64,000 nt of DNA from contig NZ_FWFY01000013.1 of NCBI RefSeq assembly GCF_900172345.1, positions 1 through 64,000 of the forward strand, given 5' to 3'. This document shows positions 1 through 64,000 of the stretch, in pieces (the stretch's first letter is position 1; each line of letters starts with the position of its first letter). This stretch comes from Limimaricola soesokkakensis (GTDB lineage: Bacteria > Pseudomonadota > Alphaproteobacteria > Rhodobacterales > Rhodobacteraceae). A model generated the notes under the pieces. It was not told where the DNA came from. It saw nothing but the letters and a program-made list of their open reading frames with translations, and searched no databases. The translations under genes and the position numbers were made by a program.

Positions 1-102
1 GCTGTGCTCGGCGCTGCTGCGGATCATCTCGAGCTGGCGGTCGCGCGTGGCGTCCACCAGCTGCAGGCCCATCCGGGCGTTGAGGCCCGAAAGCGAGATC
101 AT
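1..102 (-). CDS. Flagellar DUF1217-like protein, N-terminal 34 residues only
   Basis: Partial gene running off the left edge. Only 34 residues are visible, with the pattern MGLQLVDATRDRQ near the start. This resembles the beginning of DUF1217 proteins, which are often encoded beside flagellar genes in Rhodobacterales. Its ATG overlaps the flbT stop by 4 bp (ATGA), so it is probably translationally coupled and last in a flagellin-flaF-flbT-X operon. The assignment rests on position plus a short similarity; another flagellar accessory protein is possible. Confidence 0.5.
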   Translation of the reverse strand, partial: MISLSGLNARMGLQLVDATRDRQLEMIRSSAEHS

Positions 103-527
103 TCGGCGGCCATGGACGCGGAGGCCTGCGCACCCGACGAGATATGGTCGAACAGCTTCGCCTCGTGCTCGAGGACCGGGCGCAGGGCGCGCATCGCCTT
201 GTAATAGTCGCCGACGCTGACGTAGTTGGCCGCCTCGAAGATATGGCCGAGGCTCGGATGGCCGAAGGTGGTGGCGAGGTTCGCCATCTCCCGCTGGATG
301 ATCGGCACCAGGTCGTCGCGCAGCTTGGAGTGGATCAACGCGTTCTGCACGAGGTAGTAGACCCGGGTGACCGGCGTCACCGGCGCGTCCTCGTCCAAGA
401 GCTCATGCCCGCGCACCACGTCGGCATGGCTTTCGATGGTGAGCACGACGCGGCGCGACGAGTTGCGCATCATGCAGCCGTTGACGACGATCCGCTCATC
501 GGGCTTGAGGGTGAGCTTGAGCGCCAT
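99..527 (-). CDS. flbT: Flagellar biosynthesis repressor FlbT
   Basis: A 142-aa protein starting MALKLTLKPDERIVVNGC, the typical FlbT opening. In alphaproteobacteria FlbT binds the flagellin mRNA 5' region and controls its translation and stability together with FlaF. The chosen ATG sits 1 bp after the flaF stop; the longer reading frame upstream lies inside flaF and is not needed. The gene lies directly downstream of flagellin and flaF, the standard order. The protein is cytoplasmic, with no signal peptide. Family assignment is strong from the N-terminus and the neighbourhood. Confidence 0.92.
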   Translation of the reverse strand: MALKLTLKPDERIVVNGCMMRNSSRRVVLTIESHADVVRGHELLDEDAPVTPVTRVYYLVQNALIHSKLRDDLVPIIQREMANLATTFGHPSLGHIFEAANYVSVGDYYKAMRALRPVLEHEAKLFDHISSGAQASASMAAE

Positions 528-528
528 G

Positions 529-933
529 TCAGGCCACTCCCGCCGGAGCCGGGGCTTGGCCGCCAAGGCCCGCCACGATCGAGCGGTTGATCTCGACCAG
601 CGCGCCGACGCCGGCATTGCCGCCGATCACGGCGCTGGTCTGGCGGTCGACGAAGATCGCCAAGGAGATCAGCCCGGCGCGCAGCTCGGCCGGCAGCGCG
701 TTGCCGGGCTGGGCCAGGTCGAACTGCAGCTCGGACCAGAATTTCTGATTGGTCACCAGATCGTCGCGCAGCCCATCGGACAGGAGCGCGCTGCGCTCGC
801 GGGCGCTCTCGGCCCGGTCGAAGGCAGAGGCGCGGGTGGCGAGCTGGCCGGTGACGCGGCTCAGCACGCGGCGCTCGATCTGGCGGGGGGTTTCGCTTTC
901 GCGGATGGTGGCCTTGTAGGCGGCGATGCTCAT
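529..933 (-). CDS. flaF: Flagellin biosynthesis protein FlaF
   Basis: A 134-aa FlaF protein. It begins MSIAAYKATIRESETPRQ and has the family's central segment around NQKFWSELQFDLAQPGNALP. FlaF is a small cytoplasmic protein needed for flagellin secretion and filament assembly, acting opposite to FlbT. It follows flagellin on the same strand after about 170 bp that contain a hairpin, and overlaps the flbT start region closely, so flaF-flbT are likely co-translated. Length and motifs are normal for the family. Confidence 0.92.
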   Translation of the reverse strand: MSIAAYKATIRESETPRQIERRVLSRVTGQLATRASAFDRAESARERSALLSDGLRDDLVTNQKFWSELQFDLAQPGNALPAELRAGLISLAIFVDRQTSAVIGGNAGVGALVEINRSIVAGLGGQAPAPAGVA

Positions 934-1070
934 GCGTTCTGCTCTTGCTCAGGGCCCCGCGCTTCTGGCGGGGACGGTGGAGGCGGACGCGGACACAACC
1001 CGAGGATCGCGCAGGCGCGCCAGCCGGTCGAAAACTGCCAGAGGGAATTAAACGCCGCCCCAGCAGGAAT

Positions 1071-1096
1071 GCGGCCCGCCCCGGAGGGCGGGCCGC
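1071..1096 (-). terminator. Hairpin downstream of flagellin
   Basis: A perfect 11-bp stem (GCGGCCCGCCC) with a CGGA loop lies 9 bp after the flagellin stop on the minus strand. The T-rich stretch downstream is weak (TTTAATT, about 20 nt away), so it may act as a partial terminator or an mRNA stabiliser that separates abundant flagellin message from flaF-flbT. Confidence 0.6.
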
Positions 1097-1104
1097 GAAG
1101 TGCC

Positions 1105-2058
1105 TTAGCGGAACAGGCTCAGGATGTTCTGCGGCGCCTGGTTGGCGATCGAGAGCGACTGCGAGGCCAGCTGCTGCTGGACCTGCAGTGCCTGCAGACG
1201 GGCCGCTTCTTCTTCCATGTTCGCATCGACCATCGCGCCGACGCCCGAGTCGAGGTTGTCGGAGAGCTTGGTCAGGAACTCCTGCTGACGCTCGATCGAC
1301 TTCTCGGACTGACCCAGCGAAGTGGCCGCGTCGACCGTCGCCTTGGTCGCAGCGTCCGCCTCATTCAGTACCCCGGAGAGAAAGGCTTCACCGGTGGTCG
1401 CATTTCCTGCGTTTGCCGAAAAAGCGCTTGCGATAAGGGCGAACTTCTCACGCTGTGCGTTCAAATCGACCGGCGACACTGTGATCTTTGTGGTTTGCAG
1501 GGCGCCAGCGCTATCGCGGCTGACGCCAGTGATCACTTCGCGCGGGGCGGCGGCGGCGCTTCCGGTGACGCCCGCGGCTGGCGCAATCACACCAGTCGTG
1601 GCCGAAATGGTCGCTGCTGCTGCAGCAGTACCGTCTGCCCGCTTACCGCCAGCGTTGACAATATCATCGCCGTTGAAGGTGGACTGCGACATGATCGCGG
1701 TCATGTCGGCCACGAGACGCTTCAGGTCGGATTCGATCTCATCAAGGCCGCCCTTGTTCTCCTGGGCGAAGGCAACCTTGTCGCGGAATTCCGTCGCCAG
1801 ATCGGCGAACTGCTCGGCGCCGAGGCGCGCGGTCGCGACCGAGTTCTTGGTCAGGGTCAAGCTCTCGTTCACGGCCTTGGTCATGCCGCTGTCGCCCTTC
1901 ATCGTCTCGGAAATCGCGAAGTAGGCGGCGTTGTCCTTGCCCGAGGACACCTTAAGGCCGGACGAGATACGGTCCTGGGTGTTGTTCAAGTTCGAGTTGA
2001 TGTTCCGCAGGGTCGAGAGAGCAGACGTCGCGGAGTTGTTGGTGAGGATCGATGACAT
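1105..2058 (-). CDS. Flagellin
   Basis: A 317-aa flagellin, the structural subunit of the flagellar filament. The N-terminal D0/D1 helix region has the signature NNSATSALSTLRNINSNLN followed by DRISSGLKVSSGKDNAAYF. The C-terminal D0 helix ends in SLSIANQAPQNILSLFR. The middle (about residues 145-180) is a short Ala/Thr-rich variable segment, so the protein is on the small side, as is usual in alphaproteobacteria. Exported by the flagellar type III system, it has no cleavable signal. It heads the flaF-flbT group and was probably under separate strong promoter control; I could not identify a clear sigma-28 or sigma-54 site upstream. Confidence 0.96.
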   Translation of the reverse strand: MSSILTNNSATSALSTLRNINSNLNNTQDRISSGLKVSSGKDNAAYFAISETMKGDSGMTKAVNESLTLTKNSVATARLGAEQFADLATEFRDKVAFAQENKGGLDEIESDLKRLVADMTAIMSQSTFNGDDIVNAGGKRADGTAAAAATISATTGVIAPAAGVTGSAAAAPREVITGVSRDSAGALQTTKITVSPVDLNAQREKFALIASAFSANAGNATTGEAFLSGVLNEADAATKATVDAATSLGQSEKSIERQQEFLTKLSDNLDSGVGAMVDANMEEEAARLQALQVQQQLASQSLSIANQAPQNILSLFR

Positions 2059-2385
2059 GATTACTCTAACTTCTTAGGGTTCTATCGTCTTTCTGACGAA
2101 GTCGGCATCCGCCGTGGTAGGTCTGGATAAGCCCATGAATTGAGGCGCAATTGTGGCCGTCTGAGGTTTTATCCATGCGTGCGCTTGATAGTGCGTCATT
2201 CGCGCTACGATTGTCGCCGAGGTCGGGTTGCGCCACCCCTTTTGACGGCCTCGGGCCATGATGGACCGGACCGGATCTTGGCGCGTCCGTCCTGCGTCCG
2301 GCTTCAGAACTCCGCCACATCGTGGAAGACGCGGAAAGGCTCCGACCCGCAGCGCCGACCTCTCCGACCCATGCCGGAACGTCAA
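2059..2385. other. Flagellin upstream region, no gene supported
   Basis: About 330 bp between the flagellin start and the next hairpin. Open frames exist on both strands but have no recognisable family and unnatural composition. The stretch should carry the flagellin promoter and leader (the expected FlbT target); I see no convincing consensus promoter. Confidence 0.4.
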
Positions 2386-2411
2386 AGGCCGGCCCCTCGG
2401 GGGACCGGCCT
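2386..2411 (-). terminator. Probable terminator of the phosphosugar-transferase gene
   Basis: An 11-bp stem (AGGCCGGCCCC with a single bulge in the right arm) lies 63 bp after the stop of the sugar transferase, followed on the minus strand by TTTGAC. The short T-run makes it a weak intrinsic terminator. Confidence 0.45.
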
Positions 2412-2474
2412 CGGAATGTCTCTTGGAACTCCACCGCGAAACGTCTTGAGGGCATTTCGATTAAAGCCGCAGCC

Positions 2475-3143
2475 TTACGAACCCTGACGTGCCACCACCG
2501 TGCGGATCGTTTGCCAGGTCACCCACAGATCGAGCTTCCAACTGGCGCGCTCGGCATAGAGCAGGTCTGCCGCCACCTTGCGGCGCACACCAGCAAGTCC
2601 GTCGACATAGCCCACCCGCACCTGTGCCAGCCCGCTGATCCCTGGCACGATCGTGTGACGCTCGCGATATCCACGTACCTGGCTCGCATAGATTACCGCG
2701 TGATCATAGAAGTCGGGGCGCGGACCGATGAGGCTCATCTCACCGCGCAGCACATTCAGGATCTGCGGGATCTCATCGAGACGCGTCTTGCGAAGCACCG
2801 CGCCCAAGGGTGTGATCCGGTTGGACTCGAGCGCATCGAACGCGCCCCGTGCGATCCGCGGCGCCGCGGTCATGGTGCGGAACTTGAACGCTGGAAAGGG
2901 CTGCATGTCCTTGCCCATCCGCTTTTGCACGAAGAAGAGCGGGCCCTTGTTGAAGAAAGGATTCAGAAGCAGCAATGCCCCCATCACCACCATCATCAGC
3001 GGTAGCAGCAGCAGGCACATGCAAAGATCGAAAAGGCGCTTGCCCGGGCGGCCATGGCTGCACAGGGCGTGCCGGGGGTGCCAGGAGCTTTCGGCAGCCG
3101 AAAACTCTTCGCCCAAAGCGAAGTTTCCACTCATGTCGAACAT
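2475..3143 (-). CDS. Undecaprenyl-phosphate sugar-1-phosphate transferase, ExoY-like
   Basis: A 222-aa bacterial sugar transferase that starts exopolysaccharide repeat-unit assembly by moving a sugar-1-phosphate from a UDP-sugar to undecaprenyl phosphate at the inner membrane. One N-terminal hydrophobic segment (about residues 40-65) is followed by the family blocks FFVQKRMGKDM, FKFRTM, RKTRLDEIPQILNVLRGEMSLIGPRP and PGISGLAQVRVGY. The short form without the extra N-terminal membrane domain is typical of ExoY. I chose the ATG preceded by GAGGGG; a longer frame upstream lacks similarity. It is separated from the rest of the locus by an AT-rich spacer. The sugar specificity cannot be read from the sequence. 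Confidence 0.93.
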   Translation of the reverse strand: MFDMSGNFALGEEFSAAESSWHPRHALCSHGRPGKRLFDLCMCLLLLPLMMVVMGALLLLNPFFNKGPLFFVQKRMGKDMQPFPAFKFRTMTAAPRIARGAFDALESNRITPLGAVLRKTRLDEIPQILNVLRGEMSLIGPRPDFYDHAVIYASQVRGYRERHTIVPGISGLAQVRVGYVDGLAGVRRKVAADLLYAERASWKLDLWVTWQTIRTVVARQGS

Positions 3144-3994
3144 TGGATGATCCCCTCGTACCCCGCCTAGCGGTTCACTCGTACTCACTGTGACGCAACG
3201 TTTTCTTCCTAGGGATGTACCATTACAAGTTGAGAGCCGGAAGAAGGGAAATTGCCACTTGACCGATGTAGTTTCTCCACAACCTTGCCGTAATGCCAAG
3301 GTCAGATCTCTAGGTTTTTGAAAAATATATGTTTTTCAGAGTTGATTCTATTCCTGTGTCAATCAACCTATAGGATTACTATACTTTCGTATATATAAAT
3401 ATGCCTTTGCACCTGTACTTTTGGGGAACAATGCGTGCCTATTCCGTGCGTTAACGAAGGGTAAGGCGGAAATCCGCCACTCGGGAGGCGTGAAGCGGCA
3501 GTACGATAATGCACCAAGAGGGTGTGGGGCGGACCCGACTAGGGCTTCGATGCGGGGCGACTTGTTGAGCCCTCCACCAAGCCCACTTCGAAGCCACAGC
3601 CAATGCGCGATCGGAATGGCGCATCTCTTGAGACATAATGGCGCCACATTCGCCGGCGAGCATAGTGGGGCTCGGCCGGGCTCGCGCCCGATATGGCCTG
3701 AGTGGCATCAACTCGGCCCGGCCCGTCCGGACTTCACGCTCACGCGCGAGCCCCCGGGCTGGGCCAATTCCATGCTCTGTCTGGTTGGCGCCATGGCTAA
3801 GTTGCGCCGGAAAATGACAGCGGGACGAACCTGGCAAGAATTCTTCAGAAATAGGCGTTCGCGCGGGCAGTGCTCGGACTTCAGCCTCGACTGCGGCAAT
3901 CGGCGACGGCCCAGCTGCTGTGAAGCTGTGTTTGCCACCGCTGCGGCGCGTCGGGGCGGCCTCGGACGTGCCTGGCGGCGCTTTTATGGGCCAA
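3144..3994. other. Long spacer with AT-rich promoter zone
   Basis: About 850 bp without a supported gene. Positions about 3300-3420 are sharply AT-rich and contain two short palindromes: GAAAAA-N6-TTTTTC (3319-3336) and TATAC-TTTC-GTATA (3380-3393). This is a plausible regulated promoter for the ExoY-like gene, which reads away from it. The remainder (3420-3990) has open frames on both strands but no recognisable product. Confidence 0.4.
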
Positions 3995-4022
3995 GAAAAA
4001 GACCCCGGGCGTACCCGGGGTC
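3995..4022 (-). terminator. Intrinsic terminator
   Basis: A perfect 9-bp GC-rich stem (GACCCCGGG) with a CGTA loop, followed on the minus strand by TTTTTCTT. It lies 50 bp after the stop of the secreted Ala-rich protein and ends that two-gene unit. Confidence 0.92.
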
Positions 4023-4071
4023 GAAATCCAGCGCGGTAACAGGACCGCGCCGAGGCAGTGCCTGTCGCGGC

Positions 4072-4548
4072 TCAGGCGCCGAGCGAATTGCTCAACGTAG
4101 CCAACTCGGTCGGCACCCCTACGCCGTTCCTTCGCAGCGCCCGCACCATGGCTCGTACCGCCGTGCGCGCCGCGGCCGCTTGGGACGGGCTCATCGCGGG
4201 CGGGTTCGCAGCTGCGGTTGGCGAAATCAGGCTCGGGATGGCCAGAGCCAGTGCCTGCGCCACTGCCGGGCTGCCCGGGGGGTTGGAGGCCAAAGCGGAC
4301 TGCAGGGCCGACATCGCTTGCGCGGCAGCCGGGGTGCTGACCGAACCGCCCAGCGAGGTCACCACCGACACCGCAGCGGCGGTCTGTGCCGCCGACGCAC
4401 CTGCGGTGTCGGCCCCACCGGCACCCGTGGTGCTCGGATCCTGGCCGCTGACGTCGTCACCCCCGGCGAAGGACGTGACGGGCGCAAGCACGAGCGACAG
4501 ACCCAGCGCCGCGGCGCCGATCTTCGTTTTCAAGGAAATACGGGTCAT
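4072..4548 (-). CDS. Secreted Ala-rich protein of unknown function
   Basis: A 158-aa protein with a clear Sec signal peptide (MTRISLKTKIGAAALGLSL, cleavage near SFA-GG). The mature part is dominated by Ala, Ser, Thr and Pro with few aromatic residues, and the C-terminal third is basic and helical (PSQAAAARTAVRAMVRAL). I do not recognise a family. It starts 14 bp after the barrel-like protein and is followed by a strong terminator, so the two form an operon and probably act together in the periplasm or outer membrane. The start was set at the ATG opening the signal peptide; an upstream extension would read through the neighbour. Confidence 0.72.
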   Translation of the reverse strand: MTRISLKTKIGAAALGLSLVLAPVTSFAGGDDVSGQDPSTTGAGGADTAGASAAQTAAAVSVVTSLGGSVSTPAAAQAMSALQSALASNPPGSPAVAQALALAIPSLISPTAAANPPAMSPSQAAAARTAVRAMVRALRRNGVGVPTELATLSNSLGA

Positions 4549-4562
4549 TGGATCACACCTTC

Positions 4563-5447
4563 TCAGAATGCGTTGGGGACGGCATAGGACACGGCGATCT
4601 GCAGCGCCTGGCGGTCTTCCTGGTCGAAGGCGTCCACCGCGGTCAGCGACAGGTTCCACCCCTCGAGCTCCGGAGACCGGAAGCCGACACCGAGATTCAC
4701 GAATTCGGTGTTGGTCGAGACGCTGAGGCCGAGATACTCGTTGAGGCCCACGCCCGCGCCCAGGATGGCGCCTTCCTCGGTGCCGCCCTCGGTCACGTTG
4801 GTGCCGTAGCCTGCGGTCAGCATGAAGGGGAAATAGGTGTCCTGCGCCCAGATGTCACCGAAATGGGTGACGGCGAGGGTCGTCTTCACGTCTTCGTCCT
4901 CCTCGACCCCCCAACCGGCGACGTTTCCGAAGGACAGGCCGGCAAAGGTGGTCGGCGCCAAGGCGCGGCTGAACTTCAGGCTCAGGCTGCCGGAATCCCC
5001 GAAGGGCTCGAGCCCCGTGATCGCAGTGGTCACTTGCATGCCCACTGTCTCGGTCGCGTCGCCCAAGCCAAAGCCGAAGGCCACGGAGCCGTCGAGGTTG
5101 AGGTCGTCGGAGGCGCCGGCAGCGTCGTCACGGTTGGTCGTGCCTGAAACTGAGGCGAACACCGTGCCATGCGGCGCTACCACACCCGAACCAATCCCCA
5201 AAAGGACCGGGCTTCTCGGCGGTAGCAGCAGCTTCGTCATCGCCTGCAGCGACGTGACGAACTCGTCACCGCTGACAGACATGTCCCGTGGCGCCGCTTC
5301 GATCTCCAGCGCCGGGTTGGTGCCACGGACCTGCAGCTCTGTGGTCACTTCGGCCGTGCCCAGGGACGGGTTGTCCTGGGCCGTTGCCGCCCCACTCGCC
5401 AAGCCCACGCACAGGCCCATCACACTTGTTGAAATCCGCAATTTCAC
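4563..5447 (-). CDS. Putative outer-membrane beta-barrel protein
   Basis: A 294-aa protein with a signal peptide (cleavage near ATAQ-DN). From about residue 90 to the end it alternates hydrophobic and polar residues in short strands separated by acidic turns and ends in SYAVPNAF; a terminal Phe is typical of outer-membrane barrels. No named family is recognised. I infer the GTG start because it gives a complete signal peptide and is preceded by AAGGA; an ATG nine codons later would shorten the positively charged n-region. It is first in an operon with the Ala-rich secreted protein and sits inside the polysaccharide locus, which suggests a role in export or surface anchoring. Confidence 0.68.
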   Translation of the reverse strand: MKLRISTSVMGLCVGLASGAATAQDNPSLGTAEVTTELQVRGTNPALEIEAAPRDMSVSGDEFVTSLQAMTKLLLPPRSPVLLGIGSGVVAPHGTVFASVSGTTNRDDAAGASDDLNLDGSVAFGFGLGDATETVGMQVTTAITGLEPFGDSGSLSLKFSRALAPTTFAGLSFGNVAGWGVEEDEDVKTTLAVTHFGDIWAQDTYFPFMLTAGYGTNVTEGGTEEGAILGAGVGLNEYLGLSVSTNTEFVNLGVGFRSPELEGWNLSLTAVDAFDQEDRQALQIAVSYAVPNAF

Positions 5448-5758
5448 CCTGAAATTCCTTTTTGGCAGCGCATAATACCGAACAAAGCCCCCCAAGAGGC
5501 CCGCCTTTGCTTTCTGTAAAAGCCTTGCCGACCCGGCGTAAGCCCTGCACCCGATAGATCTTTCAATGTATGCGAGCGTTGCAGATTTGCGGCAATGGTC
5601 AGGGGTTGCGGCTGTCACCGCCAGGGCAACATCCCCCTCCCGTTCGGCCGAGCGCCCCGCACAGTCTGGAGTACGGGAGCCCTGCCCAATCCTTCGGCTG
5701 CGCCGGACGGGCCCTCCCGACTGAATGTCGATACCACGGGCCCGCCGCCGGATCCGCC
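5448..5758. other. Upstream region of the barrel-protein operon
   Basis: About 310 bp between the NusG-like gene and the GTG start of the barrel protein. No gene is supported. It probably holds the operon promoter or a read-through leader from the NusG-like gene. No terminator hairpin with a T-run was seen. Confidence 0.35.
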
Positions 5759-6265
5759 TCAGAGCCGTTTCACGTCCGAACGCTTCACCGCCACCCGCGT
5801 CTCGCGTCCCATCAGGTCGAGAAGCATCCAGATCCGGTCCTCTGGTGCCAGTGCCACGATGCGGCTGACATGTCCCGCGAGCGGCCCTGCCGTCACCCGC
5901 ACCGCTTCGCCCACCTCGTAGGTCTCGAGCCCAGGCGGCTGCAGGATGCCGTCGGGCGAGCAGCTGGCCCGCAGCGCCGCGATCAGCGCCGCGGGGACCG
6001 GCTTCGGGCCTTCCGGCCCCAACGCCACCAGCCGCGCCACGCCACGAGTATGGCTTGCCGCGCGCATCTCGCCCCCCGCCGGCGCCAGCGCCACGAAGAA
6101 ATAGCCCGGGAAAAACGGCACCAGCACGGAGCTCACCCGGTGCCCCCGTCGCCGCTCCACCCGCTGCAGCGGGCAGAATACCTCCAGCCCCTGCCGTTCC
6201 AGGTTCCGTCGTGCCAGCTGCAGGCCGTTCGGCTTGAGCTGCGCCACGTACCAGCGTCGCTCCAT
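5759..6265 (-). CDS. NusG/RfaH-like transcription antitermination factor
   Basis: A 168-aa protein with an N-terminal NGN domain starting ERRWYVAQLKPNGLQLARRNLERQ and a C-terminal KOW domain around YEVGEAVRVTAGPLAGHVSRIVAL. Such specialised NusG paralogues travel with exopolysaccharide loci and let RNA polymerase read through long operons. Two in-frame ATGs are possible; the second has GGAGG five bases upstream and gives the standard NusG start, so I used it. It is divergent from wza. I found no good ops/JUMPStart element in the correct orientation, so its recruitment signal remains unknown. Confidence 0.88.
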   Translation of the reverse strand: MERRWYVAQLKPNGLQLARRNLERQGLEVFCPLQRVERRRGHRVSSVLVPFFPGYFFVALAPAGGEMRAASHTRGVARLVALGPEGPKPVPAALIAALRASCSPDGILQPPGLETYEVGEAVRVTAGPLAGHVSRIVALAPEDRIWMLLDLMGRETRVAVKRSDVKRL

Positions 6266-6591
6266 CGCATCCTCCGGCATCATGAGGTCCTGCCAGGGTA
6301 CAACCCCGCCCGTCCCATCCAGTTCGCGCCCGGCCTCCTAGACCACGGGGCCCTGCATGCAACCCCCGATCGTGACACTCCCACCACAGCGCCCGCCTCG
6401 CGCGCCGGACCCCTATGGGTTTTCGGTGGCCGCCGGTCTACCAAGAGCCGGGCCAGATCGGCCGCGGAAGGCAGGCTCGGGCCGCCGACATGGCCGATGG
6501 GTGCCACGACCGGCGATGGCGCCAGCCCGCATGTCATCCGGAGAGCAGTATCGCACCGCGAAATGCGGGCACAGGCAGGGGAAAAAGACCC
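6266..6591. other. Divergent promoter region between nusG-like gene and wza
   Basis: About 325 GC-rich bp separate two divergently transcribed EPS genes. It must hold promoters for both. I see no clear palindrome or consensus promoter. Confidence 0.4.
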
Positions 6592-7962
6592 ATGATCACC
6601 AGGACCGCCCTGCGCGCGCTCTTGCTCGGAACCGCCCTGACACTGGGCGGCTGCGGCGTGAGCTACAACAGCGCCTCCGTTCAGGAGCAGGTCGAGGGCC
6701 TGCCCGTCGAGGTGATTGCGCTCACCTCCCAGACGCTGCCGCGGGCCAACAGCACGCCCTATACGCCCCGAAGTCTGCCGGCGATCTTCTTCCAGACCGC
6801 GGGTGGCGGCAGTCCGCGTGGCCTCGGCGCCCTGCCGCCGTCGCCGCAGGTGCCCACCCTCACGCCCCAGCCGCTCGAGCTGCGCGTGCCACCCGCCGTC
6901 GAGCCGCAACCCTACGAGATCGGCATCGGCGACGTGGTGCTGCTGGCCACCAAGACCGCGGCCGGCTCCACGGTCGAGCAACTCTCCGGGCTCCTGGCCG
7001 CCCAGTCGCAGCGCCAAGGCTATACCGTGCGAGATGACGGCGCGATCGCGATCCCCGACATCGGGCAGATCCAGATCGCGGGCCTCACCCTCGAGGAAGC
7101 CGAGGCCGCCGTCTTCGACGCGATCGTTCGCCAGGGCATCGACCCGGCCTTCTCGCTCGAAGTGGCCGAGTTCAATTCCAAGCGCGTCGCCGTCGGCGGC
7201 GCCGTGGCCCAGGCCCGGCTCGTGCCGATCACCCTCAACACCCTCGACCTCGGCGAGGCGCTGACGGCGGCCGGCGGCGTCACGCTGCGCGATCAGGACT
7301 ACGCCTCGATCCGCCTCTACCGTGACGGCACCCTCTACCAGATCCCCGTCGAGTCGTTCTTCGCACGTCCCGAGCTGCAGAACACCGTGCTGCAAGCCGG
7401 CGACTCCATCTATGTGGACACCAATTACGACCTCGACCGGGCGCTGCAGTTCTACGAGCAGCAGCTCGACGAGACCCAGCTCAGAAGCTCCGCCCGGTTG
7501 CAGGCCCTGAACGAACTGCAGGCCGAGATCGGCCTGCGTCGCGCGGCGCTGGCCGAGGCGCGCGAAAACTTCGCCAGCCGCGAAGAACTGGACGCCGAGC
7601 CTCGGGATTACGTCTACCTGGCCGGCGAAGTGGTCAACCAGAACCGCTTTGCGCTGCCCTACAACCGTCAGGCCTCGCTCGCCGACGTGCTCTTTGCCAA
7701 TGGCGGCATCGAGACCACCACCGGCGATCCCACCGAGATCTACGTGCTGCGCCCGGCGCGGACGGCGACCGGGGAAGATGCCGTCATCGCCTGGCATCTC
7801 GATGCCGGCAACGCCGCCGCCCTGGTGCTCGCCACGAAATTCCAGATGCGCCCCGACGACATTCTCTTCATCGAGGCCCAGCCCATCACCAAGTGGAACA
7901 GGGCCCTGCAACAGGCCTTGCCGACCTTGATCAACACCGCCGCCGCCGGCGTGACCAACTGA
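6592..7962 (+). CDS. Polysaccharide export outer-membrane lipoprotein (Wza-like)
   Basis: A 456-aa secretin-like export protein. The lipoprotein signal ends in the lipobox LGGC at about residue 20. The polysaccharide-export (PES) domain begins around YEIGIGDVVLL and continues to the AGLTLEEAEAAV region. Two SLBB-type segments follow, around AVGGAVAQARLV and YVYLAGEVVNQNRFALP. Oligomers of this family form the outer-membrane channel that receives polymer from Wzc. The protein is longer than E. coli Wza because of a Pro-rich N-terminal insert and a coiled segment in the middle. The ATG is preceded by AGGGGAA. It is divergent from the NusG-like gene. Confidence 0.93.
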   Translation: MITRTALRALLLGTALTLGGCGVSYNSASVQEQVEGLPVEVIALTSQTLPRANSTPYTPRSLPAIFFQTAGGGSPRGLGALPPSPQVPTLTPQPLELRVPPAVEPQPYEIGIGDVVLLATKTAAGSTVEQLSGLLAAQSQRQGYTVRDDGAIAIPDIGQIQIAGLTLEEAEAAVFDAIVRQGIDPAFSLEVAEFNSKRVAVGGAVAQARLVPITLNTLDLGEALTAAGGVTLRDQDYASIRLYRDGTLYQIPVESFFARPELQNTVLQAGDSIYVDTNYDLDRALQFYEQQLDETQLRSSARLQALNELQAEIGLRRAALAEARENFASREELDAEPRDYVYLAGEVVNQNRFALPYNRQASLADVLFANGGIETTTGDPTEIYVLRPARTATGEDAVIAWHLDAGNAAALVLATKFQMRPDDILFIEAQPITKWNRALQQALPTLINTAAAGVTN

Positions 7963-7991
7963 AGCCCTACCGCCCTGGGGAACCGGGCTCA

Positions 7992-8016
7992 GCCTGCCGG
8001 ATTTTTTCCGGCGGGC
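7992..8016 (+). terminator. Hairpin after wza
   Basis: A 10-bp stem (GCCTGCCGGA, one G-U pair) with five T in the loop lies 30 bp after the wza stop. No T-tract follows, so termination efficiency is doubtful. Confidence 0.4.
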
Positions 8017-8137
8017 GGTGGCGGGGAAACCCCTGGGAGCGCCTGGTCGCGGACGAGGCCCCTGCGAGCGCACAGGCATTGTCGCGGCCGGGGTCGTCCT
8101 GCCCGTATGCGGCTTGCGCAAGGGGAGTGGGCTCCAC

Positions 8138-8305
8138 TCACAGGGCCAGCCAGGCCAGCGCTCCACCCATCAGCGCCAGCACCGCCAGCGTCGGAACACC
8201 AAGCCGGTTCCGGGAGGGCGTCGACGCGAAACAAGCGCCACATTTCCGTGCGTTCAGCCGCAGCCGATGCCCGCACTCATCGCACCGAAACACCCGGATG
8301 GCCAT
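8138..8305 (-). CDS. Small zinc-ribbon membrane protein
   Basis: A 55-aa protein with two CxxC pairs (RCDECGH and KCGACF) forming a probable treble-clef or zinc-ribbon fold, followed by one C-terminal membrane helix (VPTLAVLALMGGALAWLAL). The second of two consecutive ATGs is preferred because GAGGGG lies five bases upstream. It sits between wza and wzc on the minus strand. No named family is recognised. The Cys spacing and membrane anchor make a chance frame unlikely, but no function can be given. Confidence 0.58.
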   Translation of the reverse strand: MAIRVFRCDECGHRLRLNARKCGACFASTPSRNRLGVPTLAVLALMGGALAWLAL

Positions 8306-8593
8306 CATGTCCCCTCGCACCGCGCAAACACTCTACAGTTGCATTTTCTCGCGGGAAATCCAGCGGAGGTCAAGCTGTCCGGGAGGAGAAGGTCCCGGGG
8401 GTGGTCGGCCTGCATGGCCGGGTCGATGATGGGCCGGCGAGAACTTGAAGCCTGGACCGACGGCAGGCCTGCCCTGCCTTGCGGCAGGATGTGAGGGTCA
8501 TGAAAGCGCAGGCGTACCGCGCAGTCCATACACCAAGGGGCTCCCCCGGGGCTTGACCGGCGAGCGCGGCAAGCTGGCCTTCGGGAAACGGGA

Positions 8594-8617
8594 AAGGGCG
8601 CCCCTAGGGGCGCCCTT
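8594..8617 (-). terminator. Terminator of the wzc-like gene
   Basis: A perfect 11-bp stem (AAGGGCGCCCC, TA loop) located 26 bp after the wzc stop, followed on the minus strand by TTCCCGTTT. It is the likely end of the Wzc transcript. The rest of 8306-8642 shows no supported gene. Confidence 0.75.
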
Positions 8618-8642
8618 CCGGCCGTCCTCGCTCCGCCTGGTT

Positions 8643-10802
8643 TCAGGCGTCGTAGTATTTCCGGCCGTATCGCGCGTAGGCCCCGTACTGGCCGCCATAA
8701 CCGTAGCGCCGCATCTTCGTCGGATCGATCTGCGACAGCGACAGGCCCGTGACCGGCGTGCCCACCGAGGCGAAGAGCTTCAGCCCCTCGGTCACCTGGG
8801 ACCGCGGGGTCGCGTCCCACTCCACCGCGTAGACGATCGCGTCCGCCACCGCCGCCATGACGCGCGCATCCGGCACCACCAGGACCGGGGGCGTGTCGAT
8901 GACGATGTAGTCATACGTCTCGCGCACCCGCGTCATGAATGTCGTGAACGCGTCGGAGGAGAACAGGTCCGCCGCGTTCACGCTCGACTTCTGCCCCATC
9001 AGCACGTCGACCGGAAACTCCTCGGATCGCAGCACCGCCTGTTCGAGCGGCACCTCCTCGGACAGCACCGCGATCAGGCCGGCATCCGACTTGCCCCTGA
9101 AATACTCGTTGAAGGTGCGCCGGCGGATGTCGCCCTCGATCAGCAGCACCTTCTTGCCGAGGCCCGCCAGGTTGTGCGCCAGGCCGATCGCCTGGGTCGT
9201 CTTGCCCTCGCCCGGCACCGAGGAGGACACCAGGATGACTTTCGGCGCCGCGTCCAGGTTCGACAGCAGCACGGAGGTGCGCAGGTTGCGGATCGCCTCC
9301 GCCGCGGCCGAGGTCGGCTTGTCGTTGAGGTAGCCCACGAGCTGCGCGCGCTTGCGGATCGGCATGCGCGGTATCTGCCCCAGCACCGCCCGGCCGGTGT
9401 GGGATTCGAGCTCCTCGGGGCTGCGGAAGCCGGAGCGCATCGCCTCGCGCAGCAGCACCAGGCCGGTGCCGATCATCAGCCCCAGGATCAATGCCAGCGC
9501 GGCGATCCGGGCCTTGCGTGGCGCCACCATTTCGCCCGGGGTGGCCTCCGACAGGATCCGCGCATCGGCCTGCTGCAGCCCGCGCTGCACCGCCGCCTCC
9601 TTGAGGCGTGCGAGAAAGGTTTCGTAAAGCGTCCTGGTGGCCTGGGCCTCTCGTTCGAGCTGCTGCAGCTGGCCCAGCTCCTCGGCCTGCGCCTCGGCCT
9701 GCGCCTGGAGACGCGTGAGGGAGCTTTCCAGCGAGGCGGCCTGCGCCGCGGAGCGGTCGACTTCGCCGGCCCGTCGCGCGAGCACCGTCTCGGCGCGGCG
9801 CTCGAACAGCTCCATGGCCTGGCCCTCGCCGGTCGTGACGCGTTGCGCCAGCTGGCGCAGGGTGGCATCGCCTGCCAAGCGCACCGCCTCCGCCACGTCC
9901 CCGGTCTCGAGCGCCGCCTCCAGTGCCGAGATCTCCTCCCGGTCGCGCGCCACCTGTCCCTGCAGCGCCGCCAGGCGGTCGCGGACATCCTTGGCCTGCC
10001 GGTTCAGGCCTTCCAGCGCCTCCGGGCTCACGAGCTCGGACTCCGAGCGCAGCGTGGCGATCTGATCTTCCTTCTCGCGCAGCTCGTCCTCGAGCGCCGT
10101 CACCCGCTCGGACAACCATGTCACGGCCTCTTCCGTGCCCCGGAATTTCACCGCGATCTGATCCTCGATGTAGAGCTCCGCCAGGGTGTTGGCGATCAGG
10201 GCCGACTTGCGGGGATCGCCGGTCGTGGCGCGGACATTGAGGATGAAGGTGTCGCGCTGCACCGAGGCGCCGAGGGCGCCACGAAGCGCATCGACGGTGT
10301 TGTTGAGGACGGTTTCCTCCGCCACCACGGCAAGTGCCTCTGGGGTATCGCCCAGAACGGGCGCCAAGAGGCCGCGGAGCGAGAATTCATCCGCGGGCCG
10401 GAGCGTCGCGTTGAACTCGGGATCCTGCAGCAGGTCCAGCTCGCTCACCAGCTGCTCCAGCAGCCCGCGCGACCGGATCACCTCGACCTCGGTGTTCATG
10501 CTGGTGTCGTCGGTCGAGACCCCCGACATGACGCTCTCGAGATCGAGCACCTGCGGGTTCTTCACCTGCAGGGCGACGGCGGTCGAGGCGGTGTAGCGGG
10601 GCGTGGCGACCTGGGTCGCGTAGTAGATTCCGGCGCCAAGCGTGAGCAGCGCGCAAAGCAGGATCAGCCACTTGCCGCGCCAGATGGTGCGCAGCAGGGC
10701 GAGAAGGTCGATCTCGTCATCAGCCGTGGCGCTGCCTTGCGCCGGTGCGGCCGTCACCGCCGCCAGCCGTGGCCGCTCCCGCTCGCGTGCCTGTCCCGTC
10801 AT
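8643..10802 (-). CDS. Wzc-like tyrosine autokinase / polysaccharide copolymerase
   Basis: A 719-aa inner-membrane protein controlling chain length and export with Wza. The Wzz domain has one membrane helix near residue 50 (WLILLCALLTLGAGIYY) and a second near 470 (AALALILGLMIGTGLVLL), with long coiled-coil segments between. The cytoplasmic BY-kinase domain has Walker A SSVPGEGKTT, an A' motif VLLIEGDIRRR and Walker B YIVIDTPPVL. The C-terminal tail holds a Tyr cluster (about eight Tyr in the last 22 residues), the expected autophosphorylation site. I chose the ATG preceded by GAGAGG and not an upstream frame. The A' motif reads EGD where the usual form is DxD. Confidence 0.95.
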   Translation of the reverse strand: MTGQARERERPRLAAVTAAPAQGSATADDEIDLLALLRTIWRGKWLILLCALLTLGAGIYYATQVATPRYTASTAVALQVKNPQVLDLESVMSGVSTDDTSMNTEVEVIRSRGLLEQLVSELDLLQDPEFNATLRPADEFSLRGLLAPVLGDTPEALAVVAEETVLNNTVDALRGALGASVQRDTFILNVRATTGDPRKSALIANTLAELYIEDQIAVKFRGTEEAVTWLSERVTALEDELREKEDQIATLRSESELVSPEALEGLNRQAKDVRDRLAALQGQVARDREEISALEAALETGDVAEAVRLAGDATLRQLAQRVTTGEGQAMELFERRAETVLARRAGEVDRSAAQAASLESSLTRLQAQAEAQAEELGQLQQLEREAQATRTLYETFLARLKEAAVQRGLQQADARILSEATPGEMVAPRKARIAALALILGLMIGTGLVLLREAMRSGFRSPEELESHTGRAVLGQIPRMPIRKRAQLVGYLNDKPTSAAAEAIRNLRTSVLLSNLDAAPKVILVSSSVPGEGKTTQAIGLAHNLAGLGKKVLLIEGDIRRRTFNEYFRGKSDAGLIAVLSEEVPLEQAVLRSEEFPVDVLMGQKSSVNAADLFSSDAFTTFMTRVRETYDYIVIDTPPVLVVPDARVMAAVADAIVYAVEWDATPRSQVTEGLKLFASVGTPVTGLSLSQIDPTKMRRYGYGGQYGAYARYGRKYYDA

Positions 10803-11200
10803 GCTTGTGCCTCTCACCCGGTTGTGCCCTGGCCGGGCGATCGTCTCGCACCCGATATCGGCCGGTTCACCGGCGCCTGCCACGATCCGGCCCCTTTTAG
10901 CGATCGAGGGCTACGCCACAAGCCTGACGCGCATCACGAAGCGCTTTTGTGCCGAAAAATGCCCCGAACCGGGCCACAGGCACCCGCGAGAGGCGCGCGC
11001 GCCGGATCCCGAGGCCTCGCCGCAGGCGGAGGGCCGCCGGTGGGAGGCGCCCTGTCCCCTGCCCCGACGTCCCGGGTCAGATCGATGTTGTGCATTCAGC
11101 TTGGGGTAGATAAGCGTTCAGCGATGAACGCGGACTGCATCGACCTCCGTCTGCCCCCGAGCTCGCCCGCGAGTCCCGGTGCGGCAGCCATGGGCGCGCG
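10803..11200. other. Divergent region between wzc and the EPS regulator
   Basis: About 400 bp upstream of both wzc (leftward) and the MarR-type gene (rightward). No gene is supported. It is the obvious place for the MarR operator; I see no striking palindrome. Confidence 0.35.
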
Positions 11201-11551
11201 ATGAGCCAGGACGATCTGCGGTTTCGCCTGCTGCGGCTTCTCGAGGCCGATCCCACCCTGTCCCAGCGCGAGATCGCGGCCGAGCTCGGCCTGAGCCTGG
11301 GCCGGGTCAACTACGTGCTGCGGGCCCTGGTCGAGAAGGGCCAGGTGAAGGCCGGCAATTTCCGGGTGTCGCAGAACAAGCTGGCCTATGCCTACCTGCT
11401 GACGCCGGGCGGGATCGAGGAGAAGGCGCGGCTGGCCTCGGGGTTCCTGAAGCGCAAGCTGGCCGAGTACGAGGCGCTGCAGGCCGAGATCCGGACGCTG
11501 CAGCGGGAGATGGACGAGGCGGCGCAGGACGGGCCCGCGGGTGACCGATGA
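11201..11551 (+). CDS. EPS-associated MarR-family transcriptional regulator
   Basis: A 116-aa protein with a winged helix-turn-helix (LSQREIAAELGLSLGRVNYVLRALVEKGQVKAGNF), a segment around FRVSQNKLAYAYLLTPGGIEEKA, and a C-terminal coiled coil. This is the form found beside exopolysaccharide operons in proteobacteria (the EPS-associated MarR subgroup). It probably controls the flanking wzc or downstream EPS genes. It is the last intact gene before an IS110 remnant that separates the two halves of the EPS locus. Confidence 0.9.
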   Translation: MSQDDLRFRLLRLLEADPTLSQREIAAELGLSLGRVNYVLRALVEKGQVKAGNFRVSQNKLAYAYLLTPGGIEEKARLASGFLKRKLAEYEALQAEIRTLQREMDEAAQDGPAGDR

Positions 11552-11733
11552 TTGGCGTTATCGGTGGTTTTTCGAATATTTGTCTTATAGAGTATTACCC
11601 CCTTTAGACCCTATGATCGCGCTTGGAGCTGACTGGGGCAATGGCCTCTCCCGGCATTCTCCGTTCGAGGGTTGCGCCAGTTTGGCCTGGTGCCGAGCCT
11701 TAAAAATGGGGGAGAGACCATATGTAGGATAGC

Positions 11734-12778
11734 ATGTTCATCGGGCTGGACTCCACAAGGCGACGATCTCCGTTGCGAATACGAAGGAAGAGCGCGGTGG
11801 CGAGGTGCGCCACTGGGGACAATCCCGCACCGACCCGACCACGCCCGAAAGCTGGTGGAGAAGCTGGGCGTGAAGGAATCCCAGCTACATTTTTGCTATG
11901 AGGCCGGACCTTGCGAATACGGTCTGCACCGCCAGCTTGTGGAGCTGGGGCATGAGTGCATCGTGGTCTCGCCCTCGTTCATACCAGTTAAAGGAGGCGA
12001 CCGCGTGAAGGCCGATCGGCGGGATGCAGCGATGCTTGCGTAGCTGCACAAGGCGAGCGAGCTGACGGCGGTTTGGGTGCCTGACGTGACGCATAAGGCG
12101 ATACGGGTGCTCGCATGGCTTCCTGCTCCATCATGGACGCATCTATCCGGGCAAGAATGGCTGGACGGTTGTCTATCGGCGGTGGCTGACGATGGTGCGC
12201 TTCCAGCATCCTGCACAGCAGATCCTATTTCAGGACCATGTCGATACTGTGGGCGATGCCGAGGCTTGTGTCGTGAGGCTGACCGGGCAGATCGCCGACC
12301 TACTGCCGAGTTGGGACTTGGCGCCCGTGGTCGAAGCTGTTCAGACCATGCCTGGCGTGGCATCCATTGTTGTCGTGACGGTGGCGGCCGAGGTCGGCGA
12401 CTTCCGACGGTTCGACAATCCCCGGCAGCTGATGGTATATCTCGGGCTCACAACCTTCAAGCATTCCAGCGGCGCCAGCATGCGCCCCGAGGCAGAATTA
12501 CCAAATCGAGCAGTGGCCTCGATCGACGCGCCTTGATCGAAGGCGCAGGGAGCTACCGAATGCAAGCGCGTGTCAGCCGCAAGATTCACGAAAGGATCGA
12601 GGGACTCCCCAAAGCTGTCCGGGACATTGCCAGGAAGGGGCAATTGCGGATGTACCAACGCTATCGACATCAGCTCGTTGCCGGAAAGGCAAAGGTGGTC
12701 GTCACTACGGCCATCGCTTGCAAGATGGTCGGCTTCATCTGGGCCATCGACAGAGCGGTAACGGCCACCCTGGCCTGA
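11734..12778 (+). pseudogene. IS110-family transposase remnant
   Basis: Decayed DEDD-type transposase. Recognisable pieces lie in different frames: FIGLD at the start, LVEKLGVKESQLHFCYEAGPCEYGLH and KADRRDAAMLA (catalytic Asp region), and the C-terminal PGVASIVVVTVAAEVGDFRRFDNPRQLMVYLGLT with QARVSRKIHERIEGLPK. At least three frameshifts and one in-frame stop (about 12041) inactivate it. It lies between the EPS regulator and the Wzx gene. Element ends were not resolved; the left boundary may be near 11555. Confidence 0.82.
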
Positions 12779-13100
12779 TAGGCCAGCACTCAAGGCGTAG
12801 AAGACAAAGACGCTCCGATCATGCTGATGCGTAAGGTTGGAGGCGGAACGCAGCGGGGAACCCTCGTGCCCTGTTATGAGCCGACCCAATTAACGCTCGC
12901 CATTTAAACCGACACAGTCCTAGCGCGAAACCACGGTCATGCGGTAGCCAACCCACGCATGAGAGCTTTCTCAACCGTCGTCTCAGTTCCGTTTCCTACC
13001 CTGCACATCTACATCCTGTCGTGCCCGCTCGACCGGGATAGTCATCGTTAAACAAAGCCTGACAGAAATCATGAGAACAGGTTGCTAAAAAATAGATGTT
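12779..13100. other. Junction between IS110 remnant and AT-rich EPS block
   Basis: No gene seen. Base composition shifts here from GC-rich to distinctly AT-richer. The region may contain the right end of the IS110 remnant and the promoter of the Wzx operon. Confidence 0.4.
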
Positions 13101-14375
13101 ATGAAGCGCATTACCTCATCATCATTAATACGTAACGTTCTCGCTGTAGCTTCCGGCACTGCCGTTGCGCAAATAGTGGTTTTTGCATTCTCTCCACTAA
13201 TTACCAGGATCTACAGCCCTGAAGCCTTCGGCTTACAGGGCGTCTTTCTGTCGCTTATTAGCATCCTAAGTCCTATCGTCGCACTACGCTATCCGATGGC
13301 GATTGTAACAGCTATCTCTGAATGCGAGGCAGCAAAACTAGCACGTCTTTCTTTCTTAATTGCTGTAGGAATGTCCAGCCTGCTGGGGTTGGCCCTAATA
13401 GCCGGGGGCCGTCCCCTATTACAGATCGTGGGTGCCGAGGGGCTGGGTAGCCTAATCTACTTCCTGCCCCTAGCGCTGATAGCCGTCGCCCTGCAAGACG
13501 TAGCAAACTTCCGTGCTGCACGGCTGAGCGCATTCCGAATAATAGGGGCCGTCGCTGTCGCGCAGGCATTTATAGTCAATCTGGCACGCGTAGGGGGAGG
13601 ATTAGCTTCACCGCTCGCATCCACCTTAGTAACGGTGACCTCGCTTGCCCCAGCTGTTCAAGCAATCATGCTGCGAAGCGGTGTAGGCAGTATGCGGCAT
13701 CCGGCACCTCGAATTTCCCGTACTGATCTCGCGGATCTTCTAAAACGGCACAGAGACTTCCCTATATACAGAATGCCTACGGATGTTCTAAATGCCGGAT
13801 CGCAGGTAGTACCTGTAATACTACTCGCCTCACTCTTCTCTCCGACAGCGGCGGGCTTATATACTCTAACTCGCAGCGTTCTGAATCTCCCCTCAAACAT
13901 CATCGGAGCGGCCGTAGGAAACGTCCTATATACGCGATTTGCAGAATTATCTAGAAGCGGCCAACCGCTCATGCCCCTGTTGATCCGATCCACGATGGCG
14001 CTCTTGGCATTGGCTCCAGCAATTGTTGGCTTCGCGTCGTTCGCTCCAGCAATGTTTTCAGTCCTATTCGGCGATGAGTGGCAAGAGGCCGGTTATTACG
14101 CACAGTGGATGGCGCTGTGGATCGCCATGATGGTAGCCAATATACCCGCGGTAAGAGTCATTCCTGTGATTAGGAAGCAGCATGAAGCGCTTATATTCAA
14201 CATCATACTTATTCTTGCAAGAATCTCTTCGATCTTTCTGGCATATTTCATATCGCAAACACCCCTGATGGCAGTCGCCTCCTACTCCGTATGCAGCGCT
14301 ACCCTCATTGCTATCTCAATTATACATTTTATGATCAGGACCAGCGCGCACGACAAAAAGGAAAGATCAATTTAA
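13101..14375 (+). CDS. Oligosaccharide flippase (Wzx-like)
   Basis: A 424-aa polytopic membrane protein with about 12 hydrophobic segments. It starts RNVLAVASGTAVAQIVVFAFSP with RIYSPEAFGLQGVF soon after, the usual opening of the polysaccharide flippase family. Wzx moves lipid-linked repeat units across the inner membrane. It is first in an operon with the CapA-like gene, whose ATG follows its stop directly. Codon use is AT-richer than in the flanking Wzc and glm genes, as is typical for transferred repeat-unit genes. Confidence 0.92.
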   Translation: MKRITSSSLIRNVLAVASGTAVAQIVVFAFSPLITRIYSPEAFGLQGVFLSLISILSPIVALRYPMAIVTAISECEAAKLARLSFLIAVGMSSLLGLALIAGGRPLLQIVGAEGLGSLIYFLPLALIAVALQDVANFRAARLSAFRIIGAVAVAQAFIVNLARVGGGLASPLASTLVTVTSLAPAVQAIMLRSGVGSMRHPAPRISRTDLADLLKRHRDFPIYRMPTDVLNAGSQVVPVILLASLFSPTAAGLYTLTRSVLNLPSNIIGAAVGNVLYTRFAELSRSGQPLMPLLIRSTMALLALAPAIVGFASFAPAMFSVLFGDEWQEAGYYAQWMALWIAMMVANIPAVRVIPVIRKQHEALIFNIILILARISSIFLAYFISQTPLMAVASYSVCSATLIAISIIHFMIRTSAHDKKERSI

Positions 14376-15575
14376 ATGCAAAAAGAGTGTCGGGTTAAAA
14401 TAGTTTTCGGGGGAGACTTCGCCCCGATCCTTAGGTTTGAGGATATTGCCAAGAATGGCCCCGGCATCTTTGGCAATTCAACAGATCTCCTGCAGAGTGC
14501 TGATTATTCAATAATTAACTTGGAAGCACCCATCTGTGACGCAGGGACGAGGATCCGAAAATCTGGGCCAAATATTCGGGTCGGCGGCGGCGTTTCAAAT
14601 TGCCTTTCGCATGCTGGAGTGAAGGCCGTCAGTTTAGCTAACAATCATATCTACGACTACGGATTAACTGGACTTGAGCAAACAATCAAGGAACTTGAGC
14701 GCAATGGCATTGCACACTTCGGGGCGGGCAACAATCGCGCTTCAGCAGAAGCGCCCTTACGGCTCCCCATAAAAGGTCGGAGGTTTTCTTTTTTTTCGTA
14801 CGCCGAGCAGGAATTTAACCTATCTGCGGACGGACAGGCCGGCGCGGCTATTCTAAATCCCCTGAAGATGGCCAAAGCAATCCTCAGGGAGCGGCAAGAG
14901 GCTGATGCCGTGATCGTTTGCGTACACGGGGGTAATGAATTTTTTCCTTACCCCCGTCCTGGACTTAGGGATATGTGCCGCTTTCTAATAGATATAGGAG
15001 TCGATGCGGTGGTAGGTCACCACCCTCATGTGCCCGGGCCTTACGAGATTTATCTAGGAAAGCCAATTATCTACAGCCTAGGGAACCTTATCTTCGACAC
15101 TCAAGTGGAACGACCGGGATGGGACAAAGGATATCTTGCAGAGATAAATTTTGACTTTGAGGATACCCGCCTTGAAGGGATTGATGTCTCGATTCACCCA
15201 TATTCGCAGAAGGTTTCCATAGGAGGAGTCGAGATGTTGAGCGATGACGCCCGGCAATCCCTTGTAAATGAAATCGAAGAGATGCGGAGATGTCTAGAAA
15301 CGCGCCCAGATGAATGGCTAGATCATTGGAATGCTTTTGTCGCAGGGCGAAAGGCACAGTCGCTGATAGACCTCTCGTCCCCAATTCGGTTTAGGGGATT
15401 GCGACGCTTAATGAATATTAGTCTTATGCGCAATCTTGTGACGCCTCCTACTAGGAGACTTCAACGCCTTAACATGTTGCGGTGCCCATCTCACCATGAG
15501 CTTGTTGTGCATGCTATGCAGCAGCCTTATCCGCAGGCCCCGGCTGACCATCCTAGACAGACCGAACCAGACTAA
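14376..15575 (+). CDS. CapA-family metallophosphoesterase-like protein
   Basis: A 399-aa protein of the CapA (PgsA-like) family with a calcineurin-type fold. Visible motifs are FGGDFAP near the start, NLEAP, SLANNHIYDYG, VCVHGGNEFFPYP and VGHHPHVPGPYEIYLGKPIIYSLGNLIFD. In Bacillus, CapA/PgsA takes part in poly-gamma-glutamate capsule assembly; in Gram-negative EPS loci the role is unsettled. No signal peptide is evident, so this copy may be cytoplasmic. It is coupled to Wzx (adjacent stop/start) and followed by an ATP-grasp ligase, which suggests a joint amide-forming modification. The C-terminal 40 residues are basic and poorly conserved. Confidence 0.92.
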   Translation: MQKECRVKIVFGGDFAPILRFEDIAKNGPGIFGNSTDLLQSADYSIINLEAPICDAGTRIRKSGPNIRVGGGVSNCLSHAGVKAVSLANNHIYDYGLTGLEQTIKELERNGIAHFGAGNNRASAEAPLRLPIKGRRFSFFSYAEQEFNLSADGQAGAAILNPLKMAKAILRERQEADAVIVCVHGGNEFFPYPRPGLRDMCRFLIDIGVDAVVGHHPHVPGPYEIYLGKPIIYSLGNLIFDTQVERPGWDKGYLAEINFDFEDTRLEGIDVSIHPYSQKVSIGGVEMLSDDARQSLVNEIEEMRRCLETRPDEWLDHWNAFVAGRKAQSLIDLSSPIRFRGLRRLMNISLMRNLVTPPTRRLQRLNMLRCPSHHELVVHAMQQPYPQAPADHPRQTEPD

Positions 15576-15597
15576 GAATATCATAGAAAGATCGATT

Positions 15598-16623
15598 GTG
15601 ATAGCGATTCATACACGGTCCGGCTCCTTCGTCACTGAATGGATTGCCTACTGCAAAGAAAGAGGAATTCAATACAAAGAGGTGGACTGCTTTGCATCAG
15701 ACATCATCCAGCAGCTCCGTGGGTGCCAGGCACTTTTGTGGCACTGGAAACACAGCGATTTCAGGGCACAGTTATTCGCGCGGCAACTGATAGCTTCGGT
15801 TGAGAATATGGGAATTACTGTTTTTCCTGACAATTCCACTGCTTGGCACTATGATGACAAGGTTGGGCAAAAATATCTGCTTGAGGCGGTGGGGGCGCCT
15901 CTGGTTGAAACGCATATTTTCTACGACAAGGAAACGGCAATTCAGTGGATTGAGCAAGCCGATTTTCCCAAAGTTTGGAAATTACGAGGCGGGGCCGGCT
16001 CACAAAATGTACAGCTGATCGGCTCCCGCCGGCATGCGCGAAGATTAGCAAAGGTGGCGTTTAGTCGGGGCTGGAGGAATTCGCGCTTTTATAACCTCCG
16101 AGATCGCATCTGGCAGTTCAAGCGCGACAAGACCCTTGGTTCTTTCGTGAATATTGGTCGGGGCATAGTTAGATCGGTACTGCCCCACCGCGCTAACTCT
16201 AGAAGTTCACGTCAGGTCGACTATTTATATTTTCAGAATTTTATTCCAGAAAGTGACCATGATATTCGAGTGGTTGTAATCGGCAAACGCGCGTTTGCGA
16301 TCAAGCGCATGGTTCGTGAAGGAGATTTTAGAGCCTCGGGGAGTGGCGCCATTCATTACGAGCCCGCCTATATCCCGAAGGAGTGCATCGAAATTGCGTT
16401 TGATGTCGCGGCCGATATGCAGGCTCAAAGCTGCGCATTTGACTTCATTTATTCTGGCAGCAAGTGGCTTGTGATAGAAATCAGCTATACATTTACGGCC
16501 GATGCCTATAGGAAGTGTCCCGGCTTCTGGGACCGCTCTATGAACTGGCATCCTGCGTCGGTAACCCCTGAGCGTTTTGTGTTAGAGGACCTTCTTGACG
16601 TACTAAGTAACAACGCTGCTTAG
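15598..16623 (+). CDS. ATP-grasp family ligase in EPS locus
   Basis: A 341-aa protein starting, from a GTG, MIAIHTRSGSFVTEWIAYC. The glycine-rich loop KLRGGAGSQNVQLI, the segment HYDDKVGQKYLLEAVGAPLVETH and the C-terminal SKWLVIEISYTF mark an ATP-grasp fold, which makes an acyl-phosphate and joins it to an amine. A further-upstream ATG overlaps capA by 80 bp and has no ribosome site, so the GTG 22 bp after capA is preferred. Next to CapA it may attach an amino acid or similar amine to uronic-acid carboxyls. The substrate is unknown. Confidence 0.88.
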   Translation: MIAIHTRSGSFVTEWIAYCKERGIQYKEVDCFASDIIQQLRGCQALLWHWKHSDFRAQLFARQLIASVENMGITVFPDNSTAWHYDDKVGQKYLLEAVGAPLVETHIFYDKETAIQWIEQADFPKVWKLRGGAGSQNVQLIGSRRHARRLAKVAFSRGWRNSRFYNLRDRIWQFKRDKTLGSFVNIGRGIVRSVLPHRANSRSSRQVDYLYFQNFIPESDHDIRVVVIGKRAFAIKRMVREGDFRASGSGAIHYEPAYIPKECIEIAFDVAADMQAQSCAFDFIYSGSKWLVIEISYTFTADAYRKCPGFWDRSMNWHPASVTPERFVLEDLLDVLSNNAA

Positions 16624-16752
16624 AATGCTCTAACAGGCCGCTGAAGAAGTCGCTGGGACAGAACGGTTTCCCTTTGACTGGTCCGGCTGCCTCGAGTTCC
16701 CGATGTGTCGTCGCGAGCGGTATGCGCTGCTGATGCTACCTTTCGGCGTCAT

Positions 16753-16793
16753 GCAGCCAGCAATCGAGGCAACCTTGCGAGATTGCTGGCTGC
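16753..16793. repeat. 13-bp inverted repeat between ATP-grasp gene and IS1111-like element
   Basis: Perfect inverted repeat GCAGCCAGCAATC / GATTGCTGGCTGC with a 15-bp spacer. It lies in a 250-bp stretch (16624-16870) without a gene that looks like transposon debris. It could be a terminator for the upstream operon or the end of an older element. Confidence 0.5.
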
Positions 16794-16870
16794 CATCGTC
16801 GGAACGAAGAGAGAGCGCACTCGCTCGACGCCGCGATAGACCGTCTGGGCCATCCCGCCGACGGTCTTGA

Positions 16871-16934
16871 CTGACCTGATACTGTGGACGGCCTCTGCAC
16901 TACCGTAGTGTGCGATGATTTGGCCGTTGAGCCA
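16871..16934 (+). repeat. Left inverted repeat of the IS1111-like element
   Basis: Begins CTGACCTGAT and ends TGGCCGTTGAGCCA. It differs from the right copy at three positions. Its inner end lies 18 bp before the transposase ATG. Confidence 0.85.
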
Positions 16935-16952
16935 GGTCTAAGGAGCGTTCCC

Positions 16953-17964
16953 ATGCCTCAGGATGTTGCCGTTGTCGGCCTCGATCTCGCGAATCGGGTG
17001 TTTCAAGCCCATGCAATCAGCGCTGATGGCGCAGTGGCGGCCAGGCGCAAACTCCGCCGCAGCGAAATGCTGCCGTTCTTTTCGTCCCTGCCGCCATGCC
17101 TTGTTGGCATGGAAGCCTGCGCATCCGCGCATCACTGGGGGGCGAGAGCTTCTTGCCCTCGGCCATGAGGTGCGGCTGATGCCGCCCGCCTACGTCAAAC
17201 CCTACGTGAAGCGCGGCAAGACCGACGCTGCTGATGCCGAGGCGATTTGCGAGGCAGTGACGCGGCCGACCATGCGCTTCGTTGCCGTGAAGAGCCGCGC
17301 GCAACAGGGCGTGCTGATACTTCACAAGACGCGCGACCTGCTGGTGCGGCAGAGAACGGCACTGATCAACGCGCTGCGTGCGCATTTGGCTGAGTTCGGG
17401 ATCGTCACCGCCACCGGGCCCGGTGGGGTGAAGGCGTTAACCACGCTTCTCAACGACGCGCGGGATGATTTACCGGCTCACGCGCGCATGGCCCTGTCTT
17501 CGCTGGTTGCGCAGCTCGACAAGCTTGCCGCTGAGATCGAACGACTGGAAGCCGAGATCATGGTTTGGCATCGGTCAGACGACACCAGTCGGCGTCTCGC
17601 GACCATTCCCGGCATCGGTCCCATCACGGCTTCCGCTATCGCCGCGTCTGTCCCCGACCCGACCCAGTTCAGGTCCGGCAGGCAATTCGCGGCCTGGCTC
17701 GGCCTGACACCAAGGTCGAACAGTTCAGGCGGCAAGGAGCGTCTGGGCGGTATTACCAAGCAAGGCGACGGATATCTCCGACGTCTTCTCGTCATCGGCG
17801 CCACCGCTGTCGTGCGGATGGTGCGACGAGATCCACGCCACCAGCCATGGCTTGCCAGCCTCCTCGAGCGAAAGACTGTGCGTGTCGCGACAGTGGGCCT
17901 CGCGAACAAGACAGCACGGATCGCCTGGGCAGTCATGACACGTAAGGAGGTCTACGCGGCCTGA
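16953..17964 (+). pseudogene. IS110-family (IS1111 group) transposase, frameshifted
   Basis: About 336 codons encode a DEDD transposase. The N-terminal RuvC-like part has VVGLDLANRVFQ, GMEACASAH and KTDAADAEAI (Asp-Glu-Asp). The C-terminal Tnp_20 domain has TIPGIGPITASAIAASV and FAAWLGLTPRSNSSGGKERLGGITKQGD, including the conserved Ser. A +1 shift in a run of six G at 17137-17142 moves the reading frame after HHWG, so the protein is split unless the run is a sequencing artefact. Apart from that shift the gene looks recent and intact, starting at an ATG with AGGAGCG upstream. Confidence 0.85.
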
Positions 17965-18225
17965 ACGGCATTCCCAGCGCCGGTCCACGAGGCGCCGGGA
18001 TGGTGGAAGGGGCTGAGTGGTGATGACGAACCGGTCAGACCGGGGATCGGCCAAACCCAGGGGAGCAGAGCGCTACAAGCGCGTTGACCTGATTAGGGAC
18101 CCGATCTGCGGACTTCATCAGGGCCAGCAGGCATGTCGACCTGCGCAAACAGGCCGAACACATGGATGCACCCGACCGGTGCGATCGCCAGTGAAATCCC
18201 TTGCACCGCAGAGGCTGTCCACACA
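17965..18225 (+). other. Non-coding 3' end of IS1111-like element, candidate guide (bridge/seek) RNA region
   Basis: About 260 bp with no gene between the transposase stop and the right inverted repeat. In the IS1111 group the structured guide RNA is encoded downstream of the transposase; this segment has the right position and size, and contains several short complementary stretches (for example GGCGCCGG-type arms near 17980). This is an inference from position only. Confidence 0.35.
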
Positions 18226-18289
18226 TGGCTCAACGGCCAAATCATCGCACACTACGGTGGTCCAGAGGCCGTCCACAGCATCAGGTCAG
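18226..18289 (-). repeat. Right inverted repeat of the IS1111-like element
   Basis: Mirror copy of the left repeat (61 of 64 identical). It ends next to an IS3 transposase C-terminal fragment. Confidence 0.85.
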
Positions 18290-18292
18290 GAC

Positions 18293-18345
18293 CACCTCAC
18301 TATATCAGCCCGATTGAGTTCGAGGCCCGCGCAATGCTACCTTAA
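18293..18345 (+). pseudogene. IS3-family transposase C-terminal scrap
   Basis: The last 17 codons read PHYISPIEFEARAMLP then stop, the typical tail of an IS3-family orfB integrase (usually preceded by RRHS.LGY). The rest has been displaced, apparently by the IS1111-like insertion. Confidence 0.5.
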
Positions 18346-18513
18346 CTCGCTATCCACGGTGCCGGCAGCAGACCACTTGGCATTCCCGTCGCAGAACCAG
18401 TCGTCTATGTCGAACGGGTGAGAGGAAGTTCAGCCCTCAGGCGTTCCGTGCGACAGTGCAGTCCGCATAGAACGCCATCTAAATCAGGTCCGGTTTTGTA
18501 GGGGAATCTACGG

Positions 18514-19635
18514 TTGTATTCAATGGAATTGAAGAAATACACTGACAAACCGAGGCGAGCACTAATTGCCTTTCCGACCGACGTAATGGGGGGAGCCGAG
18601 CGTGTTTCGTATATGTTGGCGCTCACCGCCTTAAGGTCCGACGACTATGATGAGGTCGTGTGTTTTGTTCTTAGCCGCGGCAATAGCGGCACTCTGGCCG
18701 AATTAGCAGCGCACCCCAAGTGCAAATTAATATATGCGAACGCTCGCAGCGAAAAATATGGCCTATTTGCGCTCGCCAAGGTCTGCTGGCAGAGTAATTA
18801 CAGCCTAGCCTTCTCAAGTTTTACACACCTGAATGCAGCTCTAAGCTTCTTCAAAAAAGTCGGAATACTAAAATCCTCACGACTCGTTACTCGTGAGTCT
18901 ACGATGATCTTCGAGCGGGATCTTGGATTTAAGGGAGCGCTCGTCAAGAAGCTCTATTATCTCTATGGCGGGCAGGACTCAATAGTTTGCCAAACTGAAC
19001 GGATGGAAAGCTCTCTTAACCTCCATACTCACGGAAAGCTTCAAGCAAAAACAGTTACAATACCGAATCCAGTCAACCCATTACCGATGGTTGAGGAACC
19101 ACCTGCAGATCCCTTTCTTCATATCCCTAGAGGCATTAAGCGGATCGCATGGTGCGGCCGACTATCTAAGGTTAAATCTCCCCACAGGGCAATAGAGACG
19201 ATTGCAGCACTTCATGCCTTAGGTCGACACGACATACATTTAATCATGATCGGGGACGGTCCTTTGCGGACGGAATTGACTGCGCTGATTGAAATGATGG
19301 AGTTGGAGGCCTTCGTTTCAATACTAGGCTACCAAGATAACCCCATGATCCTAATGGCGGCATGTGACGTTGGGCTTGTGACCTCTGACGTAGAAGGATT
19401 TCCTAATGTTATACTAGAAATGTTGGCTTCGGGCACTCAAGGCGTAGTTACCACTAATTGCGCCGGCGGACTTGACGAAATACCCGGCGTTAGCGTTGCC
19501 GCTGAGAATTCCTGCAGAGCGCTCGCCGAGGCGATCAACCAGGTCTTATCAGTAGAGAACGCTACGCCAAATCTATCGGAGTTCTTATCGGAGCGCGCGC
19601 CCCAAAGGTTCTACGAGAGAATTCTTGGTCGATGA
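18514..19635 (+). CDS. Glycosyltransferase family 4
   Basis: A 373-aa GT-B fold glycosyltransferase. The N-terminal acceptor domain starts RALIAFPTDVMGGAERVSYML (GGAER motif). The donor domain has RIAWCGRLSKVKSPHRAI, LIMIGDGPLRTEL and the retaining-enzyme E-x7-E motif in SDVEGFPNVILEML. It adds one sugar to the lipid-linked repeat unit on the cytoplasmic face of the membrane. The start is uncertain: a TTG eight bases after AGGGGA is used here; an ATG three codons later is possible. It overlaps the following polymerase gene by 4 bp. AT-rich codon use matches the Wzx block. Confidence 0.92.
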   Translation: MYSMELKKYTDKPRRALIAFPTDVMGGAERVSYMLALTALRSDDYDEVVCFVLSRGNSGTLAELAAHPKCKLIYANARSEKYGLFALAKVCWQSNYSLAFSSFTHLNAALSFFKKVGILKSSRLVTRESTMIFERDLGFKGALVKKLYYLYGGQDSIVCQTERMESSLNLHTHGKLQAKTVTIPNPVNPLPMVEEPPADPFLHIPRGIKRIAWCGRLSKVKSPHRAIETIAALHALGRHDIHLIMIGDGPLRTELTALIEMMELEAFVSILGYQDNPMILMAACDVGLVTSDVEGFPNVILEMLASGTQGVVTTNCAGGLDEIPGVSVAAENSCRALAEAINQVLSVENATPNLSEFLSERAPQRFYERILGR

Positions 19636-20606
19636 GTTTCCGAACTATACCCATCGTGAAGCGCACTTTTGCGGGCCTCGTGTTCACTTTCCTCATCGCT
19701 GTAGTACCATGGGACTACGTGCGGAATGCAGAATTTGCAGATGTAGAAAACTATGTGTCTCGTATTGATATACTTAAGACACATGGCCTAGACTACTACG
19801 ATTACAATAAGTCTATCGTCGGGCTGCTCACATTCGAGTACGCTTGGGTCCGCTTGCTAACATTTCTTGCGCGAAATAACCTCGATCCCCAGCAAATACT
19901 GGGGATCCTAAGTGCAATATCGGCATTCCTAACCCATCGCTTTCTTTCACGATATTTAGGTGGCATAGCAGCAATCCTAATACTCGCGAATCCGATAACA
20001 ATTGACCTGCTCGTCTCGCAGGTCCGAAGTGCGTTAGCGTTCTCCATAGTTCTGACAGCGGTTCAGATGCAGGAGGGAAGCCTGCGGCGGCTCTTGCCCT
20101 ACATTCTCTTCGCTGTTGCCCCCTTTATCCACACGGGGATGATACTTGTTATCTTTGTGTATTTTTTATCAGTTTGGCTATCCCGTCGCAGATCATCGAC
20201 GCTGCTAAACTCGGCTTTTCTGACAGCAGGTCTTGGCTTGCTTTCAGGCTTAGTCATATCCACGACCGTGGTTGATATAGCACAGGCTATGGGAGATCGA
20301 CGGAACTTCTCTGATACCGAAACGAAATCCCTTTCGTATATGTTTTTCTGGTTTTTGTGGGCGGCTCTTCTTGTCATACAGGCCAGCGCTCGCAGCACGC
20401 GCACTTGGTACTATCATTTCTCTTTATATATTTGTATCGCAGTTTGGGTAATGGAAAGCAGTGGCATAGCCTCTTTCCGATTTATCGCCCTTTCCATTCC
20501 GATAATTGCCTTATCCTCTATCCACCTGCACAAGCGCGCACGAATAATTGCTTGGGTCGCGATGCTCTTTTATAATTTCCTTCTTTATTATTACTGGACG
20601 CTTTGA
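19632..20606 (+). CDS. EpsG-like polysaccharide polymerase (Wzy)
   Basis: A 324-aa integral membrane protein with about nine hydrophobic segments and a periplasmic-type loop near the N-terminus (FADVENYVSRIDILKTHGLDYYDY). This matches EpsG-type polymerases, which join repeat units at the periplasmic side. The ATG overlaps the stop of the preceding glycosyltransferase. It fits the missing Wzy function in this Wzx/Wzy locus. Polymerases diverge strongly, so the call depends on topology and context. Confidence 0.85.
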   Translation: MSFRTIPIVKRTFAGLVFTFLIAVVPWDYVRNAEFADVENYVSRIDILKTHGLDYYDYNKSIVGLLTFEYAWVRLLTFLARNNLDPQQILGILSAISAFLTHRFLSRYLGGIAAILILANPITIDLLVSQVRSALAFSIVLTAVQMQEGSLRRLLPYILFAVAPFIHTGMILVIFVYFLSVWLSRRRSSTLLNSAFLTAGLGLLSGLVISTTVVDIAQAMGDRRNFSDTETKSLSYMFFWFLWAALLVIQASARSTRTWYYHFSLYICIAVWVMESSGIASFRFIALSIPIIALSSIHLHKRARIIAWVAMLFYNFLLYYYWTL

Positions 20607-20834
20607 GCGAGGGAAAAGCGCTTCGCGATCCGAACCGATAAGGTCACGGAAAGATTTCTTGGCGTCATCGATTACGCGCTGATCCGCACCTGACTCCGCC
20701 ACCAATCAATACGACCTGAGATTGCCTTTAGGGTGCTGAAAAATATGGGCGACAGAGGAGCTTTTCACCTTATACTATGCCATAAATAGTTACACTAATC
20801 GTACGCAACAGTCTTTACAATTGAGGGAATATTG

Positions 20835-21386
20835 GTGAAGAATATTACTAGGCTCCTTCGGTGGCTACTAAGAAACCTCCGATTTGCGATCCTCGGCGGC
20901 GCTGAAGCAGCTAGGCGGAGCGGCGTGTCTGTCGGCCAAGACTGCCGAATCTATATTCGAGAGTTCGGCTCTGAACCGTTTTTGATTTCCATAGGGAGCC
21001 GGACTACAATAGCTGCAGGTGTAGTTATCCTCACTCATGACGGAAGCACTTCCCTTGTGCGCGACGCAGCAGGACACCGGTACCAGCGCTACGCTCCGGT
21101 TTTAATCGGCGACGATGTTTTCATCGGCGCAAACAGTATTATCATGCCCGGCGTTGCGGTTCGATCTAGATGTATTGTAGGCGCCGGCTCCATCGTTACC
21201 AAGGACGTTCCCGAGGGCTCAGTAGTAGCTGGCAATCCGGCTCGAGTGATCCAGACCTTTGACAATTTTTCTTTAAAGATTAAAAGGACGTGCGTGAGCG
21301 ACGGTGAATTATCAGAGGCCTCGAATTATGAGAGGCGTGTAGCATTGGCAATGAGGCTTAGCGCCGAGAGGTCGGAAGTGTTATGA
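20835..21386 (+). CDS. Hexapeptide-repeat acyltransferase (CysE/LacA/WcaF type)
   Basis: A 183-aa left-handed beta-helix acetyltransferase. Repeats run through [34 protein letters not shown] and [27 protein letters not shown], with a loop histidine in LTHDG. It probably O- or N-acetylates a sugar of the repeat unit using acetyl-CoA. The GTG preceded by GAGGGAA is preferred over a TTG one codon earlier. It is separated from the polymerase by 230 bp without a gene and followed directly by an IS5-type element. Confidence 0.9.
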
Positions 21387-21405
21387 TTTCAATCCGTCCA
21401 CCCCG

Positions 21406-22257
21406 TTTAGGCTCCAGATTCATTGAGTTTCAGAGGTAGAAGATGACGGTTGCTGCGAGAGCGATTGCGGGTTGAAGGACGTCAGGACATCTTCCGTAGC
21501 GAGTGGCGACGCGCCTCCAGTCATTGAGCCTGTCGAGCATGATCCAGATGTAGTTGCGGCGTTTGTAGCAACGCTTGTCGTAGTTCGCCGATGTGTGTGG
21601 GACTTCCGGCCCGGGATGCAGGGCTCGATCCCTCTATCCTTCAGGGCTTCGCGAAACCAGTTGGCGTCATAGCCCCGATCGGCGAGCAGCCAGTCAGCTC
21701 CAGGCAAGTTCCCCATCACTGCGGCAGCGCCGGTACAGTTGCTCGCCTAGACTGCGGTCATGAAGAGTTTGTGCGGGCGGTTGTTTGCATTTGTGACGGT
21801 ATGTAGCTTGGTGTTCATGCCACCCTTGGTCCGCCCGATCAGTCTTCCTCGTCTCCCCTTTTTAGTCGCAGGCTCGATGCCATGCGGTATGCCTCGAGAT
21901 AGGTGGCATCGATCATAACCGTACTTGGATCCGCTGCGTCGGCCGTCAGTGCTCCAAAGATCCGGGCGAACACGCCCACATCACGCCAGCGGTTGTAGAG
22001 AGTCTTCGAGGGGCCCTATTCAACAGGCGCATCACACCATCGCAAGCCATTACGATTGATGCATATTATTATTCCGCTTAGAACCCTTCGACTGTCGACC
22101 CTCGGCTCGCCACGGCTCCTTGGAAAGAATGGCCGAAGCCAGCCTATCTGACCCCCAGTCAGCCAGAACAGATCGCTTATCACACCTCCATCAGCTTTGG
22201 GGTGAATCACGCAACTGACGCGACCGATCGCGCAACTCAATGGGTTCTGAGCCTAAA
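21406..22257 (-). mobile_element. IS5-family insertion sequence, inactive
   Basis: An 852-bp element with about 24-bp imperfect terminal inverted repeats (TTTAGGCTC...CATTGAGTT at both ends). It carries a degenerate transposase on the minus strand. Its right end lies 6 bp before the start codon of the downstream glycosyltransferase, so it has replaced that gene's native upstream region. Confidence 0.88.
21430..22183 (-). pseudogene. IS5-family (IS427-like) transposase pseudogene
   Basis: Pieces of an IS5 DDE transposase in several frames: ISDLFWLTGGQIGWLRPFFPRS and RRVLSGIIICINRNGLRW at the N-terminus; MIDATYLEAYR (first Asp) and KGGMNTKLHTVTNA in the centre; LLADRGYDANWFREALKDRGI (second Asp); and DWRRVATRYGRCPDVLQPAIALAATVIFYL at the end. 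Some IS427-group elements use a programmed frameshift, but an in-frame TAG after KLFMTAV and a further shift after KSHTHRR show it is dead. Confidence 0.85.
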
Positions 22258-22263
22258 TAAATC

Positions 22264-23373
22264 ATGCATATTATATTCACAGTTAACGCAGCTTGGAATA
22301 TTTTCAACTTCCGCCGTTCCTTAGTCGAGGCTATGCTCGAAGAAGGGCATAAGGTGACCGTTCTGGCCCCGCCAGACGTTGCCGTTAAACGTTTGGAGGC
22401 GCTCGGATGTCATTTCGTACCTCTAGAAATGGATGTTAAAGGATTATCCCCACTAGCCGATATTGCATTAATTCGGGAACTTAGGCAGCACTTCTATACT
22501 CTAGCGCCGGATGCTGTTTTCTCATTCACTATAAAAAATAACATCTTTGGTGCAATCGCGGCGCGAGGCCTAGGCTTCCCGTTCATTCCAAATGTGACAG
22601 GTCTCGGCACGGCCTTTCTGTCTTCGACGCTCCTCCGCCGCGTCGCCGAGACCCTATATCGGATAGCTTTTCGGTCCCTTCCAGTCGTTTTCTTTCAAAA
22701 CCCTGACGATCAGGCGCTCTTTCTCTCTCGTGGCTTGACGCAATCGAACCAGTCCCGGCTCCTGCCCGGTTCCGGAGTTGATCTTAAGCATTTCTTGCCG
22801 GCGCCACTGCCCGAGCGCGATGAGGTACGTTTCTTGATGATCGCGAGGCTATTGCGTGATAAAGGCATATTGGAATATGCCTTAGCGGCTCAGCAAACCC
22901 TGCTATCCCATCCTAATACTAGATTCCAGCTTTTGGGTCCGCTTGATGTTGAAAATCGGTCAGCTATCCCTGATACTTTACTTGAGAAGTGGCGGCAGAA
23001 CGGAACCATTGAATACCTTGGGGAAAGCGACGACGTGCGTTCCGAGATTGCCGATGCGGACTGTGTTGTCCTACCTTCCTACCGCGAGGGGGCGCCGCGC
23101 ACATTGATCGAAGCAGCGGCAATGGCACGACCGCTGATTGCTACAGATGTTCCCGGTTGTCGCAGCGTGGTCGAAGACGGCCGCACCGGGCTGCTGTGTG
23201 CGCCACGGGACGCGGAAAGCTTAAGCGCCGCCTTTATAAAGATGTTAACTTTGACTTCGGCAGCTCGGGAGGAGATGGGCCGGGCAGGTCGAAATAAAAT
23301 GGAGAGGGAATTCGACCAAGCAATGGTCGTCGATGCCTACCGTGGAGTGCTTGAAGAGGCTCTGATGCTGTGA
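22264..23373 (+). CDS. Glycosyltransferase family 4, PglA/WbpX-like
   Basis: A 369-aa GT-B enzyme. It begins IIFTVNAAWNIFNFRRSLVEAML, has PNVTGLGTAF in the acceptor domain, FLMIARLLRDKGILEY and the E-x7-E motif REGAPRTLIEAAAMARPLIATDVPGC in the donor domain. This form resembles enzymes that transfer GalNAc-type sugars to undecaprenyl-linked intermediates. The start lies 6 bp after the IS5 right end and lacks a recognisable ribosome-binding site, so expression may be low or driven from the IS. GC is intermediate between the Wzx block and the glm genes. Confidence 0.92.
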   Translation: MHIIFTVNAAWNIFNFRRSLVEAMLEEGHKVTVLAPPDVAVKRLEALGCHFVPLEMDVKGLSPLADIALIRELRQHFYTLAPDAVFSFTIKNNIFGAIAARGLGFPFIPNVTGLGTAFLSSTLLRRVAETLYRIAFRSLPVVFFQNPDDQALFLSRGLTQSNQSRLLPGSGVDLKHFLPAPLPERDEVRFLMIARLLRDKGILEYALAAQQTLLSHPNTRFQLLGPLDVENRSAIPDTLLEKWRQNGTIEYLGESDDVRSEIADADCVVLPSYREGAPRTLIEAAAMARPLIATDVPGCRSVVEDGRTGLLCAPRDAESLSAAFIKMLTLTSAAREEMGRAGRNKMEREFDQAMVVDAYRGVLEEALML

Positions 23374-23717
23374 CCGCCCCCAACGGCATCGGTCTGCAAA
23401 AGTGAGTTTTCTACAATCCACATTACGGGGCAGACGCCGCTTCAACGCCTCACTCCGCGCCCCCGCCTGATGCGCATGGAATTCCAAATGCTATAGCCTT
23501 GGCTGGAAACGCCCGCCGAAACCATGGCCGAAGCACCCGCGCTTTGCACTTTCTTCGTTGCACTTGAATTTAGAGCGCGACCCGACCATAAGTCGCGCGT
23601 AAATCGAGTCACTACTCAAGTTTGAAGGCTACAAATACTCAGCAAGTACGAGGCTGGCATAACATTTATGTCTGCCACAGCCACACAATCTGAGGGCAAA
23701 ATAATGGAAAAATATCA
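23374..23717. other. Spacer between glycosyltransferase and epimerase
   Basis: About 340 bp with no supported gene. Composition rises toward the GC-rich backbone downstream, so a boundary between the transferred glycosyltransferase block and the nucleotide-sugar genes probably lies here; a new promoter for the epimerase is expected. Confidence 0.35.
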
Positions 23718-24728
23718 GTGAAAATTCTTATCACCGGAACGGCAGGTTTCATCGGGTTCCACCTTGCGAAGCTTCTTCTGACAGAAGGCTTCAGGGTGCA
23801 TGGCTATGACGGCCTGACGGATTATTACGACGTCAATCTGAAGCGTCGGCGGCATGCCATGCTGCTTCAGAACGAAGGCTTCTCCATGACCGAGGGTATG
23901 CTCGAAGATCAGAGGCTGTTCGACTCCGTGGCCGACGAGTTCGCGCCGGACATCATCGTCCACCTCGCGGCTCAAGCCGGGGTACGGTATTCCTTGGAAA
24001 ACCCGAAAGCTTACCTAAACGCAAATGTCATTGGCACCTTCCATGTCATGGAAGCCGCGCGCCGTCTCAAGGTCAAGCACCTGCTCATGGCTTCCACTTC
24101 GAGTGTTTACGGTGCGAACGACGAGATGCCGTTCTCCGAGATGGAAAAGGCCGACACGCAGCTGACCATCTATGCCGCGACGAAAAAGGCCAATGAGAGC
24201 ATGGCGCATGCCTATGCGCATCTGTGGAATCTGCCGACCACAATGTTCCGCTTCTTTACCGTTTATGGGCCTTGGGGTCGGCCGGATCTCGCGCTCTACA
24301 AGTTCGTCGATGCCATGCTCGATGACCGCCCGATCGACATCTACAATCATGGCGACATGTATCGTGACTTTACCTATGTCGACGACCTGGTCCGTGCCAT
24401 CATGCTGCTGATGTCGGCGGTTCCCGAACGCCCGGCCAGCAAGGACGACATTGCCGAGGGCGACAACCTGTCCCCGGTGGCTCCTTACCGTGTCGTGAAC
24501 ATCGGCAACTCCGAGAAGGTGCGACTTCTTGACTTCATCGAGGCCATCGAAGACAGCCTCGGCATGAAGGCAAAGCGCAACTATATGCCGATGCAGACAG
24601 GCGATGTGCCTGCTACTTGGGCTGATGCCTCACTGCTGAGCCAGCTGACCGGCTACCGCCCAGAGACCGATTTCCGGGTCGGAATCGACCGCTTCGTCAA
24701 ATGGTTCGTCGAGTACCGCAACGCCTGA
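23718..24728 (+). CDS. NAD-dependent UDP-sugar 4-epimerase (UDP-glucuronate type)
   Basis: A 336-aa extended short-chain dehydrogenase. It has the Rossmann motif [38 protein letters not shown], the catalytic SSVYG serine region and YAATKKANE (YxxxK), then [20 protein letters not shown]. These are the marks of UDP-glucuronate 4-epimerases (LpsL/Cap1J type), which interconvert UDP-GlcA and UDP-GalA. It starts at a GTG. With the downstream dehydrogenase it would supply galacturonic-type donors for the repeat unit. UDP-GlcNAcA as substrate is an alternative. Confidence 0.93.
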
Positions 24729-24795
24729 TCTCGAATGTTTGGGGAGCTTCTCGCAAGGACAGCTCCCGTCACACCTTCATTTCAAAGGGATAGAG

Positions 24796-26064
<1,269 letters not shown>

Positions 26065-26188
26065 GGCTTGAGAAGAACTAGGCTGCTGCCGGCCTCCAAA
26101 TCACTACCAAAAGTTCGTGATATATGAGCCAGCAGCAGTCCAACTAAATGGCTAGTAAAAGACGCAATTAGCAACAAGAGGGGCAAAG

Positions 26189-27541
26189 ATGGGCGTGGCC
26201 TTGATCGTCCTGGCCGCAGGCCGGGGCACGCGAATGAATTCGGACCTTCCGAAGGTCCTGCACGAGATCGGCCAGTCGCCGCTTCTTCATCACGCCATGG
26301 CGGCGGGCATGGCGCTCGAGCCCGAGCGCATGATCGTCGTCGCGGGCCACGGCGCCGAGGCGGTGGAGCGCGCCGCCACCGCCTTCGACGAAGGCATCGT
26401 CACCGTTCGGCAGGAAAGCCAAGAGGGCACCGGCCACGCCGTGCAGCAGGCGCGCGCCGCGCTGGAGGGCTTCGAGGGCCATGCCATCGTGCTCTATGGC
26501 GACACGCCCTTCATCCGGCCCAAAACGCTAGAGGCGATGCTCGCCGCGCGCGCCCGCGCCGATATCGTGGTGCTGGGCTTCGAGGCCGCCGATCCCGGCC
26601 GCTATGGCCGCCTCGTCGCCGATGGCGACGCGCTCGACCGCATCGTCGAGTTCAAGGACGCGGACGAGGCGACCCGCGCCATCCCCCTGTGCAACTCCGG
26701 CGTCATCGCCGCGGATCGTCACACGCTCTTCTCGCTGCTCGACCGCGTCACCAACGACAACGCCTCGGGCGAATACTACCTCACCGACATCGTGGGCCTC
26801 GCGCGCGAGGCCGGGCTCAGGGCCGAGGTGGTGCGCTGCGACGAGGCCGAGACGCTGGGCATCAACACCCGCGCCGAACTGGCCGCCGCCGAGGCCGCGT
26901 TCCAGTCCCGGGCCCGGGCCGGGGCGATGGAGGACGGGGTGACGCTGGTGGCGCCGGAGACGGTGAGTTTCGCGCGCGACACGGTGGTGGGCCGCGACAC
27001 GGTGATCGAGCCCAACGTGGTGTTCGGCCCCGGCGTGACGGTGGAGAGCGGCGCGCGGATCCGCGCCTTTTCGCATCTCGAGGGCTGCCACGTCTCGCGC
27101 GGCGCCACCGTCGGCCCCTTCGCCCGGCTGCGCCCCGGCGCCGAGCTGGCCGAGGAGGTGCATGTCGGCAACTTCGTCGAGATCAAGAACGCGCAGATCG
27201 GCACCGGCGCCAAGATCAACCACCTGACCTATCTGGGCGATGCCGATATCGGCGCCGGCACCAATGTCGGCGCGGGCACGATCACCTGCAACTATGACGG
27301 CGTGTTCAAGCACCGCACCACGGTGGGCCGCGACGCCTTCATCGGCTCGAACACCATGCTGGTGGCGCCGGTGACGCTGGGCGACGGCGCGATGACCGCG
27401 ACCGGCACGGTGGTGACCCACAACGTGCCGGCGGGCGACATGGCCGTGGGCCGGGCGCGCCAGGACAACAAGCCGGGCTTCGCGACCCGGTTCTTCGAGA
27501 AGCTGCGCGCCGCGAAGGCCGCCAAGACCAAGGATAACTGA
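26189..27541 (+). CDS. glmU: Bifunctional UDP-GlcNAc pyrophosphorylase / glucosamine-1-P acetyltransferase
   Basis: A 450-aa GlmU. The uridyltransferase domain opens LIVLAAGRGTRMNSDLPKVLHEIG and has QEGTGHAVQQ and YGDTPF. The C-terminal left-handed beta-helix acetyltransferase includes RLRPGAELAEEVHVGNFVEIKNA, NHLTYLGDADIG and CNYDGVFKHRT. It makes UDP-GlcNAc for peptidoglycan, LPS and EPS. Length is normal. It is strongly GC-rich, unlike the glycosyltransferase block, and glmS follows after one base, so they form an operon. Normally essential. Confidence 0.97.
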   Translation: MGVALIVLAAGRGTRMNSDLPKVLHEIGQSPLLHHAMAAGMALEPERMIVVAGHGAEAVERAATAFDEGIVTVRQESQEGTGHAVQQARAALEGFEGHAIVLYGDTPFIRPKTLEAMLAARARADIVVLGFEAADPGRYGRLVADGDALDRIVEFKDADEATRAIPLCNSGVIAADRHTLFSLLDRVTNDNASGEYYLTDIVGLAREAGLRAEVVRCDEAETLGINTRAELAAAEAAFQSRARAGAMEDGVTLVAPETVSFARDTVVGRDTVIEPNVVFGPGVTVESGARIRAFSHLEGCHVSRGATVGPFARLRPGAELAEEVHVGNFVEIKNAQIGTGAKINHLTYLGDADIGAGTNVGAGTITCNYDGVFKHRTTVGRDAFIGSNTMLVAPVTLGDGAMTATGTVVTHNVPAGDMAVGRARQDNKPGFATRFFEKLRAAKAAKTKDN

Positions 27542-27542
27542 G

Positions 27543-29363
27543 ATGTGTGGGATCGTCGGCGTATTGGGAACACACGAGGCCGCGCCGCTGCTGGTCGAGG
27601 CGCTCGGCCGGCTCGAATATCGCGGCTATGACAGCGCCGGCATCGCGACGCTGAACGAGAGCCGTCTCGACCGCCGCCGGGCCGTGGGCAAGCTGGTGAA
27701 CCTGTCCGACAAGCTGGTGCATGAGCCGCTGCGCGGGATGACCGGCATCGGCCACACCCGCTGGGCCACCCATGGCGCGCCGACCGAGGCCAACGCGCAT
27801 CCCCATGCCGGCGCCCGCGTGGCCGTGGTCCACAATGGCATCATCGAGAATTACCGGGCGCTGCGCGCCGAACTGTCCGAGGCGGGCATCGGCACCGCGA
27901 CCGACACCGACACCGAGACCGTGGCGCTGATCTGCCAGCTGCATCTCGACCGCGGGCTGGCGCCGCGCGAAGCGGCGGCGGCCACCATCGCCAAGCTCGA
28001 GGGCGCCTATGCGCTGTGCTTTTTGTTCGAGGGCGAGCCCGACCTCATGATCGCCGCGCGCAAGGGCAGCCCGCTGGCCATCGGCCATGGCGAGGGCGAG
28101 ATGTTCGTGGGCTCGGACGCGATCGCGCTCGGCAACCTGACCGACCGGATCACCTATCTCGAGGAAGGCGACCGGGCCGAGGTGACCCGCGCGGGCATGG
28201 TGATCTTCGACGCGCAGGGCCGCGAGGCCTCGCGCCCCGAGAAGCGCATCGCCCAGGCGGCGGCGCAGGTCGACAAGGCCGGGCACAAGCACTTCATGGC
28301 CAAGGAGATCGCCGAGCAGCCCCGCGTGCTGGCCGAGGCGCTGGGGCACTACCTGACGCCCGAGGGCCAGATCGCCCTGCCCGCGCCCGGCATCGACTTC
28401 ACCGCGATCGACCGGCTGACGCTGGTTGCCTGCGGCACCGCCTTCTACGCCTGCAACGTCGCGAAGTACTGGTTCGAGCAGGTGGCGCGGCTGCCCGTCG
28501 AGATCGACGTCGCCTCGGAATACCGCTACCGCGAGCCGCCGATCCCGGCGCGCTCTGCCGCGCTCTTCGTCAGCCAGTCGGGCGAGACCGCCGACACGCT
28601 GGCGGCGCTGCGCTACGCCAAGGGCAAGGCCTCCAGCATCCTGTCGGTGGTCAACGTCACCGAAAGCTCGATCGCACGCGACAGCGACCTCGCGCTGCCG
28701 ATCCTCGCCGGTGCCGAGATCGGCGTCGCCTCGACCAAGGCCTTCACCTGCCAGCTCCTGGTGCTGGGGGCCCTGACGCTCGAGGCGGCGCGGCAGCGCG
28801 GCACGCTCGACGCGGCCGAACTCGCCGGGCATCTGCGCAGCCTGCGCGAGTTGCCGGGACTGATCCATCAGGGATTGACCATCGAGGCCGAATGCCAGCG
28901 CGTCGCGCGCGAGCTTTCCGAGGCCCGCGACATCCTGTTCCTCGGCCGGGGCCGGATGTTCCCGCTGGCGCTGGAAGGCGCGCTGAAGCTAAAGGAAATC
29001 AGTTACATCCACGCCGAAGCTTACGCGTCGGGCGAACTCAAGCACGGCCCCATCGCGCTCGTGGACGAGCACGTGCCGGTGATCGTCATGGCGCCGCATG
29101 ACGAGCTGTTCGACAAGACCGTGTCGAACATGCAGGAGGTGATGGCGCGCGGCGGCAAGGTGCTGCTGATCACCGACGCCACCGGCGCGCGGATCGCCGG
29201 CGAGGGCGCCTGGGAGGTGATCACCCTGCCCGAGATCGACCCGCTCTGGGCCCCGATCCTCTACGCCCTGCCGGCGCAGCTGCTCGCCTACCACACCGCC
29301 GTGGCCAAGGGCACCGATGTCGACCAGCCCCGCAACCTCGCCAAATCCGTCACCGTCGAGTGA
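27543..29363 (+). CDS. glmS: Glutamine-fructose-6-phosphate aminotransferase (isomerizing)
   Basis: A 606-aa GlmS. Cys2 of MCGIVGVLGT is the glutaminase nucleophile. The amidotransferase domain has GHTRWATHGAPTEANAHPH. Two SIS domains follow, including CGTAFYACNVAKYWFEQ, SQSGETADTLAALR and STKAFTCQLLVL, and the C-terminus is DQPRNLAKSVTVE. It makes glucosamine-6-phosphate from fructose-6-phosphate and glutamine, the first committed step of amino-sugar synthesis. It is normally essential, so its presence beside plasmid-type replication genes is noteworthy. No terminator was recognised in the 65 bp before the convergent integrase gene. Confidence 0.97.
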   Translation: MCGIVGVLGTHEAAPLLVEALGRLEYRGYDSAGIATLNESRLDRRRAVGKLVNLSDKLVHEPLRGMTGIGHTRWATHGAPTEANAHPHAGARVAVVHNGIIENYRALRAELSEAGIGTATDTDTETVALICQLHLDRGLAPREAAAATIAKLEGAYALCFLFEGEPDLMIAARKGSPLAIGHGEGEMFVGSDAIALGNLTDRITYLEEGDRAEVTRAGMVIFDAQGREASRPEKRIAQAAAQVDKAGHKHFMAKEIAEQPRVLAEALGHYLTPEGQIALPAPGIDFTAIDRLTLVACGTAFYACNVAKYWFEQVARLPVEIDVASEYRYREPPIPARSAALFVSQSGETADTLAALRYAKGKASSILSVVNVTESSIARDSDLALPILAGAEIGVASTKAFTCQLLVLGALTLEAARQRGTLDAAELAGHLRSLRELPGLIHQGLTIEAECQRVARELSEARDILFLGRGRMFPLALEGALKLKEISYIHAEAYASGELKHGPIALVDEHVPVIVMAPHDELFDKTVSNMQEVMARGGKVLLITDATGARIAGEGAWEVITLPEIDPLWAPILYALPAQLLAYHTAVAKGTDVDQPRNLAKSVTVE

Positions 29364-29428
29364 GATGGTTTTTGGACCCTTACGTCGAGTGTGAGGGGTA
29401 TAAAAACAGGAACGGGGAATTCAGAAAT

Positions 29429-30355
29429 TCACTCGTGCCAAACATTGTGTTCGGCCTGCTCGAGGTAGCGGGCCAGCACATTCACCGACTTCCACCCGCC
29501 CGCTCGCATGATTGAGGCCGTATCCTTCCCGGCGCGCAACAGGTCCTGCGCAGCACCCACCCGCATGGAATGACCCGAGAAGTCAGCGACGACGGAGGGA
29601 TCGAGACCGGCTGCGCGGGCGGCGTCCTTGATTAGTCGTTTGATGCTCGTGCAGCTGAGGGGGCGCGGGATAGCCCTGCCGTGATAAATCGGGCAGAACA
29701 GATACTCGTAGTCGGGTCCGCGCCAGGCGAGCCAAGCGTCGACCAATTCCCGGCTTCGGGACGAGGTGAAGGCGATACGTCCCTGTCCGAATTGATCAGC
29801 CTTACCCCGGCGGATCATGACCCGTAGCGTCCTGTCTTCGCGCCAGAGCAGGTCTTCGGAGCGGAGGGCGACGAGTTCGGACCGGCGCGTCAGGCACTCA
29901 TAGCCGAGCGCCAGCATCGCGCGATTCCGCCACCCCCACGGCGTCTCCGGTTGCGCTGCAAGAAATCGGTCGAGATAGGCCCGGGTCAGCCCCTTGGCCT
30001 GCTTCGGACGTGATAGCTTGGCACGACGGACCCGTCGAAGCGCAAGGTTGACCTCTTCATCTCCCGTAGGGTCTGAAAGATGCAGTAATCTATGGATCTT
30101 GCGGATCGAATAGATGCGCCTGCGGACTGTTGCAGGAGCGAACTCCTGCGCCTGCGCTTCGAGGAAAGCGCACAGAGTGGCGATTTGTGCTGGGAAAGCA
30201 ACTCGTCCCGCATCCGCGCACCACTGGACGTAGATCTCCACATCACTGTAGTAAGAACGCATTGTTGCAGGGGCATATGCACCCTCAAGGTGAGCGAACT
30301 TAGCGCGCCACTCGTAGGAATCTGAATGCGGTTCATATTGTCTCATATGAGCCAT
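29429..30355 (-). CDS. Tyrosine recombinase / site-specific integrase
   Basis: A 308-aa phage-integrase-family recombinase. An N-terminal SAM-like core-binding domain (APATMRSYYSDVEIYVQWC) precedes the catalytic domain, with Arg in CLTRRSELVALR, Lys in RRGKADQFG, the HxxR box in SGHSMRVGAAQDL, GGW and the nucleophile Tyr in ARYLEQAE. It could integrate or resolve a mobile replicon. It lies convergent to and 65 bp from the end of glmS, marking the left border of an accessory island. An ATG three codons downstream is an alternative start. It is divergent from a small XRE gene. Confidence 0.93.
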   Translation of the reverse strand: MAHMRQYEPHSDSYEWRAKFAHLEGAYAPATMRSYYSDVEIYVQWCADAGRVAFPAQIATLCAFLEAQAQEFAPATVRRRIYSIRKIHRLLHLSDPTGDEEVNLALRRVRRAKLSRPKQAKGLTRAYLDRFLAAQPETPWGWRNRAMLALGYECLTRRSELVALRSEDLLWREDRTLRVMIRRGKADQFGQGRIAFTSSRSRELVDAWLAWRGPDYEYLFCPIYHGRAIPRPLSCTSIKRLIKDAARAAGLDPSVVADFSGHSMRVGAAQDLLRAGKDTASIMRAGGWKSVNVLARYLEQAEHNVWHE

Positions 30356-30375
30356 ATGGTATCACGGAGGGGCGG

Positions 30376-30630
30376 TTGTCAACTATTGTGAGTTCTCAGA
30401 TTCGTTCGGCTAGAGCTGCTCTTCGGTGGTCGGTCTCAGATCTTGCTCGTGCGAGTGGAGTAAGCGTCAGTACAATCAAACGAGCCGAAGCCGCAGCCAA
30501 TGTTGCCCAGATTACCGGCCCGAATATGATTGCCCTCCGGACCGCTTTGGAAAATGAGGGCATCGAGTTCATTGGCTCGCCCGATGACCGCCCCGGCATT
30601 CGCATCACCCTGTCCGCACTAGAGAAATAG
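30376..30630 (+). CDS. XRE-family DNA-binding protein
   Basis: An 84-aa protein whose helix-turn-helix is LRWSVSDLARASGVSVSTIKRAEAA, followed by NMIALRTALENEGIEFIG, a common form in phage and plasmid modules. It starts at a TTG with GGAGG five bases upstream; a GTG four codons later is possible. The gene is divergent from the recombinase; the 20-bp spacer and adjoining start contain two CATATG hexamers three bases apart, a candidate shared operator. Confidence 0.75.
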   Translation: MSTIVSSQIRSARAALRWSVSDLARASGVSVSTIKRAEAAANVAQITGPNMIALRTALENEGIEFIGSPDDRPGIRITLSALEK

Positions 30631-30634
30631 AACT

Positions 30635-31021
30635 TTGCTTCGTATTCTTGTTCTCAATTGCCGTTCGGCCGCCCTTGCCCTGACATTGCTACTGGCGCTT
30701 GTAATCGGCGTCCTGACGCTGATCCCGCTGAACGTCCCCCAAGCCATGCCGGGCAGTGACAAGCATCATCACCTGATCGCCTTCGCCGCGCTTGCCCTGC
30801 CCACCGCCGCGCTCGCGCCAAGGCTGTTGTGGGGCCTTCTGCCAGCCCTCGCACTTTACGGGGTGCTCATCGAGGTCCTGCAGCCCTTTGTGGGGCGCAG
30901 TGGCGACCAGAGGGATGCCTTGGCCGACGGTCTGGGGCTAATCACCGGATCGGGTCTCGGCCTCCTGCTGTATCGACCATTACAACGCCTGAAGCGACGC
31001 GCGCCTGCGCTCACGGAGTAA
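30635..31021 (+). CDS. VanZ-like membrane protein
   Basis: A 128-aa protein with four hydrophobic segments and the VanZ-type motif DKHHHLIAFAALALP in the second part, followed by LPALALYGVLIEVLQPFVGRSGDQRDALADGLG, the usual VanZ pattern (HxxAF, E-QxxxxR, D-xxN/G). VanZ-like proteins occur near exopolysaccharide loci, with no settled role. It begins at a TTG with a weak ribosome site just after the XRE gene, so it may be co-transcribed. Confidence 0.82.
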   Translation: MLRILVLNCRSAALALTLLLALVIGVLTLIPLNVPQAMPGSDKHHHLIAFAALALPTAALAPRLLWGLLPALALYGVLIEVLQPFVGRSGDQRDALADGLGLITGSGLGLLLYRPLQRLKRRAPALTE

Positions 31022-31038
31022 CCGCAGGCCCTCCCCGC

Positions 31039-31305
31039 TCAATTCTCCTCGAGACCTTCGCGTCCCCGGCGCAGCAGCTCCCGGACATGCGCCTCGAAGG
31101 CCCGCGCCTCCGCCGTGTACTGCCCGTGCTTCAGCGCGTTCCGGTTGCCCTTGGGCGCGCCGGAGCCCGCCGAACCACCATGCATGCGGCAGCGCGCCTT
31201 GCCGGCGACCGCCGGGGCCTGGCAGGGCGTGCTCTTACGCGTCCGGGCCCCACAGCGAACGCTGGCGCGCATCGGCCCGGTATTGCGCGGATGCGTCCCG
31301 CTCAC
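31039..31305 (-). CDS. HGGxxG-type small protein of phage/plasmid origin
   Basis: An 88-aa basic protein with four Cys/His positions (CGARTRKSTPCQAP, ARCRMHGG) followed by SGAPKGNRNALKHGQYTAEA. This matches small proteins annotated HGGxSTG-domain, common in prophage and plasmid regions of Rhodobacterales, with no proven function. The Cys/His array suggests a metal-binding knuckle. Its ATG overlaps the stop of the upstream partner by 4 bp, so both are made from one transcript. Confidence 0.75.
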   Translation of the reverse strand: MSGTHPRNTGPMRASVRCGARTRKSTPCQAPAVAGKARCRMHGGSAGSGAPKGNRNALKHGQYTAEARAFEAHVRELLRRGREGLEEN

Positions 31306-31916
31306 GATCTTCTCCGGCTCTTCGACGGCTTGCGCGTTTTCTGCTGCACGAGCGGGGTCTCGAGCGCGTCCAAGAGCGCCGGCGGTCCTGAAGGCTGAGC
31401 TTGCCGCTCGCCTCCTTTTTCCACGTTGCCGACGATAGCCTGCCCACCGGAATGCACGTGGACATGCTCCACGGTCACCTTCTGCTGACCTCTACCCCGG
31501 TGCTTGTCGAGCGCGGCCATTTGCTGCGCGTAGAGCGCCATCAGCTTCTGGGCGTGCTTGAGGTTCGAGTCCCGTCCCCAGTCGCTCTGGCCCGGGAACG
31601 CCGCCCGCCGCAGGCAATCGAGCGCAGCCGCGTGCGTGCCAACCATCTGCGCTGCCAGCATCCCCTCGGCGGCACCTTGGGGTTCCAGCCCCTCGTAGAG
31701 CTCAAGCGCCCGCAGGAGCCGCGCGTTTCGTTCGGACTCCGGCAAGCTTTGGGGCAGCCAGAGAAGCTCGGCGATCTCGGTGAGCTTGCGCGCCTCGAAT
31801 GTTCTGTCATCCGTCGGCAGCGCTGCCTCGCCTGAGAGAAGCTTCGCCGCCGAATGCTTTTTCGGCCGGAACTGGGGCTCCGATGTCGTCTTCTTTCCAA
31901 CCATGGCGGCGATCAT
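31302..31916 (-). CDS. Hypothetical protein, partner of the HGG protein
   Basis: A 204-aa soluble protein rich in charged helices. The C-terminal half has VTVEHVHVHSGGQAIVGNVEKGGE, a motif seen in uncharacterised proteins encoded with HGG-type proteins in alphaproteobacterial mobile regions. No catalytic motif is visible. The preferred start has GGCAGGG eight bases upstream; an ATG four codons later is possible. It forms a two-gene operon through a 4-bp overlap. Confidence 0.72.
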   Translation of the reverse strand: MIAAMVGKKTTSEPQFRPKKHSAAKLLSGEAALPTDDRTFEARKLTEIAELLWLPQSLPESERNARLLRALELYEGLEPQGAAEGMLAAQMVGTHAAALDCLRRAAFPGQSDWGRDSNLKHAQKLMALYAQQMAALDKHRGRGQQKVTVEHVHVHSGGQAIVGNVEKGGERQAQPSGPPALLDALETPLVQQKTRKPSKSRRRS

Positions 31917-32326
31917 GCGTGTTGCCCTGCCACCGCACAAGCAGCAATCCCGCGTCTCTTCTACTGTGCATGGGGTTGTATTGGGGTTTCGATGCCAAGC
32001 CCCCGGGGGTGATGCCCGATAGAGGGCGTTATCAGCCCCCAAGGATAGCGGCTGTACTTGCAAGCAACTGACAAGATGCTCCGCTACCAATGAGCTCGCG
32101 TCGCCAAAAGCTCACCCCCTAATGTCATCCCCTGCTCGTTCTTGACGGCTTCTTCCCGGTGGCCCACAGTTAACCTATGAGCAACTGGACCACCTTACGC
32201 GCGATACGATGACGCCCCGTAGCTGGGGCGCCGTTCGGCGTGCATGGTCCCACCATCTGAAATTCGAGATCCCGCCCGGCTGAACGGTCGCCCCTTGTCC
32301 ACATTCAGGAACAAGGAGCCATACCC
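31917..32326. other. Spacer upstream of two hypotheticals
   Basis: About 410 bp between divergently transcribed hypotheticals. No gene supported; it should contain promoters for both sides. No strong repeat seen. Confidence 0.3.
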
Positions 32327-32962
32327 ATGGCTGACCAATTCGACCCAATTGCCGCGAACATCCAGATCCGCGCAACCCTCGGTCTACGCCGCAAGGATGA
32401 ATCGGGTGCCCGTCTAGACCTACGGTTCGGGCCTGACGAAGATCCCGAACCAGGGGCAATCTACAGGATCAAAGATGTCTTGGGCGAAGCGTGGGAACTG
32501 AGCTATCGCTGGTATGAGCCCGTTGAGCCCCTCCCTTGGGGGGCGCCCGATCCGCGCATGCGGGAAGCTCTGCTTGGCGATCTGGAGGCGGAACTTGAGG
32601 AGGCCGGCATCGAAGGCTCAAGTGCCGTGCTCGACTATCCGACCGGATGGCTATGGATCGCCCAAGTGATGACTGACCGCATGGTGAAATGGGCCGCCGA
32701 GGGCGAAGAGATCGAAATTTCCGATATCAAGGAAAAATTCGGCACACTGCGCTGCTACGTTCGCGGGTCCGAACGGCTTCAAAATCTCGCACAATGGTGC
32801 GAAGCGCAGTCCGAGACCCGCTGCATGGCGACAGGCCTGCAAGGAAGGCCGCGAAATGCAGGCGGTTGGGTGCTGTGTCTGTCCGAAGAAATGATGGAAC
32901 TGCATAAACGTGATCACTACCAGCTCATGGATCTGATCTACGCGCGATCCCCTCGCAGCTGA
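32327..32962 (+). CDS. Hypothetical protein with KEKFGTLR motif
   Basis: A 211-aa acidic cytoplasmic protein. It contains ISDIKEKFGTLRCYVRG followed by a Cys-containing segment (WCEAQSETRCMATG and GWVLCLSEE). A KEKFGGLRFY-plus-Cys arrangement occurs in small uncharacterised proteins on mobile elements; here the Cys pairs look degenerate. The ATG is preceded by AAGGAG eight bases upstream, a strong site. Function unknown. Confidence 0.78.
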   Translation: MADQFDPIAANIQIRATLGLRRKDESGARLDLRFGPDEDPEPGAIYRIKDVLGEAWELSYRWYEPVEPLPWGAPDPRMREALLGDLEAELEEAGIEGSSAVLDYPTGWLWIAQVMTDRMVKWAAEGEEIEISDIKEKFGTLRCYVRGSERLQNLAQWCEAQSETRCMATGLQGRPRNAGGWVLCLSEEMMELHKRDHYQLMDLIYARSPRS

Positions 32963-33505
32963 TCCTGGTCGGTATTACGAGGCGAGGGCTGATGCCTGGT
33001 AAGCGTCGGCCCCTGCTCTCACAGCTGTGCAATCTTATCAACCGATCCGGCCTAGGCTGCGTTCGACTGTCCATGGCAACGCTGGAGCGACGTTCTGGAA
33101 ATCGAAGCGTGGCCCAAGACTGCCCAATACCGGATGAACTCAACCCGCAATGAAATCCCGCACCGTCACGAGGGCGCAATCGAAGCCATCTACGGTAGGA
33201 AGAGAGAAGGCGGGCACATCATCAACGCCTATGCACGGTACCGACAGTCGCCCACCTTGCCAATCTAAGATTGACATATGAGTCTGGACACACTTGCAGA
33301 GTGCAGCTTGCTGCCACTGAGTGGGAGGAGATTCGAAAGCCTATAAGATAAAATAGTCGCCTCAGGCAATAAATATATAGCGCGCGTGTAGAGGGCCCAA
33401 TGCCTTGAGGGCACAGGCCCCGTCGCCGCCAAATCCAGACAGAAAATAAACTCCTTGCGCTTGCAACCTTGATAACTGGCGCGCCGAAAAATATGAGCAG
33501 AAGAT
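32963..33505. other. Spacer with a truncated coding scrap
   Basis: About 540 bp. Positions 33056-33268 hold an open plus-strand frame with natural-looking composition (ending HIINAYARYRQSPTLPI) that has an ATG only at 33134, so it may be the C-terminal scrap of a lost gene. From about 33270 the DNA becomes AT-rich and probably carries the promoter of the next gene. Confidence 0.3.
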
Positions 33506-34810
33506 TTGACTATAACTACATTACCCCATCCACCTCAGTACTTTTCCGGATCGAACGGCCAGCCAACGGATCTCGAGCGCTGCTTAGTAAATGCGTCTGG
33601 AGGCGGGAATAGCCATGATACACCCGACTTTAAAGGCGAAGAAGTATCAGCTAACCTTGTAAAAGCCTTGGCAACTGGAACGTTTGAGCATCCTGAATGG
33701 GCCGACTGGATCCCAAATCCTGCAGGTTTTTCGCTCAAGGGCGCCAAGATCAAGGAACGTCTAATCCTGACAGAGATAAAAAATCTTCCGTCAATGGAGT
33801 TAGCTGAGTGCAAGCTGGAAGGTGGGCTTGACCTAGGTGGATCTTCGATAAATGGAGACGTGGTTCTTGAAAGGTGTATAGTTAATAAAGAGCTATCTCT
33901 AGCATCTGCCCGCATTGAAGGAATGGCCCGCCTTTCGCACGGTCAGGTTGGCACCCTTAAGGCAAAAGGCGTTAGGGCTGATAGCGTTTGCCTGCGCTTT
34001 ATGAAGCTCGAAGGGCGAATTGATATCTGCGAAGCAGATATACCCGGAGAAATTCAATTTCTATCCGTTACCTTCCCGAAAGGAATCGCAAGAATTTCCG
34101 CTAAACACGTTTCTGCTGGGCGGTGGTTCATGACAGGTTGCAAAATCCCTGGCAAGATTGATCTATATCAATCCAATTTCCAAAGTGTATTCGTAGTAAG
34201 TGGGTGCAGGATCGGCAACGGAGAGGAGAGTGCCTTTAGTGCACCCATGTCAAATTTCGGAGGAGGAGCGTTCATCAATGGCAAGACCCAGATTGAAGGC
34301 GGCCTGGACTTAAACTACTCGAATTTTGAGGTTGGCCTCGATCTCTCAGGGTCTAAAATCAAGCGCTTCAAGGATTTTGCGATTAGGCTCGATGGTTCGA
34401 GAATTGAAGGGCAGCTAGACCTTAGAAATTCAGTCGTTGAGGGCCTCATCTTTGCTCACAGGATGACGGTCAATGGTCGACTGACGCTTCAAGGTGCGTT
34501 GCTCTCCAGCAACGAGGCCCAAGTTGCCGGATCTCTCCCAAGTTCAGAGTCTTCTGAAGTACTCCAAGAAACCAGCAGTTCGTTGAACAGTGGTCCGACG
34601 GGCGGTCTTGGGGGAAAAAGATCCCGAAAGGCAAAGAGGCAGCCAGCAAGAATTTTCACGAATACTGGCACACCGCTCTTTCAATTCAGGAGGCCTGCAT
34701 ATCAGGCCGCCTCACTTTGCCAGAGAAATGTCCCAGCGGCACTATTGATCTTTCACATGCGGAATGCTGTGTTCTGGATGATGTGTCTTCTGGTTGGCCG
34801 ATTCCAATAA
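33506..34810 (+). CDS. Repeat-rich (pentapeptide-like) membrane protein, N-terminal part of a frameshifted gene
   Basis: A 434-aa reading frame whose first about 340 residues are tandem beta-helix-type repeats (for example LKGAKIKERLILTEI, GGLDLGGSSINGDVVL, GGLDLNYSNFEVGLDLSGSKIK), similar to pentapeptide or right-handed-helix repeats. After about residue 345 the sequence becomes low-complexity and then basic. From about 34640 the adjacent frame encodes the continuation, so a shift near the G5/A5 run at 34610-34619 has probably split one gene. The TTG start is uncertain. The repeats resemble the so-called membrane-associated oxidoreductase family, whose enzyme activity is unproven. AT-rich relative to the backbone. 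Confidence 0.7.
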   Translation: MTITTLPHPPQYFSGSNGQPTDLERCLVNASGGGNSHDTPDFKGEEVSANLVKALATGTFEHPEWADWIPNPAGFSLKGAKIKERLILTEIKNLPSMELAECKLEGGLDLGGSSINGDVVLERCIVNKELSLASARIEGMARLSHGQVGTLKAKGVRADSVCLRFMKLEGRIDICEADIPGEIQFLSVTFPKGIARISAKHVSAGRWFMTGCKIPGKIDLYQSNFQSVFVVSGCRIGNGEESAFSAPMSNFGGGAFINGKTQIEGGLDLNYSNFEVGLDLSGSKIKRFKDFAIRLDGSRIEGQLDLRNSVVEGLIFAHRMTVNGRLTLQGALLSSNEAQVAGSLPSSESSEVLQETSSSLNSGPTGGLGGKRSRKAKRQPARIFTNTGTPLFQFRRPAYQAASLCQRNVPAALLIFHMRNAVFWMMCLLVGRFQ

Positions 34811-35565
34811 ACACACAGACTGAAGCGCGCGAAAGCCCCGATGGAATGCAGCCCTATCTTAGGTTGGATGGATTTCAATACAAGTACTTTCAGAATCCAA
34901 ATGGCATCTCAGGTGGCGCTGGTCTGCGCCAAGACAAAGATATAGCAGACGCGCGTATAAGTTGGCTGTTGTCCCAGTCGAGCAACGAGATCCGAGAGCG
35001 GTTCAATCCGCAGCCTTGGCGCCAAGCATCACTGGCGCTACAGGAGATGGGGTATGATCGCGCTGCTCAGAAAGTTTCAATTCGCCGCCGCATTCAAGAG
35101 CGATATTCACGCGATACTCCATTCGGTGAGCGCATTGTAAACAAGGCCCTTCACCTTGTAGCAGAGTATGGTCACAACCCCTGGAGAGCTATTTTTCTTT
35201 CATTGGCGTTGATTGTCGCCTTTTCTCTCGTGTACCATCTCTCTGTAGTACTCTGTGGAGACCTCAAATATCTGGCCCCTTCCTCCACTTGCGATGCACC
35301 TATGTACATTCCTGTCCGGTATGGCGATGTGGAGGGCTCAAGATACGTAACGGATTATCCTGACTTTTCTCCTTTCTTCTACTCACTCGGGTCGTTTGTG
35401 CCGCTATTTGATTTGGGATCCGAGTCATTCTGGCGAGCGAATACCGCAACCCCTTGGGGCTGGATCTTGTATGTACTTTTTGTACTTGAGAGAGTTTTGG
35501 GTGCCATTTTCATTGCCATTGCGGTAACGGCATTCACAGGCATGCTTACTAGGGACGAAAGGTAG
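34717..35565 (+). CDS. C-terminal membrane part of the same frameshifted repeat protein
   Basis: A 282-aa frame that is open upstream to about 34560 and continues the repeats (SGRLTLPEKCPSGTIDLSHAEC). It then has a helical linker (WRQASLALQEMGYDRAAQKVSIRRRIQERYSR) and two membrane helices (RAIFLSLALIVAFSLVYHLSV and WGWILYVLFVLERVLGAIFIAIAV). This order is the standard C-terminus of large repeat-plus-membrane proteins of this family. The in-frame ATG given here lies within the repeats, so independent translation is doubtful; it is best read with the preceding part as one broken gene. Confidence 0.7.
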   Translation: MPEKCPSGTIDLSHAECCVLDDVSSGWPIPINTQTEARESPDGMQPYLRLDGFQYKYFQNPNGISGGAGLRQDKDIADARISWLLSQSSNEIRERFNPQPWRQASLALQEMGYDRAAQKVSIRRRIQERYSRDTPFGERIVNKALHLVAEYGHNPWRAIFLSLALIVAFSLVYHLSVVLCGDLKYLAPSSTCDAPMYIPVRYGDVEGSRYVTDYPDFSPFFYSLGSFVPLFDLGSESFWRANTATPWGWILYVLFVLERVLGAIFIAIAVTAFTGMLTRDER

Positions 35566-35730
35566 TTCGGATGTCATGTCTGTCGTTCGAGACATTACTG
35601 TTTCGCAAACTTCTTCCCGACAGCAACACGAGCCACTTCCTGGGTCGGAACCCAGTCTTTGTGCTTAGCGAGAGAAGTGCTGACGATCCGATGGAGTGGG
35701 AGCTGTAAGCTTCATTTCAGCTCTTTTGGT

Positions 35731-35752
35731 TCCCCCGGCTCAGGCCGGGGGA
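35731..35752. repeat. IS200/IS605-type hairpin remnant
   Basis: A perfect 9-bp stem TCCCCCGGC with a TCAG loop. It closely resembles the right-end hairpin of the TnpB element near 54.6 kb and may be a leftover of another IS200/IS605 copy. Confidence 0.5.
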
Positions 35753-35808
35753 GGTATCAACAAATCGATGAACGCCGAATGTAAGACTTGGATCGCTGTG
35801 CTGATTTC

Positions 35809-36114
35809 CTAATGGCCAAGCGAAGCGTTCTGATCGATGCACTGGGCCCTGACCTTCCCGTTGAACGCCTTGGCAAATGCGTTGTCCGTTGGCTTTCCAA
35901 GCCGACTGAAGTCGAGGATGGCGCCGTTCATCCATGCCCAGAGATCGGGGTCCTTGAAGATGAATTCCAGCCCTTGGTCGACCCGGATCGAGCGGGGGAT
36001 GCCATGCTCGCGCGTGACACGTTCGAGCGTGGCGACCACGTCCGCACCTGTGTAGCGGCGTCGCACGTCGATGGCGACAAGGACGGCGTCGATTGGCATA
36101 GACTGGAGCGTGGT
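35809..36114 (-). pseudogene. IS3-family transposase fragment (central part)
   Basis: About 100 codons match the integrase core of IS3-family orfB: RRRYTGADVVATLERVTREHGIPRSIRVDQGLEFIFKDPDLWAWMNG and GKPTDNAFAKAFNGKVRAQCIDQN, including the second Asp and final Glu regions. The N-terminus and the C-terminal RPHSA.G part are missing. Confidence 0.72.
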
Positions 36115-36235
36115 CATGGTCGGTCTCCTCTTCGGTGGGTGGTGTGCAACACCACCGTAAGAGACCTGAGACCCGGCCATGGCCACCTGCTGCGCGATAT
36201 GAGGGCTCCGCAGGCGCCCATGGCCTCCCTTCCAT

Positions 36236-36538
36236 AGGTGCTACGGCCCCGAGTTCGTGGCCACGAAGGTGCGGGACTGGATCGAAGCCGTCGGCGCCCA
36301 GACCACCTTCATCGAACCGGGCTCGCCGTGGGAGAACCGCTACTGCGAGAGCTTCAACGCCCGCTTCCGCAACGAGCTGCTCGATGGGGAAATCTTCTAC
36401 ACGCTGCGCGAGGCGCAGATCCTGATCGAGCGATGGCGAAAGCACTACAACACCGTCCGGCCTCACAGCTCATTGGGCTACCGCCCGCCAGCACCAGAAA
36501 GCATCGTGCCCGTCGACCGGAGGCCAACCATGCATTAA
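36236..36538 (+). pseudogene. IS3-family transposase fragment (C-terminal part)
   Basis: About 100 codons from YGPEFVATKVRDWIEAVGAQTTFIEPGSPWENRYCESFNARFRNELL to HYNTVRPHSSLGYRPPAPES and a stop. This is the C-terminal third of an IS3-family (IS407-like) orfB, on the opposite strand to the adjacent IS3 fragment and from a different subgroup. Two elements have collided here. Confidence 0.8.
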
Positions 36539-36651
36539 CAATCAACTTGGAGCACTCAGTTGGGGCAGCTCAATCGTGTGAAGGCGCTTATCGAAGGCGT
36601 CGAGGTCGATCTGGATGCACCGCTGTCGCCCGGTGACACCCGAGGCCCTTC

Positions 36652-37074
36652 TCAGGGCGGGCGCTGGCTCTCGGCGATACGATCGGCTTCCCATGTGAGT
36701 TCATCGAGACGAATTCGCACCAGGTCGGCGGCGTCCTCATCCGGTCGAACGGCTGATCGCGCAAGGTTCGAAATATAGGCACCTACCGCCATCACGCCCG
36801 CGCCGCCCCAGGTTGCCACCTCACCGAGGGGCGGCCGGACCAAACCCAGAAGCCCGAGCGCCGTCAGGGCTACACCTGCGATCTCGCAAAGATAGGCCGC
36901 GATCTGCAGCCAGCGTCCCGGCGACGGAGGACGCGCGACATATTGGTTTTGTTGAAGCCACTGAACCCAGACGAAGCCTTCCGTTTCGATATCGGAGAGC
37001 GACATGCGCCGTGCCGGATTTGCGTCGACATGGTAATCGAAGGCCGCCCGGTTTCGCGGATCAGGCGGCAGCAT
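36652..37074 (-). CDS. Small membrane protein of unknown function
   Basis: A 140-aa protein with a soluble N-terminus (FVWVQWLQQNQYVARP), two membrane helices in the middle (WLQIAAYLCEIAGVALTALGLLGL and VATWGGAGVMAVGAYISNLA) and a charged helical C-terminus. No family recognised. It starts 3 bp after the stop of the next membrane protein upstream, indicating an operon. Confidence 0.72.
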   Translation of the reverse strand: MLPPDPRNRAAFDYHVDANPARRMSLSDIETEGFVWVQWLQQNQYVARPPSPGRWLQIAAYLCEIAGVALTALGLLGLVRPPLGEVATWGGAGVMAVGAYISNLARSAVRPDEDAADLVRIRLDELTWEADRIAESQRPP

Positions 37075-37077
37075 TCG

Positions 37078-37392
37078 TCAAGCTTTGTGGGCCTTCGCCC
37101 TCGCAATGGCGTCCTTGAAGGCATCGGCAGACGCCATAGCCCGATCGTAATGCTCCCGTACGGAGCGGATTGAGTTCGCCCGCTTGCGCGCATTCCAGAT
37201 GACCGCGATGACCGAAGTAACCGCGATGAGCGCGATGGCTCCGGTTCCCCGCACGGCCGGTATGCCAAGGGCGTCCCCGACGAAATAGAGGAACGGCAGG
37301 GCCATGACGATACCGAGAATGACCGCGCCCTTCCAATCGAGGATCAGGACGGGCTTGGGGCCGGTCGGTGCATCGGTGGTCTTCATGGCCAT
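37078..37392 (-). CDS. Small membrane protein of unknown function
   Basis: A 104-aa protein with two predicted membrane helices (KGAVILGIVMALPFLYFVGDALGI and TGAIALIAVTSVIAVIW) and a basic helical tail rich in Lys and Ala. The ATG follows GGGAA at seven bases. Paired by position with the next small membrane protein. The reading frame stays open upstream, but those codons do not look like part of the same protein. Confidence 0.68.
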   Translation of the reverse strand: MAMKTTDAPTGPKPVLILDWKGAVILGIVMALPFLYFVGDALGIPAVRGTGAIALIAVTSVIAVIWNARKRANSIRSVREHYDRAMASADAFKDAIARAKAHKA

Positions 37393-37412
37393 GATAAATT
37401 CCCAAAACTGGG

Positions 37413-37840
37413 TTAGTTCAGGAGCCGAACGCCCTGACATGCTACGCGGTTCGACCGCCACCGGCAACTGCGGCACCACATGCCTCGGCCGGGCTGACCT
37501 TGGGCAGCGTGCGCCAGCCGCGCGATGTCCGGTCTCGCGAGGTGCGGCACCTTGAAGTGTTCGAGCCTCTCGTAGAACCAGTCGAGATCGGCGTCGTCGA
37601 GCATGCGCTCGACCACCGCGTCGAGGCTTTCGATCCGCGCCACGCTGTCTCTCACGGGGGCGCTTGGCAAGGGCCGTCAGCAGGCGCTGCCGCCCGCGCT
37701 TCTCCAGCTGCGAGGCGACCGAGACCACCAACATACCCTCCGTCAGGCGCAGATACCAGACGGCGCGGGCTACTAGAATCCGGGTAATCAGATCTGGACC
37801 GTGGTGTCGCCCGACGTGATGACGCCGTACGTCTTCTTGC
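37413..37840 (-). pseudogene. Broken hypothetical gene
   Basis: Two overlapping frames give one plausible protein: LITRILVARAVWYLRLTEGMLVVSVASQL in one, then PVRDSVARIESLDAVVERMLDDADLDWFYERLEHFKVPHL in the other, meeting near a G-run at about 37660. No family recognised; the composition looks coding. Could be a decayed plasmid gene. Confidence 0.33.
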
Positions 37841-38013
37841 CCCACCTGCTAACTTGGTTTGACCAGAATGCACTGCCCCCAGATGACGCTCGGCGCGCTG
37901 CAAACTGCGCTGCCTGAAGGTCCCAAAGCCGAGTCACGAAGCGCACGGTCAGCCTTGTGGTGCATATACGTTCCACTACATTCGTTATGTGCAACTTCGC
38001 ATCGGGGCCGCCG

Positions 38014-38277
38014 ATGGCAAACCTGACAATCAGAATGGACCAGAGTTACAAGAACAAACTCATGGCGTGGGCTGCGATCCGGGGAACCAATACCACCGAC
38101 TATATCAAGGGGCTTATCGCTGCCGATATGGCGACCGCGAGCCCCGAAGAGCGTGCTGCCGCTTGGTTTCGCGAGAATGAAGCGGCGCTCTCCGCTGAGG
38201 CGAAGCATATCGAGAGGAGCGGTGTCCCTGGCTTGCACCTAGCCCTGAACCATCCGCGGCCAGGTGCAGAAGTTTGA
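38014..38277 (+). CDS. Ribbon-helix-helix type antitoxin-like protein
   Basis: An 87-aa protein whose N-terminus NLTIRMDQSYKNKLMAWAAIRGTNTTDYIKGLI matches a ribbon-helix-helix DNA-binding fold (beta strand then two helices), as in many small antitoxins and plasmid regulators. The C-terminus is acidic and helical, suited to binding a toxin. No toxin gene is seen immediately downstream; a convergent CcdA-like gene follows instead. The start has only a weak ribosome site. Confidence 0.6.
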   Translation: MANLTIRMDQSYKNKLMAWAAIRGTNTTDYIKGLIAADMATASPEERAAAWFRENEAALSAEAKHIERSGVPGLHLALNHPRPGAEV

Positions 38278-38300
38278 CGTCTTAAGATTAGTGCCGATAT

Positions 38301-38552
38301 CTATGCAGTAGTCCAAGCCACGGGCGAGCTGATGATCTCCGCGAGAGGGTGACCGTTCCGTTCATGCCATTCCGCCTGAGCGGCGAAGGTCTCTAAGTTC
38401 TCCTCGAGCCATTTGCTTCGCCGGGCGTCCTCGACAGCGTGCTTCAAGGCCGCGTTCGCGACGGCCGAAACATTGATCCCGAGGTTCCGGGCTGAATCCA
38501 GCAAAGCCGCATCCAGCGTGAGCGAGGTTTTTCGTTTAGTGGCAATGCCCAT
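38301..38552 (-). CDS. CcdA-family antitoxin, orphan
   Basis: An 83-aa CcdA-like antitoxin: a ribbon-helix-helix N-terminus (KRKTSLTLDAALLDSARNLGINVSAVANAALKHAV) and the toxin-binding tail KWLEENLETFAAQAEWHERNGHPLAE with a terminal hydrophobic patch. GGGAG lies seven bases before the ATG. In ccdAB operons the toxin gene ccdB follows immediately; no CcdB reading frame is found downstream here, so it is an orphan antitoxin or the toxin has been lost. Confidence 0.87.
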   Translation of the reverse strand: MGIATKRKTSLTLDAALLDSARNLGINVSAVANAALKHAVEDARRSKWLEENLETFAAQAEWHERNGHPLAEIISSPVAWTTA

Positions 38553-38588
38553 CTCTTGCTCCCAAACCATATACCGCTCATAGGGCCA

Positions 38589-38887
38589 TCAAGCGCCGCG
38601 TCCTGCAAGCTTGGCAGAGGTCGCGATGTCGGCCGTCAGCTCTCGCGCAGCCGCCACAGGTTTTCGACCGGTCCCGCGGTGATATCGGCGCCACTCAGCA
38701 GCCACTCGGCATCGGGAACGCCACGCCACTTCTTCAAAGTAGCAAGTCGAGCCCGGCCTCGTTGCGGATGACTTCGGGCCCCGCAGAGGCGCGTACGACC
38801 TGGCCTTGGAGCTGCACCAACATCTCCGAAGCAGCAGCAGGCGGCTCTCGTCGAGCCCCTCCCCACGCTGTCGCGGCCAAAACTCAA
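38589..38887 (-). pseudogene. Unidentified coding remnant
   Basis: Two minus-strand frames appear to share one protein tail (WRGVPDAEWLLSGADITAGPVENLWRL then ELTADIATSAKLAGRGA) with a frameshift between. No family recognised. It sits between the orphan CcdA and the TRAP operon. Confidence 0.25.
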
Positions 38888-38939
38888 GCATCTTTCATCG
38901 GGGTCGCGCGAACCATGCCTGCGCCCTGCATCATGGATG

Positions 38940-40223
38940 CTAGAACCCGCTGATCCGGGGCAGCCAAACGGAAATCGCCGGAATGAAGGTCAGTGCCAGC
39001 AGCACCACGAGATGAGCCACGAGAAACGGTGGCATCTCGCGCACCAGATCTCCGACCCGCAGCTTGACCACCGAAGAGACCACGAAGAGCAGGCTGCCTA
39101 CCGGCGGCGTGATCAGGCCGATCGTCAGGTTCACGATCACCACGATCGCGAAATGCACCGGGTCGATCCCCAGCGCCGCGGCGATCGGCGCAAGGATCGG
39201 CACCAGGATCATCACGCCCGGCAGCGGATCCATGAACAGCCCGAAGACCAGCAGCAGCAGGTTGACCATCAACAGGAACAACAGGGGGCTCAGCTCCATT
39301 GCCACGATCGCGCTTGCCAAGCTCTGCGGCACGCTTTCGATGATCAGCACCCAGGCGAAAGCGCGAGCGCCTGCCAGGATCAGCAGGATCGCGGCACTCA
39401 GCAGCGCGGCATCGAGCACGATCTGCGGCAGCTGCGAGATCTTCAGCGAGCGGTAGAAGAACATGCCGCACAGCAGCGCGTAGAGCACTGCGACGACCGA
39501 GGCTTCCGTGGGCGTGAAAATCCCGGCGCGAATGCCGCCGATGATGATGACGATCAAGAACAGTGCCGGCAGCGCGTAAAGCGTCGTGCGCAGCATTTCG
39601 CGCGGCGACGGCATCGGTGCGCTGCTGCGGAACCCGCGCCTGCGACAGACATGCCAGTTTACGGCGGCCATGGCACAGGTGATGAGCAGGCCCGGCAGGA
39701 TGCCGGCCATGAAGAGGGCGCCGACCGAAACCGCCTCGTCCTGCATCGCGTAGAGGATCATGATGATCGAGGGCGGAATGATCGGTCCGACCACTGCGCT
39801 CGCGGCCGTCAGCGCTCCGGCGTAGGAGCGGTCGTAGCCGTTGCGCTCCATCTCGCGGATCATCATCGCGCCCGGCCCCGCCGCATCTGCCAGCGCCGAA
39901 CCCGAAATCCCCGCGAACATGGTGGAGGAGATCAGGTTGGCGTAACCCAGCCCTCCGCGAAGATGGCCTACGAATTGCCCGGCAAAGCTCAGCAGGATGC
40001 GCGTCATCGCGCCCCCTGACATCAACTCGGCCGCGAGGATGAAGAACGGCACCGCCATGAGCGGAAAGCTGTCGAGGCCCGAGAACATCTCCTTGACGAT
40101 GACGATCGATGGGTAGGACGAGCCGAGACTGACGGCAATTCCCGCCGCGATGGCGAGCGCGAAGGCGACGGGCATGCCGATCGCCAGCAGGATGAAGAAG
40201 GCTGCAAAAAGGATCGGGGTCAT
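38940..40223 (-). CDS. dctM: TRAP transporter large permease (DctM)
   Basis: A 427-aa inner-membrane protein with about 12 helices. The TRAP large-subunit pattern includes MFSGLDSFPLMAVPFFILAAELM, GGLGYANLISSTMFAGISGSALADAAG, VVGPIIPPSIIMILYA, AGIFTPTEASVVAVLYAL and VNLTIGLITPPVGSLLFV. It is the sodium-driven transport subunit for a C4-dicarboxylate or other organic acid. It is last of three genes in the order dctP-dctQ-dctM, 15 bp after dctQ. The substrate cannot be inferred. Confidence 0.95.
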   Translation of the reverse strand: MTPILFAAFFILLAIGMPVAFALAIAAGIAVSLGSSYPSIVIVKEMFSGLDSFPLMAVPFFILAAELMSGGAMTRILLSFAGQFVGHLRGGLGYANLISSTMFAGISGSALADAAGPGAMMIREMERNGYDRSYAGALTAASAVVGPIIPPSIIMILYAMQDEAVSVGALFMAGILPGLLITCAMAAVNWHVCRRRGFRSSAPMPSPREMLRTTLYALPALFLIVIIIGGIRAGIFTPTEASVVAVLYALLCGMFFYRSLKISQLPQIVLDAALLSAAILLILAGARAFAWVLIIESVPQSLASAIVAMELSPLLFLLMVNLLLLVFGLFMDPLPGVMILVPILAPIAAALGIDPVHFAIVVIVNLTIGLITPPVGSLLFVVSSVVKLRVGDLVREMPPFLVAHLVVLLALTFIPAISVWLPRISGF

Positions 40224-40238
40224 GTCGTCTCCGACGGC

Positions 40239-40751
40239 TCAGGCCAGACCGCGGGGGGCGGCGGAACGTTCCGCGGGCTCGAAGCTGCCCGAGCGCAGAT
40301 AGCTCACGAGCGCCAGCGCCAGATGGGCAGCGAACAGCGCGAAGCCCATCGGCATGGCCAGATAGATCCACCAGAACGAGATCCGCGTCGCCGGGGTAAG
40401 CTGGCGGCCCATCCGCCCCATGTAGTCTACCCCGATCTTCACCATCAGCGCGGCGAAGCCCAAAAGCAGCAGCGCCACGACCCCGCGCAGCACCATGGCC
40501 GCCCGCGGTCCCAACGCGTCAGGCAGTGCAGTAATCGCGACATGGCCGCCCCGTCGCAGCGCCAGACCCGCGCCGAGAAAGGTCATCCAGACCATCAGGT
40601 ATCGCGCCACCTCCTCGGCCCAGATGATCGAATGATTTGTCAGGTAGCGCAGCGCCACGTTGGCGAAGATGATGCAGACCATCGCTGTCAGAAGGCCGAT
40701 CAAGGACCAGCGGTTCAGCGCCGTCAGCATGCGATCCGTCTTCTCGAGCAT
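40239..40751 (-). CDS. dctQ: TRAP transporter small permease (DctQ)
   Basis: A 170-aa protein with four membrane helices. Family features are FANVALRYLTNHSIIWAEEVARYLMVWMTFLGAGLALRRGGHVAI and WWIYLAMPMGFALFAAHLAL. It pairs with DctM in the inner membrane. The start was set at the ATG after AAAGG; an extension 12 codons upstream is less likely. A perfect palindrome lies between it and dctP. Confidence 0.93.
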   Translation of the reverse strand: MLEKTDRMLTALNRWSLIGLLTAMVCIIFANVALRYLTNHSIIWAEEVARYLMVWMTFLGAGLALRRGGHVAITALPDALGPRAAMVLRGVVALLLLGFAALMVKIGVDYMGRMGRQLTPATRISFWWIYLAMPMGFALFAAHLALALVSYLRSGSFEPAERSAAPRGLA

Positions 40752-40775
40752 GGCAGGCCTTTTTCGGGCGACCAA

Positions 40776-40801
40776 GGCAGGGGCCATCGATGGCCCCTGC
40801 C
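40776..40801 (-). promoter_or_regulatory. Intercistronic hairpin between dctP and dctQ
   Basis: A perfect 26-bp palindrome (arms GGCAGGGGCCATC) located 16 bp after the dctP stop and 24 bp before the dctQ start. No T-run follows, so it probably stabilises the dctP message or partly attenuates read-through, giving more binding protein than permease. Confidence 0.75.
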
Positions 40802-40817
40802 CCGCGTCAACGGTGGA

Positions 40818-41795
40818 TCACTCGGCCGCGACGATGCGGTCGATCAGCCCGCTGCCATACTCTTCGGCATAGCGCGCATAAGCTGGCGCCAGCGCTTCGC
40901 GGAAAGCGGCCCGTTCCTCGGACGAAAGCTCGTTGACGCTCATGCCCTCGGCCTTGAGCTGCTCGAGCCCCGAGGCTTCGATCTCGTCGACATAGGCGCG
41001 CATCGCCGACTGAGCCGCGATCGCACCCTCCTGGAAATCCTGCTGCTCGTCTTCCGACAGCCCCTCCCAGAAGGGCAGCGAGACAAGGAACACGGTCGGG
41101 GCATAAACATGACCCGACAGCGTCAGGTGCTCCTGCACCTCCGACAGCTTCGCGGAGGTGATCACGGTGAGCGGGTTTTCCTGGCCGTCGATCGTGCCCT
41201 GCTGCAACGCGCCGATCACCTCGGGCCAGGCCATGGGCGTCGGCGCAGCGCCGAGCGTTTCGAAGGCGGTGATGTGGGTCGGGTTCTCCATGGTCCGCAG
41301 CTTCAGCCCGGCCAGGTCCTCGGCAGTGTTGATCGGCCCGCGGTTGTTGGTGATATGGCGAAAGCCTTGCTCGCCCCAAGCAAGTGCCTTCAGGCCAACA
41401 TCCTCGAACCTGGCGAGGATCTCCTGTCCGACCGGTCCGTCGAGGACGGCGCGTGCATGGTCGAAGTCGCGAAACAGGAAGGGGATGTCGAACACCCCTG
41501 CTTCGGGAACGAAGTTCGACAGGGTTCCCGACGAGGCAATCGTGGTCTCGACGGTCCCCAGCTGCAGACCCTCGATCACCTCGCGCTCGCCGCCTAGACC
41601 GGAAGACGGGAAATGCACGAAATCATATTCGCCTTCGGTGGCTTCCTCGACATGGGCCTCCCAGGCTTCGGCGGCGACACCGTAATGCGAGGCGGGCGCC
41701 AAGGCATAGCCGAGCTTGACCTCGGTCTGGGCGAGGGCCGCGTGTCCCGAACCTGCGATGATGGCGGCCATCAGCCCGCGTGCGATAAACGACAT
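40818..41795 (-). CDS. dctP: TRAP transporter substrate-binding protein (DctP)
   Basis: A 325-aa periplasmic binding protein with a signal peptide (cleavage near AALAQ-TE). The DctP fold shows VKLGYALAPASHYGVAAEAWEAHVEEATEGEY near the start, FLFRDFDHARAVLDGPVGQ, the ligand-binding Arg in GLKLRTMENPTHITAFETLGAAPTPMAWPEVIGALQQGTIDGQENP, and a helical C-terminus. It delivers ligand to DctQM. First gene of the operon. The Arg in KLRTMENP is the family's usual carboxylate-binding residue, which supports an organic-acid ligand. Confidence 0.95.
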   Translation of the reverse strand: MSFIARGLMAAIIAGSGHAALAQTEVKLGYALAPASHYGVAAEAWEAHVEEATEGEYDFVHFPSSGLGGEREVIEGLQLGTVETTIASSGTLSNFVPEAGVFDIPFLFRDFDHARAVLDGPVGQEILARFEDVGLKALAWGEQGFRHITNNRGPINTAEDLAGLKLRTMENPTHITAFETLGAAPTPMAWPEVIGALQQGTIDGQENPLTVITSAKLSEVQEHLTLSGHVYAPTVFLVSLPFWEGLSEDEQQDFQEGAIAAQSAMRAYVDEIEASGLEQLKAEGMSVNELSSEERAAFREALAPAYARYAEEYGSGLIDRIVAAE

Positions 41796-42466
41796 GTCAT
41801 CCTCCTCTTGAAAGCCAGAACACGGTGCGGTTCACCACACCGATGGCTTCCTCAACCTGGCCGAGTTTCTGACGTCGCGTTCCGGCAGGTGCAACCCTGC
41901 TCGGCATATCTCGGCATCGATATCGCGACGGCCGGTCGCAGAATTGCATCAAGGCGACGCGCAACCCGATGAGAGATGCCAGATGACATCCGCAGCGACC
42001 TAGGCTGATCGGGATCAGCGGCACCGCAACCGAACGAGGGTACAAGGCCCTCCGCTCCCGCTGCCGAATTGAGGACCATCAGCTCCGAGCCCTGAATGCC
42101 GTGGACAAGAAGGCAAGGCTCTGCCGATGGGATCGGTCCTGGAACAGATCTCCGGAAGGTCGACATACGGCGCGGCTTCACCACGCCCGAGATCGGGCGT
42201 TATTGGCCCTTGTGGCCAGCCGGGCACGGACCGTCGCGGGAAACGCGGCCACGCGCGAGGCTGGCTGGAGGGCTCTGGCTCAAGGTCTCGATGTTCGCCT
42301 CATGCAGAGGCGTGGTGCCACGAGTGACCCGAGTACGCAGGCGCGTTTGCCGATTGGGGAAACAGACACGACCACGACCGCCGCCCGCACGCCAAGATCT
42401 TCCTGATCCAGAGGCGCGAGCCTCCAGCCTCGGTCATCACCATGGGCGGCAACTTCGGCTTCCCGC
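41796..42466. other. Spacer between TRAP operon and replication gene
   Basis: About 670 bp. Open frames exist on both strands but none has a recognisable family or ribosome site. It contains the TRAP promoter and the 3' flank of the Rep gene. No regulator gene for the TRAP operon is seen. Confidence 0.4.
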
Positions 42467-43354
42467 TCATTCTTCGTCCAAAAGTGAGGCATTCGGGGAA
42501 GAGTTGCGGGACAGCCGTTCTTTGCGCAGCGAGGAGGAGATCGAGGAACCAGGAGCCAGATGCTGGACCTTACCCAAGATGCGGGCGCGCCGTCCCACCT
42601 TGGGACGTTGGGCTTCGGCCCATGCCGCCTTCAGCTCCTCCTCCGACTTTCGCCACCACCCGACCCGTATATGGGTCACGCGGCGGCCGGTCTTAAGCGG
42701 GGCCAGCGTAATATTGAAGGGTGCCAGAGCGTTGATCTCGTCTGCGGCAGGCTTCAGCACGTGCTTGTTGAGCGCACCAAAAGCAGGATATTTGCCCTCC
42801 TCTACCCCAAGCATCTGCCGGAACTCCTCCAGCGTGATCTCCTGAAAGACCTTGCGGCTCAGGTTCGACCATTGCGAGGCATTCTCGTAGAGCGAAACCG
42901 CGTATTTCGAGCTGAACGCCATCAGCACCGGCAGCGCTATCTTGCCCCAGATCGAGCTGTCGCGCAGCATTTCGACCAACCGCTTGTCGAAGGAGTAGGT
43001 CAGCACCCCTGCCGAGCGGTCCGGGTCATCCATGTCGTTACCGCCAAGGAACTGGACACGACGCGTGCGCCCCCCCGAAAGCCTCACAGTTAGGATCGTT
43101 TGCATCAAGGAGACAATGGCCTCCTCGATCATCTCGGAGCCCTTGTGCCCATCGGTCCTGAGTTCGGCAAGCTCGATCGAATAATCCTTGCCTTCGCGAA
43201 TGCCCTGCTGATGCGCATTGTGCCATAGGATCGTGATCGCGCGCCGCGCATTCAACGTAAGCGTCTGGTGTCCAGTGATCTGTATGAGTTCCGATGGCTT
43301 GATCGCTTCGTCACGCGAAGGCGTCAGTGCAAGAACTCGTACATCACCGGACAT
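42467..43354 (-). CDS. Plasmid replication initiator, Rep_3 (RepB/RepA) family
   Basis: A 295-aa initiator with two winged-helix domains. The first includes IKPSELIQITGHQTLTLNARRAITILWHNA; the second has YSFDKRLVEMLRDSSIWGKIALPVLMAFSSKYAVSLYENASQW, LEEFRQMLGV and ALNKHVLKPAADEINAL, the usual Rep_3 spacing. It binds iterons and opens the origin. Five 21-bp iterons and a DnaA box lie 80-200 bp upstream. It is transcribed in the same direction as parA and its partner. Looks intact, so this replicon may be functional. Confidence 0.92.
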   Translation of the reverse strand: MSGDVRVLALTPSRDEAIKPSELIQITGHQTLTLNARRAITILWHNAHQQGIREGKDYSIELAELRTDGHKGSEMIEEAIVSLMQTILTVRLSGGRTRRVQFLGGNDMDDPDRSAGVLTYSFDKRLVEMLRDSSIWGKIALPVLMAFSSKYAVSLYENASQWSNLSRKVFQEITLEEFRQMLGVEEGKYPAFGALNKHVLKPAADEINALAPFNITLAPLKTGRRVTHIRVGWWRKSEEELKAAWAEAQRPKVGRRARILGKVQHLAPGSSISSSLRKERLSRNSSPNASLLDEE

Positions 43355-43431
43355 GATACAACTTTCGCGACAACCGAACTTACTGTGAATTCTTTTGGAG
43401 GATATCCTTCACCCTTTCAAGAGGGAGGGAC

Positions 43432-43440
43432 TGTGGATAA
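43432..43440 (-). promoter_or_regulatory. Perfect DnaA box in the origin
   Basis: TGTGGATAA on the plus strand, that is TTATCCACA on the minus strand, an exact DnaA consensus. It lies 12 bp from the iteron array and 78 bp before the Rep start, as expected for an iteron-type oriV. Confidence 0.75.
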
Positions 43441-43451
43441 CTTCCAGTCTC

Positions 43452-43558
43452 GCCCCCGAGAACCTCACATCAAGGCCCCGGAAACCTCACCCTTCGCCCC
43501 GGAAACCTCATCCTTCGCCCCGAAAACCTCACCGCTTGCCCCGGTTTCCTCACATTTA
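43452..43558. repeat. Five iterons of about 21 bp (plasmid origin)
   Basis: Five tandem direct repeats with consensus GCCCCGGAAACCTCACCCTT. Units two to five start 21 bp apart (43475, 43496, 43517, 43538); the first is 22-23 bp upstream and slightly divergent. The core AACCTCA is kept in four copies and TTCCTCA in the last. These are probable binding sites for the adjacent Rep_3 protein, and with the DnaA box they define oriV. Flanking DNA is AT-richer. Confidence 0.92.
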
Positions 43559-43637
43559 CGATCAGAACTCCCTGATTTCATGAGCAAATTTCGCCCCTGA
43601 ATCTATGAATCTTGAATCCTGAAAGGATAGAAGGGCC

Positions 43638-43964
43638 TTACGCCCTCCCCTGCCCTTCAAAATGGGTCATCAAGATGTCCAGCATATCCGCGTATGTACG
43701 CCGGTCGGATTTGCAAAGAAGCTTGAAGCGCTCGATCGTATCGAGGGGTGCCTTGATGGAGATCTGGCCATCACGAATCTCTTGCCGGCTAGGCCAGCGC
43801 GCCGGTTGTGCCGCAGGCCCCGTGGCAGACGTCTCCTCTTGCCTGTCTAAAGATGAGGAATTCGGGGCCTCTGGAAGCAACTGCCTGGTCTTGCTCGGTG
43901 CCGGAGTGCGCGAGACTTCCGCTTCGAACTGCTTCAAGCGACTGAAATCAAGCGACTTGGGCAT
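43638..43964 (-). CDS. Small partition partner of ParA (RHH-type)
   Basis: A 108-aa protein beginning MPKSLDFSRLKQFEAEV with a disordered middle (about residues 20-65) and a C-terminal ribbon-helix-helix-like segment ISIKAPLDTIERFKLLCKSDRRTYADMLDILMTHFEG. Overlapping the end of parA by 17 bp, it has the position and build of the centromere-binding protein of type Ib partition systems. It would bind the repeats upstream of parA and stimulate ParA ATPase. The assignment is from architecture and context. Confidence 0.75.
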   Translation of the reverse strand: MPKSLDFSRLKQFEAEVSRTPAPSKTRQLLPEAPNSSSLDRQEETSATGPAAQPARWPSRQEIRDGQISIKAPLDTIERFKLLCKSDRRTYADMLDILMTHFEGQGRA

Positions 43965-44628
43965 TGTAAGCTTTCTCCAGCATATCAATCACTTCGGAGG
44001 CGAAGGCTTGAGCGTTATCAACCGCTTTTTCGATACCGTTCACTTCCGCAGGGTCGAGATCGCGCAAGCCGGCGCCGGCATTGTGCAGTGATGAAAACGC
44101 AGTCCGGCGATGCAACTGCGTGGCAAAGACCGGGGCTGCCGCCTTGAGTTCAGCTTGGATATGCCGCTCGAGCTTGCTTTTCACGGCAGCGGAGGTACGG
44201 GCGAAGAGGATGGCGGCCGGAATGTCGCGGCGACGCGCCCTGCCCTCCATCGCGACCTCGGCCAAGGTTTCGATGGCCGCATCCGCATCTTGTTGTTCCT
44301 CGCCCGCCGGGATGATCACGAGATCGGATTCGGCTATGGCAAAGGATGTGAGACGGCTCGCGGTTCCTTCCAGGTCGATCAGAACGAACGGAGCGCGGCC
44401 ACGAGCTGCGGCGATCTCATCCTGGATTTGTCGTTCCCCCGCACTGGCAACCACTTCGATTCCACGTGGGAGCGAAGCGAGTTGAGACCAGCGTGTCAGG
44501 CGGCGCGCCGGATCCGCGTCGATAATCACAACCTGGGTTCCCTGCGCAGCAAGTTCCGTTCCTAGAATGATGCACGATGTCGTCTTGCCAGCTCCGCCCT
44601 TTGAGCTGGCAAATGATACGGTAGGCAT
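43948..44628 (-). CDS. parA: ParA-family partition ATPase
   Basis: A 226-aa deviant Walker-type ATPase. Walker A is SSKGGAGKTT, A' is VVIIDADPARRL, and the Walker B region is FVLIDLEGTAS. The short form without an N-terminal DNA-binding domain is the type Ib class, which works with a small DNA-binding partner and keeps low-copy plasmids. It heads the par-rep cluster and has a repeat-rich 350-bp upstream region, the probable promoter and centromere. Confidence 0.95.
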   Translation of the reverse strand: MPTVSFASSKGGAGKTTSCIILGTELAAQGTQVVIIDADPARRLTRWSQLASLPRGIEVVASAGERQIQDEIAAARGRAPFVLIDLEGTASRLTSFAIAESDLVIIPAGEEQQDADAAIETLAEVAMEGRARRRDIPAAILFARTSAAVKSKLERHIQAELKAAAPVFATQLHRRTAFSSLHNAGAGLRDLDPAEVNGIEKAVDNAQAFASEVIDMLEKAYNAQVA

Positions 44629-44659
44629 GGTGGGTCTTTCCTACTCTTGTCTGCTCTAG

Positions 44660-44815
44660 CCCACCCTACCCATGGCTGGGCTAGGTATTGCAAGGGTAGG
44701 CATCGGTATCCTTGGACAGCCATGGATATAGTGTGACTGCGTTGCCATGCGTACCGTACTCTACGGTATCCCTGCCATGCCATGGGTACCTTGGGAATTC
44801 TTGGTATACTTGACC
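44660..44815. promoter_or_regulatory. Repeat-rich region upstream of parA, candidate centromere/operator
   Basis: Degenerate direct repeats of the form GGTATCCTTGG occur at 44684, 44705, 44765, 44785 and 44803. GCCATG/CCATGG hexamers are repeated at 44670, 44719, 44743 and 44774. A perfect inverted repeat TACCGTA-CTC-TACGGTA spans about 44751-44767. This pattern fits a partition site that doubles as the parA operator. No gene lies in 44629-44983. Confidence 0.5.
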
Positions 44816-44983
44816 CTAGAGATAAACACTTCACATCGGCTGCGAATAGTCATGGACATCCCACTGTTTTTATATATTTTTCCCCACTTCTCGGGGTGGT
44901 GTTTTCGGGGGTGTGAAGCAAGATCCGCGATAGAAGGTTGAGCCGGCTGGTCTTCCGGACGCTCTCACCTGTATATCGACCTC

Positions 44984-45748
44984 ATGCGTTTTCTAGCTCG
45001 TCTTCGCCGGGCCTTGGGTGCCCGTACTGTGCCAGTTTTCGACGCAGTGCTCGCGCCGGCCACGCCGCTGGCGGTCATCGGCGATGTCCATGGACGCGCA
45101 GATCTTCTTTTCCTGATGCTGGATCGGCTCAAGCGGGAGGCGCCGGATCATCAGGTCATCCTAGTGGGGGATTATCTGGACCGCGGCGAGGAAAGCCAGG
45201 AAGTGCTCGAAGCACTGCGTGAGCAGTCGGGCCTTGTCTGTCTAAAGGGCAATCATGAGGCGATGTGCCTGGAGTTTCTAAAAGACCCGGAGCGGTATGG
45301 CCCTCGCTGGTTGCGTAACGGCGGTCTGCAAACGCTTGCCAGCTTCGGAGTGGGAGGAGTAGGGCAGGGGACGGACGCGGCCAGGTTGGTCGCAGCGCGC
45401 GATGCGCTGGCTGAGAGCCTCGGGGATAACGCCATCACCTGGCTGCAGAATTTGCCGTTGTCTTGGCGCAGCGGCAACGTGGCGGTAGTGCATGCGGCGG
45501 CGGACCCCGAACTACCGATCAGCTTGCAATCGGAGCAGACATTGCTGTGGGGGCATCCGAACTTCGATCGCGTGGCTCGACAGGACGGGGTGTGGATCGT
45601 GCATGGCCACACCATTGTCGATCAGGCAAGAGCTGAAGCGGGTCGGATCGCGGTGGATACGGGAGCCTATGCGAGCGGTCAGCTGAGTGCCGCGATAATC
45701 GAAAAGGGCGATTTGCGCATCGTGGAAGCACGGCTTTACAGTTCATGA
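44984..45748 (+). CDS. Metallophosphoesterase, serine/threonine-phosphatase type
   Basis: A 254-aa calcineurin-like phosphoesterase. Metal-binding motifs are GDVHGRADLL, GDYLDRGEES and GNHEAM, then VVHAAADP and VHGHTIVD. This resembles the PrpA/ApaH-type single-domain phosphatases. It is cytoplasmic. It is divergent from the par-rep cluster and upstream of an XRE regulator, with no clear operon partners. In Rhodobacterales, similar genes are found near polysaccharide loci, but the substrate is unknown. Confidence 0.92.
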   Translation: MRFLARLRRALGARTVPVFDAVLAPATPLAVIGDVHGRADLLFLMLDRLKREAPDHQVILVGDYLDRGEESQEVLEALREQSGLVCLKGNHEAMCLEFLKDPERYGPRWLRNGGLQTLASFGVGGVGQGTDAARLVAARDALAESLGDNAITWLQNLPLSWRSGNVAVVHAAADPELPISLQSEQTLLWGHPNFDRVARQDGVWIVHGHTIVDQARAEAGRIAVDTGAYASGQLSAAIIEKGDLRIVEARLYSS

Positions 45749-45921
45749 CCCCCTGGTGCGGATGACTGTATGTCAGGTCCCAGCGCCAACCAAGATGGTT
45801 GCGTTCGCTCGTCCGCATCGCTACCTTAAGTTGAGAAAAGTTGACACGTTGCGACCCGGTTTCCCGGATCAGATGGCAGCGAAGCCTCCTTTTGCGACCG
45901 CATATACCGAGACGGATGGTA

Positions 45922-46272
45922 ATGACCCACCCCATCGACAAACACGTCGGCACGCGCATCCGCCAAGGGCGCTGGATAAGAGGAACGACGCAGCAGGATC
46001 TGGGGGATGCGGTTGGATGCAAGTTCCAGCAGATCCAGAAGTATGAAACCGGGGCAAACCGGGTTTCGGCCTCGCGGCTGTGGGACATCGCCGATGCCCT
46101 GGAGGTGCCCATCACCTATTTCTTCGAAGGCGAGGCACAGTCAGAACCGCCGCTATCAAGGTTTCCGGATCGCGGCTCGGCCGAACTGCTTCGGATCTGG
46201 ACATCCTTGAAGGACAGGCAAAAGCAGGCCCTGCTGAGCCTCGCCAAAAGCATGACCGATATGGACGAGTAG
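45922..46272 (+). CDS. XRE/SinR-type transcriptional regulator
   Basis: A 116-aa protein. The Cro/CI helix-turn-helix is RIRQGRWIRGTTQQDLGDAVGCKFQQIQKYETGANRVSASRLWDIADALEVPITYFFEG. The C-terminal part is a helical segment (LLRIWTSLKDRQKQALLSLAKSM). This form is frequent in Rhodobacterales and usually controls nearby genes. I used the ATG giving MTHPIDKHVG, the common family start; another ATG lies two codons upstream. It precedes the synthase locus by about 480 bp and may control it. Confidence 0.86.
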   Translation: MTHPIDKHVGTRIRQGRWIRGTTQQDLGDAVGCKFQQIQKYETGANRVSASRLWDIADALEVPITYFFEGEAQSEPPLSRFPDRGSAELLRIWTSLKDRQKQALLSLAKSMTDMDE

Positions 46273-46750
46273 ACCTGCAAATCTCAGTGGCTCTCGGAAC
46301 TGCGACGCCTGCATCGTTTGTGCATGCCCGATTGAAAGATCTCTTTCAGAGACGGTGCGGTTCTCTTCGTGTCTCGCCTCTTTCATATGCCCTCCTGGTT
46401 CCGATGATCTGACCTGACATCGGTCAGCTCGACCGCCACCTTTTCACCGCAATTCCAGATGCTGGGATTCGAGTTCGGCCGCTGCGACTGTGCCGGCGAA
46501 CGACCCAAACGACCGCCTTAATTCTCTCTGTTTCCATATGATTGACTGAATTCGTCCTTTCTGTGCTCTTAAGGGGTAGGAATGGGGCGATTTCTGGACC
46601 GCACGTGGCGGTCGCCCTACCAATGACACATTCACGCCACGGTGCATGATCCGCAGAATGCGGGACTGCCCCCGGTGAAGAGCTTGCTCTTCGTCGGGGG
46701 CGGGATCGGGCCGGTGGCGTGGTTCGCAGGAATTGGTCCGGTGATCCCTC
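46273..46750. other. Leader and promoter region of the polysaccharide synthase operon
   Basis: About 480 bp without a supported gene, between the XRE regulator and the synthase. It carries the synthase promoter and a strong leader hairpin near its right end. Confidence 0.4.
46668..46701 (+). promoter_or_regulatory. Leader hairpin before the polysaccharide synthase
   Basis: Stem of 7 + 7 bp (GCCCCCG / CGGGGGC and GAAGAGC / GCTCTTC) split by a GT/GT mismatch, with a TT loop. It ends 49 bp before the synthase ATG. No T-run follows, so it is more likely a regulatory leader structure or operator than a terminator. Confidence 0.55.
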
Positions 46751-49700
46751 ATGCCCCAGCGCACACCAGATTTCGTGGTTCCCCGTGTCCTGCGCGGCTT
46801 GCCGGCCGGCGTGTTTGCGGACCCGCGTGCGCGACGGTATGGGCGCCTGCGGTTGGGGTTGTTGTTTGCTTTGGTGCTTTTTGCGGCTTGGGTCACGCTG
46901 TTCTTCGTCGAGATCTGGCATGATGGCGACCTCACGCCCGTCAGAGCTCCCGAAGAGGCGGGTATCCTTTCCCCCAGTCCGGGTGCGCACAAGCATCTGC
47001 ACGGCCTCGAACCCCCAGGCCCGCACGGGGCACAGGTGCTCCTCTCAGACGGGAACACGCCGAACGTGGCTTGCCCGGCACCCGAAGCTGCGCGACGCCG
47101 TCCGGTCTTTGCCTTCGCGCCGTCGTCCTCCCAGCATGCCCCTTTCTCGCTGGGCCAGGATTGCGGGCTGATCGATGTCCTTCTGCCCGAATGGGCCACG
47201 CTCACGGCGCCTCAGGGGACCGCGCAACTCGACATGGAAACGGCGGCGGCGCGCATGCCCATCGTACAGGCCACCCGAAAGGGCATCGCCACCTGGCCGG
47301 TGGTGAACGTGACGCCGGACTATCTTGCGGTTCTCGCGGAGACCCCGTCTCAGCTTGGGGCCGAGTTCAAGACGCTGCAGGCCGTAGCCCTCGAGCAGGA
47401 CTGGCCAGGCTACTGTCTCGATTTCAGCGCCTTGGTGGGCACGCCTCTGGCTGACCGCTTCTCTCTCCTGCGGAACTGGATGCAGCGGAGCCGTGCAATC
47501 GACATGGAGCGCTGCGCCATCTTTCCGGCAGGGACGGAAGCAGGGCTGTTGCAGTCTGCCGGACGCGTCGCGGAGCATGTCATCGCCAAGGGCTTCGTTG
47601 AGCCTTGGATCGGTACCGCGCCGAGCCCGCTTGCGGCGCGCGATTGGTTTGCTGAAGAGGTGGATCGTGTGCAGGGACTCGTGCCCGAGGACCGGCTGGT
47701 GCTGGCGCTGGGAACGGGCGCCGTGCTGTGGCATCCGCAGGTGGCCCTGCCAGAGCGGGTCGGTTTTGCGCACGCGATGACCGAGCTTTCGCTCGCGGAT
47801 GGCGAGATGGCGTTCAGCCGCGAGAGCGGCAACAGCTTTGCGACCTGGCGGGATGAAACAGGGGGGCGGGTGCGCGCCTGGTTTCTCGATCTCGCTTCCT
47901 TCGACAGCCAGCTTCGGGATTTGAAAGCTCGCCCCATTGCGGGGATCGCGGTGTGGGGCGTGGGGCTCGAGGATCCGGCGATCTGGCCACGCCTTGCCGG
48001 CGCTACGGATGAAGCGTTGAGCGGCGTGTCCTTCGACAGTTACGTCCATCAGCTGGGCGTAGGTCCTTTCGTGCGCCCCGGTCCGGCCGGCGTGACAGGG
48101 CTGCGCCATATCACCCGCGATCCGATGAGCGATGAGATCACGGGTTTCGACTACGAGGTGATGCCGCGCGCCGCACTCGTCGAACTCTATGGCCGGGGCC
48201 GGCCCGACCAAGTCGTCCTCACCTTCGATGACGGCCCCGACCCCGACTACACCCCCGCCATTCTCGATATTCTGGCCGCGGAGGATGTGCCCGCCTCCTT
48301 CTTCGTGCTGGGGCAGCGCGTTGCGCAGTCCCCGCAGATCCTCCGTCGAATGCTGAAGGAGGGTCACGAGGTCGGCTCGCACAGCTACTGGCACCCGAAG
48401 ATGGACGCGATCTCGGAAGCCAGGGCCCGGCTCGAGATCAACTCGACACAGCTCGCGATCGGCACCGCGAGCGGCGTCTCGGCGCGGCTCTACCGCGAGC
48501 CCTACATGCGCAGTGGCGGTCCGATCCATCCTGCAGAGCTCGACACGCTGCGCCCGCTGCACGAGGCTGGCTACGTCATCGCCGGCATGGAAGTGGTGCC
48601 CTGGGACTGGAAGGCGGAGTCCCCCGAGGCGCTCGCCGATGCGGTGATCACGCAGATTGCCGAAGGGGCGGGCAGCGTCGTGCTTCTGCATGACAGCGGG
48701 GGCGATCAGAGCGCCACCGTGGAGGCGGTCCCACTGATCATCGAGCAGCTGCGCGCCCAAGGCTACGAGTTCACCACCTTGGCGGGCTTGCTGGACGTGC
48801 CGAGCTACACGCTGATGCCGGCCGCGCCAGCGCTGGCCCAGTCGTTCCACCGCTTTTCTTTCCAGCTGATCGGCAATGGCTGGACGCTGCTTGCCTTCGG
48901 CTTCTGGGCGACCTTCGTGATCGGGGCAGGGCGCTCGGTCTTCCTGCTGGTCGCCGCACGGCTGCGACAGCGCCACGTGGCACCGCTGCTGTCGGGCCGG
49001 GACAGCCCCACCGTGGCGGTGGTCATCCCCGCCTACAACGAGGCAAAGGTCATCTCAGCATGCATTCGGAGCGCTCTGCGCAGTGCCTATGACTACCTCG
49101 AGGTCATCGTCGTGGATGACGGCTCGACCGACGGTACCGCCGAGATCGCAAGGGCGATGTGCGAGGATCCGCGGCTGCGCGTCATTCGCCAAGCCAATGG
49201 CGGCAAGGCCAGCGCGCTCAATACCGCGCTGGCCGAAAGCGAGGCCGAGATCTTCGTCTGCCTCGATGCCGACAGTCAGATCGACCCGCATGCCGTGGCC
49301 CGGCTGGTGCGGCACTTCGCGAACCCGGAGGTGGGTGCCGTCGCCGGCAAGGTGGTGGTGGGCAACCGCACGGGATGGCTCACCAAGCTGCAGGCGCTCG
49401 AATACATCACCGCTCAGGGCGTCGAGCGCCGCGCACGCGAGTGCTTCAATGCCATCCCGGTCGTACCGGGCGCGCTCGGCGCCTGGCGCGCCACGGCTGT
49501 GCTCGAAGCAGGGATCTACTCATCCGAGACGCTGGCCGAAGATGCCGACTTGACGATGTCGGTGATCCGCTCGGGCTACCGGGTGATCTATGACGAAACG
49601 GCCGTCGTCACCACGGAGGCGCCCTGCCGCCTGTCGCAGCTCATGACCCAGCGGCTGCGCTGGTCGCTCGGTACGCTCCAGGCCACCTTCAAGCACCGCC

Positions 49701-50113
49701 ATGCTTGGCGCGAGGGCTCGGGCTTGGGCCTTACGGCGCTCCCTGACATCGCGCTCTTCGGCTACCTCCTGCCCTTCCTGGCACCGCTCGCCGATGCTTT
49801 CCTCCTGCTCAATCTATGGAACTGGGTGCAGGCCGATGCCACGGCCGAACAAGCGCCTTCCTGGCTGCTGCTCTTCGGATATGCGCTGTTGCCGTTGCTC
49901 GAGATCCTGGTCGCGGTGGTGGCGTTCCGTTTCGATCGGGGCGAGGATCGTCGCCTGCTTCTGTGGCTGCCGCTTCAGCGCCTCATTTACCGCCCGATCC
50001 TCTACTATTGCGTCTATCGAGCTCTCTGGCGTGCCGCGTCGGGGCGGCTCGCGAAATGGGGGCGGATGCAAAGAGGGGGCAGCATGCTGACGGCAGGCCT
50101 GAGCCGCGCGTGA
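46751..50113 (+). CDS. GH18-like / polysaccharide deacetylase / GT2 fusion (polysaccharide synthase)
   Basis: A 1,120-aa membrane protein. A signal-anchor helix lies near residue 40. Residues about 115-430 form a GH18-like barrel ending VWGVGLEDPAIWP; the usual DxxDxDxE motif is replaced by YCLDFSAL, so it is probably non-catalytic. Residues about 490-690 are a NodB deacetylase with VVLTFDDGPDPDYTP, GHEVGSHSYWHP and LYREPYMRSGG. After a membrane helix, residues about 755-990 are a GT2 domain with VVIPAYNEAKV, VVDDGSTDGT, CLDADSQID, EDADLTM and QRLRWSLG. Three to four C-terminal membrane helices follow. It probably polymerises and de-N-acetylates a GlcNAc-type polymer. The next gene overlaps it by 4 bp. 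Confidence 0.93.
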   Translation: MPQRTPDFVVPRVLRGLPAGVFADPRARRYGRLRLGLLFALVLFAAWVTLFFVEIWHDGDLTPVRAPEEAGILSPSPGAHKHLHGLEPPGPHGAQVLLSDGNTPNVACPAPEAARRRPVFAFAPSSSQHAPFSLGQDCGLIDVLLPEWATLTAPQGTAQLDMETAAARMPIVQATRKGIATWPVVNVTPDYLAVLAETPSQLGAEFKTLQAVALEQDWPGYCLDFSALVGTPLADRFSLLRNWMQRSRAIDMERCAIFPAGTEAGLLQSAGRVAEHVIAKGFVEPWIGTAPSPLAARDWFAEEVDRVQGLVPEDRLVLALGTGAVLWHPQVALPERVGFAHAMTELSLADGEMAFSRESGNSFATWRDETGGRVRAWFLDLASFDSQLRDLKARPIAGIAVWGVGLEDPAIWPRLAGATDEALSGVSFDSYVHQLGVGPFVRPGPAGVTGLRHITRDPMSDEITGFDYEVMPRAALVELYGRGRPDQVVLTFDDGPDPDYTPAILDILAAEDVPASFFVLGQRVAQSPQILRRMLKEGHEVGSHSYWHPKMDAISEARARLEINSTQLAIGTASGVSARLYREPYMRSGGPIHPAELDTLRPLHEAGYVIAGMEVVPWDWKAESPEALADAVITQIAEGAGSVVLLHDSGGDQSATVEAVPLIIEQLRAQGYEFTTLAGLLDVPSYTLMPAAPALAQSFHRFSFQLIGNGWTLLAFGFWATFVIGAGRSVFLLVAARLRQRHVAPLLSGRDSPTVAVVIPAYNEAKVISACIRSALRSAYDYLEVIVVDDGSTDGTAEIARAMCEDPRLRVIRQANGGKASALNTALAESEAEIFVCLDADSQIDPHAVARLVRHFANPEVGAVAGKVVVGNRTGWLTKLQALEYITAQGVERRARECFNAIPVVPGALGAWRATAVLEAGIYSSETLAEDADLTMSVIRSGYRVIYDETAVVTTEAPCRLSQLMTQRLRWSLGTLQATFKHRHAWREGSGLGLTALPDIALFGYLLPFLAPLADAFLLLNLWNWVQADATAEQAPSWLLLFGYALLPLLEILVAVVAFRFDRGEDRRLLLWLPLQRLIYRPILYYCVYRALWRAASGRLAKWGRMQRGGSMLTAGLSRA

Positions 50114-52599
50114 TCGGTCGACGCGAGCTGCTCAAGGGTGCAGGCGCGGCGCTGGTGGGGATGGGGCCGGCCCGGAGCCTGGCGGCGACCCGCGTGGTGC
50201 CCAGCTACACCGTGCTGCGCGACATCACCGCCGGGACGCCGCCCGAGGTCCTGCGTGCGGTTCTGGAAACCTTTGAGCGCCAAGGCCTGCCTGTGACCTG
50301 TCTTGTCACGCTCGATGCCCCCGGGGCGGGAAGACTTTCTGCTGACAGCCCCGTCATCGATGTCCTGACCCAAGTTGCGGGTGCAGCGCCGGGGCTCGTG
50401 GAGATCGCGCCGCATGTCCACGAGCTGGCTACGCTTTCGAGCTACTTCCAGGCCCGACAGGCGGCCGAGGCGGTCGCGCAGCTCAAAGCCCTGCTGGGAG
50501 ATGCGGCAGCCGCCATACCGATCCGCTCGATCGCCTGCGATACGCCGCAGCAAGCGCAATCGCCGCAGGGCCTGCGCGGCGCTGGATTGCATACCGAGCT
50601 CCTGCTGCCCGAGGAAAGCGGCCCATTGCGGAGCGAGCGCTGGCTCGACGGCACCGTGCGCTTTCTGGGCGGCCGGGTCCTGACTTTGGACGATGCGCGC
50701 CAAGCCTATTGGGAGAGCGACACGGAACGCAGTCAGGTGCTTTGGACGCTATCGATGGCGCAACTCGCCGGCGACGCCCCGGCGCAGCTGTCAACCAAGG
50801 CGGCGGTCTTTGCGAGCCAGGCGCTGGCAGCCGAAGCGGTGCGCGGACTGGCGCACCTCACGCTGTCGGAGGCACAGCTGCGGGATGATTACGGCTACCG
50901 GCGGGATCTGCTGCTCCATCTCGTGACGCGCAGCGCGAACAGCCCGGCCTTCCAAGCCTTGACCACGGAACTCGACGCGCGGGGCATCGCTCATAGCTAT
51001 AGCCTGGTGCCCGAGGGAGCAGGGGGCGCTGATGGGATCCGGCTCAAGCTGATCCCGGGCCATGACCAGGGAAAGGCCGGGAGGGGGGTGCGCCTGTCGG
51101 ATACCTCCGTCGGGTCAGCGCAGAGCATCGTACTGCAACCCGGGGCAGGGGCCTTTCGAGGCCTGAGTGCGGAGAACGCGCTGGTACTGCCCGCACGCCT
51201 GCTGGCGGATCCGGAATCGATCTATGCGCTGGAGCAGGACCAAGAGGAAATCGAGGACAAGGTGCTGCTGGTCGATGCCGACCGTGTCCACAGAGGCGTT
51301 CTGCGGACTGCGCTGCTGCGCGGCTTGGAGCAGAGGCTTGCGCGCCCGGGCCGGCGCACGATCGCACTGCCGACGGCGCTGGAACGACTGCTGCCGCAGA
51401 GCCCGTATATCGGCCATCATCGGCGCACAGAGCGTTTCCGCGAAGGCGCGGGGCGCATGGTAGAAGCGGTGGCCCCCGCGGAACGCGCGGCGCTCATGGA
51501 GGATGCCCGCTGCGCTTGGCGCTACTTCTCCACCTGGACCAACCCGGTCACCGGGCTGTGCCCGGCCACCGTCTACAACGGAAAAGGTGGCCGACGGCTG
51601 CACGAGGCCGTCACCATGTGGGATGTGGGCAGTCACATCAACGCGCTCATCGCAGCGCATGATCTCGGTTTGATCGGGGCGGCCGAGTTCCAAGCGCGCA
51701 GCGCTCGGATCATGCCGCAGATCGTGGGCCGCCGCTACAACGGGCGCCTGCTGCCGCAAGGCTGGATCCGCACCGACCGGTCTCGCTGGGGGACCCGCGA
51801 CTTCGATGCCTGCGACGCAGGCCGGCTGCTGGCCGCGCTCTACGCGCTCGAGAACCACCCCGCCGCCAAGGCCCGGCCATCGGACATCGTGCAAGCCTAC
51901 GACCTCGCAGCGGTAATCCAGGCAGGCGAGATCCAGAACGTCACCGACGGCGTGTTCCACAGCTCCTATGGTTCGCATTGCGCGCATTACGCGGCCCACG
52001 CCTTCCGGATCTGGGGGTTCGACGCGCGCTCGCCCTATGAGGTGATGCGGGGGCGCTCGAGTGCCGACGGGCAGATGGCGCTCATCGAAGCGTCCGGCCT
52101 CATCGGCCCCTTGGGCGCCGAGCCGTTGCTTCTCGAGGCGGTCGAGCTCGGCATGTCGCCTGAGTCCGCCTACCTCGCCGACCTGCTCTTTGCTGCCCAG
52201 TTGGAGGAGTACGAGGAAACCGGCCGGCTCAAATGCGTGTCCGAATGCCCGATCGATCGCGAACCCTGGTTTCTCTATTCTGGCCTGCAGCTCGATGCAG
52301 ATGGGCGCCGTTGGGCGACCGATACGGTGAACGGACATGCCCGGCATCGTTCAGAGGCTTTTGCGGATGCCAATGCGGTGATTAGCAGCAAGGCGGCGTA
52401 TCTCTGGGCAGCTTGGCGACCGCATCCCCACAGCCAGCGTCTGCTCGAGTATGTCCGAGCGCGGGCTCGCCAAAAGGTGGGCTTCTCGCCGGGCATCTAC
52501 GAGGCGGACGATCGCGCCATGCCCGATTACAGTGACATCAACACAAACGCGATCATACTGCAGGCCATTGCTTATAAGGTAATTAATACAAGCGCTTGA
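50110..52599 (+). CDS. DUF3131-like secreted protein coupled to the synthase
   Basis: An 829-aa protein starting at a GTG overlapping the synthase stop. The N-terminus has a Tat-like signal (GRRELLKGAGAALVGMG). Residues about 30-450 include segments resembling a deacetylase-type barrel without clear catalytic residues. From about residue 460 a DUF3131-like domain appears: WRYFSTWTNPVTGLCPATVYN, MWDVGSHINALIAAHDLGLI, TRDFDACDAGRLLAALYAL and VFHSSYGSHCAHYAAHAFRIWG. DUF3131 proteins are often encoded with polysaccharide synthases and are predicted to have a glucoamylase-like fold. A periplasmic role in polymer handling is likely; activity unknown. Confidence 0.85.
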   Translation: MIGRRELLKGAGAALVGMGPARSLAATRVVPSYTVLRDITAGTPPEVLRAVLETFERQGLPVTCLVTLDAPGAGRLSADSPVIDVLTQVAGAAPGLVEIAPHVHELATLSSYFQARQAAEAVAQLKALLGDAAAAIPIRSIACDTPQQAQSPQGLRGAGLHTELLLPEESGPLRSERWLDGTVRFLGGRVLTLDDARQAYWESDTERSQVLWTLSMAQLAGDAPAQLSTKAAVFASQALAAEAVRGLAHLTLSEAQLRDDYGYRRDLLLHLVTRSANSPAFQALTTELDARGIAHSYSLVPEGAGGADGIRLKLIPGHDQGKAGRGVRLSDTSVGSAQSIVLQPGAGAFRGLSAENALVLPARLLADPESIYALEQDQEEIEDKVLLVDADRVHRGVLRTALLRGLEQRLARPGRRTIALPTALERLLPQSPYIGHHRRTERFREGAGRMVEAVAPAERAALMEDARCAWRYFSTWTNPVTGLCPATVYNGKGGRRLHEAVTMWDVGSHINALIAAHDLGLIGAAEFQARSARIMPQIVGRRYNGRLLPQGWIRTDRSRWGTRDFDACDAGRLLAALYALENHPAAKARPSDIVQAYDLAAVIQAGEIQNVTDGVFHSSYGSHCAHYAAHAFRIWGFDARSPYEVMRGRSSADGQMALIEASGLIGPLGAEPLLLEAVELGMSPESAYLADLLFAAQLEEYEETGRLKCVSECPIDREPWFLYSGLQLDADGRRWATDTVNGHARHRSEAFADANAVISSKAAYLWAAWRPHPHSQRLLEYVRARARQKVGFSPGIYEADDRAMPDYSDINTNAIILQAIAYKVINTSA

Positions 52600-52628
52600 T
52601 GTCTATAAAATTAAAATCGGCGCGAGCT

Positions 52629-53126
52629 TTATTGGTGCAGTCGAGGGTCAAGTGCAAAACGCTCCTGCTGCACATCATCGAAATGTCCTGCTGCTCGATC
52701 CGCATCGAAGATCAGGTTCCAGCTATGTCGGGAAACGGTCGATGGTACCAAGCAAAACAGGTGATCCTCCAAGAGCTGATCACCGAAAGCCTGCTGCCCT
52801 GGACCATGAGCTCCCGGGATTAGCCAGTTCGCGTTCGGCAAATCCTCGGCAAGAACGACATGAACGGTAGAGATGTCGATTACCCGGGCACAGGTCAGCA
52901 CATGTGGCGAGGTATCGAGCACCTTGAAGCCCTTATGGACGGCGACCTCCATGATTGCGGTTGAGGGGTCTACTGACGTGTAGACCGCACGCGACCCTCG
53001 GGAATTCCATCGGCCGCCGACGCGATACGATCCCTCACCGGTGTCCCAGCTGCCCGCGTGCCGTTCTTGATCGAGACGCCAAAACCGAAGCTCCCCCGTA
53101 CCGAGCGGGGGCGGCAATGGCGTCAC
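52629..53126 (-). CDS. RES-domain toxin (NAD+ phosphorylase family)
   Basis: A 165-aa RES-family toxin. Conserved positions are WRL near residue 17, the YRVGGRWNSRGSRAVYTS block (two Arg, Tyr, Ser) and AIMEVAVH with the Glu. Known RES toxins (MbcT, RES of Xre-RES systems) deplete NAD+ by phosphorolysis and stop growth. It follows its antitoxin with a 4-bp overlap. It is convergent to the DUF3131 gene. Confidence 0.94.
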   Translation of the reverse strand: MTPLPPPLGTGELRFWRLDQERHAGSWDTGEGSYRVGGRWNSRGSRAVYTSVDPSTAIMEVAVHKGFKVLDTSPHVLTCARVIDISTVHVVLAEDLPNANWLIPGAHGPGQQAFGDQLLEDHLFCLVPSTVSRHSWNLIFDADRAAGHFDDVQQERFALDPRLHQ

Positions 53127-53629
53127 GAATATACCCCATACTCGATACGCGTCAGGTAATCATCGACCGCTTCGGCTCCTGCGGTTGACATGAGCAGATC
53201 TATGGGTCGACGATTGTCGAGACCGATCGCAGGCTCGAGAAGCCATGCCTCCGCCGCGGCTTGCGTTCCAAGGACGTCAGTTGCCTTGGCGATGATCTCG
53301 GCGAACCTCCAGGCGCGGCTGCTTTGTTCGGGCGAAAGCGCTTTCTGCTTCACTTCCGACCTGCGGCGCTGCAGCGTTCGGATGCTGATCCCGATCGCCT
53401 TGGTCAACACGTCGCCGGTCGACAGAACCTGAACCCCGTCAACCAGATAGAACAGCGATTTCGAAGGAATTCCTTGAACGATCAGGTCATGCGCATCCAG
53501 GGGGCTACGGACATCGCGTTTCATGATTTTGCTGCCGCCCAAGAGGCGGTAGGCGCGGATCGTCTCATTCTCGACTGCGGCCGGCGCAGCGCGCCCGCTT
53601 CGCTCATTAGCCATGCTAATTGCCGTCAT
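53123..53629 (-). CDS. Xre/MbcA/ParS-type antitoxin of the RES toxin
   Basis: A 168-aa antitoxin. The N-terminal Xre-like part is VLTKAIGISIRTLQRRRSEVKQKALSPEQSSRAWR, and the C-terminal DUF2384 domain is FAEIIAKATDVLGTQAAAEAWLLEPAIGLDNRRPIDLLMSTAGAEAVDDYLTRIEYGVYS. It neutralises the RES toxin and represses the operon. GGAGG lies eight bases before the chosen ATG; a frame open further upstream lacks similarity. An inverted repeat covers the start region. Confidence 0.93.
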   Translation of the reverse strand: MTAISMANERSGRAAPAAVENETIRAYRLLGGSKIMKRDVRSPLDAHDLIVQGIPSKSLFYLVDGVQVLSTGDVLTKAIGISIRTLQRRRSEVKQKALSPEQSSRAWRFAEIIAKATDVLGTQAAAEAWLLEPAIGLDNRRPIDLLMSTAGAEAVDDYLTRIEYGVYS

Positions 53630-53668
53630 GGAATGGCCTCCGTCATGTGTCGTTATAATAGTGACGAC
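53606..53668 (-). promoter_or_regulatory. Operator candidates of the Xre-RES operon
   Basis: Two perfect inverted repeats flank the start codon: ATTAGC-N3-GCTAAT (53606-53620, just inside the gene) and GTCGT-N10-ACGAC (53649-53668, upstream) with TATAAT inside the spacer. They are plausible autoregulation sites and could also affect the divergent small gene. Confidence 0.48.
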
Positions 53669-53819
53669 TGTCGCAAAGTGTTTCAAGGTGAGTCCAGTTC
53701 GATGGAGGGCGCGACATCGCGTCACGCGGCGAACCAGAATGGTATTTTCGTGGTATGAGATCCGTTCCAAGCGACGACCATCGCTTGGGCACGCAAAGCA
53801 ACAACAACAGGAAATGCGC

Positions 53820-54074
53820 ATGCTAATGGATCCGACCTTCACCCACTGGACCGCCGTCTACCGTTCTGCCGGCGAAGATGAACCGACCGCCACCACGGCC
53901 GACTTCAGCGAGATGGGGGCGGGCGATCCGGTCGATGCGCGAGCGGCGAAGGCTCATTTCCGGACAGTACTCGGGCATGGGACGGAACTGCTGGAGCTCT
54001 ACCCATTCGACAATCCCGACGAGGCGCTCGAGACTTGGCGCGCGACGAACGCGCTCGAGGTCGCGGGGCTCTGA
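53820..54074 (+). CDS. Small hypothetical protein
   Basis: An 84-aa acidic soluble protein (TFTHWTAVYRSAGEDEPTATTADFSEMG, then a helical C-terminus). AGGAA lies six bases before the chosen ATG. No family recognised. It is divergent from the Xre-RES pair and isolated on its right side by IS and PIN remnants. Confidence 0.6.
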   Translation: MLMDPTFTHWTAVYRSAGEDEPTATTADFSEMGAGDPVDARAAKAHFRTVLGHGTELLELYPFDNPDEALETWRATNALEVAGL

Positions 54075-54124
54075 CGCCCCGCCGCCGGATCGATCAGGTG
54101 AGCGCGTCGTGGAGTTCGCCCAGC

Positions 54125-54147
54125 GACATGCGCCCTTGGCGCATGTC
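54125..54147. repeat. Perfect 10-bp inverted repeat
   Basis: GACATGCGCC-CTT-GGCGCATGTC, 50 bp after the small hypothetical gene. It may end that transcript (no T-run) or act as an operator. Confidence 0.4.
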
Positions 54148-54205
54148 GACCTGATCGATCTCGCGGGCGCTCGTAGCGAAGCAGGTCAGCAGGAAAGGTG
54201 AGATC

Positions 54206-54577
54206 CTATGAGAAGGGATTCCAGATCCGCAGCTGCCCCTCGACCAACTGGCCGTCATGCATGTCTTCGGACCACAGGGTCTCGCAGCCGGCGATCAGAG
54301 CCTAGGCCACGATCATGGCGTCGTAGACCGAGAAGTTGTAGCGTTCCTGCAGAGCCAAGCCGATATCGTGGGTATGCAGATCGAGATCGCACAGCCGGCA
54401 AAGCTGCCGAATACCGTGCAGGAACTCCTGCGCTTCGCCCTGATCCATACACGCCTTGCGTCGGCAGTTGACCAAGGCCTCATTCAGAACCTGAACGCTG
54501 ATCGTGCCCCCTCGTATCAGCAGTGCTTCGGCCTGATCCCGCTTGGGGCCATCGTCCAACAGGTAGAGATTAACATC
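54206..54577 (-). pseudogene. PIN-domain (VapC-like) toxin remnant
   Basis: Codons read NLYLLDDGPKRDQAEALLIRGGTISVQVLNEALVNCRRK, then CDLDLHTHDIGLALQERYNFSVYDAMIVA, an in-frame TAG, and ALIAGCETLWSEDMHDGQLVEGQLRIWNPFS. The usual PIN acidic residues and the final SEDM motif are recognisable. The first residues, including the opening FDTN, are missing where the TnpB element ends. Inactive. Confidence 0.68.
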
Positions 54578-55397
54578 TTCCCCCGGTCAAAGCCGGGGGA
54601 TTTTCGGAGGTCGCGAGGCCTCTTCCAGTTCTCGCTTCCCCGGAGAGCCAATGCCCTTCCTCCACGAGCATAGACGCCGTGTTCCGGCGCAGGATGTTGA
54701 TCGCAGCGTTGTGGTCGGCATGTGCGCGGTGGCCGCATGTGGTGCAGGCGAAAGCGGCTTGGCTCTTGCGGCTCTCCCTGTCCACGGCTCCGCAGGACGA
54801 ACACGTCTGCGAGGTATGCCGGGGGTCCACCTTGCATAGGTATCCCCCGCGTTCTTCAAGCTTGTAGGCCACGAGGGTCTCGAAGCTATGCCACCCCTGT
54901 TCGAGGATGGCGCGGTTCAAACCCGCCTTGGCCCGGACGTTCTTGCCCGGCGCATCGGCGGTTCCTGCAGCGCTCCGCGTCATGTTCTTCGTTTTGAGGT
55001 CCTCAAGGACGACCGTGCCAAAGCGGCGGGCCAGATCAAGTGTTACCCGGTGCTGCCAGTCCCGCCGGATGCGTCCTGCGCGTGCGGAGATGCGCGCCAC
55101 GCGGCGCAGCGCCTTCACCCGGCGGACAGACCCGCGCTTCCGGCGGGCTACGACCCGCTGGGCTTTCCGCTTTTTGCGGTTGAGCAGGCGCAGCTTGCCG
55201 GGGATGTTCAGGGCCTCGCCGCTCGACAGCATCAAGGAGCAGGTCACGCCCCGGTCTATACCGACCGAGGGCAGGCTGTTGACAGGAGTCTCGTGCTCGA
55301 TCTCGTTGGCGAAGGAGATGTGCCAGCCGGTCGGGTCGAGCGACTGAACTGGCCCCCGTTTCGACCGGACATGTGTGGATGCCTCCCTTGGCGCAAT
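54570..55397 (-). pseudogene. TnpB (IS200/IS605 family) C-terminal remnant
   Basis: About 275 codons without an N-terminus. The RuvC-like nuclease parts are intact: VGIDRGVTCSL (first Asp), VVLEDLKTKNM (Glu) and HADHNAAINIL (last Asp), and the zinc ribbon is TCSSCGAVDRES...CTTCGH. The visible start is a GTG at 55247, but the frame is open to 55397, right after a TGA, so the first part of the protein (helical and OB-like domains) is lost. The C-terminus reads through the right-end hairpin, as is usual in these elements. It cannot be a working RNA-guided nuclease. Confidence 0.87.
54579..54600. repeat. Right-end hairpin of the TnpB element
   Basis: An 8-bp stem TCCCCCGG/CCGGGGGA with a short loop, the usual subterminal hairpin of IS200/IS605 elements; it resembles the one near 35.74 kb. 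It adjoins the PIN remnant, marking the insertion border. Confidence 0.65.
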
Positions 55398-55443
55398 TCA
55401 TCTAGCAAGAGTGGCAGGCCAACCTCGAGCATAGACACAGTTG

Positions 55444-58203
55444 CTAAAGGATCAGGTCCCTAGCGCCGAAATCGTCGACGCCGTTCAGGACGATCCTGAT
55501 CTCCGCAGCTCGGTCGCGGTCGGTGTTGATTTCGAGGCGCGAGCGGTCGGTATCGAAGCGCACCTGTCCTGCTTGGGTGAAATCGGCGTCGCGTCCGATC
55601 CAGACCAATTCCTGCTGGCCGCCGGCGCGCCGGTTGCCGTCGATCGCCGACAGGTCTATGGCATCACCCTCGGCGCGATCGAGGTCCCGTATCGTATCCT
55701 GCCGCCGCCTGCCGATCCCGGCATCCCCCGTGCCGAACACGAAGGTATCGGCACCGCCATTGCCCCTGAGAACATCCCCTCCCTTGCCACCCGAGAGCAT
55801 GTCGTCGCCGTTGCCGCCGATCAACTTGTCGCGCCCGGTTCCGCCGATCATCCGGTCGTCGCCACTGCCACCTTTCAGGGCGTCGGCCCCGCCGCGGCCC
55901 AAAAGCGTGTCGTCTCCACTGCCGCCGACCAACCTGTCATTGCCGCCACCGCCGTCGATGCGGTCGTTGCCGCCCCGGCCCAGCAGCCTGTCATTGCCGC
56001 CAAACCCCGACAGGCCCTCGTCGGCGCGACTACCCCTGAGCACGTCGTTGCCGCCGCTGCCGCGATGGTCGTCGTCGACCAGCTCCGCCTGACCGCGAAG
56101 AACGCTGCCGGCAAGGTTGAGGTTGGCGGGCAGGCTCTGCTCCTGCAGCAGCAACGAAAAGGTCTCGACCGTCTCGACACTGAGATCGGAAAGCAGTTCG
56201 ACATTGACGGCCGCGCTCATCTGGCCCGGCAGGAGGCGGACCTGTCCCGCCGTCGCGACGTAATCGCGGCCTGCCTGTGCTGACCCATCGACGGTGCGGT
56301 AGCTGAGGGTCGTGACCGTGTCGAAGGCCTCCGACAGCCGCAGCTCGAACACCGCGAAGCCTTTCGCTCCGCCCGGCTCGACGGCGACGACGTCGGTCAC
56401 GTGGATCGCGCGGTCGAGATTGACGCCGTCGTCGTCCTGGATAAAGGCTGCGCCGATCAGCCGGTCCGCTCCACCGGCGAAGATCGCCCCGTCGAGGTCG
56501 AAGAGTTCGAAGGACAAGCTCTCGTCGGATTCGATATCGTTGTCGTGCCTCGCGCGGATCTGGATTTCCTTCGATGTCTCGCCCGGGGCGAAGGTGACGA
56601 CGTTTGCGACGGTCGGGAAGTCGATGTCCTGCGTCGCCGAGCCGGAACTGGTGCGGTAGCTCACCGTGACCGAATCCACGGCCGGTTCGGACAGCGTCAG
56701 GGTGAAGCGCACCACGCCGCCGAAGCCGGAACCGATGCTTTCGATTGCATCCGCGCCCTCGAGCGAGAGGACAGGCTGCCGGTCACCTCCGTCATCATCG
56801 AGGAGCCGCGCCGTTCCGACCAGCCCTGCCACCGACTGTCCCAGCCCGCTGGCCCGGCTTAACGCGAGGTGGAAGAACTCGCTAGGCTCGACGGTGCCGT
56901 CACCGGTCAGTCGCACCTCAACAGAGGCGCGGGTCTGCCCGGGGGCGAAGCGCAGCTGGCCCGAAGTTGAGACGTAATCGTCGCCCGCCGTGGCGCTTCC
57001 GTCGACGGTGGCGTAGTCGAACACCAACTCCTCGCTCGATGGCTGCGACAGAAGCACATCGAACCACGCGCTGCGCGGGGCGGAGTCGCCCTCGACGATG
57101 ACCGGCGAGGAGACGACCAGGGCCCTGCCGAGATTGACGCCGTCGTCATCGATGATGAAGGTGTTCTCGCGCAGCACCTTCGCGCCCCCTTCCAGCGTCG
57201 CGCCGACCGGATCGAAGAGCTCGATGCCAAAGCTTTCGTCGGTCTCGATGTCGTTGTCATGGCGCACGCGGATATCGACGAGCTTTCGCTGCTCGCCGGC
57301 CGCAAAGACCAATTCTCCGGCGAAATCCGGATAGTCGATGTCCTCTGTGCCACTCCGCGCCAACGACTTGTACTGCACGGAAACGGCGTCGGCCGCGGGC
57401 TCGGACAGGCTCAGCGCGAAGGTCACCATGCCGCCGAAGCCGGAACCGATGCTCTCCGGCGCATTGACCGCCTCCACCGAGATGACGGGCCGCCCATCGC
57501 CATCGTCATCGAGCAAGGTCGCCGTGCCCACCAGCCCGGCCCCCGTGGTGCCCAGATCCTGATGCGGGCTCAGCGCGAGATGAAAAAACTCGGATGCCTC
57601 GGACCGGTCGTCCGGCCGCAGGTCGACAAAGACGGACTTCTCGGTCTCGCCCGCGAAGAAGGCCAGTGTGCCCGTCTGAGCGACGTAGTCCTCACCCGCC
57701 CTGGCGCTGCCGTCGCGGGTGGCGTAGCTCAGTTCGATGGTCGAGACAGAGGGCTCGGACAGCCTGACATCGAAGCGCGCCCGCGAGGCGCCCCCGTCGC
57801 CCTCGACCAGAACCGGCGAGGAGACCGAGACCGCCCTGTCCAGCGCCGCGCCGTCGTCATCGAGAATGAAAGCATCCTGACGGAGCACGATCTGGTTGCC
57901 TTCGAATTCCGCCCCGACCGGGTTGAACAGCTCGATCGCCAAGGATTCGTCTATTTCCTCGAGATTGTCGTGCTGCACCCTGAATTCGATGGTCTTGATA
58001 CGCTCGCCGGGGGCGAATGTCAGGACGCCGTTTTGCGGACGAAAGTCCAGGGCATCGGTCGAACTTACGGCGATCGTGCGATAGGCGACGGTGGTCTGAT
58101 CGGCCGCCGGTTCGGACAGCGTCACGGTGAATACCACCGTTCCGCCAAAGCCCGAGCCCACGCTTTCGATCGCGTTCCCGGACGTCATGTTGATGAATGG
58201 CAC
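55444..58203 (-). CDS. Calx-beta / RTX-repeat secreted adhesin-like protein
   Basis: A 919-aa acidic protein. About five Calx-beta domains of some 120 residues repeat the pattern NAIESVGSGFGG...VTLSEPAAD...DFP...FAPGE...HDNDIE.DESL.IELFDPVGA...IDDDG and DGSA.AGEDYV. They are followed from about residue 740 by RTX calcium-binding nonapeptides (GGNDRLLGRGGNDRIDGGGGNDRL and more), then a C-terminal segment (DLDRAEGDAIDLSAI... DFGARDLIL) that is the probable type I secretion signal. No Sec signal. This build is typical of calcium-dependent surface or biofilm proteins. No secretion ABC genes are in the window, and no terminator was recognised in the 45 bp between its stop and the TnpB remnant. Confidence 0.94.
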   Translation of the reverse strand: MPFINMTSGNAIESVGSGFGGTVVFTVTLSEPAADQTTVAYRTIAVSSTDALDFRPQNGVLTFAPGERIKTIEFRVQHDNLEEIDESLAIELFNPVGAEFEGNQIVLRQDAFILDDDGAALDRAVSVSSPVLVEGDGGASRARFDVRLSEPSVSTIELSYATRDGSARAGEDYVAQTGTLAFFAGETEKSVFVDLRPDDRSEASEFFHLALSPHQDLGTTGAGLVGTATLLDDDGDGRPVISVEAVNAPESIGSGFGGMVTFALSLSEPAADAVSVQYKSLARSGTEDIDYPDFAGELVFAAGEQRKLVDIRVRHDNDIETDESFGIELFDPVGATLEGGAKVLRENTFIIDDDGVNLGRALVVSSPVIVEGDSAPRSAWFDVLLSQPSSEELVFDYATVDGSATAGDDYVSTSGQLRFAPGQTRASVEVRLTGDGTVEPSEFFHLALSRASGLGQSVAGLVGTARLLDDDGGDRQPVLSLEGADAIESIGSGFGGVVRFTLTLSEPAVDSVTVSYRTSSGSATQDIDFPTVANVVTFAPGETSKEIQIRARHDNDIESDESLSFELFDLDGAIFAGGADRLIGAAFIQDDDGVNLDRAIHVTDVVAVEPGGAKGFAVFELRLSEAFDTVTTLSYRTVDGSAQAGRDYVATAGQVRLLPGQMSAAVNVELLSDLSVETVETFSLLLQEQSLPANLNLAGSVLRGQAELVDDDHRGSGGNDVLRGSRADEGLSGFGGNDRLLGRGGNDRIDGGGGNDRLVGGSGDDTLLGRGGADALKGGSGDDRMIGGTGRDKLIGGNGDDMLSGGKGGDVLRGNGGADTFVFGTGDAGIGRRRQDTIRDLDRAEGDAIDLSAIDGNRRAGGQQELVWIGRDADFTQAGQVRFDTDRSRLEINTDRDRAAEIRIVLNGVDDFGARDLIL

Positions 58204-58969
58204 GTCAAATCCTCCAAGTATTATTTTGGAAATCGGGCGAGAGCAGTAGTTTATCCTTTTCCCATAGCCTCATCCCGCGTGATCGATCCCGATGATCCCA
58301 TAGCTCGAAAAGGGGGTCACGACGGCGGCAAGAGTATAAACTTCTCGGGTCTGGCGGTGGCATCTCACGCGGCGATGCAATGCTCGAATGCGTCGCCGCA
58401 GTCGGTCTTCGTATCGCTGTGAATCCGGTAATGATATCCGATCCGGAACATCCGGAATACTTAGCCATATTATTGCGTTGCGCCGAGGCTGTCGTTCTAG
58501 GACATGGCGGCGGAGCAGCCCTCGTTTCGCGGATATCTGATCTCGGGAACGGGAGTGACTGCCGTGACTCGCTCGGCTATGTGAGACACCCAAACGCGCT
58601 TTCCGCAGCGCCTTCACCAGAACTTCAGAAGCGGTGGACCTGTTTGCGGCAAATATCCCACTTCTTCTGCCGCGGCGGATCAGGCGCGCCATGGCTTCGA
58701 CGCGTAGGTTGAAAGGAATTCACTCGCAATTACGTTTTCTGAGGCGACCTTCCATAAGCCGCCTCAGGTATCATAATGACGCGGCAAGCGATATGCGGGT
58801 GACATCATGGAGCGAAAAAGAGCAGTCGAAAGGCAGCGAGGTTCGACAGGCCTTGAGTTCATAAGCCAGTTGAAAGCAATCGGCGCAAGCTTGACGAAGC
58901 GCGGCCTGACGTTCGGTTCCTATTTCTCGTCCATCGACTTGGAAGGAGGACATCACCACGGCACGGGAC
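58204..58969. other. Upstream region of the RTX gene, no firm gene
   Basis: About 760 bp. It must hold the adhesin promoter. Several short frames are present; one (58807-59007, plus) could encode a 66-aa protein, but no family is recognised and it overlaps the next gene. A strong AAGGAGG lies at 58943-58949. Confidence 0.35.
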
Positions 58970-59254
58970 TTGCGCAATCATTTCTTGGAGCGGCTGCGGA
59001 GAGCTGACGACACCCCGCAGATGGTGACCATGCGTGGACGTGGGGGAGAGAGCAGTCGCGCATATCTCATCCTGAGGGTGGAGAAGATGGCGGAGATCTT
59101 GCAGGTGGTGGAGAGCAAAGTTCCGCCGGTCGAAACCATCACGGACCGCATGCGGCGGATTCGGGGCGATATGGCGCTGCCTTCGGCCCAGCTCGCCCCT
59201 CCGCGGCCGCGCTCGGCCGTTCCTCGGCTCTCTACGAGTTCGATCGAAACCTAA
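58970..59254 (+). CDS. Phd/YefM-like antitoxin candidate
   Basis: A 94-aa frame. The stretch TARDLRNHFLERLRRADDTPQMVTMRGRGGESSRAYLILRVEKM resembles the Phd/YefM N-terminus (ARD-F...L...G..V.VTR.GR). The family start should be a few residues earlier, but only an ATC codon sits after the strong AAGGAGG; a TTG inside the motif is the first conventional start. The start codon may be mutated. It is followed by two small frames in tight coupling, but no toxin fold is recognised. Confidence 0.5.
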   Translation: MRNHFLERLRRADDTPQMVTMRGRGGESSRAYLILRVEKMAEILQVVESKVPPVETITDRMRRIRGDMALPSAQLAPPRPRSAVPRLSTSSIET

Positions 59255-59257
59255 TTT

Positions 59258-59359
59258 ATGGCATTCATTCTGACTGCGGCAGCGACCATGCCGAGGATCG
59301 AGGCCCGGCGAGGCGATCCGTTGAGCGATTGGATGAAGGAAGAGTACATTCGCCCATGA
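59258..59359 (+). CDS. Possible 33-aa leader peptide or fragment
   Basis: Short frame (MAFILTAAATMPRIEARRGD...) beginning 3 bp after the Phd-like stop and ending in an ATGA overlap with the next gene. It could be a translational coupler or the start of a damaged gene. Confidence 0.3.
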   Translation: MAFILTAAATMPRIEARRGDPLSDWMKEEYIRP

Positions 59360-59703
59360 TGAACGCGCCCGAGGACTACTCGGCCGGGCTGCGACAGGTT
59401 CAGGTCCAGTCGCTCGATGACATCTTCCTGCTGCCGATCTGGGGGTTCGACGAGGACTGGGCGCAGCACGAGGCGCTCGCTGAAACCAAGGACGGCAAGC
59501 TCCTCCAGTCGCGCCTCGAGCAGTTCGGGCCGGACGCCGCCAACCGCTGGTTCGACCTGGCCGTCGAGCACCGCGGCCTGAACGGGCTCACGTTGCAGGG
59601 CCGCCGCTCGGGTTCCGAGGTCGAGCAGCTGTGGCGCGCCAACGCCGCGATCATCGAAGGCATGGCCGCCTATGCGAAGTGCCCCGAGGTCGCCAACGCC
59701 TGA
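59356..59703 (+). CDS. Hypothetical protein following Phd-like gene
   Basis: A 115-aa acidic helical protein (SLDDIFLLPIWGFDEDWAQHEALAETKDGKLLQSRLEQFGPDAANRWFDLAVEHRGLNGL). No family recognised. The start is uncertain: ATGATG overlaps the stop of the short frame before it; a TTG nine codons upstream is also open. A strong terminator follows, so the gene is probably real and ends the cluster. Confidence 0.6.
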   Translation: MMNAPEDYSAGLRQVQVQSLDDIFLLPIWGFDEDWAQHEALAETKDGKLLQSRLEQFGPDAANRWFDLAVEHRGLNGLTLQGRRSGSEVEQLWRANAAIIEGMAAYAKCPEVANA

Positions 59704-59730
59704 GGCCATCGCCTCACCTGAAAGGAATTA

Positions 59731-59758
59731 GGCCCGCCGGGGATACCGGCGGGCCTTT
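59731..59758 (+). terminator. Intrinsic terminator
   Basis: Perfect 10-bp stem GGCCCGCCGG/CCGGCGGGCC with a GGATA loop followed by TTTCGATTCTTT. It lies 27 bp after the hypothetical gene's stop. Confidence 0.87.
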
Positions 59759-59826
59759 CGATTCTTTCTGGACAGGAAATTGCGCCTCTGCTCACGATGA
59801 GAGCGAGATTTTGATCGGTGATTTCC

Positions 59827-60945
59827 ATGTTCGATTTGGATGTAATGCAGGCTGAATTGCGCAGCCTGATTTATGGAGCTTTATTGAGGGAGAACGAGTG
59901 GGGCGCGTTCCTGGACCATCTCACCTCGCTTTTGCCGGACGCCAAAGCGACGCTCTTCTTTCACGACGCGAACCATCGCGCTGGCGCCTTCTCCATCACC
60001 TCGGGCGTCGACGACACCTTGAGCGCCGATTACGCCATCCACTATGCCCCGATGAACCCTTGGATGGAGGGAGCCACCAAGCGGCCAGTTGGCTTGGTGG
60101 TTCCGGATCAGCGCATGCTCGCGCGCGCCGAACTCCTGAAATCGGAGTTCTACAATGACTTCCTGCGTCCCCAAGGGGTCGACGGGGCGATTGGTGTCAC
60201 ATTGCATCGGGAAGGCTCGCACAATTCTCTGCTGAGCGTGATGTCATCCTCGGCCGAAACGCATGACGAAATCGGTGCGCAGCGTGCATTGCAGTCCATC
60301 GTTCCAGACCTGCAAAGGGCATTCACCTTTTACCGGAGGCGCTCATTTCCGATCTCCTCTGACGTTTCCGGAATTGCTGCCGATGACGGCGATTCGGGCC
60401 TCATCAGCGTCGGGCCGGGTCGGCGCATCCGTCGATGCAACAGGATCGCGGAAGGCATCCTGGCTTCCGGACATAGCCTCTACCAGGATGCGATGGGCCG
60501 TCTCTATTCCCGCGATCCCTCGCTGATCGAGTATCTCGATCGCTGCCTGCTGCTCTGGGGGCGGTCGCGGGACGATCTGCCGGTCCGAAGCTTCCTCTTG
60601 GGATCCGCCCCGGAGCTGCCGACCCGAGTGACCGTGATCGCCTGCATTTCGGACCGCGGGGAGCGCTTCTTCCGGGGCGCCGAGTGCCAGCTGATCGTCG
60701 AGCCCCCGCCCTCCCGCAAGGTGAGCATCCGCGACTTGCAGAAGTTCTATCGCCTGACCGACGCCGAAGCGCGCGTGTGCGCGGCCTTGGCTGCGGGTGC
60801 GACCATCCAGGAGATTGCGGCATCGCAGGGGGTCGGGATCGAGACGATCCGGACCCACCTGAGAAGCGCACGCCAGAAGACAGGGACGGATCGGCAGGCG
60901 GATCTCGTCTGGCTCGTGAACCGCCTGGCCGATCGGTTCGGCTGA
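59827..60945 (+). CDS. LuxR-family transcriptional regulator with N-terminal sensor-like domain
   Basis: A 372-aa protein. The C-terminal LuxR helix-turn-helix is FYRLTDAEARVCAALAAGATIQEIAASQGVGIETIRTHLRSARQKTG. The N-terminal about 290 residues look like a PAS/GAF-type sensor (LRENEWGAFLDHLTSLLPDAKATLFFHDANHR...) with no classic acyl-homoserine-lactone pocket or receiver domain. It is convergent with the alpha-oxoamine synthase, 2 bp between stops. ATG preceded by GGTGA is preferred; a GTG three codons earlier is possible. It may control the synthase through the palindrome upstream of that gene. Confidence 0.92.
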   Translation: MFDLDVMQAELRSLIYGALLRENEWGAFLDHLTSLLPDAKATLFFHDANHRAGAFSITSGVDDTLSADYAIHYAPMNPWMEGATKRPVGLVVPDQRMLARAELLKSEFYNDFLRPQGVDGAIGVTLHREGSHNSLLSVMSSSAETHDEIGAQRALQSIVPDLQRAFTFYRRRSFPISSDVSGIAADDGDSGLISVGPGRRIRRCNRIAEGILASGHSLYQDAMGRLYSRDPSLIEYLDRCLLLWGRSRDDLPVRSFLLGSAPELPTRVTVIACISDRGERFFRGAECQLIVEPPPSRKVSIRDLQKFYRLTDAEARVCAALAAGATIQEIAASQGVGIETIRTHLRSARQKTGTDRQADLVWLVNRLADRFG

Positions 60946-60947
60946 GG

Positions 60948-62246
60948 TCAGGTCGCGCAGGAGATCTCCTTCGAGATCCGGTCGCGCGCCGCCGCCGCGG
61001 CGCTGACGAAGCGGCCCACCTGTTCGAGATCGTGCTTCGCCATGACCTGCGCGCGCCAGCGGCAGGCGTTGCGGGCCACGGCCGGGTGTTCGACGAGGTT
61101 CACGAGTATCCCCGCCTCATGCATCTCGCGGGTCATGAGACGGCTCGTGCGGGCGTCGCCGAGATAGATCGGCACGATCGCCGTGGGCTGCCCGCCGACC
61201 TTGAACCCCGCGTCCTTGAACGCGGACCGGAGCGCCACCGAACTGGCGAGCAGCTGGCCGCGCAGCTCCGCGCCCTCCTCGCCTTGGACGATATCGAGGG
61301 CTGCGAGCGCGATGGCGGCCTGGACGGGCGAGATGGCGTTCGAGAAGAGCAGCGGCCCGCAATGCCCGCGCAGCATCAGCTTCATCGCGCGATGGTTGGA
61401 GGCGACGAACCCGCCATTCGTGGCGAAGGTCTTCGAGAACGAGCCCATCACGATGTCGACCTGACCGACCAGGTTCATGAGCTCGAGATAGCCCCGCCCC
61501 GTCGGCCCGATCGCGCCGAGGTCATGCGCGACATCGACCAACAGCGTCGCGCCGTGCCGCCGGCATAGGGCCTGAAGCTCCCGGAGGTTGGGGACGTCGC
61601 TGTCCATGGAGAAGACAGTCTCGGTCACCACCAGGATGCCGGCGTCAGGATTTTCGTCGCGGATGCGCGTCAGGCGCCGCGCCACGGCGTCGTTCGACAG
61701 GTGCGGGAAGGCATGGACGTTTCGCGTGGCGTTGCGGGCGCCCTCCTGCAAGCAGGCATGGGACAGGCAATCGATCACCACATGATCGTCAGGGCGCACT
61801 AGGGTCTTCACGATGCCATAGCCCGCGCCCCACCCCGTCGGGAAGACCGTGCAGTCGGAGTAGCCGAGAAAAGCGGCAAGGCGACGTTCCAGCTCCTCGG
61901 AAAGCGCCGTGCATCCCATCAGTGCGCTGGAGCCTGCGCTGTGGACCCCGAACTCATTGATCGCATTCCGGGCGGCCTCGGCGATCGCCGGGTGGGAGGA
62001 CAGGTTGAGGTAGTCCTGGGATGCGAAGTTCGGCCCCTCGACGACGCGCCCGCAGCGAAGGCGGGACTGCGCCAGCGTCCCGGTGCGGGTGAGGGCGACC
62101 TTGCAGTAGGGATCGACGCCCCTCCCCATCCGAGCATCGAACCAGTCCTGATGTGCATCCCACCGAGCCAGGAGGTCGGGGCCCTTCGCGGAGATGTAAT
62201 CGGCGAGCGTTCCTGAAAATGCGGCGTTGCCGGAACCATCAAACAT
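60948..62246 (-). CDS. Alpha-oxoamine synthase-like PLP enzyme (KBL/BioF/CqsA family)
   Basis: A 432-aa fold-type I PLP enzyme. Motifs: FASQDYLNLSSHPAIAEAA, FGVHSAGSSALMGCTALSEELERRLAAFLGY, DCLSHACLQEGAR (PLP-stacking His), VDVAHDLGAIGPTGRG (Asp), and the PLP Lys in MGSFSKTFATNGGF. The family condenses an amino acid with an acyl-CoA; members make biotin precursors, glycine, delta-aminolevulinate, sphinganine or signals such as CAI-1 (CqsA). No biotin or tdh genes are nearby, and the Cys-containing VHSAGSSALMGC motif differs from BioF. Function is therefore open. Confidence 0.93.
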   Translation of the reverse strand: MFDGSGNAAFSGTLADYISAKGPDLLARWDAHQDWFDARMGRGVDPYCKVALTRTGTLAQSRLRCGRVVEGPNFASQDYLNLSSHPAIAEAARNAINEFGVHSAGSSALMGCTALSEELERRLAAFLGYSDCTVFPTGWGAGYGIVKTLVRPDDHVVIDCLSHACLQEGARNATRNVHAFPHLSNDAVARRLTRIRDENPDAGILVVTETVFSMDSDVPNLRELQALCRRHGATLLVDVAHDLGAIGPTGRGYLELMNLVGQVDIVMGSFSKTFATNGGFVASNHRAMKLMLRGHCGPLLFSNAISPVQAAIALAALDIVQGEEGAELRGQLLASSVALRSAFKDAGFKVGGQPTAIVPIYLGDARTSRLMTREMHEAGILVNLVEHPAVARNACRWRAQVMAKHDLEQVGRFVSAAAAARDRISKEISCAT

Positions 62247-62305
62247 GCGCGTCCTCGCTACCTTAAAGATGTCGTCGAGGAGGACGCTGCCTCGCGTTGT
62301 TGTGC

Positions 62306-62335
62306 CCTGTCCTCACCCGATCGGGTGAGGACAGG
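62306..62335. promoter_or_regulatory. Perfect 30-bp palindrome upstream of the oxoamine synthase
   Basis: Arms CCTGTCCTCACCCGA, no mismatch, no spacer, 59 bp before the synthase start. A gap-free 15-bp-arm palindrome with CT...AG-type ends fits a dimeric LuxR-type operator. No T-run follows on either strand, so it is not a terminator. Confidence 0.62.
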
Positions 62336-62405
62336 CGAGTAGACTCGCGGCTAGGCCTTGGGAGCGTGCCATGCGCGAGGTGCCGGTTTCGAGTGGACGA
62401 GTTTA

Positions 62406-62430
62406 AGGCCGCCCTCTGCGAGGGCGGCCT
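62406..62430 (-). terminator. Hairpin after the frameshifted hypothetical
   Basis: A 10-bp stem AGGCCGCCCT/AGGGCGGCCT, 35 bp after the stop of the minus-strand remnant; TTAAAC follows. On the plus strand CTCTCGTTTT follows, so it could serve either side. Confidence 0.5.
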
Positions 62431-62465
62431 CTCTCGTTTTCGCAAAGGTTCGGACGGATCCCTTG

Positions 62466-62932
62466 TCAGCGCTTCGCCAGCCGGTAGCTCTCGTGCGTCC
62501 CGTCCGTCCGCATCTCCAGCGCACCTTCCCGGCACATTGTCGCGAGCAGGCTCTTGAGGCTCGTGAGGAGCGATCTCCGCGACGCGTAGCCCGCTTCGTC
62601 TGCGATCAGTTCCGCGAGTTCGACATGGGTCATCCATGCCTTCGGGTCGATGCCGAGCGCGGTGCGGACAAGGTTGCGGCGGATCTCGGTAGAAGCATTG
62701 CCGCCTCCCCCGCCGGTCGGCTTGCGCGTTGCGGCCCGGCGCCCTTCCTGGCCTCTGCGAAAGCGGCATCCTTCGGCGCCTCCGTGCCGGCCATGCCGCG
62801 CAGGGCCGGCAGGACCGGCAGAGCGCCGTCGATGAGATGCACGGCCCCGTCATGGACGAGTGTCTTGTCGACCATGTCGGACGTAATCCGGATGCTGCGC
62901 AGCTCGCCGGTGACAAGGTGCATTGCGATCAA
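62466..62932 (-). pseudogene. Frameshifted hypothetical gene
   Basis: The first part reads MIAMHLVTGELRSIRITSDMVDKTLVHDGAVHLIDGALPVLPALRG; after about 62720 the coding pattern continues in another frame: STEIRRNLVRTALGIDPKAWMTHVELAELIADEAGYASRRSLLTSLKSLL...ESYRLAKR. The second part resembles a small winged-helix fold. Family unknown. Followed by a hairpin. Confidence 0.45.
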
Positions 62933-62947
62933 ATACCACTGTCTCAG

Positions 62948-63247
62948 TCACGATCGTCGATGTCTTCGCCCAGCATTCCGGCCCGCCGCGCCCGCTCGGA
63001 GGTACGCGACCGAGGACGTCGCCCACTTGGCACGCCCCTGCGGCATCGGCTCGCGCATCGCCTCGAGCCGCGCCGCGATCTCCTTCAGCGTGATCTCGGG
63101 CGCCGAGCTCTTGATGCCTGCGATGATCGCAAGCAAACGGTCGTCCTTCTGCGCGGGCGGGGCGCGGTCGAGCACTACACTGTCCAGCAGCCCGTCCTTC
63201 ACGAAGCGCCCCGCCGCGCGCCGCAGCCGCTCGACTGTCCAAGGCTT
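62948..63247 (-). pseudogene. Serine-recombinase C-terminal remnant
   Basis: About 100 codons (KPWTVERLRRAAGRFVKDGLLDSVVLDRAPP, DDRLLAIIAGIKSSAPEITLKEIAARLEAMREPMPQGRAKWATSSVAYL) resemble the C-terminal part of plasmid-borne resolvase/invertase-type recombinases. The catalytic N-terminal domain is absent and the end is out of frame. Confidence 0.55.
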
Positions 63248-63406
63248 TGCGCCCGGCGCGGATGATGTGGCCGCGATCCGAGCCGGTGCGCTCGATCGCT
63301 GGCAGGCTCGGCCTGAAGCCTTGAACGGCTTTGCCGATGCAGAAGGCAAGCGGCTGACAGTTGCGGCTCGGCTTGGAGGTCGAAAAAAACCTTGGGGTGG
63401 TCTCCT

Positions 63407-63439
63407 GAAAAAAAAGCCCGCCATGAAAAATGGCGAGCT
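63407..63439 (-). terminator. Intrinsic terminator without an identified upstream gene
   Basis: A 10-bp stem (AGCCCGCCAT with one mismatch), loop GAAAA, followed on the minus strand by eight T. A typical terminator, but no intact minus-strand gene lies just upstream, so its original gene has probably been lost. Confidence 0.75.
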
Positions 63440-64000
63440 AGAAAAGGGGGGAGGATGCTTCAGGCAAGCATCCCTGATACGCGAGTAACCATTCGCGCAG
63501 TCCCGCATAGCGGTAGTTTGTGGGGGGTCAATGCTTAACGCCTGATCTACGGAGATTTTCGGTAGAGTGAGGCGGATGCAGCATCCTACTGCTCCGGCCT
63601 TATGACTGCCCCCCGGTGTTCAGCCGTGGTGTGAATGGCCTGCGTTTTTTAAGACGCCTTCGTGCCTCAGGTTCTGCTGCCGCTCGAACTCGAGGGGCGA
63701 CAGCATATCGTTTCGTGCGCGCTTGCACTTTGGGGTGCAAATGCAGCTGCGCGGCGATGATCACTGTTGCGCGCGTGTCGCCAGCCCTGCGGAGCCGAGC
63801 CGAGCCGCGCAACGGGCCAGGTGTCCTTGCTGAATGAGGGCTAGAAAGTGCGTTCCACATAGGTGAGTGGCTTCTATCCAAATCTATACTGCATGACAAA
63901 TCGATCGTTTGAAAAGACCGGCAAAAGGCGCGCAGCCTTGGCGGAGACGATAGGGAAGGGAAGACCGAGGAGCCCGATCCCCTTGCTCATAAGGACGCGG
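63440..64000. other. Right end of window, no firm gene
   Basis: No supported intact gene. An IS3 tail fragment lies at 63645-63703. A plus-strand frame from an ATG at 63893 runs off the window (36 codons, basic, no ribosome site) and cannot be judged. Confidence 0.35.
63645..63703 (-). pseudogene. IS3-family transposase tail fragment
   Basis: About 20 codons read RNDMLSPLEFERQQNLRHEGV, the typical C-terminus of another IS3-family orfB. No further part of the element was recognised in the window. Confidence 0.45.

Follow-up and report, generated by a model that had tools for sequence, protein, structure and literature searches.

In Limimaricola soesokkakensis, the genes of a LuxR-type regulator and of an alpha-oxoamine synthase (AOS) run towards each other and almost touch at their ends, with a long palindrome in front of the synthase, which raises the question of whether the regulator controls the enzyme through this palindrome and, if so, whether it senses what the enzyme makes. 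The window, i.e. the whole analysed stretch of 64,000 bases (positions 1-64000 of G000:C30), belongs to an assembly of 3.94 Mb in 43 contigs. Its contig of 88,146 bases encodes a Rep3 initiator and a ParA-like protein along with chain-length and glycosyltransferase genes, and appears to be plasmid-like. The G+C content of the window is 61.4%, compared to 67.4% in 400 kb of host contig C18. An IS605-type transposase is found near the synthase/regulator locus, and the flanks of the locus are partly common to the congener G963. As there is no tRNA within positions 52000-64000, a tRNA-linked insertion was discarded. The locus consists of the following features:

59730..59756, minus strand: hairpin resembling a terminator, with 11-bp stem and 5-nt loop, upstream of the regulator
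59827..60945, plus strand: LuxR-type (GerE HTH) one-component regulator, 372 aa, open frame
60946..60947, no strand: 2-bp gap between the convergent stop codons of synthase and regulator
60948..62246, minus strand: AOS, 432 aa, intact open frame
62306..62335, no strand: perfect, spacer-less 30-bp palindrome; distance to the downstream synthase ATG 59 bp
62313..62328, no strand: palindrome core TCACC-N6-GGTGA, a motif recurring beside other members of the regulator family
62406..62430, plus strand: hairpin resembling a terminator past the palindrome, directed away from the synthase, with 11-bp stem, 3-nt loop and T-rich tail

An alternative GTG start at 59818 would extend the regulator to 375 aa. 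The convergent pair and the gap-free palindrome in the synthase promoter region are thus present as an earlier note on this DNA had described them.

The synthase is a member of the AOS superfamily, with an aminotransferase class I/II domain (Pfam Aminotran_1_2, 137 bits), the PLP lysine and the Asp/His residues. According to the sequence alignment, K272, D238, H241 and H163 occupy conserved PLP-site positions of the superfamily, and we assume that these residues play the PLP-site roles assigned to them in the family. The solved-structure sequences closest to the synthase are KBL and serine palmitoyltransferase (SPT). With BioF, KBL, HemA and SPT it has the fold family and the PLP residues in common, whereas the His which precedes 'xxLE' in those enzymes is replaced in the window clade. 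The synthase stays below all NCBIfam equivalog cut-offs, i.e. those of bioF (274.7; cut-off 426.45), SPT (255.2; 500), KBL (246.3; 460) and ALAS (171.7; 338.55), and scores about 186 bits against the CqsA/LqsA model NF005526 (curated cut-off 428). The host genome contains four further AOS genes, namely a KBL and two HemA, which exceed their own cut-offs and lie outside the window locus, and a BioF-like gene (332.7 bits, short of the cut-off of 426) that directly adjoins bioB. Given these separate genes, the synthase was rejected as the host BioF, KBL or HemA, and the view that it is no plain BioF/KBL housekeeping enzyme stands. The absence of biotin, tdh and heme context, claimed in the same note, holds locally but not genome-wide, since those enzymes sit elsewhere in the host. 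The window synthase is hence a fifth AOS of this host, apparently accessory, intact and PLP-dependent as judged from its sequence, and by its family would convert an amino acid and an acyl thioester to an alpha-aminoketone.

To place the synthase, we used a tree of 36 rows, which included 10 of 15 CqsA/LqsA references as well as housekeeping rows and for which over-long N-termini were trimmed. The window synthase falls into a 15-row clade (100/99) apart from the housekeeping rows and from the CqsA/LqsA references, all 10 of which form a group of their own (100/100). Membership in CqsA/LqsA was rejected on account of both this position and the NF005526 score far under 428. Within the clade, the window and Salipiger synthases pair (97/93) inside a 7-row group (99/97) which also holds the BTAD/TPR-linked rows and G980a. 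Due to the weak support for the placement of G980a (85/73) and for the BTAD/TPR group (85/32), the LuxR-linked rows are not established as one clade. When 11 rows are labelled by neighbour type (LuxR, BTAD/TPR, kinase, none), three changes of type are counted, which is the minimum for four labels. Two synthases, G967 and G986, are without the PLP lysine and thus represent apparent pseudoenzymes.

The clade carries no name and is rare among the genomes searched. With the host genome counted in each case, the synthase protein retrieved 2 of 295 family genomes at E 1e-100 and 4 of 390 genomes of the order at E 1e-80, and a five-row synthase profile retrieved 7 of 395 family genomes and 3 of 200 class genomes at 1e-100. 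Outside the class, the search covered plasmid records and one scan of genome contigs only. The top plasmid-record matches are Salipiger (57%), Pseudorhodobacter turbinis (50%) and Streptomyces clavuligerus (40%); the genome-contig matches outside the class, among those listed, were two BioF-type genes of uncultured bacteria and were set aside. At the nucleotide level, two of the eight genomes of the genus match, i.e. the host and G963, the latter inside the regulator gene only, in a search that could overlook a 55%-identical synthase; among congeners, the protein search covers G107 only. No report of the synthase lineage or of the operator described below appears among the literature matches listed, the operator itself not having been a query.

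The regulator on its own gives a weak Pfam match to GerE (20.7 bits, cut-off 23.5). In the six-member family alignment A3, every member has a GerE match with E no higher than 1, and the six-sequence profile matches the LuxR/NarL HTH portions of solved chains, so that the protein belongs to the LuxR type by the C-terminal GerE HTH of its family. LuxR of the LuxI/LuxR system likewise has a GerE-type HTH, but the window regulator lacks its AHL-binding domain in Pfam and NCBIfam searches; a receiver domain was also sought and not found, which agrees with the earlier description. Residues 1-300 match no Pfam family, PAS included. Relatives of the regulator occur in 123 plasmid records, 82 of them from Rhizobium, and the family is common on rhizobial plasmids. 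The orthologs of the two congeners G963 (52-53% identity) and G107 (42%) have no adjacent synthase. Conversely, the two closest synthase homologs are directly adjoined by a LuxR-type gene on the same strand, in Salipiger 72 bp upstream and in G980 likewise upstream, as the idea of a regulator-synthase pair had anticipated. Conserved synteny in the strict sense does not hold, and in this form the idea falls under the refuting conditions that the note itself had named: the LuxR proteins concerned are 25-27% alike (window regulator versus Salipiger 27%, versus G980 25%), and neither at these homologs nor in G963 and G107 does an orthologous regulator stand beside an orthologous synthase. The G980 protein, which has no Pfam HTH match and is 25-36% identical to the other LuxR-type proteins, is closer (36%) to another Salipiger regulator.

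The palindrome consists of 15+15 bases, in which every base is paired without a spacer. Given the base composition of the window, chance would produce 1.3e-4 palindromes of this kind per 64 kb; arms did not exceed 11 bases in any of 60 Markov-simulated windows, against 15 in the real sequence. The host assembly holds no second copy of its central 20 bp with up to 3 mismatches. Its core is an exact TCACC-N6-GGTGA, and S. meliloti shows TCACCCCGCGGGGTGA upstream of its regulator homolog. New here is that this core motif is found beside other genes of the regulator family: six of 22 other members carry it within 400 bp of their gene (G273, Phyllobacterium, two S. meliloti, Sinorhizobium C101 and Nitratireductor), which amount to four lineages since three of the carriers are one Sinorhizobium group. 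The 22 regulators were our own choice, comprising 17 of the 123 plasmid records (Salipiger among them) plus G963, G107, G273, G046 and G980, and the motif had been derived from the palindrome and then noticed in S. meliloti before this test; of ten members added after it was set, three carry it, two of them Sinorhizobium. The sites lie upstream or downstream of the genes and vary in their central bases. In G273 the motif is found 58 bp past the regulator 3' end, in Phyllobacterium 36 bp past it and ahead of a response-regulator gene, in Nitratireductor 47 bp upstream of the regulator, and in the Sinorhizobium group (the two S. meliloti and C101) some 94-115 bp ahead of the assumed regulator start, starts in records without annotation being our estimates. 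The remaining 16 members, including the nearest ones, G963 and G107, are without the motif within 400 bp. The motif is thus seen beside the regulator or its presumed target gene, the window site preceding the synthase; the flanks of the window regulator itself do not contain it.

To evaluate the specificity of this recurrence, we ranked all 13,312 combinations of half-site and spacer (1024 half-sites, 13 spacers). TCACC-N6-GGTGA ranks first with 6 flanks, followed with 5 flanks by a shifted reading of the same motif and by one combination confined to close Rhizobium rows. Nineteen permuted orders of the half-site letters at N6 occur in none of the 22 flanks, the motif is absent from 400 kb of host contig C18, and further copies among all loci examined are limited to window position 4855 and L061. 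An argument from the recognition helix (R-x-H-L) was dropped, since G273 has Q there and yet carries the TCACC site. Based on the motif recurrence, its top rank and the zero counts for permuted half-sites and host DNA, the palindrome is very probably the operator of the regulator family, which makes direct control of the synthase by the regulator probable. Of the circuit proposed earlier, direct LuxR control thus gains support, but a conserved pair plus palindrome does not: neither the palindrome nor its core is found in any of the 10 homologous synthase promoters (synthase starts of G980a, G966, G986 and G1213 estimated by us), although it had been expected in orthologous ones.

In our best explanation, which we regard as fairly probable as a whole, an accessory AOS is under direct control of the neighbouring regulator via the palindrome. 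Hereby, the regulator family would probably bind TCACC-N6-GGTGA inverted repeats near its own gene, and a site of this type, extended to the 30-bp palindrome, would lie in front of the synthase. With such a site upstream, synthase transcription is most likely under direct control of the regulator acting as a dimer; both the DNA binding and the direct control are what we infer from the motif. The aminoketone or a pyrazine-like derivative may then be sensed by the 300-residue N-terminal part of the regulator, as VqmA senses DPO.

A role of the product as the ligand and as a signal between cells is a tentative proposal by analogy, which we hold to be less likely than not; it is based on VqmA-DPO (PMC12930378, in part), on the kinase-linked relatives described below and on the adjacency of synthase and sensor genes in the Cqs/Lqs systems, as given in passages of PMC3376566. 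According to excerpts of PMC12930378, DPO is built from aminoacetone, an alpha-aminoketone, and uses Tdh and no dedicated synthase, unlike the window with its AOS. VqmA, as far as described in sections of PMC8284805, has an N-terminal PAS domain and palindromic sites of the form GG-N6-CC and GG-N9-CC. The likeness therefore lies in a cytoplasmic HTH receptor, palindromic sites and a signal based on an alpha-aminoketone, the last being only proposed here; the difference lies in the PAS domain and the length of about 250 aa (PDB chains) of VqmA, compared to some 300 residues free of Pfam matches before the HTH of the window regulator. CqsA-CqsS and LqsA-LqsS resemble the locus in that an AOS-superfamily synthase adjoins a signal-transduction gene, and L016, L030 and L101 resemble them further in combining a synthase with a membrane sensor kinase and a receiver. 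They differ in that the window synthase lies outside their clade and its regulator is a one-component protein; a CqsS/LqsS-type kinase is, as noted before, absent among the window neighbours.

The neighbours of the related synthases are in line with a regulatory context. A regulator or kinase is the immediate neighbour in 7 of 11 loci (window, Salipiger, G980a, G967, G048, P. turbinis and G1204), or in 7 of 15 when the biosynthesis-like branch of G980b, G473, G553 and S. clavuligerus is included. A rough binomial P for 7/11 lies between 2e-4 and 1.4e-3 for base rates (0.14 to 0.19) that were judged by eye from 99 Salipiger genes, and is optimistic, as related loci make the counts non-independent. 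A membrane kinase and a receiver stand beside the synthase in G048, P. turbinis and G1204, the G048 receiver protein bearing GGDEF and EAL; the kinases have 3 to 5 hydrophobic stretches in a simple hydropathy scan. The G048 kinase has 16 matches in the host, all starting at residue 172 or later. The L016 and L030 kinases were rejected as CqsS/LqsS, as their N-terminal parts do not align with those of kinases beside NF005526 matches (local E 0.13 over 18 columns); a global alignment (262 residues, E 2e-10) includes the histidine box common to both sets. A BTAD protein lies two genes from the synthase in G474, and TPR proteins, which have no BTAD match and were put with BTAD by our own grouping, occur at G967 (immediate) and farther off at G966 and G986. 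At G1213 no regulator neighbour was seen. One may speculate from this pattern that the AOS lineage represents aminoketone signalling cassettes with exchangeable receptors, i.e. one-component LuxR-type proteins, membrane kinases with receivers (with GGDEF-EAL output in G048) and BTAD/TPR-type proteins, and that the window LuxR-type protein captured a synthase via its family operator and senses the product; we hold this joint claim to be possible but doubtful. Within it, the lysine-less G967 and G986 synthases may themselves have turned sensor.

Direct control may also operate without any signal, in that the AOS makes a building block or an antibiotic-like metabolite and the regulator answers another cue, an account that has the control step in common with our best explanation, differs in the role of the product and is a serious contender, if short of an even chance. 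Related AOS genes lie beside YcaO (G966, G967) or, in G980, in one-direction order with a nitroreductase and a second AOS, which suggests a role of these members in specialised metabolism, and the AOS clusters of G473, G553 and S. clavuligerus look biosynthetic by eye. Moreover, the 4 kb examined contain no AOS in Phyllobacterium and Nitratireductor, the annotated motif carriers. The regulator may thus ancestrally have had a ligand other than an AOS product, and an existing regulator that captured a synthase gene is no less possible than a dedicated circuit. Against an account without a signal speak the three loci which pair an AOS with sensor kinase and receiver, and the window synthase itself, with no other biosynthetic gene adjoining it among the window neighbours.

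It is rather unlikely that the two genes are chance neighbours, i.e. that a resident regulator has a different target and the synthase came in independently. G963 and G107, which keep the regulator without an adjacent synthase, the flank parts shared with G963, the nearby transposase and the frequency of the family on rhizobial plasmids fit such a history, but it accounts neither for the family motif in the palindrome before the synthase nor for the LuxR-type genes at the two closest synthase homologs. It is equally improbable that the palindrome works as a hairpin in the leader RNA of the synthase or as a site of another factor, for although the minus strand can fold into a 12-bp stem (z -4.05 for the 161-nt region) and the 10 homologous promoters lack the palindrome, the motif is found again next to relatives of the regulator, upstream of some genes and downstream of others and with varying central bases, and no T-run follows the palindrome on the minus strand, which also disqualifies it as a terminator.

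Direct control of the synthase by the neighbouring regulator, as favoured here, would provide a regulator family common on alphaproteobacterial plasmids with a predicted operator, TCACC-N6-GGTGA, and one of its members with a concrete wiring, the predicted operator lying ahead of a spare aminoketone synthase. Were the product indeed the ligand, a one-component LuxR-type protein would be listening to a compound made by an AOS, and one synthase lineage would be connected to receptors that are not related to each other. Should signalling play no part, there is still value in the operator and in an unnamed AOS clade two of whose members are apparent pseudoenzymes. A second repeat, CTYAC-N5-GTRAG, is found upstream of the regulator gene in G963 and G107. 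It occurs twice in 400 kb of host DNA and at 7 places in 943 kb of loci (overlapping copies counted), or 9 with more loci, two of them in the host. As the operator it was rejected because it fits the palindrome more poorly, with a spacing of 5 instead of 8. It may be a variant site shortened by 3 bp, and the N6 and N9 sites of VqmA, reported in part of PMC8284805, indicate that such shifts in spacing occur among LuxR-type proteins.

The motif TCACC-N6-GGTGA, the core of the palindrome upstream of the window synthase, was found beside LuxR-type regulators at six loci of rhizobia and their relatives (L124:2629, L126:1352, L132:1858, L137:1369, L139:1373 and L026:3288). Judged from sequence, it is possible that this motif represents a general operator of the LuxR-type regulator family to which the window regulator belongs. 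The annotation of the L124 and L137 stretches shows no alpha-oxoamine synthase (AOS), and tblastn with the synthase found none in that of L026. The window itself carries a second copy of the motif at 4855-4870.

At three further loci, a synthase adjoins a membrane sensor kinase and a receiver:

L016:8878-13556, genome G048
L030:9986-13366, Pseudorhodobacter turbinis
L101:69-3982, genome G1204

According to a simple scan, the sensor part of the kinases beside the synthases contains 3-5 hydrophobic stretches; for L016 and L030, the two compared, it gave no alignment to CqsS/LqsS-type kinases.

Other synthases lie in the following gene groups:

L091:2115-6788, synthase, YcaO, TPR-type regulator and 132-aa protein
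L092:8277-13424, the same four genes
L090:6635-11721 (G980), LuxR-type regulator, AOS, nitroreductase and second AOS, all in one direction

The four-gene set is common to two genomes. In L092 and L023, an M15 peptidase gene immediately precedes that of the synthase.

Two proteins of the AOS clade, each encoded by an open frame, deviate at the active site:

L092:9012-10298, G967, PLP lysine K to R, stacking histidine missing
L093, about 9009-10580, G986, PLP lysine K to M, stacking histidine missing

Both proteins appear to be pseudoenzymes. The G967 protein adjoins a TPR-type regulator; in G986, such a regulator lies 4.3 kb away.

Repeat proteins are encoded near the regulator in the window and convergent with its ortholog in G963:

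window 55444-58203, (-), Calx-beta/RTX-repeat protein
L077:8733-12461, (-), large protein of repetitive sequence, VCBS-like as judged by eye

The contig, C30, probably represents a plasmid, as a Rep3 initiator and a ParA-like protein are encoded at window 42467-44628; polysaccharide genes are also present on it. At window 63401-63476, (-), the sRNA family RF00519 (mmgR/suhB) matches weakly (27.9 bits, gathering 41, E 0.018); this match overlaps a terminator-like hairpin.
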